Origin: Agroathelia rolfsii
Taxonomy: Eukaryota > Basidiomycota > Agaricomycetes > Amylocorticiales > Amylocorticiaceae
Assembly (NCBI GenBank): GCA_018343915.1
Contig: JABRWF010000001.1
Coordinates: 1,054,001-1,118,000, forward strand
DNA length: 64,000 nucleotides
Direction: 5' to 3'
Shown here: in pieces, positions 1-64,000 of the stretch
How the letters are laid out: every line of letters starts with the position of its first letter
Position numbering within the stretch: the first letter of the stretch is position 1
Notes under the pieces: model-generated
Database searches by the model: none
Told to the model about the DNA's origin: nothing
What the model saw: the letters and a program-made list of their open reading frames with translations, nothing else
Made by a program: the position numbers and the translations under genes

Positions 1-715
1 GGAGAGGCTACTAGAGGCCTTAACAATGTAGTGTCATTGACTATCATAAAGGGGGCAGTTAGCAATAATGTGGTTATGTGTTTGGAAAGTAGAGTTGTTG
101 CATAGGCATAAGACTGACTCAGAGGGAATAAAGTGGGCATAGTAGTCACCTCTAAAGCCATAGCCTAAGATAGTTTGGATTATTCAGGTGTGAACATCTT
201 GACAGCCATTAAAGTTGCAGTGGAAAAGGGTGAGCTTAGTGGAAGGTGGTGTATAAAGAGCTATGGCAGCTAAGTTATTATGAGGAAGGGTAGCCTATTC
301 CAAGCACCAATCTTTAAGTGTGGTGGCTTTGGCTTTCTTGCATACCTATAATATAGATGCATAGAATATGGGGTTGGCACCTCCTCTTACAGCTTCTTTT
401 GTGAGTGTATCAATACAGTTATTGCCTTGGATTCCCTAGTGCCCTGGGATCCATTGAATTGTAATTTTGGATTGGGGTAGTTTATTGAGGATCTCATCTA
501 CTTTTTCACAGAAAAGGATGGAATAGATTTGGGCTAGATGGGCTAAGGTGTCTGTAATTGTTGAAATTGCTGATTGATTATCAGCAAGGAAGAGGATGCA
601 TGAGAGGAGTAGATATTTGTTTGTGTAGGCTGCTGCAGCTCTTGTGCCACTAGCTAGGGCAAGCATTTCTACATTATAAATGCCTAACATGACATACAAA
701 TAGCTTACAGCAAGT
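1..715 (-). pseudogene. LINE-type ORF2 remnant with RNase H domain
   Basis: Read on the minus strand, the stretch from about 699 to 310 matches an RNase H domain of non-LTR retrotransposons. Visible are a YNVEMLALASGTRAA stretch, the catalytic-type DNQSAI segment, and WIPGH followed in the same frame by GIQGNNCIDTLTKEA. A TAG stop sits right after WIPGH where Gln is expected, consistent with a CAG-to-TAG transition. No RT domain, poly-A tail or target duplication is visible, and the element runs off the left edge. The rest of the interval is probably its degenerate C-terminal tail. This is a dead fragment with no host function inferred. Confidence 0.7.
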
Positions 716-815
716 TATACATTCAAGTTATACATTAGGAAAAAAGGACATTAATATATAACTCAATGTAGCCAATATAGTAGTGGTAACATAGTTGCAA
801 GGTACCCCTATATAA

Positions 816-1308
816 GAAAAGCAAGTGAGCAAGCCAGCTAAGACTAAAGCAAAAAGCTAGAATAATGCCATTGAAGGCATCTACTTGTTATTGTATATGG
901 ACATGGTATACAGACAAATGAATGAAATACATACTACAACACATAGCTACTCCAAAGGCCTTAAACCCAATGAAATCTCCAAATAGGAAAGAAAACATGT
1001 ATGAAGTTATGTAGGTAGATGTAGAGGCAAAGGTAATAATAAAGATGAAGGTTAAGAAAGGAAAATGTATAAAGTTTGAAAAAAAGCATTGAGAATGAAA
1101 TAAGAAACATTATGCTGTGGCAGCTGCATGTACATCCTGGTCCCTTTAATTAATAGTCTAGACCAGGCAATACCCCCTGGTTATCCTGGGTATTATAGAT
1201 GAGGTAGACAAGTGCTATGTATAGTGAGTCTAGGGCTTTATGATAATGAGCAAAAGGAATATAATAGCAGTATAGCCATCATCATCATATTTATGTATAC
1301 CTCCTGTT
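816..1308 (-). repeat. Inverted, internally deleted copy of LTR family A' (3' end)
   Basis: This is the reverse complement of the 3' internal region plus 3' LTR seen at 5900-6453. Near 945 the copy jumps from the middle of the LTR to the internal region, leaving out about 90 bp between two short CCTT-containing matches, which looks like a microhomology deletion. No coding capacity is seen. Confidence 0.6.
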
Positions 1309-1440
1309 AGAATATGTGATCTATGTGCCAGGTCACATGATTCTGCCTTATATTTACAGTGTGAGAAAAGTGAGCAAGCCGGTTTATTGTTCAAAAAGCT
1401 AGATAGTATTGCGCTTGTCCTTGTACTTAATAAATGTTAG
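1309..1440. repeat. Broken LTR ends of families J and A'
   Basis: 1309-1355 matches the first 47 bp or so of family J (compare the complete LTR at 16568-16745). About 1356-1440 matches the reverse complement of the A' LTR 3' end. These are junction debris between nested elements. Confidence 0.45.
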
Positions 1441-2590
1441 TAGTAATGGGTGTAATATAGACTACTTGTAGTCCACTAGTTACCTATGTAAAAGACAATA
1501 CACTTACTTGTTAGAAAAGGTATGGTCTATTTAAGATATAGGTAAAGGTAAGTTAAAATCTATATATGTGAAAGTGGTTAGTAACTGTTTATACCTAAGA
1601 TAACACTTTAGCTGGTGTCTCGTAAGAATACTTACTTATTACTCCTTTAGAGTAAGGCTTTGTGTTTATCTTGTTGTAGACTTTGTAAGTCTATAAAGTG
1701 AAGTTAGTATGTGAGCTAGTCCTTAGACTATTTAACTCACTTATTTCTGATGAAATAACTTGTCATTTCCAGCCAATTTTGCTAGTGCTTATATAATACA
1801 AAATATTCTAATTTCTACAAGATTAGTAAGCCAATCCTGTGCTTATCTAATCTGCTTAGTAAGAGAAGTTACTTATAAATCTGCTTATAAATCAGCTTAG
1901 TAATATTCCTACTTGCTGAATAATATGCTTGGTAAGTAGTTTGTGTGCTTGGTAAGCAATCTGTATGCTTAGTCAGTAATTTGTATAGTATTAGTAAGTA
2001 AAGATATCCATTTATCTCAATATCCTATTATTAGATCTATATTAGTAATATTTTATAAACATTACTAATATCATGGACTTGCTTAGTAAATATTTTGGTA
2101 ATTTATAAGCAAGGATCTAGGGCATGAAAAATCAATTAGTAATATTTACAATGGATGTTAAGAAATAAATATTTAAATGGAATTGTTTAATATTTATGAA
2201 AAAGATAATCAGAATTGATAAAGTCAAGTAACTTCAGATAAGATAGTCTTATCTCTGATAAGATTAGATATAATGGAATATCAAAAATATTAAATAAATG
2301 AATATAAATAAATATATGCATATAAAGAATTGTTAATATCTCAACAATGAACAGTTGTAAAATCATGAAATAAATAATTATATATGATGTGATGTTAGAG
2401 GATTATTTGAAGTATTCATTGGAATTATTGGAAAGATATGAAGACTGTAAATATTCAATCTTTCAATAGTACTTAGATACAGTATATAGATAAACAAATA
2501 AAGTAACTACTACAAAAATCTATAGCTATATATTATAGTCACACTCCACGTGACTGTGACTCTGTCACTCCTATGAAGGCATGAATTGCC
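1441..2590. other. AT-rich non-coding stretch, probably old transposon DNA
   Basis: No gene is visible. The stretch is very AT-rich and has many dispersed short motifs of the type CTTAGTAAG / CTTGGTAAG between about 1830 and 2110, plus phrases resembling the AT-rich family E DNA at 51800-52137. No terminal repeats or target duplication could be placed. Confidence 0.4.
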
Positions 2591-2765
2591 CATTCTAACA
2601 TACAGTAGTTTACATTTTTGTTTATTATCTATTTGATTATATATAATAATATACAAGTAGACAAGCAGAATACAATTCTTTATGTTAACTGCTGCTTATT
2701 ATCATTGCTCATCATATTTTAACACAAATGGATCTATACTAGCAGCACATAAAACTGCCCCTAGC
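2591..2765 (+). repeat. Family J LTR fragment with start of internal region
   Basis: About 2608-2722 matches the 3' two thirds of the J LTR and ends in TTTTAACA. 2723-2765 is the first internal sequence, similar to the internal start of TRIM A2 at 53519, so J and A appear to be related families. The internal region is then interrupted by the B solo LTR. Confidence 0.5.
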
Positions 2766-3638
2766 TATCATAACCTGCCAATACACCCGGCTGCCAAACA
2801 TCCCAATTGTACACATTAACATATGCAAATACTTACAATGGAATCACTAGCAATGCCCTCCCTTCTAAGTTACTGCATACCCCATACATTGGAAGTGTTT
2901 CCAATATGTCTGCTGATGTTTCCCTAGAGCTATGTATATAGCCACTCTTTGTGCTTCCTTCCCATTATTGATGTACTTCTATCTATCAAAGTGTTCCACA
3001 TGCTGACTGGACTTCTTAAAGACAATCCCTAAGTCACCATATGCCCACACCAGCAGATCCTTCCTATCTGGGAAGATTGCGCTTGGACTTTCCTCTTAAT
3101 TATGCTCTAATCAATGATCAGACCACTAATGGTTCCAAAGGAACACATCCCCACCCTTATGCATAGTGTGGCACAACTACCAGAGTGTGCAGCACATGTA
3201 ATTACTTATTGTCTTTATTGTTTTCTTCCATTTCTTTATTTATCTTTCTGTGACTACTGTATTCTAGTATATAGTACTGTACTTGATGTAGTAGATACAG
3301 TAGTTGGAAAATTAAGTATGTATTGCCTAAACCCAGCCTACACCTGCTGCATAGCCAGCAGTTAACCTGTGGACTTAAGCATCCTTGAGTATCTTATCTA
3401 GTTTCTCTCTTCTTGCTTGATCTCTCTGCTCTATGCTTGATCTCACTGGAACACCTGCACTAACCTGCTGTGCATTTGTCTGCTTGCCACAACACATGTA
3501 TTACCACAGGCTCTAAGATATCAAAGAGGCAACTCCACAAACCTACAGGACTGCCATCCGGCAGTGAGCAGCTTAGTAGTTAGTGCTCCTGGGGCATTGC
3601 CACACTGCCCAAGCTAGCTGCAAAGGCAGCTCTTAACA
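2766..3638 (+). repeat. Solo LTR, family B
   Basis: An 873-bp LTR with decayed ends (TATCATAACC at the start, CTCTTAACA at the end; other copies show the TG...CA form). It is flanked by the perfect 5-bp target duplication CTAGC at 2761-2765 and 3639-3643. The sequence recurs inverted at 43228-44102 and 61926-63670, and as a fragment at 18995-19291. A solo LTR with its own duplication indicates LTR-LTR recombination after a full-length insertion. Short reading frames inside are not supported as genes. Confidence 0.85.
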
Positions 3639-3655
3639 CTAGCCCCCAATATATA

Positions 3656-5276
3656 CACTGAGTGACAAAACTATCTCAATATTTGCATTTTTTACAATTT
3701 TTAATCTATATCTCCAGAAATTAAATACTTAAAATTATACTAAAAATACTCCTATCAAGTATACCATATCTACTTTAAATCAAGCCCTGGGTCATGTGAT
3801 TTAGTCAATAAACCATAGAGTTATGTATTATTCTTTCAAGGGGTATTATTGAGACAGTTTTGTTGCTGATATTTTCAAAATACAAATTTTATTAAATTTA
3901 GTATCTAGTATATCCTCCTTTTGCTTTTATCACCTCTGCTACCCTTCTAGGCATACTCTCAATCAACTTTTGATAAACAGATACTAGAATAGCATCCCAC
4001 TTCTTCTCTACCCTCTCCCAAAGCCTAGTAAGTGATGATGTAGGCTCATCATAGTCTGCCAGCTTTCTTTTGAGGTGATCCCATAGATGCTCAATAGGAT
4101 TGAGGTCTGGGGAGTTAGCAGGCCACTCCATAACTTCCAATTCATGGTTTTCAAACCATTTCATGGCTAGTTTGCTCTTATGTTTAGGGTTATTATCCTG
4201 CTGAAATATAGTATTGTTAGTATTTTTACCCCATAACTCCATACTATCCTGGAGTTCATCCTCTAAAATAGACACATAGACTTCTGAGTCCATTTTCCCA
4301 ATAATCCTGGTTGTATATCCAGCCCCATCCCATCCAAAACATCCCCACAACATAATGTTTCCACTACCAAACTTTTGTATTCCCTGAACTAACCTATCAC
4401 TAAGCCCTTCTCCCTTCTTTTTCCACACCTATTTCCTTTCATCAGACCCAATCCTATTGATCTTAGTCTCATCAGACCAGATTACCCTCTTCCAGTCCTC
4501 CAGAGTCCAGTGCTAGTGCTCAAGAGCAAAGTTTAATCTAGCTCTTTTATGATAAGGCTTAAGATTAGAACTTTTTTTCTTGGTTACAGCCTTTAAACCC
4601 TGCTCCCTTAGTCTCCTACATATGGTTTAGGTAGACACAGACTCCCCAAGTGTGTTTTTAAGGGCTTTAGTCACATCTATAGCAGTATCAGCCTGACCAG
4701 AGCTAATAAGATAGATAGAATGGCATATAGCAGTAGAGGAAAGCTTAGAGGGATGGCCTCCTAAGCTTTTAGAAAGGTGGGGACAGTGTTTAGAACATAT
4801 TCTGCTAACAGAAGAATGGGATACACTAGTAGCTTTAGCAATATCCCTAGTAGAATGATGTTTATTAAGCAAGCAGATAATATTAAGGGCTTGTTGATTG
4901 GATAAAGGTTTCATAGTAGTATAGAGATAATGGTGATAGCAGTTTAAGAGTTGTTTATGTTTATTTGTACTAAATAGGGGGTATTTAAATGTGTGGTGGC
5001 ACTGCTTACATAATTAGTATAGTATAACTTGTGTTTTACTATAAAAAGTATATTTGAATTAAGTGGCAACAAAACTATCTCAACGATACCCCTTGAAAGA
5101 ATAATACATAACTCTATGGTTTATTGACCAAATCACATAACCCAGGGCTCGATTTAAAGCCGATATGGTATACTTGATAGGAGTATTTTTAGTATAATTT
5201 TAAGTATTTAATTTCTGGAGATATAGATCAAAGGTTGTAAAAAATGCAAATATTGAGATGGTTTTGTTACTCAGTG
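3656..5276 (-). mobile_element. Tc1/mariner element, copy 1
   Basis: A 1621-bp DNA transposon with terminal inverted repeats of about 210 bp starting CACTGAGTGACAAAAC and flanked by TA at 3654-3655 and 5277-5278, the Tc1/mariner signature. It has exactly the same length as the copy at 50173-51793. The right flank is element F, but the left flank is the B solo LTR neighbourhood rather than the rest of F, so a deletion beside the insertion is likely. The transposase is broken, so the copy could move only if a transposase were supplied in trans. Confidence 0.9.
3898..4914 (-). pseudogene. Tc1-type transposase (DD34E), broken
   Basis: A 338-codon reading frame on the minus strand with three in-frame stops, at about 4630, 4513 and 4430, each explained by a C-to-T or G-to-A transition in a Gln or Trp codon. 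The N-terminus carries a helix-turn-helix (STRDIAKATSVSHSSVSRI). The catalytic core shows WSDETK, then QQDNNPKH and SPDLNPIEHLW; 34 residues separate the second Asp from the Glu, which identifies the Tc1 DD34E class. The intact family protein would cut at the terminal repeats and paste into TA sites. Start and stop match those of the second copy. Confidence 0.9.
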
Positions 5277-5580
5277 TATCTTGCCATTACTAGAGTATAA
5301 ATTCTTCTGATTACAATACTCCCCCTAAAGTCACATTCTGTGTCTTTACTTGGGAACTAATTTTCTTAGTATTTCTGCTCCAAATAGATGCTCCTTATAG
5401 GTGCCTGTTTATATAAGCATTGTTCTCATTAGGCTAGCATATTTAGGGCTTATAACCTAATAAAACTAGAAAATTGGCTAGACTAGGAATTGAACCCAGG
5501 GCCTCCCATTATATATACAGGTACTCTACTAACTAAGCTATCTTGCCATTACTAGAGTGTGAATTCTTCTGATTACAACA
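5277..5580 (-). mobile_element. Element F, truncated copy (tRNA-bearing mini-LTR element)
   Basis: Inverted copy of the 385-bp F element. 5458-5580 is a complete 123-bp LTR, 5319-5457 the 139-bp internal segment, and 5277-5318 the surviving 42 bp of the other LTR, cut at the Tc1 insertion. The internal segment keeps the primer-binding region next to the LTR (decayed) and a purine tract next to the other LTR. Confidence 0.75.
5475..5547 (-). tRNA. tRNA-like cloverleaf inside F LTR
   Basis: 73-nt tRNA-like sequence on the minus strand, with the same arms as at 16811-16883: acceptor with one mismatch, D arm, 5-bp anticodon stem with loop ATATATA, 5-nt variable region, and T arm CTGGG/CCTAG around TTCAATT. 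The D arm has several transitions. It is part of a repeat and probably does not serve translation. Confidence 0.55.
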
Positions 5581-6453
5581 GGGGGTGCCACAACAACATA
5601 ATGGCAATTGCTATTCCATTGTTGTATTATATTTACTTATCATCCAGCCTTGGGCATGCAAGCTTAATAGTGTACATCTACCCAGACTCACTCAAGGGCT
5701 CTGCATAAGCAGCAATATTACACTATCTACTAAACATGCACATCCAACAGTGGCAAACATGCCCACCACCATTACCTAAGTCAAAAGCCAACTCACTGCA
5801 TGAGCAAAACTAGTGCACAAACTTACTATCAAGTGGCACAAATGCCCAGAATGAGCAAGATTAAACCAGGGAGGTGTACATAAACATGATAATAATGGCT
5901 ATACCACCATCATGCTCCTTTTGCTCATTATCATGAAGCCCTAGACTTGCTGTGCATGGCACTTGTCTACCTCATCTATAATACCCAGGATAACCAGGGG
6001 GTGTTGCCTAGTCTAGACCATTAATTAAAGAGACCAGGATGTGCATATGGCTGCTGTAGCATAATGTTTCTTGTTTCATTCTCAATGCTTTTTTTTCAAA
6101 CTTTGTACATTTTCCTTTCTTAACCTTCACCTTTATTATTACCTTTACCTCTACATCTACCTATATAACTTCATATATATATTCTTTCCTATTTAGAGAT
6201 CTCATTGGGTTTAAGGGCAAGGATTAAGGGGGTATATTAAAATGGCAATCCATTGCTATAGAGGATAGGAGTGATGGAGTGATAGTCACATATAGTGTAA
6301 CAAGGCCTTTAGAGTAACTGTATATTGTAGTATGTACTTCATTTATTTGTCTGCATACTGCATCCATGTACAATGACAAGTGGATGCCTTCAATGGTATT
6401 ATTCTAGCTTTTTGCTTTAGTCTTGGCTGGCTAGCTTACTCGCTTTTCTCACA
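5581..6453 (+). repeat. Family A' non-autonomous LTR element, 3' part
   Basis: Internal region followed by a polypurine tract (GGATTAAGGGGG) and an LTR at about 6233-6453 ending TTTTCTCACA. A conserved short reading frame of the A family is recognisable around 5680-5870 but is broken by stops. The 5' LTR is not present next to it. Homologous internal sequence occurs at 17630-18393 and 53820-54620. Confidence 0.6.
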
Positions 6454-7212
6454 TCCTCCCCCTGTTGTATTCCTTCCTTAAGTGACTGTATTCCACCACA
6501 CTATATTCTTGAGTGTAAGCATTTGTATAAGGCTCAGAGCTATTGTAGGATATGTTCAGGGGTATTAGGGACAATATTCACATTGAGAGGTGTATATTGC
6601 AACTAAAGGGAGTGCTTGTCTAGATAGCAACTATAGATTGCCGTTTTGGCTTAAGCTGCCATCCATTTCTCAGCTGCTATCTATTTTTGAGCCCTTGTCT
6701 TTTATTAAGCCACTCTCTTATTAAGTCATCATTTTTTGTTTGTTGCAATAACTTTACTTCAAAAAGCTTAATAAAGTCCTAAAAAGCATTAAAAACTATA
6801 TACATAGAGTTGCTTAAAAATAATAATAATAATAATCTAAGTTCATCTCCAATAAGGAGATTCCAGGAGTCTACCCCTAGAGGTGACCCAAAAGTTGCAA
6901 AAAAGTATAAAGAGTATAAAAAGTTGAAAGTTAAAAGTCAAAAAGTGCTATGTAATTTTGCTGATGTCCTTTAATTATCAGTGTAGTAGCTTTTGTTCTA
7001 TGTTTAGTGAGTGTTGGCCTATCCCCGTAGAAAGTACTAGTCTTAACTAGTTGCATCATAAAGCATAGCAAGCCCATTTCAAAATTAGTATGAATAGCAC
7101 TTATAAATCCTGCAATAATTGTTTTATCTAGGGCATACTGGTAAATTTAATGTTATTGATGCATATTGCCTCCCTAAATTATGAACATAGATGACTAATA
7201 GATTTGTGCTTC
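6454..7212. other. Intergenic spacer at the edge of the gene island
   Basis: No gene or recognisable repeat. The stretch lies downstream of the acyl-CoA ligase stop codon at 7213 and marks the change from transposon DNA to host gene DNA. A short GTAATAATAATAATAATC-like run near 6820 is simple sequence. Confidence 0.4.
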
Positions 7213-9370
7213 CTAAATCACAACCTCTCTTAACGACTCTGGCTTCAAATACTTATCTTTGACTTCTTTCCGAAGTATTTTGCCGGAGGTACTCCTTGGA
7301 ATTACATCGACAACATAAATACCTTGATAAAAAATTAGTTGTATATCTGAGATATAAAATTATTGCTCTAGTAAGGCATACCTCCACGAAGGTACTTGTA
7401 AGGTGCCACGCGCTCTCGAATAAACAAATCAAGATCTTCGATGAGATTGGGCGCGACTTTGGTTTTAGAGTCGACTTGTATGTATGCCCTACCAGATTCA
7501 GCATTAGCATTCGAATCCGATTTATAAGGCTAATACTAAAAACATGCCTAGGCAGCTCGGTCGATTTCTCTTGCGAATATACGCCAATAACGCATGCATC
7601 AGAGACTCCGGGATAGATACACAACAATTTCTCTAGCTCAGCAGGGGGCACTATCACAGTTCCATATAAGCAATTATTGCTACGAAATCAAGCAGCACAT
7701 TACACACCTTGGAATCCCTTATACTTGATAAGCTCCTTCTTTCGATCAGTTACCTGGAAACACCCATCGGAATCTAAAGACACAATGTCGCCCGTACAAA
7801 GCCAACCGTCAACAAACATCTTTTGTGTGTCTTCCAGTTTATTTAGATACCCTCTAGTACATAGAATTAAATTTATATAACGCGCTAGTGCAGCTATACA
7901 GCAACTAATTACCTTGCAATATTTGGGCCACGGATCCAAAGCTCTCCTGCTTCTGTGTCAGATGAAACGTCTTGCCCATCATCGCCAACGATCCGAGCCT
8001 CCATGTTTGGCAACAAAAGTCCTACGCCTGTCTTACCTTGCCTTGCAAGTCTGACTGGGAGTACAGTTGTTGATCCACCTATGGAATGCCATAATTGAAA
8101 TCAAGTTCGATATTTATAACTATATAGCGTACTGGCTTCGGTTAAACCCAATGCTTCGGCAATAACTATGCTACAACCTTGGCTAGAAAGGCGCTGAGTT
8201 GCAGCTTGGACAGTGTCTTGACCAAGAGGGGCTCCTCCAACAAGGATTGTTTTTAATGTAGATAAATCGAAGTTATCTACGATAGGATGACGAGCTAAGA
8301 AGTTAAGGATGGGAGGCACTATAAGCATGCTCTGAGAAAACTTTGAGACTTTAACTATTGCAAAAGATGAATACCAAGGCTTACTGTGACTTTATATTTT
8401 GGAATGCATGAGAGAAACAAGACCGGATCAAATTTAGGCATCACCACAACAGGAATACCGGTGTAGAAAGAGAACATCCAAAGAATAATCCCTCCGTAAA
8501 CATGCGAAAATGGAATTACTCCTAGAATGACATCTTCGCCATGCGCATAACCATCCCAGGCACCATTACACTGTTCGATAATTGAGGTGACATTAAAGTG
8601 ACTGATGATGACGCCCTTAGATGGTCCCGTAGTACCTGATAAAATCATACATAAAAGCTTATAGGATATATATATATATAAGGAAAGTACCAGAGCTGTA
8701 GAATAAGAACGCAGTGTCATGTGCGTTAGGAGCAGCTAGTTGACCAGTACTTTCTGAGACTTGGCTACCAATCTGCTTGGAAGACCAAAGACTGGTCATT
8801 CCCGCAAAAAGAGAATGAACGTCACTTTTATCGCTTTCAGTCAAGGGGTCATCGGTTAGAATAATGCGTTTACGCGATGCGACAGAGTCAAGTCCTAGAT
8901 TCTCAAACGCTTTTACAGCAACGTGTGCCAGCGTCGAGTGAGCCAAAATATGCGAAGATTGACTATCTTCAACAATATGACATAGTTCATGGTCGCTGCT
9001 CGTAGCGTTGGCAAAGGCTATGACAAGCCCGGCCTTAACCTATAATTTCTTAGATACCTTAACCGACATACAAAATCCATGAACTTACCGCGCCTAGAAC
9101 AATACTAGGATACAGAATTGTGTTCATGCTGAGCAAAGTCACAGTACCACGAGCATCTAAGCTTTCGTCATTCGCGCGGATGTCCTGAAGAGCTTTCGAT
9201 ATGACATCAGCATGCATAATTACTTGAGCACGAGTGAGCGTCCGATCGAGAGTGGGGTCAATGAAGGATGGATACTGCGCTGGGAACTTGTCCTGAGACC
9301 CGAGTAAATAGTCGGATAGAAGCACTTCTCGTAACTCGACAGGAGGAAAGCGCGATGTGTAGACTGGCAT
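7213..9370 (-). CDS. AMP-forming acyl-CoA ligase, 4-coumarate-CoA ligase-like
   Basis: Nine exons can be joined in frame to 570 aa plus stop: complement of 7213-7322, 7382-7488, 7548-7650, 7708-7853, 7913-8078, 8133-8331, 8385-8635, 8691-9039, 9089-9370. Introns are 49-59 bp, all GT-AG except the one at 7489-7547, which has a GC donor. The ANL-superfamily motifs are in order: the ATP-binding loop [11 protein letters not shown] (near residue 210, split by an intron), GLTEAS (about 355), WLCTGDI (about 435), [14 protein letters not shown] (about 455) and the catalytic-lysine motif SGKILRKEV (near 550). Family members join a carboxylic acid to CoA through an acyl-adenylate; the substrate cannot be told here. 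There is no C-terminal SKL-type peroxisome signal. No frame disruption was seen, so the gene appears intact. The ATG at 9370 gives the expected N-terminus. Confidence 0.9.
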
Positions 9371-10366
9371 TTCAACAGTCTCTTGAATATTGTGTAAGAT
9401 GAGCTCAATGTGATTAGTGGGTTGAGAAGAGAAAACATTTTAAAGCTCAAACCCTTCCTTTATAGTTATTCAAGCCAATTATTCACACCTGATAACAATC
9501 TTAGAATCTCAGGCCTTGATCCAAGATAATAGATAATAGATCGAAATCAGATATTTAATGTAGAATCCATCATGATGAGAACGCGGAAATATCAACATCA
9601 GTCTAGATAATTTAATGAGCCAGAGTATTATCTAAGAAGCTGTCATAGAATCTTTTAAATATATCTTCGAGCTTCAAGAAAATGGTTTTAACCAAAATCT
9701 CTGTATCTTCTGGGTCATCACTCGAAGCCAATGCGGCCCAGGGGGTAGGGTCTTTAGCGAGTACTAACAGAGATGCTGGATAAAAGGTTGCCTGTTGGCC
9801 TACTGAGCTCTACACTTCATACACTAGAGCTCGTACGCGTACTTTCTCCCTTGCAGGCATTTACTTGACAATATGCCAAACTATGTCTAGAACAAAACTT
9901 ATGAAATCCATGATTATATAGGATGAGAAACCCAACACATACACCCACCTCCCACCTGATACCCACATTACCTAGTAATAACTGTGCACAAATATGCCCC
10001 TCATCTATTAGCGTGCGCTGAGTGGGCTTAGACGTATATGCCTAGCAGAAGGGGGCACTATTTAGACTGTCCCAAAGAGGGTTATAGAATAAGCACTCTT
10101 GGTACACATGAAAAATACCTCAGAAAGCCCCCCCCCCCCGTATACAATATAGCTCCAATAATAGCACCCAGAGCTTTTTCCGAGATGTTAGGAAAGTATA
10201 TATATATCAGTGATAGTTGTAGCCCACACAGCGCTGCGGTAGGGCTGTAAAGCAACTGTAGAATTTCATCCGTTTCCTGATGAAGAGCATACGGCAAATA
10301 TAAATACCTACGCATGCTTATCATCACACCACACCATATATCAGAATTAATATATGCAGATACATC
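9371..10366. other. Intergenic region upstream of the ligase gene
   Basis: No gene recognised. It should contain the promoter of the minus-strand ligase. A run of ten or so C residues lies near 10129-10139. Short open frames on both strands here overlap each other and show no family resemblance. Confidence 0.35.
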
Positions 10367-10633
10367 GTGTGCACTTTCTCAGTTATCGTAGCTCTATCCA
10401 GACGACGAATGGAGACCGCGGAACAACAACTGATGCATAACACGACGAAAGCATCTTCTTACGAAAGCAGTATCAATCCCGCTGTCGTCGACCCATTGAC
10501 TTGGCAGCATCAGGCCATATTTAGGAGCTGTCAATATATTGCTACCCGGATATTGGATGCGTTAAATCAACGTGATGCCATACAATCACAACCACAATCA
10601 CAATCACCATCACAATTACAATCACCATCATGA
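10367..10633 (+). CDS. Unrecognised short open frame, 88 codons
   Basis: An open frame encoding a hydrophilic peptide that ends in a Gln/Ser/Pro-rich tail (QSQPQSQSPSQLQ). The tail is just the translation of a CAATCA-type simple repeat, so the frame may not be a gene. It could be an exon of an unrecognised gene; splice sites were not resolved. No function is proposed. Confidence 0.2.
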   Translation: MCTFSVIVALSRRRMETAEQQLMHNTTKASSYESSINPAVVDPLTWQHQAIFRSCQYIATRILDALNQRDAIQSQPQSQSPSQLQSPS

Positions 10634-10650
10634 TTGTGATTGTGATTATA
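10583..10650. repeat. CAATCA simple repeat forming a hairpin
   Basis: A run of CAATCA/CACAAT units (about 10583-10628) is followed at 10631-10647 by the complementary TGATTGTGATTGTGATT, giving a potential stem of about 17 bp with one mismatch. It overlaps the end of the short open frame. Confidence 0.55.
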
Positions 10651-10919
10651 ATTTCATCTTATTTTCCGACTTCTAGTTGAACACTTCTCTAAAAGAACAG
10701 GACAGACCTACGCATAGTTCAAGAACAATATTGTTATCATGATAAAGGATAAGTATTATATTAGTGATTGTGATAATTGCATGCAGAAGAAGAATATTAC
10801 AGCCCAAATTATATAAATTGCAATTGCTTCCAGCACGGTTGTTCTAGTTTACAGCTCTTCACCGGCTTGACACCTTTCATTAAACAGACCTCTGTATTAT
10901 TCTCCATAGCTTCGTCGTG

Positions 10920-12808
10920 ATGTCAGCTGAATCTTCAGCACAAGCTCTAGAAGCTGAGCTCATCTCACTCGGTGTAGCATATCGTATATCGCGGGCCTTT
11001 TGGAGTTCAGTATCCTAATTCAGTCGGATTATATAAATTCAGTAACATACTGACTTAGACTGGCTATTAACAAGTCATGCCACTTTGTCTCTTGACTTAT
11101 GACATAGGTAGATGGAGACTTTTCAGTTCTTTTTTATATTCTAACATTATTTCATTTACATCCAAAATGTGATATTTTTAGCCCTGACATTTCCATACGA
11201 AGTAAGTTGAATTTATATTTTCAAATATAAAGCAAAAGCTAAAGTGCTTATACTACGTGTTTTCGAAACCAAGATTAAATATTTCTGGAAGAAGAAATTC
11301 TCATGGATGACCAGCTTATTCTTACTTGTTCGTAATATCTTGCTGTTTATATGACCTCGGTGTCAACGCTAATGTTTCAATTTATTTTATTATTATTATT
11401 TTTCTTTCGTTCCTAGAATCGCTATTGGCCGTAAGTATGCATTAGTTGTATAATATGAGCATCATTTCAGTCCTCCCTGCATAACTCCATACTAACACAA
11501 TTATCGTTATACAGGCTAGCAAACTTAATGTAAGGTGCTGAGTTCTCAACATCGAAATATACTCATTTATACTTGGTAGATTTGATAATATCGGTGAATA
11601 TATCCTTTGGAATATGTAATATAGCATCAAGCTCTAATGTAGATCAAAGTATTGGCGTGGATCCATCCATCTACTTTTGTGAGTGTCCTATTACATTCCC
11701 TTCTCGAGTATTTTACAGATCGTTGATCACTGTGACCAATAATGCACAGCTGTATGCTATTAGTTTCTATTCTCTGACTATAAAGCCAACGGAGACAGAT
11801 ACTAAACTTAGTAATTATGTATAGATGTAACTTTTATTTCAAGTTTTTCGCATACTCCGCTCTCCCAACACATTTTTCAATTGGCAGTGAGTATCCTACC
11901 TACCCATTAATTTCAACATACTAATATATGCAAGCAGCCATCTTAATCATGCGCATGTATGCACTATACAACTGTAACAAAGTCCTTCGCATTGTCCTTT
12001 TCTCACTTCTTCTTGTTGAGTTGACGGCAGAAACAATAATCATTGGCATATCTGCCAATCACTTTACTCGTAAGAGCGTGATACTTATTCTATTAGGCAT
12101 TACTGACTATAAACACCAATCAGCTGTAAATTTACCACCTATTTTCTCAGGCTGCGCTCCCGGAGGTATCCCATCCTACATCTGGACATACTGGTTACCG
12201 TCCTTGACATTTGAATTCCTTCTTGTAACCCTGGCGATGTCAAAATTGTTTTTTATATGGAGTAAAAAAAATCTTGTTAATGCTCCACGCCTTAAGGTTT
12301 TGATTCTCCGCGATTCAATAATATATTTTGGTGGAACATTAACAATGATTCTGACCAATTTTTTGTCCTGGAAAGTCGGCCCAGTACGCTATTCGTTCTG
12401 CTCTCCTGTATTAATTATCATTTGCTGATTATTTATTTTACTTAAGGTTGATCGATTCTCGGCATTCCTTGGGCAAGTAACGGTTTTCAGTTTGACGGTC
12501 AAACTATGACAAATATTAAATAATTAAGCAGATGCGCGTTTTGCGTACACTCAATTCTAGGCTGCAGAATGCTAGTATGTATTATATAATAATCAATTAA
12601 GCATAAATAACTCACCATCCACATTTTGTTCTAGATGAATATTCGGGATGAGGCAGCTCGAAACAAGGGTGTCCATACCTTGTATGCCACTAGCACAACT
12701 AGGGTAGCCCAAGTCCAGAATGAAAGTGGATTTGAATTCAGCTCCCTGGAAATGATAGAAATACAGTGTAACGGCTTAGGTCGCTACACTTTCGATGACG
12801 GAATTTAG
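10920..12808 (+). CDS. DUF6533-like seven-helix membrane protein gene (model incomplete)
   Basis: Segments of a multi-exon gene typical of Agaricomycete DUF6533 proteins. An N-terminal exon from ATG 10920 contains LEAELISLGVAYRISRAF. A segment near 11260-11330 carries KIKYFWKKKFSWMTSLFLLV. 11928-12385 has the MRMYALYNCNK helix start, ELTAETIIIGISA, CAPGGIPSYIWTYW and DSIIYFGGTLTMILTNFL. The last exon starts near 12634 with MNIRDEAARNKG and stops at 12808. A likely intron at about 12070-12121 restores the usual spacing before CAPGG. Several exon joins, notably 10980-11200, 11450-11900 and 12380-12633, could not be resolved cleanly, and the gene may be damaged. The family function is unknown; the helices point to a membrane protein. 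Confidence 0.6.
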
Positions 12809-14492
12809 TTTGGGATTGGGCTCGATAGTTTTTTCCCGCAGGGTTTTTTGACGCACCCGAGCCTGGCTTGAGGGATTTCAGTTGTTACATTACATAATGT
12901 AGTTTTTGGCTGGTGGCTTCAGGCCCTTCCTTTGGTTTCTCTTTTCTTTGTCAAACCAACACCAGTATTAGGTACTCCTCTAACTCATGCTTATCCTACT
13001 GCCCTTACTATATGACTTGTCCCTCACTTATTCACACACTCTCTTCCAATTCATTACCTGTTTTCCATGCCCATTATATACAGGGTCTCTCTTTTCCTAG
13101 GTCTAAAGTTAGATCAAAGGTTTAGAACAAATGTTATAGTTGAAAATTGCACTATTCAAAGTTCAAACGAAATTTAGGTTGGAATCTAACCTTGAGTGAA
13201 CTTTCAATTTCTTTGTTTTAGTATTAAGAACTTCAAGTATAATATAACAACTATGCAAAATAAAAGCTTAATTTGGTTTAAGTTATTATGCAACTATATC
13301 TCCCCTATTAAATCCTCATATAAAATGAGATATATAATAGTACTAATAACAAAATGCAAGTGCAAGGTAGATATTATAAAATAAAGGAATAGCAATTAAT
13401 ACTAATAAAAGAGTGATAATAAAGTGTAATAAGTATATTGTATCTTATTGTCAAGTTTAGATGGACGGTGAAAAGAGGGAGCGGAAGGCAGAGCAGAGGG
13501 TAATAGAGGGCGGAGGATGGGGGGAGGGGGAGAGGTGTTCTAAAAACGCAATAGTGGTCGTTAGACAGTTGTGGACAATAAGCTATAAGGTTATAACTTA
13601 CGATAATTCAATGTTTCGTAGGGTGCAAGTATGTGACCCGACATATTAGAACATAGAGAAAAAACATAATATAAGCAAGAACTTACATAGCCTTAAAGCA
13701 CAGGTAGCGGATGATCTTATCCAAGATTACATCTCAAGAGCGTAGAGTGCAATGTTCTCGGTATTTCCTGGATATATACGTGTGGATCAGAAGTTAAGCC
13801 TTTTAAGAAGCCTTAGAAGAAATGATAAAATACCTTTAAGTACCACTCAGCAACTTTTTAATGGAGAATTGTTGCCGAAGACAAGAGATATAGTCACAAT
13901 TAGTATGAGTGTGCTGGCCACCAGCGGGGAGAAAATGAAAATGCGAGCCCTACTATCTTATCATTGTTAAGCTTGGTAAATCCAATAGCAAGCTCTCTAA
14001 TACTTTGTATGAATATAATTGGCTTGATCCAGAAGGGGTGACAGCCATGGTGGTTGCTCGAGAAGATGTGAAAGTTTATGCACGAAGCAAAGTGTGGAAC
14101 CCCCAATTCAGACGGAGTTTTAATTTACTTTGAGGATTGGAGCCGCTATTTTGCGATTGTTATAACCCGACACCCCAGATACATGCCCAGGTATTCTATC
14201 AACTTACTTGGTCTTGTTTGTGACCCAGTAACCGGGGATCACCTGGTTTTTGAAACTTTGGCGATGTATAGCGTGGTCGCAGAACCTTATCAGTTTCAAG
14301 TTTCTGATGCTGATGTGCATCGTGATTCAAAGTGTTAAATATATTTGCGTTGTGCGCCGGAGCCAACGCATTGAAATGTCGTGTTGACATACAACCACAG
14401 CAGGAGCAGCAGCTGGCTTCCCAAACCGCTCCTACCTTCGTCTCCCACTCTTTCTCAATTCCGGCCTTCATCGAAATCACTATAATCACTGT
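12809..14492. other. Intergenic region between DUF6533 gene and MFS gene
   Basis: Nothing recognisable as a known gene. 13130-13450 is AT-rich and non-coding in appearance. Open frames at 13752-13970 and 14078-14338 (86 codons) show no motif that could be assigned; the latter could be an undetected small gene or 5' region of the transporter transcript. No repeat shared with the rest of the window was noticed, which sets this stretch apart from the flanking transposon DNA. Confidence 0.35.
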
Positions 14493-16432
14493 ATGCAAGC
14501 TAGGTCTGACTCGGATATCGCCTTGAGGGACGCAAGCAACGTCCAAAATCTAGGCAAAGGCAATAACAATGCCGGGACTGTAGAAGCACAGGAGCTTGAC
14601 TCTCCAAGTTCTCAACTACAAGTTCCCGATGGAGGTACAAAAGCATATATGACTATCTTGGGAGGGTGTGACCCTTTTTCTACCCTTTTTTCTCGCATTT
14701 TGATGCTCAATCTGCTCTGTCTGTTCCTTAGGTGGATTGTCATGTTTTGCACGTTTGGTTATGCCAGTAGCTTTGGTGTCTATCAAGACTACTTCACGCT
14801 ACAAGGGGCTTATAACCCTTCCAGTATAAGTTGGATCGGATCATTCCAGCTTTTCCTGATGTTTGCTATGGGCTTACCTTCTGGAAAGCTTTTTGACTTG
14901 GGATATTTCCATCATATTCAAATGGGAGGAATGGTGATATATGCCTTCTGGTCTGTTAAAGTCATTGAAAGCCTTTTACCCGGATTATAACTAATTAGTT
15001 CGCCTTCACCTCTAAATTTTAGTTTCTTCATGCTGTCTTTGACAGACGTAAAAAGCTACTATCAAATATTTCTTTCTCAAGGTGTTGGGGTTGGGATAGG
15101 CTCTGGACTGATATTTGTTCCAGCCATGTCGGTGCAGGCTCATCACTGGAGGAAACACCGTGCTTTTGCAATGGGGATAGTTTTAACTGGTGAGCTATCA
15201 AACTCTTGTCCATTCTTGTTTATGTTGTGATTATCACCTGCCGATGCAGTTTATACAATTTAACATGAAAAACTTCTCAGGATCTTCTGTAGGGGGCATT
15301 ATCTACCCCATCCTCCTGAACCGTTTAATCAACGGAAAAGTGGGATTCTCTTGGGGAGTCAGAGCATCCGCGTTTCTCACACTCGGACTTTTGATTATCG
15401 CCAACATCAGCATGACAACACGCTTGCCGCCTTCGAAGGCGCTTGAAGGAGCGGAGAGACCGTCTCTGAGGAATATCCTGACCGATGTCCCTTATATGAT
15501 TGCGTGCTTTGGGTATGCAGCCTTACTATCGTCTTACTGCCATTATTCTAATTGACTCTATAGAACATTCTTGATACTTTGGGGTCTTTTTTTCCCATGT
15601 AGGCCAAAGCTGAGCCTTATCTAAGTATTTATCTGCTTCTCATGCCAAATCAGACTTTTATCTGCAGCTTTATGCCACTATGCACCATATATCCAGTACA
15701 TTAGCGTTCTATATGGTGAGAAAGTAATAGAAGAATCTAGCTCTAAAGTACTGAACTTCCTATAGTTATCTATCATGAACGCGGCCTCAGTTGTTGGTCG
15801 TATACTTCCTAACATGATTTCGGATCGCATTGGCCAATTTAATGTTCTAATTCCCATCACATTTTGTGCAAGCATTCTAGTTTTTATAATGCTTGTTTCT
15901 GTGAGCGCACCTGGGCTCATTGTATTCTCAATACTTTATGGATTCTTCTCTGGCGCTTGTAACTATGCCACTTTATCCGTATTATATCATTTTTACACTA
16001 ATATCTCCCTGTAGTTATATCATTGGTTCCGCCAACAATCGCTATCTTATCAAAAAATGTCACAGAAATAGGGTAAGAACTCCAGTATTCCTGCATTAAG
16101 CAAATATTTATGCAAGCCGGACAAATGCAGGATTAGGATGGGCTTATCATTTTTCTTGGTATCATTTGCGAATCTTACGGGTAATCGTTTCAATTTTTAG
16201 CTCTGCACATAAGTTAATCTTAAGTACTTAGGAACACCTGTATCAGGGGCTCTCCTTTCATCCAATTTTCTATGGTATAAGCCTGTTGTCTTTGCTGGAG
16301 TAAGACATCCTTTAGACTATTCTACTGTTAGCTAACAGCTCTATAATTAAGGTCTGTATATTTTTAGGAGGATGCTTTATTTGTATCTCTAGGTATTTTG
16401 TAGCTCAGAGATTGCAATCCTCACGAGTATAA
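14493..16432 (+). CDS. MFS monocarboxylate transporter-like permease
   Basis: Eleven exons join in frame to 445 aa: 14493-14665, 14732-14950, 15023-15189, 15281-15512, 15564-15598, 15654-15715, 15766-15958, 16015-16072, 16131-16180, 16232-16299, 16352-16432. All introns read GT-AG and exon phases agree throughout. The protein begins with a hydrophilic tail of about 45 residues, then PDGGTKAYMTILGGW, the family's usual entry to helix 1. It continues with FGVYQDYFTLQG, PAMSVQAHHWRKHRAFAMGI, GSSVGGIIYPILLNRLI, NAASVVGRILPNMISDRIG and NVTEIG, all typical of the fungal monocarboxylate porter (MCT) group of the major facilitator superfamily. Length fits the family. It should sit in a membrane and carry a small organic acid or similar solute; the substrate is unknown. 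No disruption seen. Confidence 0.92.
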
Positions 16433-16567
16433 TAAGGCAAGTAGTTAATGCCAGTATAAAGTATTGAGTTATTGCATAGCACTTAAATTAGTCATCTTGT
16501 TATTTTTTCTCTTTGTTTAGATATATTAAGGGTCTATTCCTTGACTATAAAATATTGGGCATTGTTA

Positions 16568-16745
16568 CGTGTTAAAATACGATGAGTGACAACAATGAGC
16601 AGTGGTCAATACAAAGAATTGTATTCCGCTTGTCTACTTGTACATTGTTGTACATAGTCAAATGGATAGTAAACAAAAATATAAACTACCATAAATATAA
16701 AGGCAGAATTATGTAACCTAGTACATGGATCACATATTCTAACAC
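16568..16745 (-). repeat. Family J LTR, complete
   Basis: 178-bp LTR; on the minus strand it starts TGTTAGAATATG and ends ATTTTAACA. Just outside the U3 end (16746-16760) is the complement of a purine tract AAGGGGGTG, so this is a 3' LTR with a scrap of internal DNA. Fragments of J also lie at 1309-1355 and 2608-2722. Confidence 0.7.
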
Positions 16746-16810
16746 ACCCCCTTGATCTATATGTATCAACAGTAGTGCGTTGTAATCAGAAGAATTCACA
16801 CTCTAGTAAT

Positions 16811-16883
16811 GGCAAGATAGCTTAGTTGGTAGAGCACCTGTATATATAACAGGAGGCCCTAGGTTCAATTCCTAGTCTAGCCA
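16811..16883 (+). tRNA. tRNA-like gene in left F LTR
   Basis: A 73-nt cloverleaf: acceptor GGCAAGA/TCTAGCC (one A-A mismatch), D arm GCTT/GAGC around AGTTGGTA, anticodon stem CCTGT/ACAGG (perfect) with loop ATATATA, variable region AGGCC, and T arm CTAGG/CCTAG around TTCAATT. The A-box (TAGCTTAGTTGG) and B-box (GGTTCAATTCC) fit Pol III promoters, and a TTTT terminator follows four bases or fewer downstream. Read strictly, the anticodon would be AUA, which is not normal for nuclear Tyr, so a role in decoding is doubtful. Confidence 0.7.
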
Positions 16884-17072
16884 ATTTTCTAGTTTTATCA
16901 GGTTATGAGCCCTGAACATGCTAGCCCAATGAGAACAATACTTATGTAAGCAGGCACCTATAAGGAGCATCTATTTAGAGCAGAAATACTAAGAAAATTG
17001 GTTCCTAAGTGAAGACACAGAGTATGACTTCAGGGGGAGTGTTGTAATTAGAAGAATTCACACTCTAGTAAT

Positions 17073-17145
17073 GGCAAGATAGCTCAGTTGGTAGAGCACC
17101 TGTATATATAATGGGAGGCCCTAGGTTCAATTCCTAGTCTAGCTA
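17073..17145 (+). tRNA. tRNA-like gene in right F LTR
   Basis: Second copy, same cloverleaf. It has the canonical A-box TAGCTCAGTTGG and a perfect D stem GCTC/GAGC. The anticodon stem CCTGT/ATGGG uses two G-T pairs, and the acceptor has one further C-to-T change. A TTTT run follows directly. Loop ATATATA is unchanged. Confidence 0.7.
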
Positions 17146-17162
17146 ATTTTCTAGTTTTATCA

Positions 17163-17475
17163 GTCCCTATATTAGCTATCAAGCTAACTAATCAACTCAT
17201 TAGGACTTACTAAAGTCTTTGCAAGACAAATCAAGCCTAGTAGTCAAGAAACTACATCAAGTAAGTAACCAGAAGTAGTACTAGCTAATATTTGATTGCA
17301 TTACAAGGTAGACTAATCACTTCCACTCTTTATAGTTATTTGCCTTAAATCTATAAAGAAATCTCAAGCCTTTACTTTTCTACACAAGTAAGTAATTGCT
17401 TAAACAAGGTCTATAGTAGTGTACATAAAGATATACTACACTTGTCAATATATATATATAACCTTTTATTAGGAA
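17163..17475 (+). repeat. Family E fragment
   Basis: Reverse complement of 49456-49765, the outer part of the E element, ending TAACCTTTTATTA. It lies between element F and the A1 element and is truncated at its F-side border. Confidence 0.7.
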
Positions 17476-17501
17476 ATTGCTGGCATATGCTGGCAACTAG
17501 T

Positions 17502-17624
17502 TGATAAAACTAGAAAATTGGCTAGACTAGGAATTGAACCCAGGGCCTCCCATTATATATACAGGTGCTCTACCAACTGAGCTATCTTGCTATTACTAGA
17601 GTGTGAATTCTTCTGATTACAACA
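17502..17624 (-). repeat. Solo F LTR with target duplication
   Basis: 123 bp, starting TGATAAAACTAG and ending GATTACAACA on the plus strand, flanked by the perfect 5-bp duplication CTAGT (17497-17501 and 17625-17629). The duplication shows that F integrates like an LTR retrotransposon rather than as a SINE. The uninterrupted host sequence can be read in A2 near 53840-53850. Confidence 0.85.
17519..17591 (-). tRNA. tRNA-like gene in solo F LTR
   Basis: Same 73-nt fold as the other F copies with loop ATATATA. The first acceptor base has changed G to A. The A-box is canonical (TAGCTCAGTTGG) and the B-box intact. Confidence 0.6.
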
Positions 17625-18600
17625 CTAGTTTTACATACCATTTGGGCAGAAGCATAGGCAACAGAGAATTCACTGGAGGATGTCAACTACATACCAAGTA
17701 TGCACACAGCTATATATAAGCTAGTGCAGCATACCAAGAGCACACAGGATGAGCCTGGCTAGCTCATCAGCTCATTGACTGCACAAAAACATGGACGCAC
17801 AATCATCTGCATCCATGACACTCACATGCCAGCCATTATGCCAAAGGGAGGCCTAATAGCTCCCAAATTTACTTAAGGGCTCTGCACAAGCATCAACATT
17901 ATACCATCCACTAAATATGCACACCCAATAGTAGCAAACACATCTACTGCTATCACCCAAGTCAAAAGCCAGCTTACTGCACAAGCGCAAACTAGCATAC
18001 AAATCCACCGTCAAGTGGTATGAATGCCTAGAATAAGCAAGGTCAAACCAGGGAGGTGTACATAAACATAACAATAATGGCTATTCCGTTGTTATGTTCC
18101 CTTTGCTCATCATCACAAAGCCCTGGACTTGCTATATACAGTACTTGTCTACCTTATCCATAACACCCTAGACAACCAGAGAGTGTTACCTGGCCTAGAC
18201 CATTAATTGAAAGGACTAGGATATGCATGCAACTGCCACTGCACAATTTTCACTTTCATTCTCAATACATATTTTTTTACTCTTTTTATCTCTATCTTTA
18301 TTCACTACCTATACCTCTATCTATACCACTACCTACATAGTCTCTTTCTTATTTAGGGGATTTTATTTGGGTTGAAGGCAAGGATTGAGGAGGTGTATTA
18401 GAATAGCAATCTGTAGCTATGGAGTATGTGTGACATAGTCACAGTCACACATAGTGTGACATAGTATTTAGAGTAGCTATACATTATAGTTTGTACTGCA
18501 TCTGTTTATTGGCATACTGTGACCAAGTACAATGATAAGCAGAATAATATCTTGCTTTTTATATTAATTTTGGCTGGCTAGCTCACTCAACAAAATAACA

Positions 18601-18722
18601 TATAGTATGTAGACAAACAAATGAGTTACATACTATAATGCGCAGTTACTCTAAAGGCCTTGTCATGCTGTATGTGACTATAACTCTGTCACTCCTATCT
18701 ACTATAGCAATAGATTGCTATT
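18601..18722 (-). repeat. A'-type LTR fragment, inverted
   Basis: Matches the inverted A' LTR seen at about 870-945 and 6233-6400 (shared phrases TAGACAAACAAATGA and CTCTAAAGGCCTTGT). No coding. Confidence 0.45.
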
Positions 18723-19560
18723 TTAATACTTCCTACTACTACCTTACCTTACATACATAGGTTATATATTTGTTTTGTTTTGTGAGGGCTTTTCTATTCT
18801 GCACAGATTGAGGGGGTGTATTGCAGTACAATCCATAACATTGTGACGTGTAACTACAGACTAGAGTAGCATTGCAATTTTGTAGTAGCTATTCATCCAT
18901 TTGACTTTATACAATGACACTATATAAGACAAGCGGAATTTTATTCTCTACTAAGTCTATGTCTGAACTGGTCTGAGGCTTGCATTTCATCACAGAATGT
19001 CCCAATTGCACATATTGATATATGTAAACACTTACAATGGAATTACTAGTGATGCCCTTCCTTCTGAGTCACTGCATACTCTGTATATTAGAAGCATTTC
19101 CAATGTATCCACCAATATTTCCCTGGAGCTATATGTATAGCTGCCCTTCATGCTTCTTCTCCATCATCAATGCACTTCTGTCCATCAGAGTATTCTATAT
19201 GCTGACTGGACTTCTTGAAGGCATTCCCCAAGTTGCCATGTACCCATACTAGCAGATCCTTCCTATCTTGGAAGATTGCACTTAGACTTTCTGTGATGAA
19301 ATGTGAGCCTCAGACTAGTTCAAACACAGACTCAGTGGAGAATAAAATTCTGCTTGTCTCATACAGTATCATCATATAGAGTCAAATGGATGAGTAGCTA
19401 CTACAAAATTATGACACTACTCTAGTCTGTAGTTACACATTACAATGTCATGGATTGTACCACAATACACCCCCTCAATTCATGCAGAATAGAAAAGCCC
19501 TCACAAAACAAAACAAATATGTAACCTATGTATGTAAGGTGAGGTAGTGATAGGAAGATG
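18723..19560. repeat. Large inverted repeat: two L-family LTRs facing each other around a B fragment
   Basis: A 178-bp LTR (18817-18994, TGTATTGCAG...TTTCATCACA) with its purine tract and about 90 bp of internal DNA on the left is mirrored by 19292-19469, also 178 bp, with matching internal DNA to about 19558. Each arm is about 270 bp. The 297-bp spacer (18995-19291) is an internal piece of LTR family B. Arms differ by scattered transitions. It may be two opposite insertions into one B LTR, both reduced to their 3' ends. Confidence 0.75.
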
Positions 19561-20231
19561 TAGTATGAAGAGAACAGAGCATAATGAAAATAAAATGAAT
19601 ATATGCTGCACACCAAATAAAAATGAAAATGCACAAAAGTGTGTGTGTGTGAAAAGTCCGGGTCCTTAATGGGCTACAGTGGTAGAAAGCCCAGCGCCGT
19701 TGCTTGTATAACACCCCCTGCTTATATATGCCAGTGCTTTCATACTATAGGCTTGACTTGTCAATCCCCCTTATTGCTTGTTTAGCAGTCAGCCATGCCT
19801 GACTTAATAGCTATGAGGTTGCTCAGTGGTCCCTTTTACCCTCTATAGTTGCATCTAATGGCTGCAGTGTATATGCCAGTGCACTTGTATAGTGGGCTTG
19901 ACTTGTCAACCCTCTTACTTGTTTAGTGGTTGGCCATGCCTGACTTAATGGCTTGGGTCACTCAGCAGTTATTTACTCTGCATAATGGTGCTCTGTGATA
20001 GTGCAGATGTGGTGGTGTTTAGTGTATTTAATGCTTCTATTAGGTCCCGAATAAGCAAAAGAAAATAGGGGCATATAGCTCCCTAGTAGCAATAGTGTTT
20101 GAGCAAAAGAAAAAGCACACATGCAAGAGTGCATCATACATATATGTGTGTATGCATATGATTTTCCACCCTCTAGCAAATCCCCTCTCCCTGCTCCCTA
20201 CTCTAATGCTCCTCAAATAGGCATGTAGGAC
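19561..20231. other. Host or old-element DNA with an imperfect direct repeat
   Basis: No gene recognised. Two similar units of about 110 bp, near 19720-19835 and 19868-19975, share GGCTTGACTTGTCAA and GCCATGCCTGACTTAATGGC (one base varies). A GTGTGTGTGTG run lies near 19641. The sequence resumes at 43015 on the far side of retrotransposon I. Confidence 0.4.
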
Positions 20232-20373
20232 CCCAGTGTCAAGGGTCTACTCCTTGACTATGTTACGTTGGGCATAGAAGGCCTACTTGTGACACAGGAA
20301 GAAATAAACTTTCTTAACACTAAATCTAAGTACCTAAGAGAACAGGTTTTCCCACAGATACGCAATTCCTTAT

Positions 20374-22703
20374 TGTTATGAGTTGGACATTTTTCGCCTT
20401 TTTCTTACGAACATGTACATATTTTTATTGTATTTTTACGATTTTTATTCATGGAGATACGGACGAAATACCTTGCAGGCGACATCTTGACGTGCATGTG
20501 ACTGGCTGTGTTAGCCCCACGTGACAGGAGTGCTCATGACAAGAGTATATTTGTCATGAGAAGGGAAATTTTGCGGATTTTTCGAGTATTTTCTTGTAAT
20601 ATTTGGACTAGTATTTACAAAGTTATGATATTTTCCTTTTCTTTCCCTTTCATTTTCTTATTTCTCTTATAAAAATTACCCTTTAGGGCGTGGACTGTGG
20701 GCAGTGCAGTGGTCATGTGATTGGCCCTCATGTGTTCCAAAGCCGCACGTCACAGGAGTAATCTCGGGGCTGCGCAAACTTCTATTTTCACCATTACGCG
20801 CAGCCTAGGAACACAGCCTTCCTTCCCTGAGCAATTCCTAACGATTACCGGTATTGGTCCGGAAACGGATCTCCACACGGATGCCCGGTGGAGTTAGGAC
20901 AAAAGCTCTTTCCCTGCATTGCCACATTTACGCTTCTATTTCCCTCTGCGCACAGACCTTCAAGGCTGCACACGGACCCTTCAATAGTAGTATAAATAAC
21001 GCATGTAACTTGTCCTGAAGAGCTTAGCTTCGACCTCTTCGCCTTCAGGCAAGTAATCCAAGGTTTGTATCCATAAAGTAGATTGCTAATACATCTTCGC
21101 CTTCAGGGTATATACTCATAGGCCTAGGCCCTTTGTCCTAGCATCCCCTTTCCTTCTTTCTCTCTCTCTCTCTCTCTACTTGAAGGTGGTGAAAATCCCC
21201 TTACGTGTGACTTAAGCAAAAAGGCATCGAACAAGTGTGAGATAACCGAGTACCCGGCTCCCCTTTAATAAAATCAAGGGCGTAGTATCTGTGGGAAAGC
21301 TCATATTTGGGTACTTCATAAGACTTAATACGTTGAGAAGGGCACTTATTGAATTTGCATTGATTTGTGGGTGTTGACCTACAATTTAGTCAAGTCAAGG
21401 AGTGTACCCTTGACAATATTAGGAAGGCGGAGTCTAGATCATTCCTTTTCATCAAAAGGTCTAGACTCAGGAACCAGGGTCGTTCCAATCACTGTGTGAT
21501 TACTAAGGAGTACTAGACTTATCATTCCGATCGGTTGCTCATCGGACTTAGTCATAAAGCACTGCCCCTACATTTTACATATTCCTGCTTACGAACCCCG
21601 GCTGCACATAGACCATCAAGGCTGTGCACGGGCCCTTCATTTTATGTATAAATACAAGCCTGTAGCCCTTACCTGAACCTTAGCTTCGACCTAATGTCAA
21701 GGCTTGCGCACTTGACTATACCAAATAAGACAACCTGCTTGTAAGGCATGCAGGCAGGCTGTAAGGCCAGGTTTTACGTCTATGACTAGTTTGGTATTTT
21801 TATCGAGTGCTCACGTGCTCCCGTTGCTACCAGTCATAATAGTGTATTCTTGTTTTACTATGCTAGGATAATGTTTGGTACTCTAGTCCTAGGACTTCCC
21901 GTGTGTTTCTCTTCGCGTCTAATAAAAGTTTGAATACTTCTTACTCAGGATAGGCGGCTTAGCCCTCCGTGATCAACAAACACTCGCTAGGACTTCTTAC
22001 TGCCTAGGCCTAAATGAATAGGGCTTTGTTCACGCGCAATTGCCTCTGTATATTGAGGACTTTGGTAGTCTTATTGCCTCCTGGTACTAAGGCCAATTTA
22101 TACGCTTACTAAGCTGCCCTTGAGGCCTTATGCTTAATAAGGAAAAGGGAAAAGGAGAGAGAGCAGGCTAGGACGGATATAAGCCTGAAGGCGAAATATA
22201 TTAGTCTTTATATAAGTATACAAACGGGGGGGTGCCCTTACCTGAAGGCAAAAAGGTCGAAGCTAAGGTTCAGGTAAGGGCTACAGGCTTGTATTTATAC
22301 ATAAAATGAAGGGCCCATGTGCAGCCTTGATGGTCTGTGTGCAGCTGGGGTTCGTAAGCAGGAACATGTAAAATGTAGGGGCAGTGCTTTATGACTAAGT
22401 CCGATGAGCAACCGATTGGAATGATGAGTCTAGTACTCCTTAGTAATCGCACAGTGATTGGAACGACCCTGGTTCCTGAGTCTAGACCTTTTGATGAAAA
22501 GGAATGATCTAGACTCCGCCTTCCTAATATACTCTTGTCACGAGCACTCCTGTCACGTGGGGCTAACACAGCCAGTCACACGCACGTCAAGATGTCGCCT
22601 GCAAGGTATTTCGTCCGTATCTCCATGAATAAAAATCGTAAAAATACAATAAAAATATGTACATGTTTGTAAGAAAAAGGCGAAAAATGTCCAACTCATA
22701 ACA
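20374..22703. mobile_element. Palindromic D insertion: U3-primer joined to an inverted complete D LTR
   Basis: On the plus strand, 20374-21692 is a D LTR running from its U3 start (TGTTATGAGTTGG) to the primer sequence TAGCTTCGACCT (21681-21692), interrupted by a C solo LTR. Instead of going on into R/U5, the sequence then reads AA-TGTCAAGGCTTGCGC, a complete D LTR in reverse (21695-22703). The junction is exactly what the 5' LTR/primer-binding-site border of retrotransposon II looks like in reverse (39570-39595). The whole unit is flanked by CTTAT (20369-20373 and 22704-22708), and the sister LTR at 42294-42298 has a single CTTAT, so it entered as one piece with two U3 ends. Confidence 0.85.
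20552..21415 (+). repeat. Solo LTR, family C
   Basis: 864 bp, TGTCATGAGAAGG...ACCCTTGACA, with perfect target duplication ATATT (20547-20551 and 21416-21420), inserted in the left D arm. It contains TATAAATA, the AGCTTCGACCT primer sequence and an AATA-rich polyadenylation region, like other C LTRs. Confidence 0.92.
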
Positions 22704-24222
22704 CTTATTCTATTGAGGATGCGCCGGGTACTCTGCCTATTTCTTACGATGCTCTTATGTATGTCACATGCTTACGAGGGGATTTACACCACCTCCTAGT
22801 AGATAGGGAAAAGAGAGGTAAAAGGGGGGGAGGCTAGGAACCTGGCTCTAGGCCAAAAGAATAAACCCTAAAGGTGAAGATGTTATTAGTAATCGTACTT
22901 ATGGAATACAAATCCTTACTTGCCTGAAGGCAAAGAGGTCAAAGCTGAGCTCTTCAGGATAAGTTATATGCACTATTTATACTACTATTGAAAGGTTCGT
23001 GCACAGCTTGCATAGTCTGTGCATAGAGGGAAATAGAAGTGTAAAGGTGGCAATGCAGGGGAAGAACTTTTAACCTAACTCCACCAGGCATCCATGTGGA
23101 GATCCGTTTCCGGACCAATACCGGTAATCGTTAGGAATTGTTCAGGGGAGGAAGGCTGTGTTCCTGGGCTGTGCGTAATGGTGAAAGTAGAAGTACACGC
23201 ATCTCTGAGATTACTCCTGTGACGTGCGGCTTGGAACATGTGAGGGCCAATCACATGACCACTGTACTGCCCACAGTCCATGCCCTAAAGGGTAATTTTT
23301 ATAAGGAAAAATAAAAAAATGAAAGGAAAAAAAAAGAAAATATCATAACTTTGTAAATACTAGTCCAAATATTACAAGAAAATACTCGAAAAATCCGCAA
23401 AATTTCCCTTCTCATGACATTACCCCCTTTCTAAGGGGATTTCCTCTGGAACATCCCAAGTTCCCATGTTCCTCTGATCCTTTCCATAGTCTCAGTGAAA
23501 TTTTCAATTGGTCGAAAGGGGAGATCTGCAAAGACTGCAGCCAAAAGGCATTTAGGTGCTTTGGGGTTCTTTTTGTGGAAATCCTTGATTAATCATGGGG
23601 CATTGGTGATGTTTGCTTCTTTTTCCCACAAATCTTCTCCAGGATATCCTTTCCATTCAACCAGGTATTCCAATTTCTTTGTCCTTGGGCTTAACCGGCT
23701 ATCCTTGATGTGTAGAACTTCGTGCTCTTCTTCTCCTTCTATTTCGACAGTTTCAGGGATAGGGGCAAGTGGTCTGGATTCTACCTGAACATGTGGTTTG
23801 ATCAGGGAGATGTGGAAGACATCATGGATTGTCCATCTCTTTGGGATAGCAAGCCGGACTGCTCGTTCCCCCACAAGCTCAGTTATTTTGTAGGGACCAA
23901 TCCATTTGGCTGACAGCTTTTTTGAGGGCTGTGCCAATTTGATGTTCTCCATGCTTAGCCACACCTTGTTTCCAACAGCGTATTTTGGGACTTCTGCCAC
24001 GTGTTTGTCAAAGAAGTACTTCATTCGGCTTGCTGCATGGTCCAGGGCTGCTTTAGCATCCTCCTGAAGCTCCTTGACCTTTTCTGTCCATAGTTGTGCC
24101 CCTTCTGTTTTAGGGATTGCTGCCATTGTAAGGTTCATCCGGGGGGAGAAGCCGTAATTCATCTCAAATGGGGAAACACCTGTTGATGCTTGTTGTCGGT
24201 TGTTCAATGCAAATTCGGCTAG

Positions 24223-26241
24223 TGTCAAGGCTTGCGCGCTTGACTAATCCAACAAATACAACCCTCTGTAAGGTACAAGGGCAGGCTGTAAAGCCGGGTT
24301 TTACGTGTATTGCTTAGTTGTGTTATGAGTTGGAAATTTTTCGCCTTTTTCTTACGAACATGTACATATTTTTATTATATTTTTACGATTTTTATTGACT
24401 GAGATATGAATGAAATACCTTGCAGGCAACATCTTGTTGTACGTGTGACTGGCTGTATTAGCCCCACGTGACAGGAGTGCTCGTGACAAGAGTATATTAG
24501 GAAGGCGAAGTCTAGACCATTCCTTTTCATCAAAAGGCCTAGACTCAGGAACCAGGGACATTCTGATCACTATGCGATTACTAAGGAGTACTAGACTCAT
24601 CATTCCAATCAGTTGCTCATTGGACTTAGTCACAAAGCACTGCCCCTGCATTATTATATGTTCCTGCTTACGAACCCCAGCTGTGCACAGACCACCAAGG
24701 CTGTGCACGGGCCCTTCTATTTATGTATAAATACAAGCATATAGCCCTTACCTGAACCTTAGCTTTGACCTTCTTGCCTTCAGGTAAGGGCACCCCCCTT
24801 CTATACTTATCATACATCACTAATATATTATCTTGCCTTCAGGCTTGTACCCATCCTAGCCCCTCTACCCCTTTCTATATCTCCCCTTACTTAAGCATAA
24901 AGCCTCTAAGATAGCTTAGTGAGTATATGCATAAGCCTTGATACAAGAAGGCTATAAGTAAAAGTCCTCGAATACATATGGAGGCGTTGTGCATGATCAA
25001 GTCCTATTCATTTAGGCCAGGGCAGTAACAAGTCCCTGTGAATATTGGTGACCACGGTGGGCTAAGCCGCCTGTCCTCAGTAAGAAGTATTTGAACAACC
25101 TATTTGATGCAAAGAGAGCACACGGGAAGATATTAGTCTAGAGTACCAAACGCAATCCTTGCAAAGTAGGGTGTTAAGATACACTATTACGAAAGGCAGC
25201 AACGGGAGCACGTGGGTGTTCGTCAAAACTCCAACCAAGTAATACATGTAAAACCTGGCTTTATGGCCCGCCCTCGTACCTTACAGAGGGTTGTGTTTGT
25301 TGGATAAGTTAAGAGTGCAAGCCTTGACAAGTTGGATATATATGAACACCCACATGCTCCCGTTGCTATTCTTTCATAATAGAGCACTTCTTTAGTACTT
25401 TACTAGGCTTGCGTATCAGTACTCTAGACATTATAGTCTTCCCGTATTACTTGCTTCGTGTCAAATACTATTGTTATGCTTCTTACTCAGAATAGGCGGC
25501 TTAGCCCACCGTAGTCTACAAATGTTTGCAGGGACTTGTTACTGCCCTGGCCTAAATAAATAGGACTTTTATCATGCGTGTGCCCTCTGATATATTAGGG
25601 ACTTTGACACTTAACGACCTCCTTGTAACGAGGTTTCATATGCTTACTAAGATGCCCTATAGGCCTTACACTTAATAAGGAGGAAGAGGGAGAGAGTAGG
25701 GGGCTAGGACATAGATAAGCCTGAAGGCAAAATTATATTAGTTCTTTATATAGGTATACAAGCAGGGGGTGCCCTTACCTGAAGGCAAAAAGGTTGAAGC
25801 TAAGGTTCAGGTAAGGGCTATAGGCTTGTATTTATACATAAAATGAAGAGCCCATGCGCAGCCTTGATGGTCTGTACACAGCCGGGGTTTGTAAGCAGGA
25901 ACATGTAATAATGCAGGGGCAGTGCTTTGTGACTAAGTCTAATGAGCAACCAATCGGAGTGATGAGTCTAGTACTCCTTAGTAATCGCACAGTGATTGGA
26001 ATGACCCTGGTTCCTGAGTCTAGACCTTTTGATGAAAAGGAATGATCTAGACTCCGCCTTCCTAATATACTCTTGTCACGAGCACTCCTATCATGTGGGG
26101 CTAACACAGCCAGTTACATGCACGTCAAGATGTTGCCTGCAAGGTATTTTGTCCGTATCTTAATGAATAAAAATCGTAAAAATAGAATAAAAATATGTAC
26201 ATGTCCGTAAAGAAAAGGCGAAAAATATTCAACTCATAACA
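24223..26241 (-). repeat. Solo LTR, family D, with a second D LTR inside
   Basis: A D LTR on the minus strand with perfect duplication GCTAG (24218-24222 and 26242-26246), inserted into the integrase region of retrotransposon I. It is itself split by the plus-strand D LTR at 24321-25329. Confidence 0.92.
24321..25329 (+). repeat. Solo LTR, family D, nested in another D LTR
   Basis: 1009 bp, TGTTATGAGTTGG...GCCTTGACA, duplication AGTTG (24316-24320 and 25330-25334). Contains TATAAATAC near 24728, then the decayed primer TAGCTTTGACCT and the CTTACCTGAA / TTCAGGTAAG hairpin. Confidence 0.92.
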
Positions 26242-28990
26242 GCTAGCGGAAGGAGTCCTGCCCAGTTATCTTGACAATGCAAGACATAATTTCAGAGATA
26301 TACTTCGACTTCCTGATTAAGATGTTTGGTTTGCCCATCTGATTGAAGGTGATAAGCAGTGGATAGGGAGGTCTTGATATCTAATCACTTGTGAATTTCC
26401 CTCATTACTTTTCCAGCAAACTGGGATCCTCGGTCCAAAGTCCATTGTCGTGGTAGGCCGTGAAGCCGGAACACATGGGCTAAGTAGAGGTCTGCCATTT
26501 CCAAGGCTGTAATTACTTCTACGCATGGTATTAGGTGACACATCTTTGTCAACCTATCCACAACTACTAGAATGGAATCAAAGCCTTGTGACTGGGGAAG
26601 CTTGACAATCATATCGGAGGTGACATGTTCCCATGGTCATTCAGGAGTAGGCAGGGGTGCTAAAGGTCCCACAGGCATAGATCTGGAGGTCTTGGTTGCA
26701 AGGTAGCTGGGGCATGAGGACACGTAATTGTTGACCGCTTTAGTGAGTCCCGGCCACCAATAATTTCTAGAAACTAGTTCTAGAGTCTTGTGACGGCCTG
26801 GATGACCAGCTGATGGAACATCGTGATGTAGCCGGATAATATCATTGTAAAGGGCAGTGTCTCGTGGTACGTAAACCTTTCCAAGATGTAGAATTAAGCC
26901 ATTTTCTTCATTCCATTCTTTGAGACCTTTCTGTAGTTTAACTGGTCCAAGTTCCTTGACTAATCCTAAGGCACTTGCGATTTCGGCATCTTTGGCTTTG
27001 GCTCTAATCCTGTCCAGGATGTTCCTTTCGCCATGGATTTCGACATGACCCCTTCTTGCAGCGTTAATCCAGAATAATTTTGGGTCCAATACTACCTGGT
27101 CAAGGTTGTCCTCTTTGTCTGATCGCTGGAAGTCCGGTTGGCGGGAGAGAGGGTCGGCCCGGCCGTTTTCAGATCCTTGGAGATAGGAAATTAAGAACCG
27201 GAATTCGGAAAGAAATAGGGACCACCTTGCTTGTTGTCTTATCAAATTGCGAGCTGTTTTCCAGTATTCCAGATTTTTGTGATCCGTGTGAATTTCGAAA
27301 GGGTGGGGAAGGCCAATGAGGTAGTGTCACCAGGCATCTAAGGCATGGATGATCCCTAGCATCTCTTTGTCCCAAATGTTATAGTTTTGTTCTGCATCAT
27401 TCATGGCCTGGGAAAGGAATGCAATTGGTCGCCACAAACTGTCTGTTTGCTTTTGGAGGAGTACTGCTCCGGTAGCAAAATTTGATGCATTCATTTCTAG
27501 ACAAGTTTCGGCTGTCTAAGAATAGGCTCCTAGTACTGGTGCTGACGTGAAAGCCTCTTTCAGGGTGTCAAATGCTTCCTGTTCTTCCGGACCCCATTTT
27601 CATTCAAATTTTCTGGTTAGCCGGTCCAGAGGTTTGCAAATTTGTGCAAAGTTTCGGATAAAGCATCGGTAATAATTCGCAAGTCCTTAGAACTATTGGA
27701 TATCGGAGACCTTTTGGGGTGTTGGCCATTCTAGTATGGCTTTGACCTTCTCTAGGGTCATGCAAATCAACCCGAATGAGACTAGGGCCCCTAAAATATC
27801 AACTTCTGGAACATTGTATTTAAATTTCTCCAAGTTTGCAAAGAGATCATTTGCTTTGAGAACCCTTAGTACTTCTAGGACTCTATTTTGCAGTTCAGCT
27901 TCTGTTTGTGCCCCAATGATTATGTCATTGATATAATGTACTAGCCACCCTAACTGGTTAAACTTGTAGAATAGGTCATCCATCATAGTTTGCATTGTGG
28001 CTGGTGCATTGCATAGGCCAAACATCATGACAGTGGGTTTGAACAGTCCTTTATTTGTAATGAAGGCGGCTTTGTGCTCATTGCCTTCTCTAATGCGGAT
28101 ATTATTGAATCCCCATTATAAGTCAATTTTACAAAATGTTCGGAACTTAGTCATTTTATCTTGGAGCTCAGAAATGAGTGGGAGAGGGTATACGTTTTTG
28201 ATGGTCTCGGCATTGAGTTTTCAGTAGTCTTGGACCGGGCAAAGGGAGCCATTTTTCTTTGGGACAAAGAACATTAGTGCTGCAATAGGACTTTCTGATT
28301 TTCTGATATACCCTTTTTCAAGGTTCTCTTTCAGGTAATCCGTCAGTGCCTCTTCTTCTTTGACAGATAGTGGGTATGCCTTGCTTCTTCAAAGTTGTGC
28401 GCTATCTTTAAGCTCAATCTTATAATCCCAAGGTTTTCTGAGCAGGAGTATTTGGGAAGCTTCTTTCAAGAAGACGGACGCATAGTTGGATGCCCAATCT
28501 GGTAGAAGGCTAGAGGCAATGGTTATGCGGTTAGGGTGCATGACTCTTCCCGCTGACCAGTCAATCACTGGATTTTCCAGCTGGAGCCAGTCGATACCCA
28601 AGATTACGTTTTTAGGGCCAATGTCAGTGACCAAGAAGGGAAGCTTCTTTCTTATTCCTCTGATGCTTGTGTCGAGAAAGGCAATATCTTGTATTTCTCC
28701 TTGCATATTTAGAGAGTTGTCTATGTTGTATACAGGAATAGAACATGATAATTTTTTTGTTTTTATATTATTTTCCTTGATAAAACAAGAATGAATGAAA
28801 GAAGAGGAAGCGCCTGAGTCTATCATAGCTAAGGTTACAAGTGAAGTAAAGAGTCTATGGAACATAAGGGGAATATGAAGGTGCTATCCATGCGCACCAG
28901 AAATGGAAACTGAGTTACAAGAAAGAAGAGAGGAAAAACAGTTTGAGAGATAAGGGTTGGCCAAAATGGCCCTTTCCATCGACCCTTCTA

Positions 28991-28997
28991 AAAACCC
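28991..28997 (-). promoter_or_regulatory. Putative -1 frameshift heptamer, retrotransposon I
   Basis: On the minus strand the gag end reads GCG GGT TTT TAG. The heptamer G GGT TTT is in the proper X XXY YYZ phase and the TAG stop follows at once. Slipping back one base opens the pol frame (FLEG...ERAI). Confidence 0.65.
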
Positions 28998-29571
28998 GCC
29001 TTGTCTTTGAAGGCGGCGAGTGCCATAGCCTGCTGTTCAACCAGCGCTTGAAGGTCTGCCATTGTCATGGTTGAGGAACCCTCGTTGATATCATTGGAAG
29101 TGGCCGAAGTGCCGAGTTGATCAGTAGACGGAGGAGGAGAGGCTGTCATTGTGGTAGCCTGGACCCTAGGTCTAGAACCTTGATATCTTGAGACTTGAGG
29201 GTTGGTACAGTTTGAGGCGAAGTGCCCCCATTGTTGGCAATTGTAACATTGTACCATGCTCAAGTCTTGAGGTAGTCATCAAGGACCTTGGGTACCCAGG
29301 TTTGTTGAGGTTGGCGGGTTTTGAGAGGCATTAATGGTGATGGGGTTGCTTGCTGTACCCTGGTTGTCAAGGCTTGCGTGCTTGACGTAACCAATAAATG
29401 TCAACCCTCTCGAAGATACGAGGGATGGGCTATAAGACCCTTTTTTATAATGTGTTACTAGGTTGGTTTATTGGCAGACACGCACGTGCTCCCGTTGCTG
29501 CTCTTCGTAATAGTCCACTTAATCGACTACTTTGCTAGGCTAGTGATCGGTACTCTAGACAGAAGTCTTCC

Positions 29572-30430
29572 TGTTATGAGTTGTAAATTTGGACTATAGA
29601 TTTTTCATTATTATTTAAAAACATGTATTATATTTCATTTCTTTTTTCTTTTTTCTTACCCTCAGAGCATGGTCTGTAGGCAGTGAGCGGTCCTATGATT
29701 GGCCCTCATGTGACTAAGCCACACGCTATAGGAGTAATCGTGAGTTGTGCGTTTCCTGTTCACCATTCCGCACAACTCCAGAGTACAAACCTCCGATCAC
29801 TGACCGATTCCTAACGGATATTGGTTCCACTACACACCTCCGAGCTTCTGCTCCCAAGCTCCTGCGGAGCTCCGCTCCTGAGTGCGGAACCTCCAGAAGT
29901 GTTGTATCTCCGCACGGCTACCCGTCGGAGTTAGGGAAAAGGTCTTCCCCTGCATACTCTACTTTCTCTTTGTCTTTCCTCCGTGTCGGAACTAGCGCGG
30001 AGCTTTCGTAGTAGTATAAGTAGTGTATGTAACTTGTCCTGAAAGGCCAGCTTTGACCTCTTTGCCTTCAGGCAAGTATTCAGGTTGTATTTCATTAAAG
30101 TAGATTGCTAATAAAAACTTCGCCTTCAGGGATTATTTACCTCCAGGCCTAGCCTAGTATCTTAGTGCAACAACAAATTCAATTAGTAGGGTGAAATTCC
30201 CTAGATTACTTAGTTAGACACGTGACGTGTGATTCGGAAGTTCCGGAACCTCCGCTCCCCTCCGACTTAAGTCTCCGGAAGCTTCGTAAGGCGTAAGCAG
30301 AGTACCCTTACCACCCTCAATAGATAAAAGGGTTTGTATAGTGTGGGAAAACTTGCGACTTAGGTACTTTTATTTAGTGGCAGGAGGTTACTTTGATTAT
30401 CTCCATATAGTCAAGAGTGATCCCTTGACA
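29572..30430 (+). repeat. Solo LTR, family G
   Basis: 859 bp, TGTTATGAGTTG...GATCCCTTGACA, duplication CTTCC (29567-29571 and 30431-30435). The first dozen bases match family D, while the body (CCAAT-type GATTGGCCCTCATGTG, TATA region, AGCTTTGACCT, ending) is homologous to family C, so G looks like a mosaic or sister family. Confidence 0.92.
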
Positions 30431-30696
30431 CTTCCCGTGTACTTCACTTTGCGTCAAATAGTCTTTTAACTGGTTCTTACTTGAGATAGGCAGCTTAGCC
30501 CACCGTGCTCTATGTATGTCTGAGAGGACTTGTTACTGCCTCTACCTGAATGAACAGGATTTTGGTTCACATGCACTGCCTCCTTGTATTGAGGACTTAT
30601 AACTTAGGCTGCCCTCTGGTACTAGGGCTTACATATTCTACTTAGATGCCGTAGAGGCCTTACACTAAATAGGCAAGAGAGAGAGAGAGGGATATG

Positions 30697-31672
30697 TGTC
30701 AAGAGCACACCTGACTCTTGTCACCAAAACTCAACTAGCGTCTACGTCAACCCCTGTAAGGTGCGGGGTAGCCAGTAAGGCTGTTTTACAACTCCTAAGA
30801 CCTAGGATACGCGGGTGTACACTTCCTTGCCCGGTCTCCGCTATCACTCAACTTCTAGCTCTTCAATCACCAAGTGTTACTCCAAGCTTACTAAGCTTTC
30901 ACACGAGGTCTATTGTTGAGACAAGAAATATCTTGCGTATGCAGATATGGGTGCGATGTATCTTAACCGCAACAAGTGCAGGGCAATGCCTTTACTTGCT
31001 TGAGTGCACTAAGCACTATGTAGTGTATACAGCAATGCAAATGGTCAGCCAAAGGCCTAGACCTGTCTTATGCGCGCTAACGGAAGAGGGGCACGGAGCG
31101 ACCTCTTTACTACTGCAGCACAAAGCACGCAGTAACCCTCTGGCACAAAGCCTAAGGGATTTGGGGAAGGATAGAGAGAGGGGGGGAGACAGGCAATCAC
31201 GCCTTGAGAGGTAAGGGGCTCTGAAGACGAAGATTTATTATGTTAGCATCTATCTAGTACAAAGCACTACCGTGCTTACCTGAAGACGAAGAGAACGAAT
31301 CTGAGGTCTTCAGGTAGAGGCACTACAGGGTTATATACTAATTCTACCTGGTCTGTGCGCAGCTACATGGTCTGTGCGCAGTAATGCTAAGTTATGGCGT
31401 GATATCGCACCATTATTAGTTATAGTGAGTCAAAGTGGTGTCATGATCCGGACCCATGCTCTAGACTCTGTTTACATAATATGTCACATGACTAGTGGTC
31501 ACATGATGGCCAGTCACATGGTCGACTGGTCACATGACTTGCTTAGTCATCAGAGTGTGTGTTTACGTAATATACAATATATACATCAAAAAATAGAGAA
31601 AAATCAGGAAAAATTCGGAAAAATAGTGAAAAATTCAAAATAAAATTATAATACAACGAGCGACTCGTAACA
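30697..31672 (-). repeat. Solo LTR, family H
   Basis: 976 bp, plus-strand ends TGTCAAGAGCACACC and CGACTCGTAACA, duplication ATATG (30692-30696 and 31673-31677). Four GTCACATG motifs lie at 31483, 31498, 31513 and 31529. The R-region hairpin CTACCTGAAGAC / GTCTTCAGGTA is present, with GATTCG in the loop where C and D have CTTCG. Confidence 0.92.
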
Positions 31673-32776
31673 ATATGGGCTAGGAGAATAAGCCTGAAGG
31701 CGAGATTGTATATTAGTTCTTATGTAAGTGTATAAGAGGGGGGTGCCCTTACCTAAAGGCGAGAAGGTCGAAGCTAAGGTTTAGGTAAGGGCTACAGGCT
31801 TGTATTTATACATAAAATGAAGGGCCCGTGTGCAGCCTTAATGGTCTGTGCGCAGCGGGGTTTGTAAGCGGAAATGACTAGAATGCAGGGGCAGTGCTTT
31901 GTGCCTAAGTCCGATGAGCAACCGATCGGAAATGATGAGTCTAGTACTCCTTAGTAATCGCACAGTGATTGGAACGACCCTGGTTCCTGAGTCTTGACCT
32001 TTTGATGAAAAGGAATGATCTAGACTCCGCCTTCCTAATATACTCTTGTCACGAGCACTCCTGTCACGTGGGGCTAACACAGCCAGTCATACGTACATCA
32101 AGATGTCACCTGCAAGGTATTTTGTCCATATCTCAGTCAATAAAAATCGTAAAAATATAATAAAAATATGTACGTATTCGTAAAGATAAGGCGAAAAATG
32201 TCCAACTCATAACATTACCCCCTTCTCAAGGGAGTTACTCCGGAACTTCCCTAGTTCCCATCCGGCGTTTTCCTTTGTCGTTGTCTCCGTATAGTTTTCA
32301 ATTGGCCTGAAGGGTAATTCCCTAAAGACTGCAGCGTTCAAGCATTTAGGTGCATTGGGGTGTCTCTTGTGGAAATCTCGTATCCTGGCCTTGGCATGTG
32401 CCAAATTGTCTGCTGGCTCCCAATTGTCCTCTCCTAGTGCATCCTTCCAGCTAACCAGGTACTCTAGCCGCTTGGGTCTTCCTGAGATTCTGGAATCCTT
32501 GATCTTGTCAACTTCCCATTCTTCCTCTCCTTCGACTTCCATAGGTTCTGGTGGGGGTTGATCTTGGTCTGATGGTTTATGTCCGGATAAGAGGGAGACA
32601 TGAAAGATATCGTGGATGGACCAAGTGCAGGGGATCTTGAGGCGGTATGCAAGAGGACCAATCCTTTCCAGGATTTCGTATGGCCCAGCAAACTTGGCGG
32701 CAAGCTTTTTAGTTGGTTGAGAAGTTTTGAGGTTCTTGGTAGAAAGCCAGACCTTGTCGCCCTTTTGCCATTGAGG

Positions 32777-33634
32777 TGTTATGAGTTGCAAATTTGGACT
32801 ATAGATTTTTCATTATCATTTAAAACATGTATTATATTTCATTTCATTTTTCTTTTATTTTATTACCCTCAGAGCGTGGTCTGTAGGCAGTGAGCGGTCC
32901 TATGATTGGCCCTCATATGACTAAGCCGCACGCTACAGGAGTAATCGTGAGTTGTGCGTTTCCTGTTCACCATTCTGCACAACTCCAGAGTACAAACCTC
33001 CGATCACTGACCGATTCCTAACGGATACTGGTTCCACTACACACCTCCGAGCTTCCGCTCCCAAGCTCCTGCGGAGCTCCGCTCCTGAGTGCGGAACCTC
33101 CGGAAGTGTTGTATCTCTGCACGGCTGCCCGTCGGAGTTAGGGAAAAGGTCTTCCCCCACATACTCTACTTTCTCTTTGTCTTTCCTCCATGTCGGAACT
33201 AGCGCAGAGCTTTCGTAGTAGTATAAGTAGTGTATGTAACTTGTCCTGAAAGGCTAGCTTTGACCTCTTCGCCTTTAGGCAAGTATTCATGTTGTACTTC
33301 ATTAAAGTAGATTACTAATAAAACTTCGCCTTCAGGGTTCATTAACCTCCGGGCCTAGCCCCGCGTCTTAGCATACCAACACATTCAATTAGTAGGGTGA
33401 AATTCCCTAGAGTAACTAGTTAGACGCATGACATGTGATTCGGAGCCTCCGGAATCTCCGCCCTCCTCCGACAAAAGTCTTCGGAAGCTTCGTAAGATAC
33501 AAGGAGAGTACCCTTGCCACCCTCAATAGATTAAAGGGATTAGGTAGTGTGGGAAAACTCGTATTTTAGGTACTTTGTTCAGTGTTGGGAGATTATTTTG
33601 ATTATCTCCGCATAGTCAAGAGTGATCCCTTGAC
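32777..33634 (+). repeat. Solo LTR, family G, in the pol of retrotransposon II
   Basis: 858 bp with perfect duplication TGAGG (32772-32776 and 33635-33639). Very similar to the copy at 29572-30430. It separates the chromodomain part from the integrase part of pol. Confidence 0.93.
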
Positions 33635-36123
33635 ATGAGGAGACTCTCAAACATACTTATCAAATAATTCCTTCATTTTCTCTGCTGCTAGGTTAAGGGC
33701 AGCTTGAGCATCCATTTGTGCATCAGATATTACATGCATCCAATCTTCTACGGCGGGGGTGTCAAAGATCCCTGTCAGGGAGAAATCCATTCGCGGGTCA
33801 AATCCATAGTTCATTCGGAAGGGGGATATTTTGGTAGCCAAGTGTTGCCTATTGTTCAATGCAAATTCAGCTGAAGGAAGTAGTCGTGCCCAGTCATCCT
33901 GATGATGTGATACGAAGAACCTGAGATAAGCTTCTAATTCCTGGTTGACACGTTCAGATTGGCCATTGGTTTGTGGGTGGTATGCTGTGGACATAGCGGT
34001 GGTAATACCTAAGCGTTTGTGTACCTCCCTCATAACCTTGCTTGCAAACTGGGGACCCCTATCAGAGGTTATCCTGGAAGGTAACCCATGAAGTTTAAAC
34101 ACTTGTGACCAAAGTAACTCTGCTGTACCAATGGCGTTGATTTTCTTGGTAGTTGGGATGATGTGCATCATCTTGGAGAATCGGTCCACTACTACCAGGA
34201 TGCTATCGTATCCTTGGGAATTGGGAAGTTTGACAATCATGTCCATGGTAATATGATCCCAGGGTCGCGTTAGGGTAGGGAGTGGTTCAAGGGGTCCGAA
34301 GGCAGGGAGGCATGATGACTTATTTTGGATGCAGGTCTGGCAGGTTTCTATGTATTCGTTTACTGCCTTGGTCATTCCGGGCCACCAGTAGTTGCGCAAT
34401 ACTAATTCAAGAGTTTTATGCTGACCAGGATGACCACTGAGCAAACTATCATGATACATGGCAATGATCTGAGTACGGATTTCCTTGTCTGCAGGTACAT
34501 AGACCCTTCCCTGTTGTAGAATAACCCCGTTTTCCTGATTCCACTCTTCTAGTCCCTTCTGAAGCTTAACAGGACCTAGATCCTTGACTAGTTGGAGCAC
34601 TTCTGCAACCTCTGCCTTGGGAGAGGCATTCCAGATTTTCTTAAGCAACTTGGGTTCTCCTTCCATCAATACATAACCTTGTCGGGCAGCGTTTATCCGG
34701 AATAACTTAGGGTCGAGTAGAACCACATCCTGGTTATCCTCGGCATCCGAGATCTGGAGGTCAGGCCGTTGTGATAGTGCATCGGCCTTGCCGTTCTCAG
34801 CGCCCTTCTGGTAATGAATGCGGAAATTGAAGTCTGCTAAGAAGAGGGACCAACGAGCTTGTCGACGGGTAAGGTTGCGAGCGGTTGTCCAGTATTTGAG
34901 GTTCTTGTGGTCCGTCCAGATCTCAAAAGGTTCGGGTAAACCTTGGAGTAGGTGACGCCAGTGATCCAAAGCACGGATGACTCCCAACATTTCCTTGTCC
35001 CAAATATCGTAATTCCTTTTGGCATCATTCATGGACTAAGACAAGAACGCTATTGGGTGCCAAGCACCAGATTCATCCTTCTGACTAAGAACTGCACCAG
35101 TTGCATAGGAGGAGGCATCTGTTTTGACCCAGGTTGATGCTTTCTGATCATAGGATCTCAGGACAGGGGCTATACTGAAGGCCTTCTTAAGGTTTTCAAA
35201 GCTTTCTTGCTCTTCCTATCCCCAGGTCCAATCCACCTTGCCAGTAAGCCGATCTAGGGGTTTGCAAATCTTTCCAAAGTCATGGATGAAGCACCTGTAG
35301 TAATTGGCCAGCCCACGGAATTTTCGTACTTCCTTAACGTTCTTGGGTATGGGCCAGTCTAGGATAGGCTTGACTTTTTCAGGGTCCATGCAAACTTGTC
35401 AATGGGAGACGATGAATCCCAAGATATTGACTTCAGGTTTTTCGACCTCGAACTTGTCTAGGTTACCATACAAGTTATGCTCTCGTAGGATTGAGAGGAC
35501 TTCTCGAGTGACTTCTCGTAGCTTTTCCTTTGTTTCAGCTCCAATGATAACATCATTGATATAGACCCGGACAAAACCTAGCTGGACTAGGTGAAGGAGA
35601 ATGTCGTCTATTAGAGCTTGCATAGAGGAGGGGGCATTACAGAGGCCAAATAGCATCACTAGAGGTTCAAAAAGTCTACGTGATGTGATAAAGGCTGCTT
35701 TGCGTTTGTCCCCTTCTCTGATCCTAATATTGTTGAAACCGGCTCGTAGGTCAATCTTGGTGAACTAGTGGAATTTGGTCATGTGTTCAATAATTTCAGA
35801 AATCAAGGGAAGGGGGTATGCATTTTTAACAGTCTGCTCATTGAGGGTGCAATAATCCTGGACAGGACAGAGCTTTCCATTTTTCTTGGGCACAAAGAAC
35901 ATTGGAGCGGCAAATTCACTTTTGGATTTGCAAATATACCCCTTGGCCAGGTTATCATCTATCCATTCGTTGAGTGCATTAGTTTCGTTGCTACTGAGGG
36001 GGTATACACGCCCTCGTCTGAGCTTTATTTCATCCAGCAACTCAATCTTGTGGTCAGATGACTTATGACTAGGTAGTCTACTTGCTTCCTCCTCAGAGAA
36101 TACATCAGCAAAGTCTTTGTATC

Positions 36124-37141
36124 TGTCAAGGCTTACGCGCTTGACTCTACCAAAAGACACAACCCACTTGTAAGGTACGTGGGCGGGCTGTAAGGCCGGG
36201 TTTTACATGTACTGCTAGTTTGGTAATTTATCAGATGCCCACGTACTCCCGTTGCTGCCTTTTGTAATAGGACACTCTGATCTCTACTTTGCTAGGGTCG
36301 TGGTCGGTACTCTAGCCAGTGGCTTCCTGTGTACTTCCTTTGCGTCAAATAGATTTTGTAGTGTTTCTTACTGAGGACAGGTGGCTTAGCCCACTGTGGT
36401 CTACATAACGTCTGCTAGGACTTTTTACTGCCTAGGCCTAACTGAATAGGGCTTTCGTGTTTATGCGTAACTGCCTTGGTGTATTGAGGACTTATAAACT
36501 TATTGCTTTCTTATGATAAGGCCTACGTATACTCCTACTAAGATGCCCTTGAGGCCTTATACTTAATAGGGGAAAGGAGTAAGAGAGGAGAGAGGGGGGG
36601 GGCTAGGACAGGTGTAAGCCTGAAGGCGAAAAAATATATTAGTTGTTATATATAGGAATACAAACAGGGGTGCCCTTACCTGAAGGTGAAAAGGTCAAAG
36701 CTAAGGTTCAGGTAAGGGCTACAGGCTTGTATTTATACATAAAATGAAGGGCCCATGCGCAGCCTTGATGGTCTGTGTGCAGCCGGGGTTTGTAAGCAGG
36801 AACATGTAAAATGCAGGGGCAGTGCTTTGTGACTAAGTCCAATGAGCAACTGATCGGAATGATGAGTCTAGTACTCCTTAGTAATTGCACAGTGATTGGA
36901 ACGTCCCTAGTTCCTGAGTCTAGACCTTTTGATAAAAAGGAATGATCTAGACTCCGCCTTCCTAATATACTCTTGTCACAAGCACTCCTGTCATGTGGGG
37001 CTAACACAGCCAGTCACACGCACGTCAAGATGTCGCCTGCAAGGTATTTTGTCCATATCTCAGTGGATAAAAATCATAAAAATACAATAAAAATATGTAC
37101 ATGTTCGTAAAGAAAAGGCGAAAAATGTCCAACTCATAACA
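36124..37141 (-). repeat. Solo LTR, family D, in the pol of retrotransposon II
   Basis: 1018 bp, TGTCAAGGCTTACG...ACTCATAACA. Flanks are GTATC (36119-36123) and ATATC (37142-37146), a target duplication with one G-to-A change. It separates protease from RT. Confidence 0.88.
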
Positions 37142-37665
37142 ATATCCAGGTGGCATAGTGGTGGTGGCTTGTACAGTTTCTTTTTTGGGTAGGAAGGTGA
37201 TTTCTGCGGATTTCCAATCTATCACAGGGTTTTCGAGGCGTAGCCAATTGATTCCAAGAATAACGTCTTCTTGGCCAATATCAACGACACAGAGGGGCAG
37301 GTATTTTCTTTCGGATCCTATTGTAGTATCAAGTATGGCGACGGATTCAATTTTCCCAATCTAATTGGCAGAGTTATCAATATTATACAAGGGAATAGGG
37401 CGAGGTAATTTTTTTGTGGGGATTTTATGTTTTTCTACATATCGATAGTTTACAAAGGAAGAGGAAGCACCGGAATCAATCATAGCGGAAGTAGAAAAAT
37501 TTCTAAAAGGTCCATGGAACATAATGGGGACCTTGAGGTACTGTCCATTTGCACCTGCAAGGGAAAAATAGGAAGAAGAGGAAATGGAAATAGTATTACA
37601 AGAGGAAAAGGAAGAGAGTCTGTTTTGAATATACTGGTCAGTCTGAATAGCCCTTTCAGCTGACC

Positions 37666-39165
37666 CTAGGAAAAACCCATTTGGTCTTTTAACGCAGCAA
37701 TGGCAGCTGCCTGTTCTTCCATAACCTACATCACATGGTTGGGGACTGTATACGCAGATGGGTTCCCCGAGGCTGGCGGCAGAGCAGGGACAGAGGGAGC
37801 AACTGATGGCGCTGGCAGTTGGATAGAGGCGGAGATCAAGGCTTGTCCAGGAGGTGCAAAAGTTCTTGGTTTATAACCTAGAAGAGGGCAACGGCGCTTA
37901 GGGTGACCTAGCTGGCCACAATGGAAACACTATGCTTTAGACCAATCCCTGGGTGGGAACGATGGTCTTCCCTGAAATGAGGGTTGACTGGTCTGAGGTG
38001 CTGCGACCTGAGCTGCATTGATTGTTATGGGGTGTCCAGCCGAACCTGCTACAGGCACCCAGGGTCTCCACGTATCCTGCCACAGACCTGCTGAGCGCAG
38101 CCCTTGCTCAGCTCATAGGGCTGCGTCCATTGCCTTTTGCACTGTTTCCAGGTTTGTCTGGTCCCAACCACCAAGCACATTTCGAATCTTGGGGTTGAGT
38201 CCGTCCAAGAACCGTACACGCCAATCCTCTTCTGATAAGTCAGTCTGTTGTGCCGTGGACCAGAAATCAGTAATGTATTCCTGCGTGCTCCGCGAACCCT
38301 GCTTCATGCCCTTAAGCTTATCGAGGGCGGACCGCTTATAGTCCCATGATCCGTAGAGACCTTGGAAGGCCTTGTAGAAGTCCTTAAAGACAAAAGGGAC
38401 CTCTATCTTGACCTCCCCTTCTTCTTCGGCTTTGATTATGTTGGACCATTTTTCCAACCACCTCCTCGGTCCTCCTTCAAGCAGGGAAATGAGTAACCTG
38501 CCCTTATCACGGTCCGAGCTATATAGGGTTGGATTCAACCCAAGATAGTTCTTGAACCCTAGGATGAAATCCTTGTATTTTTCATGATCACCCGTGAACT
38601 TGGAGGGCTCCTTGCCTCTTTCCTTGGTTGAGGCGACCATGACTACCTGAGGTGCAGGTGCTGGTATAGGGGTGGGGACTGATCGGTCAGCAATTTCTAC
38701 TAGTTTGCGCTGCATCTCTGTCATGTGACGCATCATCTCTGTGGTCTGATGCTGCATTTCTAGCATCTGACCAAGAAACTGTTCGAATTCGGCAGACATA
38801 GCAGGAGATGCAGGATGGGTGACAGTGGGGGTGCAAGTATGGGGAGTTGGGATGGGGGTACGAACTCTTGGTATTACAACAGGGGTGGGAACACGTGAAC
38901 AAGTGCAAGATGCAATGGGTTCGGGTTCAGGTTCATGGAAGTCTGATGGTGAAGGATATTCTTCCTCAGGTTCTTCTTTGTCGTCTTCCTCTTCTTCGGA
39001 TTCCTCAGGGGATGTGGGCTTAAGAGGGGAAGAAGCCTTAGGTGGAGTAGGTACTTTTAGTGGTTGAGAAAAGGTTGGCTGCGGAGCAGGTGCGGATATA
39101 GAGGGGCGGGCGGAGGTCTTGGGTGCAGGTTGTGCGGGGGCCTTTCCTTTTCTGGATTGGCTCAT
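37666..39165 (-). pseudogene. Gag of retrotransposon II
   Basis: A 499-codon frame from ATG 39165 to the TAG at 37666-37668. The first 350 codons (39165-38113) are open: a basic start (MSQSRKGKAPAQPAPK), a long Pro/Ser/Glu-rich tract (SPEESEEEEDDKEEPEEEYP), a coiled segment rich in Met and Gln (QFLGQMLEMQHQTTEMMRHM), then a capsid-like domain (FTGDHEKYKDFILGFKNYLG). After a stop near codon 351 the frame continues to the zinc knuckle CFHCGQLGHPKRRC near 37890-37935. Two or three internal stops, all transition-type, make it a pseudogene. Confidence 0.9.
37672..37678 (-). promoter_or_regulatory. Putative -1 frameshift heptamer, retrotransposon II
   Basis: Minus strand reads ATG GGT TTT TCC TAG; the heptamer G GGT TTT is in phase, one codon before the gag stop. 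A -1 slip enters the pol frame (FFLGSAERAI). Same heptamer as in retrotransposons I and IV although surrounding bases differ. Confidence 0.65.
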
Positions 39166-39567
39166 AAACAGTGGAGCGATGGCTCAACACACAGATTTGT
39201 TTTCTTCAAACAAGGCAGTAAGCCAACCACCTTCTGGTAACGTGATAAAAATGTATAGTAAAAATATGCACAAAAAACCAAGCAGTTTTGCACCACAAGA
39301 GGTGTCCCTAGAAGCAGTGGACTAACTCCACACTAGCGCCTTTGGGTAACAACACAAGTTTTCCCTAGAAGTGCAGGTACTAACAAGCCAAAATCGGAAT
39401 GGGTTGAATAGAGGGGTTCTAATTCTCTACCAATTGCTTCCACAAACAGTTCAAGGTTTTCGTGTGCTTACAAATAAGAAGAATAAAAGGGATTTCTTGG
39501 CTTATGCTATTTTGCAGATATCTGGAACTGCACACCTGGAGCTAAGGCTCGACGGGTGGTTTAGGTA
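39166..39567 (-). other. 5' leader of retrotransposon II
   Basis: About 400 bp between the primer-binding site and the gag start, without coding capacity; expected to hold the packaging signal. No structure was resolved. Confidence 0.6.
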
Positions 39568-39581
39568 TAGCTTCGACCTAA
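39568..39581 (-). promoter_or_regulatory. Self-complementary primer-binding site, retrotransposon II
   Basis: Directly next to the 5' LTR the minus strand reads TTAGGTCGAAGCTA. Its complement TAGCTTCGACCT occurs in the same LTR (40137-40148), 35 bases after the start of the TATAAATA box. Twelve paired bases next to the LTR and no match to a tRNA 3' end indicate Tf1-type self-priming. Confidence 0.75.
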
Positions 39582-40586
39582 TGTCAAGGCTTGCGCGTTT
39601 GACGTAACCAACAAATGTCAACCCTCTCGAAGGTACAAGGGATGGGCTGTAAGACCCCTTTTTATAACGTGTTACTAGGTTGGTTTATTGGCAGACACAC
39701 ACGTGCTCCCGTTGCTGCTCTTCGTAATAGTCCACTTAATCGACTACTTTGCTAGGCTAGTGATCGGTACTCTAGACAGAAGTCTTCCCGTGTACTTCAC
39801 TTTGCGTTAAATAGTCTTTTAACTGGTTCTTACTCGAGACAGGCAGCTTAGCCCACCGTGCTCTACGTATGTCTGAGAGGACTTGTTACTGCCTCTACCT
39901 GAATAAACAGGATTTTAGTTCACATGCACTGCCTCCTTGTATTGAGGACTTATAACTCAGGCTGCCCTCTGGTACTAGGGCTTACGTATTCTACTTAGAT
40001 GCCGTAGAGGCCTTACACTAAATAGGCAAGAGAGAGAGAGAGGGATGTAGGCTAGGAGAACAAGCCTGAAGGCGAGATTGTATATTAGTTCTTATGTAAG
40101 TATACAAGAGGGGGGTGCCCTTACCTGAAGGCGAGAAGGTCGAAGCTAAGGTTCAGGTAAGGGCTACAGGCTTGTATTTATATATAAAATGAAGGGCCCA
40201 TGCGCAGCCTTGATGGTCTGTATGCAGCGGGGTTCGTAAGCGGAAATGACTAGAATGCAGGGGCAGTGCTTTATGCCTAAGTCTGATGAGCAACCGATCG
40301 GAAATGATGAGTCTAGTACTCCTTAGTAATTGCACAGTGATTGGAACGACCCTGGTTTCTGAGTCTAGACCTTTTGATGAAAAGGAATGATCTAGACTCC
40401 GCCTTCCTAATATACTCTTGTCACGAGCACTCCTGTCACGTGGGGCTAACACAGCTAGTCACACGCGCGTCAAGATGTTGCCTGCAAGGTATTTTGTCCG
40501 TATCTCAGTCAATAAAAATCGTAAAAATATAATAAAAATATGTACGTGTTCGTAAAGATAAGGCGAAAAATGTCCAACTCATAACA
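39582..40586 (-). repeat. 5' LTR of retrotransposon II (family D), uninterrupted reference copy
   Basis: 1005 bp. Sense features on the minus strand: CACGTGAC E-box-like site, TATAAATA (40175-40182), a hairpin with stem CTTACCTGAA / TTCAGGTAAG (40120-40161) and the primer TAGCTTCGACCT in its loop, then a GA-rich tract and CTTGACA end. Confidence 0.92.
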
Positions 40587-41681
40587 CTGGTTCTGGAAGC
40601 AAGGCTTCGGCTTCCATCTGTCTGTCCAAATTCCAGCATCCTGGAGTCCTTCTTCAGCGTCCACCGCTACTTCTATTAGATGCTCCAATGTGTCACGGCG
40701 TTCTTTGGGGTACCCTCTGATGATGCCCTTGATTTTTGGGGAGAGGGCTTGCCAGTATCGTACCCTGAGATCTTCTCCTGACAGCTTCATTTGATTGGCA
40801 AGGGTAGAAAAAGTGGCTGTGAAGTCTGCCACTGAGGAGGTCCCTTGTTTCAAGTCCTGGAGTTTTTGGAGGGCAATCCTTCCAAAATCTCTTGCTCTAT
40901 ATAGTGCCTTGAACTTGGCGTAGAGATCTCTTTCAAAATTGAAACCCTTAGTATTAATGGCGTTATCAAACTTTTGACTCCAAGCTTTTGGGGCTCCTTC
41001 CAGAAGTCCTACAAAGAAGCATGCCTTTGTATAATCTGAAGAATAAATCTTTGGGTTCAGCTTGATGTAGTTTTCAAATCCGAACACAAAAGATTGGTAT
41101 TTGGACCAATCGCCTGAGAATTTCTCTGGGGGTTGGCCAATTTCCTTTGGAGTTGAGGTGGCTGCAACAGTAGCAGGTGTAGGCTGTTCTTGTTCTAACA
41201 GGTCAGTGAAGCGCGCCTGTGTCTCCTGCATCTGTTCCATGGAGGTTTGGATGCGTGCTTGGTTTGCTTGTAGGAGCGCCAAGATCTATCCTAGTTCCTG
41301 AGGTAACGACATAGTGGCAGGTTCTTCTTCAACTGTTTCTCTGCATTTTTCTTTGTGGCATTCTCGGCGACTTTTGGAAGGAGAGGGGTGTGAGACAATG
41401 GGGGACTTGGGGTACGATGCTTCTGTGGTATAGCGGCAGCGGAATTTAGAAGGGGAGGGGTATTCAGAGGGGGCTTCTTCTTCTCCTTCTGGTGTCTTAG
41501 GTGGCGATGCTTGGGTAGAGAGAACTTTTTCTCCTGATTCTTCTTCTTCTTCTTCAGAAATATGTGGAGCTGAGCTCAACACGACTTCTCTTATGACTTC
41601 TGGTGGGGATGCGGTGGACTTAGCGGCCCAAGGGACTGGTACTTCTTTGGGCTGGTAAGATGTGCCCTTACGTGTGCTCAT

Positions 41682-42147
41682 TCATAGAGCCTTTTTGTAA
41701 CAATTTTCTTCATCACCGGTGGTCGTGCCAGTTTCCAAATGGATAGCGGGATTTTCTTCTTTGGCTGGGGCTAGAGCTTGCCTGTATAGTAGTCACACAA
41801 AAGATCACACAAAAGTTACGAATGGCAAGGGGGGTGGTAAAAGGTGCCACTCATGCTTAGCAGTAATAAACTTTGATCCCCACAAGGGACTCCTAGAATA
41901 CCAAGCTTTTTAGGCTTGTATTGTGCTTCGGATACAGCCAAGAAATCAGGTAGGACGTATACCCTATTCTTGTCTAAACAGGGTTGTTAACAGGCTTTGG
42001 AGGGCACTGCACAATGTCTTCCTGAAGTAGTTCACTGCTTACATGCTCAGAAGGTGTTCTTTTTGTAAAACAAAGAAAAGAGGTGCTCTTCGTAAGCGAT
42101 CGCTACTTGCTTCTTCTCGGACTGTGGAAGTCTGAGGGATATCCTAG
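41682..42147 (-). other. 5' leader of retrotransposon I
   Basis: Non-coding leader between gag start and primer-binding site; homologous to the leader of retrotransposon IV (59660-60123), for example the shared segments near 41860-41900 and 59905-59950. Confidence 0.65.
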
Positions 42148-42161
42148 TAGCTTTGACCTAA
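42148..42161 (-). promoter_or_regulatory. Self-complementary primer-binding site, retrotransposon I
   Basis: Minus strand TTAGGTCAAAGCTA directly after the LTR. The LTR itself carries AGCTTTGACCT, so the same C-to-T change is present on both partners and the 11-bp pairing is kept. Confidence 0.7.
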
Positions 42162-43009
42162 TATCAAGGGTCTACTCCTTGACTATATTACGTTGGGCGT
42201 AGAAGGCCTACTTGTGACACAGGAAGAAATAAACTTTCTTAACACTAAATCTAAGTACCTAAGAGAACAGGTTTTCCCACAGATATGCAATTCCTTATTC
42301 TATTAAGGATGCGCCGGGTACTCTGCCTATTTCTTACGATGCTCTTATGTATGTCACATGCTTACGAGGGGATTTACACCACCTCCTAGTAGATAGGGAA
42401 AAGAGAGGTAAAAGGGGGGGAGGCTAGGAACCTGGCTCTAGGCCAAAAGAATAAACCCTGAAGGCGAAGATGTTATTAGTAATTGTACTTATGGAATACA
42501 AATCCTTACTTGCCTGAAGACGAAGAGGTCAAAGCTGAGCTCTTCAGGACAAGTTATATGCACTATTTATACTACTATTGAAAGGTCCGTGCGCAGCTTG
42601 CATGGTCTATGCATAGAGGGAAATAGAAGTGTAAAGGTGGCAATGCAGGGGAAGAACTTTTAACCTAACTCCACTGGGCATCCATGTAGAGATCTGTTTC
42701 CAGACCGATACCGGTAATCGTTAGGAATTGTTCAGGGGAGGAAGGCTATGTTCCTGGGCTGTGCGTAATGATGAAAGTAGAAGTACATGCATCCCCAAGA
42801 TTACTTCTGTGACATGCGGCTTAGAACACATGAGGGCCAATCACATGACTACTGCACTGCCCACAGTCCACGCCCTAAAGGGTAATTTTTATAAGGAAAA
42901 ATAAAAAAATGAAAGGAAAAGAAAAGAAAATATCATAACTTTGTAAATACTAGTCCAAATATTACAAGAAAATACTCGAAAAATCCGCAAAATTTCCCTT
43001 CTCATGACA
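42162..43009 (-). repeat. 5' LTR of retrotransposon I (family C)
   Basis: 848 bp; first base pair decayed (TATCAAGGG for TGTCAAGGG). Followed by the target duplication CCCAG at 43010. It preserves the empty site (single CTTAT at 42294-42298) for the palindromic D insertion found in the sister LTR. Confidence 0.9.
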
Positions 43010-43014
43010 CCCAG

Positions 43015-43227
43015 CCCCTGGGCTACAATGACCTTTGTTGCAATGGTTTATCCACTAGCAGCTCCTGCTGCCCTATAGTATGTTGTTCCTTGATTGGGAG
43101 ATTGAGCGAGCAGGGTAGCATGATGCTAGCCCTTTGGATGTGGTTTTCATGCATAAAATATACATGTATGTGTGTAAGAAAGTATACATACCTATGTTAT
43201 CTAATGAATTCTTCTCCTGCTCTAGAC
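43015..43227. other. Host-side sequence right of retrotransposon I
   Basis: Continuation of 19561-20231. No gene seen. Confidence 0.4.
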
Positions 43228-44102
43228 TATCAAGAGCTGCCTTTGCAGCTAGCTCGGGCAGTGTAGCGATGCCCCTAGAGTGCTAACTGCTAAAGCTGCT
43301 CACTGCCAGATAGCAGCCCTGTAGGTTTGTGGAGTCGCTTCTTCAATATCTTGGGGCCTGCGGTAATACGAGTGGCACGGTGAGCAGTTAGGCATACAGC
43401 AGGTTAAATGGAAGGTCTAGTGAGATCAGGTGTAGAACAAGAGACTAAGCAGGAGGGAGAGAAGCAGAATGAGGTACTCAAGGACGCTCAAGTCCATAGG
43501 TTGACCACTGGCTATGCAGCAGGTGTAGGGCTTGTTTAGGGCCAAACACACTTAATTTTCCAACTACTATATCTACTACATCAAGTACAGTACTATATAC
43601 TAGAATACAGTAGTTGCAGGAAGATAAATAAAGAGATACAAGGAAAACAATAAGAACAATAAGAAATAGTGCATGCTGCACACTCTAGTAGTCATGCCAC
43701 ACTGTGTACAAAGGCAGGGATGCATTCCTTCAGAACCATTGGCAGTCTGATCATTGATTAGAGCGTGATCATAGGGAAAGTCCAAGTGCAATCTTCCAAG
43801 ATAGGAAGGATCCACTGGTGCGGGCATATGGCAACTTGGGGATTAACATTGAGAAGTCCAGTCAGCATGTGGAATGCTCTGATAGACAGAAGCATGCCAT
43901 TGATGAAAAGGAAGTATGGGAAGGCGCTGTGCACATGGCTCTGGGGAAACATCGGCAGACACATTGGAAACATGTCCAATGCACGGGGTATGCGGCAATT
44001 CAGAAGGGAGGGTGTCACCAGTAACTTCATCATAAGTGTTTGCAAATGTCAATATGTGCAATCGGGATGTTCAGTGGCCAGGTACATTGGCAGGTTATGA
44101 CA
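43228..44102 (-). repeat. Family B LTR, probably a 3' LTR
   Basis: 875 bp, inverted relative to the copy at 2766. Flanks (TAGAC left, GTATC right) do not match. Directly to the right the minus strand has AGTAGGGGGATAC, a purine tract, so this looks like the 3' LTR of an element whose body extends right. Confidence 0.75.
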
Positions 44103-44884
44103 GTATCCCCCTACTACATCCTGAGCCCTTGAAGGACCAGTTGAGACTCTAGACATAGGGGAAACACTATAGGCATGTGGTTTGATGAACTAGAGGAGAA
44201 GATTGAAAAGTAAAAGTAAAGAAGCAGAAAACAATTTCAAGTAAAAAAAGATAGAAGTAATAACACAAGAAATTGGAAAGTAAAGGAAAACCAGCGCAAA
44301 AGCGCATAGAAAGTAGAATGTGAAACTAAAAGACAAAAGTTAAAATTCAATAAGGGAACACACAAGGCATAGAGAAAGTAAAAGGGATAGTAAAACAAAA
44401 TTGAAATTTAAACAAGATGAGTTGCACCAAGACACATAGAAGAAGTAAGGGGAACACAAGGATGTGAGGATGAATTAAAAGGAATATAACAAGACTTACA
44501 AAAAAAATTGGGGTTTCTGGTGATGAAGGGTGAAGAGCTAGAACTTAAAAGAATTAATGCAATGAATGGTGAAGCATAGTGTTTGTAAAACAAAACAAAA
44601 TGAAAGTATCAGGGTGCTTGGTGAGAGCACGTATTTGTAGAAACAATCATGAGGGGTTAACCCAATGAAGGAAAACATTAACACATTGAAAATGTGGAGC
44701 AACGGCTAATCATGGCAAAGAAATACAAAAATGCAAAAACAAGGAAAACAGGCCAACAAGGGCAAAAGAAGCAACAAAGTAAAAACAAGGGAAACATAGC
44801 AGGGACACAGTGGGAAGGAAGAATATTGAAGAACAAACAAAATGAAAAGGTTAGAATGTAACCTTGGATAGGCAAAGCACCTAG
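44103..44884. other. Purine-rich non-coding stretch
   Basis: No gene. The plus strand is A/G-rich with many AAAGTAAA-like phrases; probably the internal region of the B-family element, continued at 45871. Confidence 0.4.
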
Positions 44885-45865
44885 TGTCAAGAGCACACCT
44901 GACTCTTGTCACCAAAACTCAACCTATGCCTACGTTAACCCCTCAAAGGTACGGGGTAGCCAAGTAACGGCTGTTTTACAACTCCTAAGGCTAGGGATGC
45001 GTGGGTGTACACTTCCTTGCGCTATCACAACTATTACACAAGTTCGAGTCTTTGTATCACCAGGCTTTACTCCAAGTCTACTAGACTTTCAAGCAAGGTC
45101 TATACTCAGAGCACAAACTGTCTTGTATATGCTGTTAGGCGTGCGATGTATCTTAACCGTGATAAGCGCAGGGCAATGCCTTTGCTTACTTGTGTGCACT
45201 AAGCACAATGACATGTATACAGAAATGCAAGTGGTCACCCAAAGGGCTGGACCTGTTTTATGCGTTCTAACGTAGAGGAGTATGGAGCAGCCTCTAAACA
45301 ATAAGCAGCACAGAGCATGCTTATTACCTCCTAGCACCAAGCAGAGAGGATTTGGGGGGAAGGGAGAGAGAGAGGGCGAGACAGGCTCTGAAGCCTAGAG
45401 AGAGAAGTAGCTCTGAAGACGGAGTTTTTATTATGTCAGCATCTATTTAATACAAAGCACTACTGTGCTTACCTAAAGATGGAGAGAACGAATCTGAGGT
45501 CTTCAGGTAGAGGCACTACAGGTTTATATACTAATTCTACCTGGTCTGTGTGCAGTTATATGGTCTGTGCGCAGTAGTACTAAGTATGGCATGATATTGT
45601 GCCATTATTTGCTATAGTGAGTCTAAAGTGGTGTTATGATCTAGACCCCTGTTCTAGACTCTGCTTACATGATATGTTATATGACTAGTAGTCACATGAT
45701 GGCCAGTCACATGGTTGACTGGTCACATGACTTGCTTAGTCATCAGAGTATCTGCTTATGTAATATACGATATATACATCAAAAAAGAGGGAAAAATCAG
45801 GAAAAATTCAGAAAAATAATGAAAAATTCAAAGTAAAATTATAATACAACGAGCGACTCGTAATA
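44885..45865 (-). repeat. Solo LTR, family H
   Basis: 981 bp with duplication CCTAG (44880-44884 and 45866-45870); last bases TAATA instead of TAACA. Homologous to 30697-31672, with the R-region hairpin and GTCACATG sites partly kept. Confidence 0.9.
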
Positions 45866-45870
45866 CCTAG

Positions 45871-46608
45871 CACTAAGGGAAATGTGACGGGCTTGCTCCT
45901 GGAATGGGTGATGTGCAGGGAGAACCTCTTGGAGGCTGCAGCACAAAGAGATGAATGGTATAAAGACCGGAAAGATGGGCAACAATGCTAATAAGTGTTA
46001 AAGGGACAGGTATTGATACTGGAAGGTGCCGGAGATGGACAATGTGCAGAAAATCCAATCAGAGATTGTGGCAAGTGTCAATTGATCTATCAGTACTCAT
46101 GAAGCCAGTACAAAGCACTCCCTCTACTATAGTGACCAGAAAAGTGCATTGCGCGGGCTGGTTGACCTAGAGGTATATGGCTCACCAAAAGGCCCAAGAG
46201 AGGCAATAAGAACAAAAGAACAAATATATAAACCCAAGAAGAAGATCTGATACAAAGGATGGACAGTCCAAGGACTGGGAGAATAGGTGACAATGGTGAC
46301 AAGGCATCAAAGGATTGGGCAACAATGCTAACAAGTGCTGAAGAAATGGGCGACAACACTAGAAGTATTAAAGGGATAGGCAATAACGTTAGGAAATGCC
46401 AAAGAGCAGGTGCAAGGTAGGAAGAGAAAGTGGAAACAAAGTAATAAACGGACAAGTGGGGATGGCAGCAGGAGCGTATCCCCCTACTTGGTAGATGTCC
46501 CATTTATCCATGATAAATAGCGGGTGAGGTAGTTGACAGAAAACAAAAGTATTGCAAACATCTTTGGTGCAGTGTCACAACAACATCACATCATGATGGT
46601 AGACTATG
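45871..46608. other. Backbone between H and D solo LTRs
   Basis: No recognisable gene. Repeated phrases of the type GGCAACAATGCTAA...AGTG occur at about 45977, 46318 and 46350, giving a loose minisatellite-like pattern. GTATCCCCCTACTTGG near 46477 resembles the purine-tract complement at 44103. Confidence 0.35.
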
Positions 46609-47615
46609 TGTCAAGGCTTGCGCTCTTGACTTATCCAACAAATACAACCCTCTGTAAGGTACGAGGGCGGGCCGTAAAGCCAGGTTTTACATGTATTACT
46701 TGGTTGGAGTTTTAATGAACACCCACATGCTTCCGTTGCTGCCTTTCATAATAGTGTATCCTAACACCCTACTTTGCGAGGATTACATTTGGTACTCTAG
46801 ACTAATGTCTTCCCGTGTGCTCTCTTTGCATCAAATAGGTTGTTCAAATACTTCTTACTGAGGACAGGCGGCTTAGCCCACCGTGGTCACCAATGTTTGC
46901 AGGGACTTGTTACTGCCCTGGCCTAAATGAATAGGACTTGATCATGCACAACGCCTCCGTATGTATTCGAGAACTTTTACTTATAGCCTTCTTGTATCAA
47001 GGCTTATGCATATACTTACTAAGCTACCTTAGAAGCTTTATGCTTAAGTAAGGGGAGATAGAGAGGGGTAGAGGGGCTAGGACGGGTACAAGCCTGAAGG
47101 CGAGATAATATATTAGTGATGTATGATAAGTACAAGAGGGGGGTGCCCTTACCTGAAGGCGAGAAGGTCGAAGCTAAGGTTCAGGTAAGGGCTGCATGCT
47201 TGTATTTATACATAAATAGAAGGGCCCATGTGCAGCCTTGGTGGTCTGTGCACAGCCGGGGTTCATAAGCAGGAACATGTAATAATGCAGGGGCAGTGCT
47301 TTGTGACTAAGTCTGATGAGCAACTGATTGGAATGATGAGTCTAGTACTCCTTAGTAATTGCACAGTGATTGGAACATCCCTGGTTCCTGAGTCTAGGAC
47401 TTTTGATGAAAAGGAATGGTCTAGACTCCGCCTTCCTAATATACTCTTGTCACAAGCACTCCTGTCACGTGGGGCTAACACAGCCAGTCACATGCACAAC
47501 AAGATGTTGCCTGCAAGGTATTTTGTTCATATCTCAGTCAATAAAAATCGTAAAAATACAATAAAAATATGTACATGTTCGTAAGAAAAAGGCGAAAAAT
47601 GTCCAACTCATAACA
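46609..47615 (-). repeat. Solo LTR, family D
   Basis: 1007 bp, TGTCAAGGCTTGCGC...ACTCATAACA, perfect duplication CTATG (46604-46608 and 47616-47620). Contains the primer sequence and hairpin intact (complement near 47151-47190). Confidence 0.93.
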
Positions 47616-47620
47616 CTATG

Positions 47621-47946
47621 CTGCCGCTGATATTTACAAAAATCCAAAGACCATTGTTAGGTGGCTTTACAAGGGCTGAGGGGTGTTGTGTGTATAGGTG
47701 CTATATGTTGTTCAAAGATTTCAGTTGCAATAATTTACTTCATGCTCTGAGCTCCAATGGGTGCCATGTAAGGCGAGTAATATGTGCATCATAGGCTTTG
47801 GTGAACCAGGGCGGGAGCTGGCTAGGCTTGGGGGGTACTGTTGATACTAAGGAGTGAAAATAAAGGTCGATCGGGATCCATGGCAATGAGTGTTTGGAAC
47901 CTGATGAAAAGCACATTTTGGAGGTTATGGCGGGAGTGTGCAGCGG
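47621..47946. other. Backbone between D and K solo LTRs
   Basis: Across the D LTR the sequence from 46560 can be read on into 47621 as one frame (...MMVDYAAADIYKNPK after removal of the insertion and one duplication), but it stops soon and matches no family known to me. Confidence 0.3.
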
Positions 47947-47951
47947 TACAA

Positions 47952-48807
47952 TGTCATGAGTTGATCTTATGGCCTATCCTGTTCTCCTAATTTTTCTATA
48001 TTTTCTACTATTTTTCTTGAATTTATATCTTTTGATTTGAGTGCATAGAATTTATTTCTTTATTTTGGGTTTATTGCTGCTTTGTTTACATGGTACTGTA
48101 CTTCATTTGGGTTTACTTCCTGATCTTCTGATGTACATCATTGATCTGCTTCTTCCATCTTTGATGCTTCTTCCATCTTTGATCTTTTCCCATACTGTAC
48201 TTCTGTTCTAACTCCTCTGATCCTTTCTCTTTCCTTTCTTCTATTTCCCTTGATGTGGAGTTAAGGACTATTCTTAGAGTACTTGTAAACAGTATATAGA
48301 GGCCTGCCCTTGGGGCCTTTGCAATCCAGCTTGACCACCTTTTGCCCTCTGAGTCATTCTCACTCACACCTGAAAGTTCTCATCCCCCACTCTCTCTCTT
48401 GTGTGTTTTACCCCCCCCCCCATCATCATCTTTGACTTGTTATACCTGGACCCCAAGGTTAAGGGGATATGCTGTGACTCCATGCTCTAAGGGAGTATAA
48501 TACTAAGTAAAAGCATGTGTCACTATGATGTGTGAACATGGACTCCTAGGATCAGGGAGTATAAAGAATTGTGTCTAGTCCAAGACAGCATGTCCCATCT
48601 GGCAAAGGGACTTTAAAGAATACCAGTGATTATATGTTGCATGGAAGCCTTCATGAAACAGTGGGAGACCTTGCCTCTAGGTCTTTAAACATGAGTTGCA
48701 CCTCCCTACTGGGGGAGATTAAAGATATCAGTAGTACCCCCCCCCTTTGCCTAGCCTTCCCAGGCTAGATGTGTTTGGTTGGTTTGAGTCATGAGTGACC
48801 CATGACA
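47952..48807 (+). repeat. Solo LTR, family K
   Basis: 856 bp, TGTCATGAGTTGATC...GACCCATGACA, perfect duplication TACAA (47947-47951 and 48808-48812). It has TATATAG near 48293 and, 34 bases after the TATA start, CAGCTTGACC, a relative of the C/D primer sequence. A run of about eleven C residues is near 48410. Only copy of this family in the window. Confidence 0.88.
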
Positions 48808-49933
48808 TACAAGTACCCTGCAGTGGATGGTACCAACTATTCCAAAATGGAGAGAAAAAATAGCCAAAACAAAGTATGGCAAGTGAAGAAAAACAACAAA
48901 GCGTAGAACATCAAACAAATGATGAAAAGTATACAAGTATACTACAAAAGAAGAATGTTCCATATGTCATAAGGGAATTTTTGCCGATTTTTTGGTTATT
49001 TTCTTGTATTATTTGGACAATTATTTAATTAGTTATTGCATTTTCATTTCTTTTTCCTTTTTATTTCTTATCAAATTACCCTTTAGGGCATGGACTGTAG
49101 GCAGTGCAGTGGTCATGTGATTGGCCCTTACGTATTCCAAGCTGCACGTCACAGGAGTAATCTCAGGGCTGTGCGCACTTCTATTTCATCATTATACATA
49201 GCTTAGGAATATAGCCTTCCTTCCCTGAATGATTCCTAATGGTTACTAGTACTGGTCCGGAAATGGATCTCCACACAGATGCCCAGTAGAGTTAGGTTAA
49301 AAGTTCTTCCCCTGCATTGCCACCTTTACACTTCTATTTTCCTCTGCACACAGACCATCCAGGCTACACATGGACCCTTCAATAGTAGTATAAATAGTGC
49401 ATATAACTTGTCCTGAAGAGCTCAGCTTTGACCTCTTCACCTTTAGGCAAGTATTTAATAAAAGGTTATATATATTATATAGACAAGTGTAGTGTATCTT
49501 TATGTACACTACTGTAGACCTTGTTTAAGCAATTACTTACTTGTGTAGAAAAGTAAAGGCTTGAGATTTCTTTATAGATTTAAGGCAAATAACTATAAAG
49601 AGTGGAAGCAATTAGTCTACCTTGTAATGCAATCAAATATTAGCCAGTACCACTTGTGGTTACTTACTTGATGTAGTTTCTTGACTACTAGGCTTGATTT
49701 GTCTTGCAAAGACTTTGGTAAGTCCTAATGAGTTGATTAGTTAGCTTGATAGCTAATATAGGGACTTATCCCTATTCACTCATGATTTCTAATGTGAATT
49801 CAACTTGTATTATCATGCTATCTACTATAGGGTTTATATACATTTCCAAATATTCAATTTTACATGATTTTCTGTATGTAAATATAGGATTGCTATGCTC
49901 CTACCTATTATTATCCTTATCTCTGACTTAGGA

Positions 49934-50094
49934 TGACTCACTCCTGTGCATCTGGGTTATTCTTAGTTGTATTTATGTGTAGATAATCTATCTATAGTGT
50001 TATCTATGACTCAGAGTGACTCACTCCTGTGTAGATAAGTTATATCTATATAGATCAGCTATCTTTAGCTTTATCAGTGAGTCAAGATGACTCA
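49934..50094. promoter_or_regulatory. Cluster of five TGASTCA sites
   Basis: Perfect TGACTCA or TGAGTCA at 49934, 50007, 50017, 50078 and 50088, embedded in a three-fold repeat of GACTCACTCCTGTG. This is the Gcn4/AP-1 bZIP consensus. Pairs are spaced exactly ten bases apart. Confidence 0.6.
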
Positions 50095-50172
50095 CTCCTG
50101 TGCAGATATGCTAAACATAGCTTTTATCAGCTATGCATTGATTATCTATAGCATCAACTGCTGTGCAAGCTA

Positions 50173-51793
50173 CACTGAGTGACAAAACCGTCTCAATGTT
50201 TGCATTTTTTACAATTTTTGATCTATATCTCCAGAAATAAAATACTTAAAATTATACTAAAAATACTCCTATCAAGTATATCATATCTGCTTTAAATCAA
50301 GCCCTGGGTCATGTGATTTGGTCAATAAACCATAGAGTTATGTATTATTCTTTCAAGGGGTATCATTGAGACAGTTTTGTTGCTGATATTTTCAAAATAC
50401 AAATTTTATTAAATTTAGTATCTAGTATATCCTCCTTTTGCTTTTATCACCTCTGCCACTCTTCTAGGCATACTCTCAATCAACTTTTGACAAACAGATA
50501 CTGGAATAGCATCCCACTCCTTCTCTATCCTCTCCCAAAGCCCAGTAAGTGATGATGTAGGCTCATTATAGTCTGCTAGCTTTCTTTTGAGGTGATTCCA
50601 TAGATGCTCAATAGGATTGAGGTCTGGGGAGTTAGCAGGCCACTCCATAACTTCCAATTCATGGTTTTCAAACTATTTCATGGCTAGTTTGCTCTTATGT
50701 TTAGGGTTATTATCCTGCTGAAATATAGTATTGTTAGTATTTTTACCCCATAACTCCATACTATCCTGGAGTTCATCCTCTAAAATAGACACATAGACTT
50801 CTGAGTCCATTTTCCCAATAATCCTGGTTGCATATCCAGCCCCATCCCATCCAAAACATCCCCACAACATAATGTTTCCACCACCAAACTTTTGTGTTCC
50901 CTGAACCAACCTATCACTAAGCCCTTCTCCCTTCTTTTTCCACACCCATTTTCTTCCATCAGACCCAATCCTATTGATCTTAGTCTCATCAGACCAGATC
51001 ACCCTCTTCCAGTCCTCCAGAGTCCAGTGCTGGTGCTCAAGAGCAAAGTTTAATCTAGCCCTTTTATGATGAGGCTTAAGATTAGAACTTTTTTTCTTGG
51101 TTACAGCCTTTAAACGCTGCTCCCTTAGTCTCCTATGCATGGTTTGGGTAGACACAGACTCCCCAAGTGTGTTTTTAAGGGCTTTAGTCACATCCATAGC
51201 AGTATTAGCCTGACCAGAGCTAATAAGACAGATGGAATAGCGTATAGCAGTAGAGGAAAGCTTAGAGGGATAGCCTCCTAAGCTTTTAGAAAGGTGGGGA
51301 CAGTGTTTAGAACATATTCTGCTAACAGAAGAATGGGATACACCAGTAGCTTTAGCAATATCCCTAGCAGAATGATGTTTATTAAGCAAGCAGATAACAT
51401 CAAGGACTTATTGATTGGATAAAGGTTTCATAGTAGTATAGAGATGATGGTGGTAGCAGTTTAAGAGTTGTTTGTGTTTATTTGTACTAAATAGGGGGTA
51501 TTTAAATGTGTGGTGGCACTGCTTACATAATTAGTATAGTATAACTTGTGTTTTACTATAAAAAGTATATTTCAATTAAGTGGCAACAAAACTGTCTCAA
51601 TGATACCCCTTGAAAGAATAATACATAACTCTATGGTTTATTGACCAAATCACATGACCTAGGGCTCAATTTAAAGCAGATATGGTATACTTGATAGGAG
51701 TATTTTTAATATAATTTTAAGTATTTTATTTCTGGAGATATAGATCAAAAATTGTAAAAAATGCAAACATTGAGACGGTTTTGTCACTCAGTG
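50173..51793 (-). mobile_element. Tc1/mariner element, copy 2
   Basis: 1621 bp flanked by TA (50171-50172 and 51794-51795). Terminal inverted repeats are about 210 bp (50173-50382 and 51584-51793). The outer ACAAAACCGTCTCAATG of each repeat recurs, inverted, at the inner edge as CATTGAGACAGTTTTGT. Inserted in element E. Confidence 0.93.
50415..51431 (-). pseudogene. Tc1-type transposase (DD34E), two nonsense changes
   Basis: 338-codon minus-strand frame with only two stops: a Gln-to-TAA at codon 9 and a Trp-to-TAG at about 50672. Helix-turn-helix (SARDIAKATGVSHSSVSRI), WSDETK, QQDNNPKH and SPDLNPIEHLW are all present with DD34E spacing. A long open part spans 50673-51389. Better preserved than the copy at 3898-4914. 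The intact enzyme would excise and reinsert the element. Confidence 0.92.
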
Positions 51794-52189
51794 TATATTT
51801 ACTTTGTCATATGCTATAGAGATAAGTTTATACTTAGATATCAGTGAGATAAGAGATATTAGGACTGATTAGGATTGATATGGATTAGATAAGGTTTTAT
51901 CTTATTACTGTAGTAGATAATCAATATCTTCTACATAGTAAAATCGCATATATTCATTTAAATGTTTATTTATTTGACTATATGCTACATAGACAAAAAC
52001 TTATTTATCTCTGTAAGTAAAATTCGGATAAATTCAATTAAATTTGTGTAAGTTCATAAGATGGTTTGTTATTTATTTAAGTATTCATTGTATATATATA
52101 TGAAATTGTTCCATTGTAATAAATACAACTTTCAACAGTATTGGTTTGTATTCTATAGAATTGATTACTAATAACAATCTTTGCCTTTA

Positions 52190-53010
52190 TATCAAGGGTA
52201 CACTCCTTGACTCTTTCAAGTCTAATAAATGTCCCTCTCAACACTAAGTATACATGAAGTACCTAAATGCAAGGGTTCCCACAGATATCACACCCTTATA
52301 TCTATTGAAGGGGGACTGGGTACTTTTATTAACTTGCACTTAATCATTTGTTCTTATGTTTCACACATGCGAGGGGATTTGCACCACCTCCTAATATAAA
52401 GAGAGAAAGGGAGAGGGGAAGGGAGGTGCTAGGACATGTAGCCTAGGCCTGAGAGATAGTACCCTGAAGGCGAAGTTATTTATTAGTAATCTTTCTAAAT
52501 AGTGGATAAAAAACCTATACTTGCCTAAAGGCAAAGAGGTCAAAGCTGAGTTCTTCAGGACAAGTTACATGCACTATTTATACTACTATTGAAGGGTCCA
52601 TGCACAGCCTAAGTGGTCTGTGTACAGAGGGAAATAGAAGCATAAAAGGTGGCAATGCAGGGAAAGAACTTTTGCCCTAACTCCACCGGGCATCCGTGTG
52701 GAGATCCATTTCTAGACCAATACCAGTAATCGTTAGGAATTGTTCAGGGAAGGAAGGCTGTGTTCCTAGGCTGTACATGATGGAGAAATAGAAGTATGCA
52801 CTACCCCGAAATTACTCCTGTGACATACAGCTTGGAACATGTGAGGGCCAATCATATGACCGCTGCACTGCCCATAGTCCACGCCCTAAAGGGTAATTTT
52901 TATAAGAGAAATAGAAAAAAGAAAAGAAAAATGCAATAACTAATTAAATAATGGTCCAAATAATACAAGAAAATATCCAAAAAATCGGCGAAAATTGCCT
53001 TCTCATTACA
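52190..53010 (-). repeat. Solo LTR, family C, inserted in another C LTR
   Basis: 821 bp with decayed ends (TATCAAGGG, CTCATTACA). Duplication CTTTA (52185-52189) / CTTCA (53011-53015), one C-to-T apart. It sits in opposite orientation inside the C LTR at 48965-54838. Confidence 0.85.
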
Positions 53011-53313
53011 CTTCAGGGTATTTACTCATAGGCCTAGGCCTTCTGTCTTAGCACCTCCCCCTCTCTTTCTCTCCCTCCTCTTACTTGAAGGTGGTAAAAA
53101 TCCCCTTATATGTAACTTAAAGAAATAAGAGCATCGAAAAAGCATGAGATAACCAAGTACCCGGCTCCCCTTTAATAAAATCAAGGGCATAGTATCTGTG
53201 GGAAAGCTCATACTTGGGTACTTCATAAGTCTAGTATTTAAGTGGTGTATAATTTGATTTGGTGTATAAGTAGGCCCTCCACACCCAACATTGCTTAGTC
53301 AAGGAGTATACCC

Positions 53314-54827
53314 TGTTGGAATAGCAATCCGTAGCTATAGAGTATGTGTGACATAGTTACAGTTATGCGTAGTGTGACATAGTATTTAGAGTAGCCATGC
53401 ATTGTAGTTTGTACTGCATCTGTTTGTCGGCATACTGTGACCAAGTACAATGACAAGCAGAATAATATCTTGCTTTTTATATTGATTTTGACTGGCTAGC
53501 TTGCTTGACAAAATAACACAAACAGATCCATGTAGCAGCACATAAAATTGCATTCTCCTGGTCACTCAATAGACAAATAGCTGTCTAACCAGGCAGTGAG
53601 CCGCGATGTGTCTTACTCTAGCCCCCTCGACAATCTCAGCTCCTGGGGAGCTTCACGTGCATGAAGGTCAATATACCGTGCTGGAATAAACATCCAAAAC
53701 ACTGGAGTCAAGCCATTGCCTAGCTCCCCAATTAACGTGCTTGAACTAGGCAGCACTAGGCTGCCAATGGATAACAGGGCTTTAGAAGAGAGCAATAGGC
53801 AACCATCATGACCATGAGTTATTGGAAATTGCTGGCATATGCTGGCAACTGGTTTTGCAACACCATTTAGGCAGAAGCACAGGCAACAGGGAATTCACCG
53901 GAGGATGTCAACTGCACACCAAGTACGCACATAGCCATATATGAGCTAGCGCAGCATACCAAGAGCACGCAGGACGAGCCTGGCTAGCTTGTCAGCTCAT
54001 CGACCGCATAAAAACATAGATGCGCAATCATCCGCATCCACGATACTTGCACACCAGCTATTATGCCAAAGGGAGGCCCAACAGCCCCAAAATTCACTCA
54101 AGGGCTCTGCACAAGCATCAATATTACACCATCCACTAAACGTACACACCCGACAGCGGCAAATATGTCCACCGCCATCACCCGAGTCAAAAGCCAGCTC
54201 ACTGCACAAGCGCAAACCAGTGCACAAATTCGCCGTCAAGTGGCATGAATGCCCAGAATAAGCAAGGTCAAACCAGGGAAGTGTACATAAACATGACGAT
54301 GACAGCCATTCTGTTGTTATGTTCCCTTTGCTCATTATCACAAAGCCCCAGACTCACTATGTATGGTGCTTGTCCATCTTATCCATAACACCCTGGACAA
54401 CCAGGGGGTGTTACCTAGCCTAGACCATCAATCAAAAGGACCGGGATGTGCATGCGACCGCCACTGCACAATTTTCACTTTCATTCTCAATGCATATTTT
54501 TTTTTACTCTTTTCATCTCCATCTTTATTCACTACCTATACCTCTACCTACACCACTACCTATATGGTCTCTTTCTTATTTAGGGGATTTTATTTGGGTT
54601 GAAGGCAAGGATTAAGGGGGTGTATTGGAATAGCAATCCGTAGCTATGGAGTATGTGTGACATAGTCACAGTCATGCGTAGCATGACATAGTATTTAGAG
54701 TAGCCGCGCATTGTAGTTTGTACCGCATCTATTTGTTGGCATACCGTGACCAAGTACAATGACAAGCAGAATAATATCTTGCTTTTTATATTGATTTTGG
54801 CTGGCTAGCTTGCTCGACAAAATAACA
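53314..54827 (+). mobile_element. TRIM A2: complete 1.5-kb non-autonomous LTR element
   Basis: LTRs of 205 bp (53314-53518) and 207 bp (54621-54827), a purine tract GGATTAAGGGGG before the 3' LTR, and the perfect duplication TACCC (53309-53313 and 54828-54832). The LTRs differ at few positions, so it is fairly young. Internal DNA is about 1.1 kb and encodes no enzyme; the longest sense frames are about 90 and 61 codons (53989-54261, 54063-54248). Truncated relatives are at 17476-18600 and 5581-6453. Confidence 0.9.
54063..54248 (+). CDS. Short frame in TRIM A2, 61 codons
   Basis: A Thr/Ala-rich basic peptide (starts MPKGGPTAPKF, contains TAANMSTAITRVKSQLTAQ). The same peptide is recognisable, with stops, in copies A1 and A'. 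It overlaps a 90-codon frame in another phase. It may be a gag remnant or meaningless; no motif identified. Confidence 0.25.
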   Translation: MPKGGPTAPKFTQGLCTSINITPSTKRTHPTAANMSTAITRVKSQLTAQAQTSAQIRRQVA

Positions 54828-54843
54828 TACCCTTGACACCATA

Positions 54844-55150
54844 TGTGTGCCATGAAAAGAAATAAAAACAAAATAGTGAAACAAAAACACAACAAAAACC
54901 ACATGCACAGAAAATAAAACAAAGTGTGCAAAGTGTGAAAACAGAAATGTACCAGAAAAGGAAAAAACAAAAGAGTACTTCTACTATGCATTGAAAGTAA
55001 CAAGGGACTGTCGGGTCATGTGGCGATAGTTTGTGTATATGTCTGGGACTACTTCGATTGCCAATTGGGTTGTGCAGCATGTGATATGTATACAATAGAG
55101 TTGTGGAAGAGAACTTCTAAATGGACTATGTAATGCTGTAACTGTGCAAA
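54844..55150. other. Backbone right of the C solo LTR
   Basis: A-rich on the plus strand; no gene recognised. Continues 48813-48959 from the other side of the C LTR. Confidence 0.35.
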
Positions 55151-57066
55151 CACTCTTGCTTCATAACATAACTATAGCTCCTTGCAATAACAAGGGAAAA
55201 AGCAAGGCTAGAGCTCTCAGCTCTGACATTGACCATAAAGAAGAGCTCGAGTGCCAGATGCGCAAGTATAAGGAGACAATGGCACATCTACACAAAGAGT
55301 AGGACACAGCACAGCAAAGACGCAAAGCAGCAGAGCATGTGGCGGAAGAAAAGAAAAAGCAGGAGAAAGAGGAGAGATGATGGAAAGTAGAGGTAGCAAG
55401 GGTGGTGGAGCACATAAGGCTAGTCTGGATGATGCTAGAGGGTGGTAGGCCACGCAAGTGTACCAGCAACACTAAAGTCATTGAGGTCAAGGCCCCTGCA
55501 ACAAAGCAAAGGGTAACGGAGCCATTGCCTCCTTATTACGAGTCGCTCATTGTATTATCATTTTATTTTGAATTTTTCACTATTTTTCTGAATTTTTCCT
55601 GATTTTTCTCTATTTTTTGATGTATATATTGTATATTACATAAGCGTACACTCTGATGACTAAGCAAGTTATGTGACCAGTCGACCATGTGACTGGCCAT
55701 CATGTGACCACTAGTTATGTGACATATTATATAAGCAGAAGCCTAGAGCATGGGTCCGGATTATAATACCACTTTAGACTTACTATGACAAATAATAGTG
55801 CAATATTACGCCATACTTAGCATTACTGTGCACAGACCATGTAACTGCACACAGACCAGGTAGAATTAGTATATAACTCTGTAGTGCCTCTACCTGAAGA
55901 CCTTAGATTCGTTCTCTTCATCTTTAGGTAAGCATAGTAGTACTTTGTAATAAGTAAATACTAACATAATAAAAACTTCATCTTCAGAGCCCTTACCTCT
56001 CAAGGCATGATTGCCTGTCTCCCCCCTCTCTCTCCCTCTCAAAATCTCTTAAAGCTTTATACCAGAGAGTTACTGTATGCTTTGTGCTACAGTAGTTAAA
56101 AAGAGGACACTTTGTGCCCCTCTTCCATTAGCATGCATAAGACAGGTCCAGGCCTTTGGCTGACCATTTGCATTGCTGTATACACAACATTATGCTCAGT
56201 GCACTTAAGCATATAAAGGCATAGCCCTGTGTATGTTGCAGTTAAGATACATTGCACACCTAGTAGCATATATAAGACAGTTTGTGTTCTGAGTATAGAC
56301 CTTGTTTGAAAGTCTAGTAGACTTGGAGTAAAGCCTGGTGACATAAAGACTCAGACTTGCATGATAGCTGCAACAGTGCAAAGAAGTGTACACCCATGCA
56401 TCCCTAGCCTTGGGAGTTGTAAAACAGCCATTACCTGGCTACCCCGTACCTTTGAGGGGTTGATGTAGGCTTAGGTTGAGTTTTGGTGACAAGAGTCTGG
56501 TGTGCTCTTAACACTCCTATAGTGAGTCCTCCTAATAAATCAATAAAATAACTTTTTTTCTCAACAGCAATTGAACAGGCATACAACACATACCAACAAT
56601 GATCCAAGGCCTGCAAGTGGCTGCGAGATGGTGGGGCCAAGTGCATGCCATGTCAGGCCAGCCATCTCAAGTGCAATAGAATCGATCTTGTTGGGCCTGG
56701 GAATAGGTTGGGGGCCAACAATCCTATTGTCGTGGGGCTACTGAGTACCTTGAAAAGGATCACAGGGGTACTTGAGGCTATTGCAGGTAGACTGGTAGAA
56801 TGAGCAACTAGCAGAGGCGCCAGCATGTAGCACGTTAAGACCATCGAGCCGCCCTTGGTGGAGGAGTTAGCTACGGAGTTGATTGTCAAACCTTCTGGCA
56901 TAGTGGTGGATGAGAGTACTGAGGAGATGCCCAGAGAGGTTGGCAAGGAGGGGATGGAGGAGCAGCCTGTAGAGGATGAGGGTGAGGTAGTGGACAAAAA
57001 TGAGAAGGGGAAAGGTGAGGAGGAGGATATTGCCAAAGGCTCCGGTGCGTTTTTGCCTTCCCAGTA
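55151..57066 (+). pseudogene. Coiled-coil protein with Cys motif, split by an H solo LTR
   Basis: Plus-strand frame in two pieces, 55160-55533 and about 56520-57066. The first is Lys/Glu-rich and predicted coiled (KEELECQMRKYKETMAHLHKE, then EEKKKQEKEER). The second has a cluster CKWLRDGGAKCMPC...KCN reminiscent of fungal Zn-binding Cys clusters, then an acidic Glu-rich tail (VGKEGMEEQPVEDEGE) ending FLPSQ. Several stops and a missing start codon mark it as dead. I recall similar Lys/Glu-rich, Cys-motif proteins being expanded in Agaricomycete genomes, but cannot verify this here. Function unknown. Confidence 0.5.
55534..56514 (+). repeat. Solo LTR, family H
   Basis: 981 bp, ends decayed (TATTACGAG, CTCTTAACA), duplication CTCCT (55529-55533 and 56515-56519). 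Interrupts the coiled-coil pseudogene. Confidence 0.9.
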
Positions 57067-57283
57067 GGTTGATTATTGTATATCCATTGTAGTCGTCATG
57101 GCCCATGGCTGCTAATACATCCTGCATTGATATCCAAATGTGTGAAAAAGAAAATATAGAAGTAGAAATAAAAAGGCAACTAGGCCTAGAAAAAAATGAT
57201 AAGACACAAGAAAAATACAAAGGAGGATAAACTAAGGGAGTCTTGTCAAGGGAAATAGGAGGTAGTATAAAATACTATTAAAG
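57067..57283. other. Short spacer before retrotransposon III
   Basis: No gene recognised; A/G-rich on the plus strand. Confidence 0.3.
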
Positions 57284-57288
57284 TATCA

Positions 57289-58124
57289 TGTCAAGGGTAT
57301 ACTCCTTGACTGTGCAACATTGGGCATGGAGAGCCTACTTGGGTGCACAACCAAACAATACACACTTAACAATTAAGTACTAAAGTACCTAAGTATGAGT
57401 TTTCCCACAGATACCCTACTCTTATATCTATTGAAGAGGGGCCGGGTACTTTTTTAGCTCACACTTAATCAATGCTCTTGGGATAGTTCATATACAAATC
57501 TTACTGGGGGATTTACACTGCCCATAAGTGAGGTAGGGGAAGAGAAAGAGAGGGAGGGGCTAGGACTTAAGGCCTAGGCCAATAGAAAGATACCCTGAAG
57601 GCAAAGATATATTAGTAATCTGTTTAGTGAATACAAATCCTTTACTTGCCTGAAGGCAAAGAGGTCGAAGCTGAGCTCTTCAGGACAAGTTACATGCACT
57701 ATATATACTACTACTGAATGGTCCGTGTGCAGTATTAATGGTCTGTGCGCAAAGGGAGATAGAAGTATGAAAGTGGCAATGCAGGGGAAGATCTTTTAGC
57801 CTAACTCCACCAGGCATCCATATGGAGATCCGTTTCCAGACCGGTACCGGTAACCATTAGGAATTAATCAGGGAAGGAAGTCTGTGTTCCTAGGCTGTGC
57901 ATGATGGTGAAATGGAAGTTTGCACAGCCCCAAGATTACTCCTGTGACATGCAGCTTGGAACACATGAGGGCCAATCACATGACCACTGCACTGCCTACA
58001 GTCCATGCCCTAAGAGGTAATTTTTATAAGAAAGATGAAAGAAAATACGATAACTAATTAAATAATGGTCCAAATAATACAAGAAAATAACAGAAAAATT
58101 GGCAAAAATTCCCTTCTCATGACA
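57289..58124 (-). repeat. 3' LTR of retrotransposon III (family C)
   Basis: 836 bp, TGTCAAGGGTATACTCC...CTTCTCATGACA. The left flank TATCA would be one half of a duplication whose partner lies outside the window. Followed at 58125 by the complement of the purine tract (TTACCCCCTTCC). Confidence 0.88.
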
Positions 58125-58802
58125 TTACCCCCTTCCTAAGGGGATTTCCTCCGGAACATCCCAAGTTCCCAAGTTCCTCCAATCCTTTCTGTGGTTTCCG
58201 TAAAGTTTTCTATTGGTCTAAATGGTAAATCTGCAAAGACTACAGCCAATAGGCGTTTAGGTGCCTTGGGATTTTTCTTATGGAATTCCTTGATTAGATA
58301 AGGGGTGTTGGTAATGTTGGCTTCTTTTTCCCATGAGTCTTCTCCCGGATATCCTTTCCATTTGACCAAGTATTCAAGCTTCTTTGTCTATAGGCTTAGA
58401 CGGCTATCTTTGATGCGTAAAACCTCGTGTTCTTCTTCTCCTTCTATTTCAATAGCTTCTGGAATAGGGGCTAAGGGTCTGGACTCTACTTGGATATGGG
58501 GTTTGATTAGGGACACATGGAATACATCATGGATTATCCATCTCTTTGGGATTGCAAGCTGGACTGCTCAATTTCCAATGAGTTCTGTAATCTTATAGAG
58601 GCCAATCCATTTTGCCGAGAGCTTCTTTAAGGGTTGAGCAAGTTTGATGTTTTCCATGCTTAGCTACACCTTATCCCCAACAGCATACTTTGGAATTTCT
58701 GCAGCGTGTTTGTCAAAGAAGTACTTCATTTGGCTAGCTGCATGATCCAAGGCTGCCTTTGCGTCTTCCTGTAGTTCCTTAACTTTTTCTGTCCATAATT
58801 GA
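58125..58802 (-). pseudogene. Pol C-terminus of retrotransposon III with chromodomain
   Basis: Minus-strand end of pol. The chromodomain carries MVKWKGYPGEDSWEKEANI (58310-58370), followed by FHKKNPKAPKRL, DLPFRPIENFTETTE and the C-terminal FRRKSP just before the purine tract. Upstream stops occur near 58390 and 58570. The frame is cut at 58802 by the 5' LTR of retrotransposon IV; the rest of pol should lie beyond the right edge of the window. Confidence 0.88.
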
Positions 58803-59643
58803 TGTCATGAGAAGGGAATTTCTGCCGATTTTTCGGCTATTTTCTTGTATTATTTGGACAATTATTTAATTAGTTATTGCATTTTCTCTTCCTTTTTTCA
58901 TTTTTATCTTAAGAAAATTACCCTTTAGGGCATGGACTGTGGGCAGTGCAGTGGTCATGTGATTGGCCCTCACGTGTTCCAAGCCGCATGTCACAGGAGT
59001 AATCTTAGGGCTGCGCGTACTTCTATTTTCACCATCACACACAGCCCAGGAACACAGTCTTCCTTCCCTGAGCAATTCCTAACGATTACCGGTATCGGCC
59101 CGGAAATGGATCTCCACATGGATGCCCGGTGGAGTTAGGGTAAAAGCTCTTTCCCTGCATTGCCACATTTACGCTTCTATTTCCCTCTGCATATAGACCA
59201 TTAAGGCTGCGCATGGACCCTTCAATAGCAGTATAAATAACGCATGTAACTTGTCCTGAAGAGCTTAGCTTTGACCTCTTTGCCTTTAGGCAAGTAAAAG
59301 GTTTTGTATTCCATAGAAAGATTACTAATAAACTTTGCCTTCAGGGTATACTCTCTAGGCCTAGGCCTCACATCCTAGCCTCTTCCTTTTTCCTCTATCT
59401 CTTTCTTATATTTGGAGGCGGTATAAATCCCCTCACATGTGCATATGAAACGTAAGAGCATCGATTACAAGTAAGCTAAGAAAGTACCTGGTTACCCCCT
59501 CAATAAGATAAGGGTGGTGATATCTGTGGGAAAACTTGCTTGTAGGTATTTAGAACTTAGTGTTAGGAGGTTTATTGTTTGATTGCATTATTAGTAGGCT
59601 CCCCACGCCCAAAGCAACATAGTCAAGGAGTAGACCCTTGACA
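58803..59643 (+). repeat. 5' LTR of retrotransposon IV (family C)
   Basis: 841 bp, TGTCATGAGAAGG...AGACCCTTGACA. Sense features: CCAAT-type GATTGGCCCTCACGTG, TATAAATA (59232-59239), a hairpin with arms CTTGTCCTGAA and the complementary TTTAGGCAAG (59250-59294), primer-like AGCTTTGACCT (59267-59277) in its loop and AATAAA (59327-59332). These set U3, R and U5 limits. Confidence 0.9.
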
Positions 59644-59657
59644 TTAGGTCGAAGCTA
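59644..59657 (+). promoter_or_regulatory. Self-complementary primer-binding site, retrotransposon IV
   Basis: TTAGGTCGAAGCTA begins at the first base after the LTR. It pairs with AGCTTTGACCT of the LTR over 11 bases with one G-U wobble, and perfectly with the AGCTTCGACCT of less decayed C LTRs such as 62436-63299. Confidence 0.7.
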
Positions 59658-60123
59658 CCAGGTCCCTTGGACTCCCGCAGTCTGAGAAGAAGCAAGTGAT
59701 GATTGCTTACAAAGAGCACCCCTTTCTTGCCATTTACCTTATGTACAAACTTCTGAGCTTGTAAGCAACAAACTACTTCGGGAAGCCATTGTGTGTGACC
59801 CTCCAAAGTCCACTAACAACCCCATTAAGACAAGGATAGCATATACGTTCTATGCAATTCCTTGGCTATATCCAAAGCACAATAACAGATCTAAAACATC
59901 TGGTGTTCTAGGAGCCCTCAAAAGGGGTTAAAGTTTATTGTTGCTAAGCAAGAGAGGCACCTTTTCCACTCTCCCCTGCCTTTACCAATTTGTTGCGTGA
60001 TTATTGAGTGACTACTATACGGGCAAGCTCTAGCCCCTGCCAAAGAAGAAAAATCCCGTCAACCGCATCAGGAAACCAGTACGACTACCGGTGATGAAGA
60101 AGAACACCCCTTTTGCTCTGTGA
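59658..60123 (+). other. 5' leader of retrotransposon IV
   Basis: Non-coding, homologous to the leader of retrotransposon I; ends at the gag start codon. Confidence 0.6.
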
Positions 60124-61590
60124 ATGAGCACACATAGAGGAATCACTTACAAACCAAAAGAAGTCCCAGTCCCGTGGGCAACCAAATTAACTGCATCACT
60201 GCCAGAAGTCACAAGAGAAGTCGCGTCGAGCTCCGCTCTGCCCCTATCAGAAGAAGAAGAAGAATCCGGCGAAGAAGCTGTCTCTACGCAAGCTTCCCCC
60301 CCAAAGACTCCTGAAGGACAAGAAGAAGCCCCTTCAGAATATCCTTCACCCTCAGACTTCTGCCAAAGATACACTACTAAGGCCACATACCCTGAATCCC
60401 CAGTTGTCCCACACCCTTCTCCCTTGAAAAGCCACCAAGAATGCCGCAAAGAAAAACGAAAAGAGATTGCCAAAGAAGAGGAACCCACAATATCTTTACC
60501 ACAAGAACTCGGACAAATCTTGGTACTTCTGCAAGCCAACCAGGCTCGTATTCAAACCTCAATGGAACAAATGCAGGAGACACAGGCCCGATTTGCCAAC
60601 CTCCTTGAAAGGGAACAACTGGCCCCCACAACCATTGCCACTTTGTTAACACCAAAAGAAATTGGGCAATCTCCAGAAAAATGGTCAGGCAACTGGACCA
60701 AGTACCAATCTTTCATTTTTGGGTTTGAGAACCATATCAAACTCAACCCAAAAATATATACGTCAGATTACACTAAGGCAAGATACTTCGTGGGGTTACT
60801 AGAAGGAGCTCCCAAGGCCTAGAGTCAAAAATTTGATGACCTTATCGATACAAAAGGCTTCAGCTTTGAAAAGGACCTCTACGCCAAGTTTAAGGCGTTA
60901 TACGGGGCACGAGACTTTAGGAGAATCGCTCTCCAGAAGCTACAAGACCTGAAACAGAGCACGTCATCAGTTGCTGATTTCATGGCAACATTTTCTACCC
61001 TTGCAAACCAAACCAAGTTATCAGGAGAGGACCTAAGAGTTCAATACTGGCAAGCCCTATCTCCAAAGATTAAAGGAGTCATCGGCGGGTACCCGAAGGA
61101 ACGTCGCAACTCTCTAGAAAATCTGATGGAAGTAGCGGTAGACGCCAAGGAAGGACTACGTGACGCAGGAGTTTGGACGGATAGTTGGAAACCCTGCCCT
61201 TGGTTCCAGAACATGCAGGGTACTGCCGCAAACCCAATCATAATTAACACGGCACAAGCCTCTCCTGCCTCAACCTCAGCTGGACAAGGAAGTCAGCACC
61301 CTCCAAGAGACCTGAGTATAGTGCAATGTTACAACTGTCAACAATGGGGGCACTTTGCTTCCAATTGCATGAACCCTCGAGTTTCAAGGTACCAAGGATC
61401 TAGACCAAGGATCCAGGCAACAACCTCGACAGCAACCCCTACCTCTCCGTCCGTGGACCAACTCGGTAGCTCCGCTGCAACCAATGACATCAACGAAGGA
61501 TCCTCAACAATGACAATGGTGGACCTTCAAGCACTTGTAGAATAGCAAGCCATGGCACTGGCCGCCTTCAAAGATAAGGCGGGTTTTTAG
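60124..61590 (+). pseudogene. Gag of retrotransposon IV
   Basis: 488-codon frame from ATG 60124 to TAG 61588-61590, with two in-frame stops only: a Trp-to-TAG at about 60820-60822 and a Gln-to-TAG at about 61543-61545. Layout: acidic Ser/Pro-rich N-terminus (LSEEEEESGEEAVSTQ), short coiled region (QTSMEQMQETQARFANLLE), capsid-like domain (KYQSFIFGFENHIKLNPKI, LSGEDLRVQYWQALSPKI), zinc knuckle CYNCQQWGHFASNC near 61330-61371, and an acidic tail ending KDKAGF. Closely matches the gag of retrotransposon I. Confidence 0.92.
61581..61587 (+). promoter_or_regulatory. Putative -1 frameshift heptamer, retrotransposon IV
   Basis: GCG GGT TTT TAG at the gag end: G GGT TTT is in X XXY YYZ phase and the pol frame is open from 61578 onward, in -1 relative to gag. 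Downstream pol reads FLEGLTERAISADPYLTNR. Confidence 0.65.
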
Positions 61591-61925
61591 AAGGGTTGAC
61601 GGAAAGGGCTATTTCGGCTGACCCCTATCTTACAAACCGATTCTCTTCTCTTCTTTCCCTAAACTCAGTTTCTATTTCTGGTGTGCATGGACAGCACCTT
61701 CATATTCCTATCATATTCCATGGACAATTTACTTCTCTTGTTACATTAGCTATGATCGATTCTGGAGCTTCCTCTTCTTTTATTCACTCTCGCTTCGTAA
61801 AAGAAAATAAAATACATACAAAAAAATTACCACGTCCTATCTCTGTACACAATATAGACAATTCATTAAACACACAAGGAAAAATACAAGACATTGCCAT
61901 ACTAGAGACAAGTATAGGAGGAATA

Positions 61926-63670
61926 TGTCAAGAGCTGCCTTTGCAGCTAGCTTGGGTAGTGCGGCGATGCCCCTGGGGCGCTAACTACTAAGCAGCTCAC
62001 TGCCAGATGGCAGCCCTGTGGGTTTGTAGAGTCGCCTCTTTGATATCTCAGGGCCTGCGGCGATACGGGTGACGCGGCAAGCAGTCAAGCGTACGGCAGG
62101 TTGGTGCAGGTGTTTTGGTGAGATTGAGCATAGAGCGGAGAGATCAAGCAAGAAGGAAGTAACTAGACGAGACACTCGAGGATACTTGAGTCCACAGGTT
62201 GACCGCTGGCTATGCAGCGGGTGTAGGGCTTGTTTAGGGCTAAACACACTTAATTTTCCGACTACTGTAACTACTACATCAGGTACAGTACATATATACA
62301 AAGTACAGTAGTCAAGAAAATGATAAATAAAGAAAGGCAAGGAAAACAATAAAGACAATAAAGAATAGCATGCGCCGCACACTCTGGTAGTCGTGCCATG
62401 CTGTGCACAAAGGCGGGGGTGCGTTCCTTTGGAACTGTCATGAGAAGGGAAATTTTGCGGATTTTTCGAGTATTTTCGTGTAATATTTGGACCAGTATTT
62501 ATGAAGTTATGATATTTTCCTTTCCTTTTTCTTATTTTTCCTTATGAAAATTACCCCTTAGGGCGTGGACTGTGGGCAGTGCAGTGGTCATGTGATTGGC
62601 CCTCACATGTTTCCAAGCCGCACGTCACAGGAGTAATCTCGGGGCTGTACGTGCTTCCATTTCATCATTTGCGCACAGCCTAGGAACACAGCCTTCCTTC
62701 CCCTGAACAATTCCTAACAGTTACCGGTACTGGTCCGGAAACGGATCTCTACACAGATGCCCGGTGGAGTTAGGGTAAATGTTCTTCCCCTGCATTGCCA
62801 CCCTTATACTTCTATTTCCCTCTGTGTACAGACTATCCATGCTGCGCATGGACCATTCTATAGTAGTATAAATAGTGCATGTAACTTGTCCTGAAGAGCT
62901 CAGCTTCGACCTCTTCGCCTTCAGGCAAGTAACCAAGGTTTGTATTCATTAAGTAGATTACTAATAAGAAAGCTTTGCCTTCAGAGTATAACTCTCAGGC
63001 CTAGGCCTCTGTCCTAGCCCCTTCTCCCTCTTTTCCTTCCCCCTCTCTCTATCCTTTACTAGGAGGTAGTGTGAATCCCCTCAAAACGTATGTGTGTGAA
63101 ATCCCATAAGAGCATCAATTACGCATAAGATAAGAAAGTACCCGGACAGGCCTTTAATAAATTCAAGGTCCTGTTATCTGTGGGAACACTTGTGCATAGG
63201 TACTTCAAGTATTTAGTGTTAAGAGTGTATTGTTTGATTTAGTGCACTAGTAGGCACCACATGCCCAACGTCATGAAGTCAAGGAGTATACCCTTGACAG
63301 GAACCATTGGCGGTCTGATTGTCAATCAGAGTGCGATCGTGAGGGAGAACCAAGCGTGATCTTCCCAGATAGGAAAGATCTGCTGGTGGGGACACATGGT
63401 GACTCGGGGAATATCTTCGAGAAGTCCAGTCGGCATGTGGAATGCTCTGATGGACAGAAACGCATCGATGATGGGAAGGAAGCGCGAGGGGCAGCCTTGC
63501 ATATGGCTCTGGGGAAACGTTGGCAGACACATCGGAAACGCTTCTAATGCACGGGACACACGGCAATATAGAAGGGAGGATGTTGCCGGTGGCTCCGTCG
63601 TAGTTGTTTGCGAATGTCGATGTGTGCGATCGGGACGTTCGGCGGCCGGGTGCGTTGGCGGGTCGTGACA
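61926..63670 (-). repeat. Solo LTR, family B, containing a C solo LTR
   Basis: TGTCAAGAGCTGCC...GGGTCGTGACA with perfect duplication GAATA (61921-61925 and 63671-63675). Without the nested C LTR it is about 876 bp. Best-preserved ends of family B. Confidence 0.92.
62436..63299 (+). repeat. Solo LTR, family C
   Basis: 864 bp, TGTCATGAGAAGGG...TACCCTTGACA, perfect duplication GGAAC (62431-62435 and 63300-63304). TATAAATAG, AGCTTCGACCT and the full stem CTTGTCCTGAAG / CTTCAGGCAAG are intact, so this is the best C reference copy. Confidence 0.93.
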
Positions 63671-63689
63671 GAATACGAAAGAAGCTTCC

Positions 63690-64000
63690 TGTCAAGGGTA
63701 GACTCCTTGACTTAGGATATTCGTTGGTCAACACCTACGAAAATACCCAAAATACAAGTTGTACCACTCTTAACTAATTAAGTCTTGATGAAGTACCTAA
63801 GTATGAGTTTTCCCACAGGTACCACTCCCTAATCTTATTGAGGGGATGGCCGGGTACTTTCTTATCTCACACTTAATCGATGCTCTTATGTGTTCACACG
63901 CGTAAGGGGATTTACACCACCTTCTAGTAGAGGGAAAAGGAAGAGAGAGGGGGGGGAGGGCTAGGACGTAGAGGCCTAGGCCAACAAGAAGATACCCTGA
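63690..64000 (-). repeat. Family C LTR, cut by the window edge
   Basis: Starts TGTCAAGGGTAGACTCC and follows the inverted C LTR to the last base of the window. The left flank is CTTCC; the partner duplication is not visible. Confidence 0.85.

Follow-up and report, generated by a model that had tools for sequence, protein, structure and literature searches.

The closest described systems are the self-primed Ty3/gypsy elements of the Tf1/sushi group (Tf1, Tf2, Tj1, and Tosmo), in which the start of the RNA is complementary to the primer-binding site (PBS) just after the 5′ LTR. In Tf1, this complementarity covers the first 11 RNA bases, and 5-bp duplications are given for the group in the accessible text of these sources (PMC4600332, PMC10085805, PMC7175516). 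The accessible part of one of them also describes a three-duplex pretzel structure for the group (PMC10085805). We analyzed a window of 64,000 nucleotides (G000:C1:1054001-1118000), in which LTRs are densely packed, and searched the genome of 37.67 Mb on 8 contigs. Positions 20374-22703 of the window form one unit, confirmed as a real product: the U3 of an LTR of family D runs into TAGCTTCGACCT and is followed by AA and then by a complete inverted D LTR (Table 1).

The initial annotation had described this switch from a D LTR to AA and an inverted LTR at the end of the primer, and that structure stands. Both outer ends of the unit are U3 termini, with a single CTTAT duplication around the whole, and the inverted LTR opens after AA with TGTCAAGG, the inverted LTR end, and continues to 22703. 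The hallmarks of an integrase product, namely one 5-bp duplication (CTTAT) and terminal TG..CA, are present. Among ordinary D insertions, three have perfect 5-bp duplications, and a fourth, the LTR at 36124-37141 inside the D element at 29365-40586, matches at 4 of 5 bases. Arm 1 is interrupted by a later insertion, and the first five bases of its inner part (21416-21420) are the second ATATT copy.

Table 1. Features of the D foldback unit, its host element, the comparison element, and the F unit. Positions refer to the window unless stated otherwise.
Feature	Positions	Strand	Remarks
Left CTTAT target-site duplication copy	20369..20373	+	
Arm 1, outer D U3, TG terminus at 20374	20374..20551	+	98.3% vs arm 2
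E-family solo LTR nested in arm 1, inserted later	20552..21415	+	ATATT duplication 20547-20551 / 21416-21420
Arm 1, inner D U3, TATA box and primer	21416..21692	+	96.75% vs arm 2
Putative self-primer / R-start sequence TAGCTTCGACCT, switch point	21681..21692	+	
AA, complement of the TT spacer separating LTR end and PBS	21693..21694	+	
Arm 2, complete inverted D LTR, R start at 22265	21695..22703	-	1009 bp alignable with other full D LTRs
Right CTTAT target-site duplication copy	22704..22708	+	
Host E element	20237..43009	-	CCCAG duplication 20232-20236 / 43010-43014
Empty CTTAT site in 5′ LTR of the same E element	42294..42298	+	
Ordinary D element, comparison	29365..40586	-	CTGGT duplication; PBS 39568-39579; PPT-like tract before 3′ LTR
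F unit (L086, reverse complement)	549..1885		U3 549-1053 to CAGCTTTGACCT, AA, inverted 830-bp F LTR to 1885

The 3′ LTR of an E element harbors the unit, whose flanks, when joined at one CTTAT, align with the partner LTR from 42164 onward, gap-free at the site. The empty site proposed initially is real and makes a stronger case than was claimed: since unit and empty site lie in the 3′ and 5′ LTRs of one E element, the control is a good one. A second duplication around 21695-22703, which would have pointed to separate insertion of the inverted LTR, was not found. The same host element also contains, nested within it, the ordinary D element and a D solo LTR at 24321-25329 (AGTTG duplication). 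Elsewhere in the window, positions 18729-19557 hold an inverted-repeat unit whose 273-bp arms, 88% alike, surround 283-292 bp derived from a dispersed repeat that also occurs at 2801-3092 and 43776-44067; in the sequence examined, these arms match only each other.

We compared the arms of the D unit with each other and with further D sequences. They differ at 12 of 450 positions, and all differences are transitions, with no transversions and no gaps. Seven of the 12 fall at CpG in one arm according to our script; by eye, two more, which are adjacent, correspond to one CpG hit on either strand, and the remaining three are CpA/TpG. Within a set of 41 full D U3 sequences, from which 15 partial hits were excluded, the arms are mutually nearest, the next nearest sequence differing from arm 1 by 24 and from arm 2 by 20 positions, and only 3 of the 820 pairs lack both transversions and gaps. 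FastTree places both arms together with a support of 0.96. In a genome search with arm 1, arm 2 ranked top after arm 1 itself, narrowly (97 vs 96%, with 40 of 396 candidates scored). An origin of the arms from different D sub-lineages, the outcome that would have spoken against a single source, was thus not found.

LTR pairs of known relationship provide a reference. Of the pairs born identical, that of the E element shows 36 transitions and no transversions over 847 positions (its single gap event is an end effect of the cut), and that of the D element shows 48 transitions, 3 transversions, and no gaps. D LTRs from separate insertions gave 108 transitions, 71 transversions, and 13 gap events for the pair 37141/40586, and 54 transitions, 2 transversions, and 1 gap event for the pair 24321/47615. 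Since the latter pair and another pair in family F are also transition-only or nearly so, the transition-only differences between the arms are supportive rather than proof. The arms (12/450) are less diverged than the LTR pair of the host E element (36/847), in agreement with what the nesting requires. Altogether, the anatomy of the unit, the empty site, and the mutual closeness of the arms indicate one cDNA molecule rather than a pair of insertions, a subsequent rearrangement, or an error of assembly. The initial claim that a unit with two U3 ends and a single CTTAT duplication integrated as one piece is borne out by the same evidence. In the same-birth pairs compared (the E and D element LTRs and the arms of both units), the differences are almost all transitions, many of them at CpG or CpA, a bias that looks like cytosine-directed, RIP-like repeat mutation.

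A second foldback of the same form was found on another contig, in LTR family F (Table 1), as the one further unit returned by the genome search that had been proposed at the outset. It has GGAAG on both sides, and its right terminus reads TA in place of the expected CA, a transition. Its arms show 19 differences over 505 positions, all transitions. The comparison covered seven other F copies (57 partial or other hits were left out), which show at least 50 differences and at least 11 transversions, each being incomplete, with 400-492 of the 505 bases compared. Two of 36 F pairs lack transversions and gaps, one of them being the arms of the F unit. The empty sites are three copies of the target repeat, located in the window and continuous across the site. 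Since this second case belongs to another element family, the foldback is not a one-off accident.

To place the two units among ordinary junctions, we surveyed primer/LTR-end junctions across the genome. The genome search reported 90 exact copies of TAGCTTCGACCTAATGTCAAGG; by their flanks, 89 are ordinary PBS junctions and one is the D foldback unit. The D-type foldback junction occurs once in 37.67 Mb at up to three mismatches, and reversed control patterns gave no matches in the genome, which argues against a chance origin of the junction. Tolerating C/G transitions in the D pattern raised the number of matches to 19; the D unit is the sole mismatch-free fit, and in the other 18, which have 2-3 mismatches, internal-element letters precede the primer. 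Of the two genome matches to the F-type pattern, that at C7:4107438 is perfect and the other is of the internal type; two genome pattern searches for E-family foldbacks, at up to three mismatches, returned 0 and 0. Twenty further junctions, mostly with variant primers, had looked like candidates (primer starting with C or A, GA as the spacer, or a 2-mismatch hit) but were discarded as ordinary PBS junctions flanked by internal sequence. In total, 2 of the 111 junctions with flanks read are foldbacks, and 109 are ordinary binding sites. Genome-wide, 220 junctions lie within one mismatch of one form and 200 within one mismatch of a second form that overlaps with the first; flanks were read for roughly half of the junctions, and the remainder is covered solely by the D, E, and F patterns. 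A further element group (L087-L091 and L093-L100), with 11 of its 13 members on contigs C2 and C3, has a PBS read as CAGCTT..., and 8 of the 13 have GA instead of AA as the spacer before the inverted LTR end.

We then asked what kind of element gave rise to the D unit. D elements have a 12-base match between the PBS and the predicted start of R, the transcript start being inferred from the TATA box. Pairing between R start and PBS was predicted in all 81 leaders considered (80 ordinary leaders and the D unit), with a mean pairing probability above 0.5; nine of 90 were left out, having no recognised TATA-primer. For an ordinary D leader folded as RNA, and likewise for the R-U5-PBS part of the D unit folded as single-stranded DNA, both the minimum-energy and the centroid structures contain the helix. 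Such a helix is expected from the complementarity alone, and the z-scores of the folds are weak (-0.99 for the ordinary D RNA leader and -1.56 for the D unit DNA), so that neither structure as a whole stands out for its stability. In families E and F, many R starts have C as their first base, whereas the PBS of the exact set reads T there; this C/T difference would fit an 11-base primer released by RNase H cleavage, but T was a selection criterion for the set, and PBS with C exist as well. Pfam matches to RT_RNaseH, Integrase_H2C2, and rve lie in Ty3/gypsy order within 33647-35035, and Retrotrans_gag lies within 38113-39183. Since both regions fall inside the span of the D element, these pol and gag domains are probably D's own genes. 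Given the R-start/PBS complementarity and the domain order, the best explanation is that the D source element would be a self-primed, Tf1-like LTR retrotransposon.

We propose, with a probability of roughly 0.8, that the D unit arose when plus-strand transfer went wrong in such an element and the product was integrated. Plus-strand strong-stop DNA starts at the PPT and spans the LTR, with a primer copy at its end; for Tf1, the self-primer is reportedly not removed. In a self-primed element, strong-stop DNA would consist of U3-R-U5-TT-PBS copy, and since the PBS is complementary to the start of R, its 3′ end could anneal to an R start, either on the same strand or on a sister strand. From there, reverse transcriptase would extend this 3′ end via U3 up to the 5′ terminus of the strand, yielding U3-R-U5-TT-PBS-inverted U3 with a U3 terminus at each end. 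Integrase would then process both U3 ends and make a single insertion, duplicating 5 bp of the target as usual; joining of two like ends by integrases is possible in vitro. A weakness of this reading is that only one end of a lone hairpin is duplex, which calls for an additional step, either intermolecular or by copying. In a reciprocally annealed strand pair, two duplex U3 ends would flank an R-U5 middle left unpaired; such a pair could be inserted with no more synthesis, and the middle would presumably be resolved by copying after insertion. That both units end at U3 would be explained by the template strand ending there and by integrase trimming setting the exact end. Such trimming would be needed for exact U3 ends, since in the ordinary D element a few bases lie between the PPT-like tract and the LTR. 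The low frequency of foldbacks, just 2 of the 111 junctions read, counts against the strong-stop reading.

The initial annotation had proposed the opposite polarity, in which a plus strand ending in U3-primer annealed to the PBS and was extended over the complete LTR; in an RNA-level version, the RNA of the 3′ LTR would take the place of the plus strand. This would result in the identical double-stranded sequence, and at the RNA level the primer sequence is indeed also present in the 3′ LTR. The polarity does not, however, follow from the sequence, since the strong-stop route gives the same one, and neither the priming 3′ end nor the mode of annealing (intra- or intermolecular) can be read from it. 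Moreover, a strand ending just after the primer would be needed, and we know of no normal intermediate that ends there in U3-R; the template must already have a 5′ U3, which is absent from genomic RNA; and an RNA primer would bring the PPT and internal sequence past U3, whereas both units stop at U3. We therefore regard this route as rather unlikely.

Rearrangement of the chromosome after insertion, in which the 12-base R-start/PBS repeat served to join two D elements in inverted orientation or pieces of a single element, could draw on an inverted repeat at hand for microhomology joining and on the inverted D LTRs that are common in the window. We consider it very improbable: there is one duplication, and the other LTR of the host E element is empty at the corresponding site; U3 termini stand at both ends; the arms act like a same-birth pair; and the F unit shows everything again at another site. 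Two independent insertions, or an assembly artefact, might be suspected in so densely nested a region, and yet this has the slightest chance of all, since the inner junction lacks a second duplication and a chimeric read is hard to reconcile with 12 substitutions between the arms and a nested E LTR in one arm only. Both explanations were rejected. At the level of sequence, the anatomy, the single insertion, the single source, and the presence in two LTR families are demonstrated, and the foldback, a genuine product with two instances in this genome, is best read as a by-product of self-primed reverse transcription.

Two separate integrated foldbacks provide chromosomal evidence that R-start/PBS complementarity is used in cDNA synthesis and that plus-strand transfer can misfire on it. 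The initial claim of direct evidence for self-priming holds for the use of the complementarity during cDNA synthesis, but direct proof of the RNA self-priming step is not obtained. That integrase accepts two U3 ends, also claimed, is supported by the two foldbacks, which are evidence that a retrotransposon integrase can insert a two-U3-ended molecule in vivo. In the literature searched, mostly without subscription papers, no report of an integrated LTR foldback was found in the accessible text (including PMC4600332, PMC10085805, PMC7175516, and PMC6317226); a further paper, in its accessible part, concerns tRNA insertion in HIV and is not relevant to LTR foldbacks (PMC12220202). The anatomy is readily searchable in other self-primed families and testable in Tf1 particles. 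More tentatively, the self-priming complementarity might entail a built-in side reaction, in which refolding of strong-stop DNA yields minimal two-U3 units that integrase accepts. Since promoters at both ends of a unit would face inward, convergent transcripts would overlap over R-U5 and, if this doubtful possibility were true, could supply double-stranded RNA against the element's own family.

Compared with known insertions, the D unit resembles solo LTRs in LTR size and in its 5-bp duplication. Solo LTRs come from recombination and have one U3 and one U5 end, whereas both ends of the D unit are U3, and it contains an additional inverted U3. TRIMs and other small non-autonomous LTR elements are likewise small units with LTR ends; the terminal repeats of TRIMs are two and direct, according to the accessible text of the source (PMC6934838), whereas the LTR parts of the D unit are inverted and no internal domain is left. 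The accessible descriptions of Tf1/sushi elements deal with RNA self-priming and ordinary integrants and make no mention of inverted-LTR integrants (PMC4600332, PMC10085805, PMC7175516); the source elements described here are like that group in both their R-start/PBS complementarity and their 5-bp duplications.
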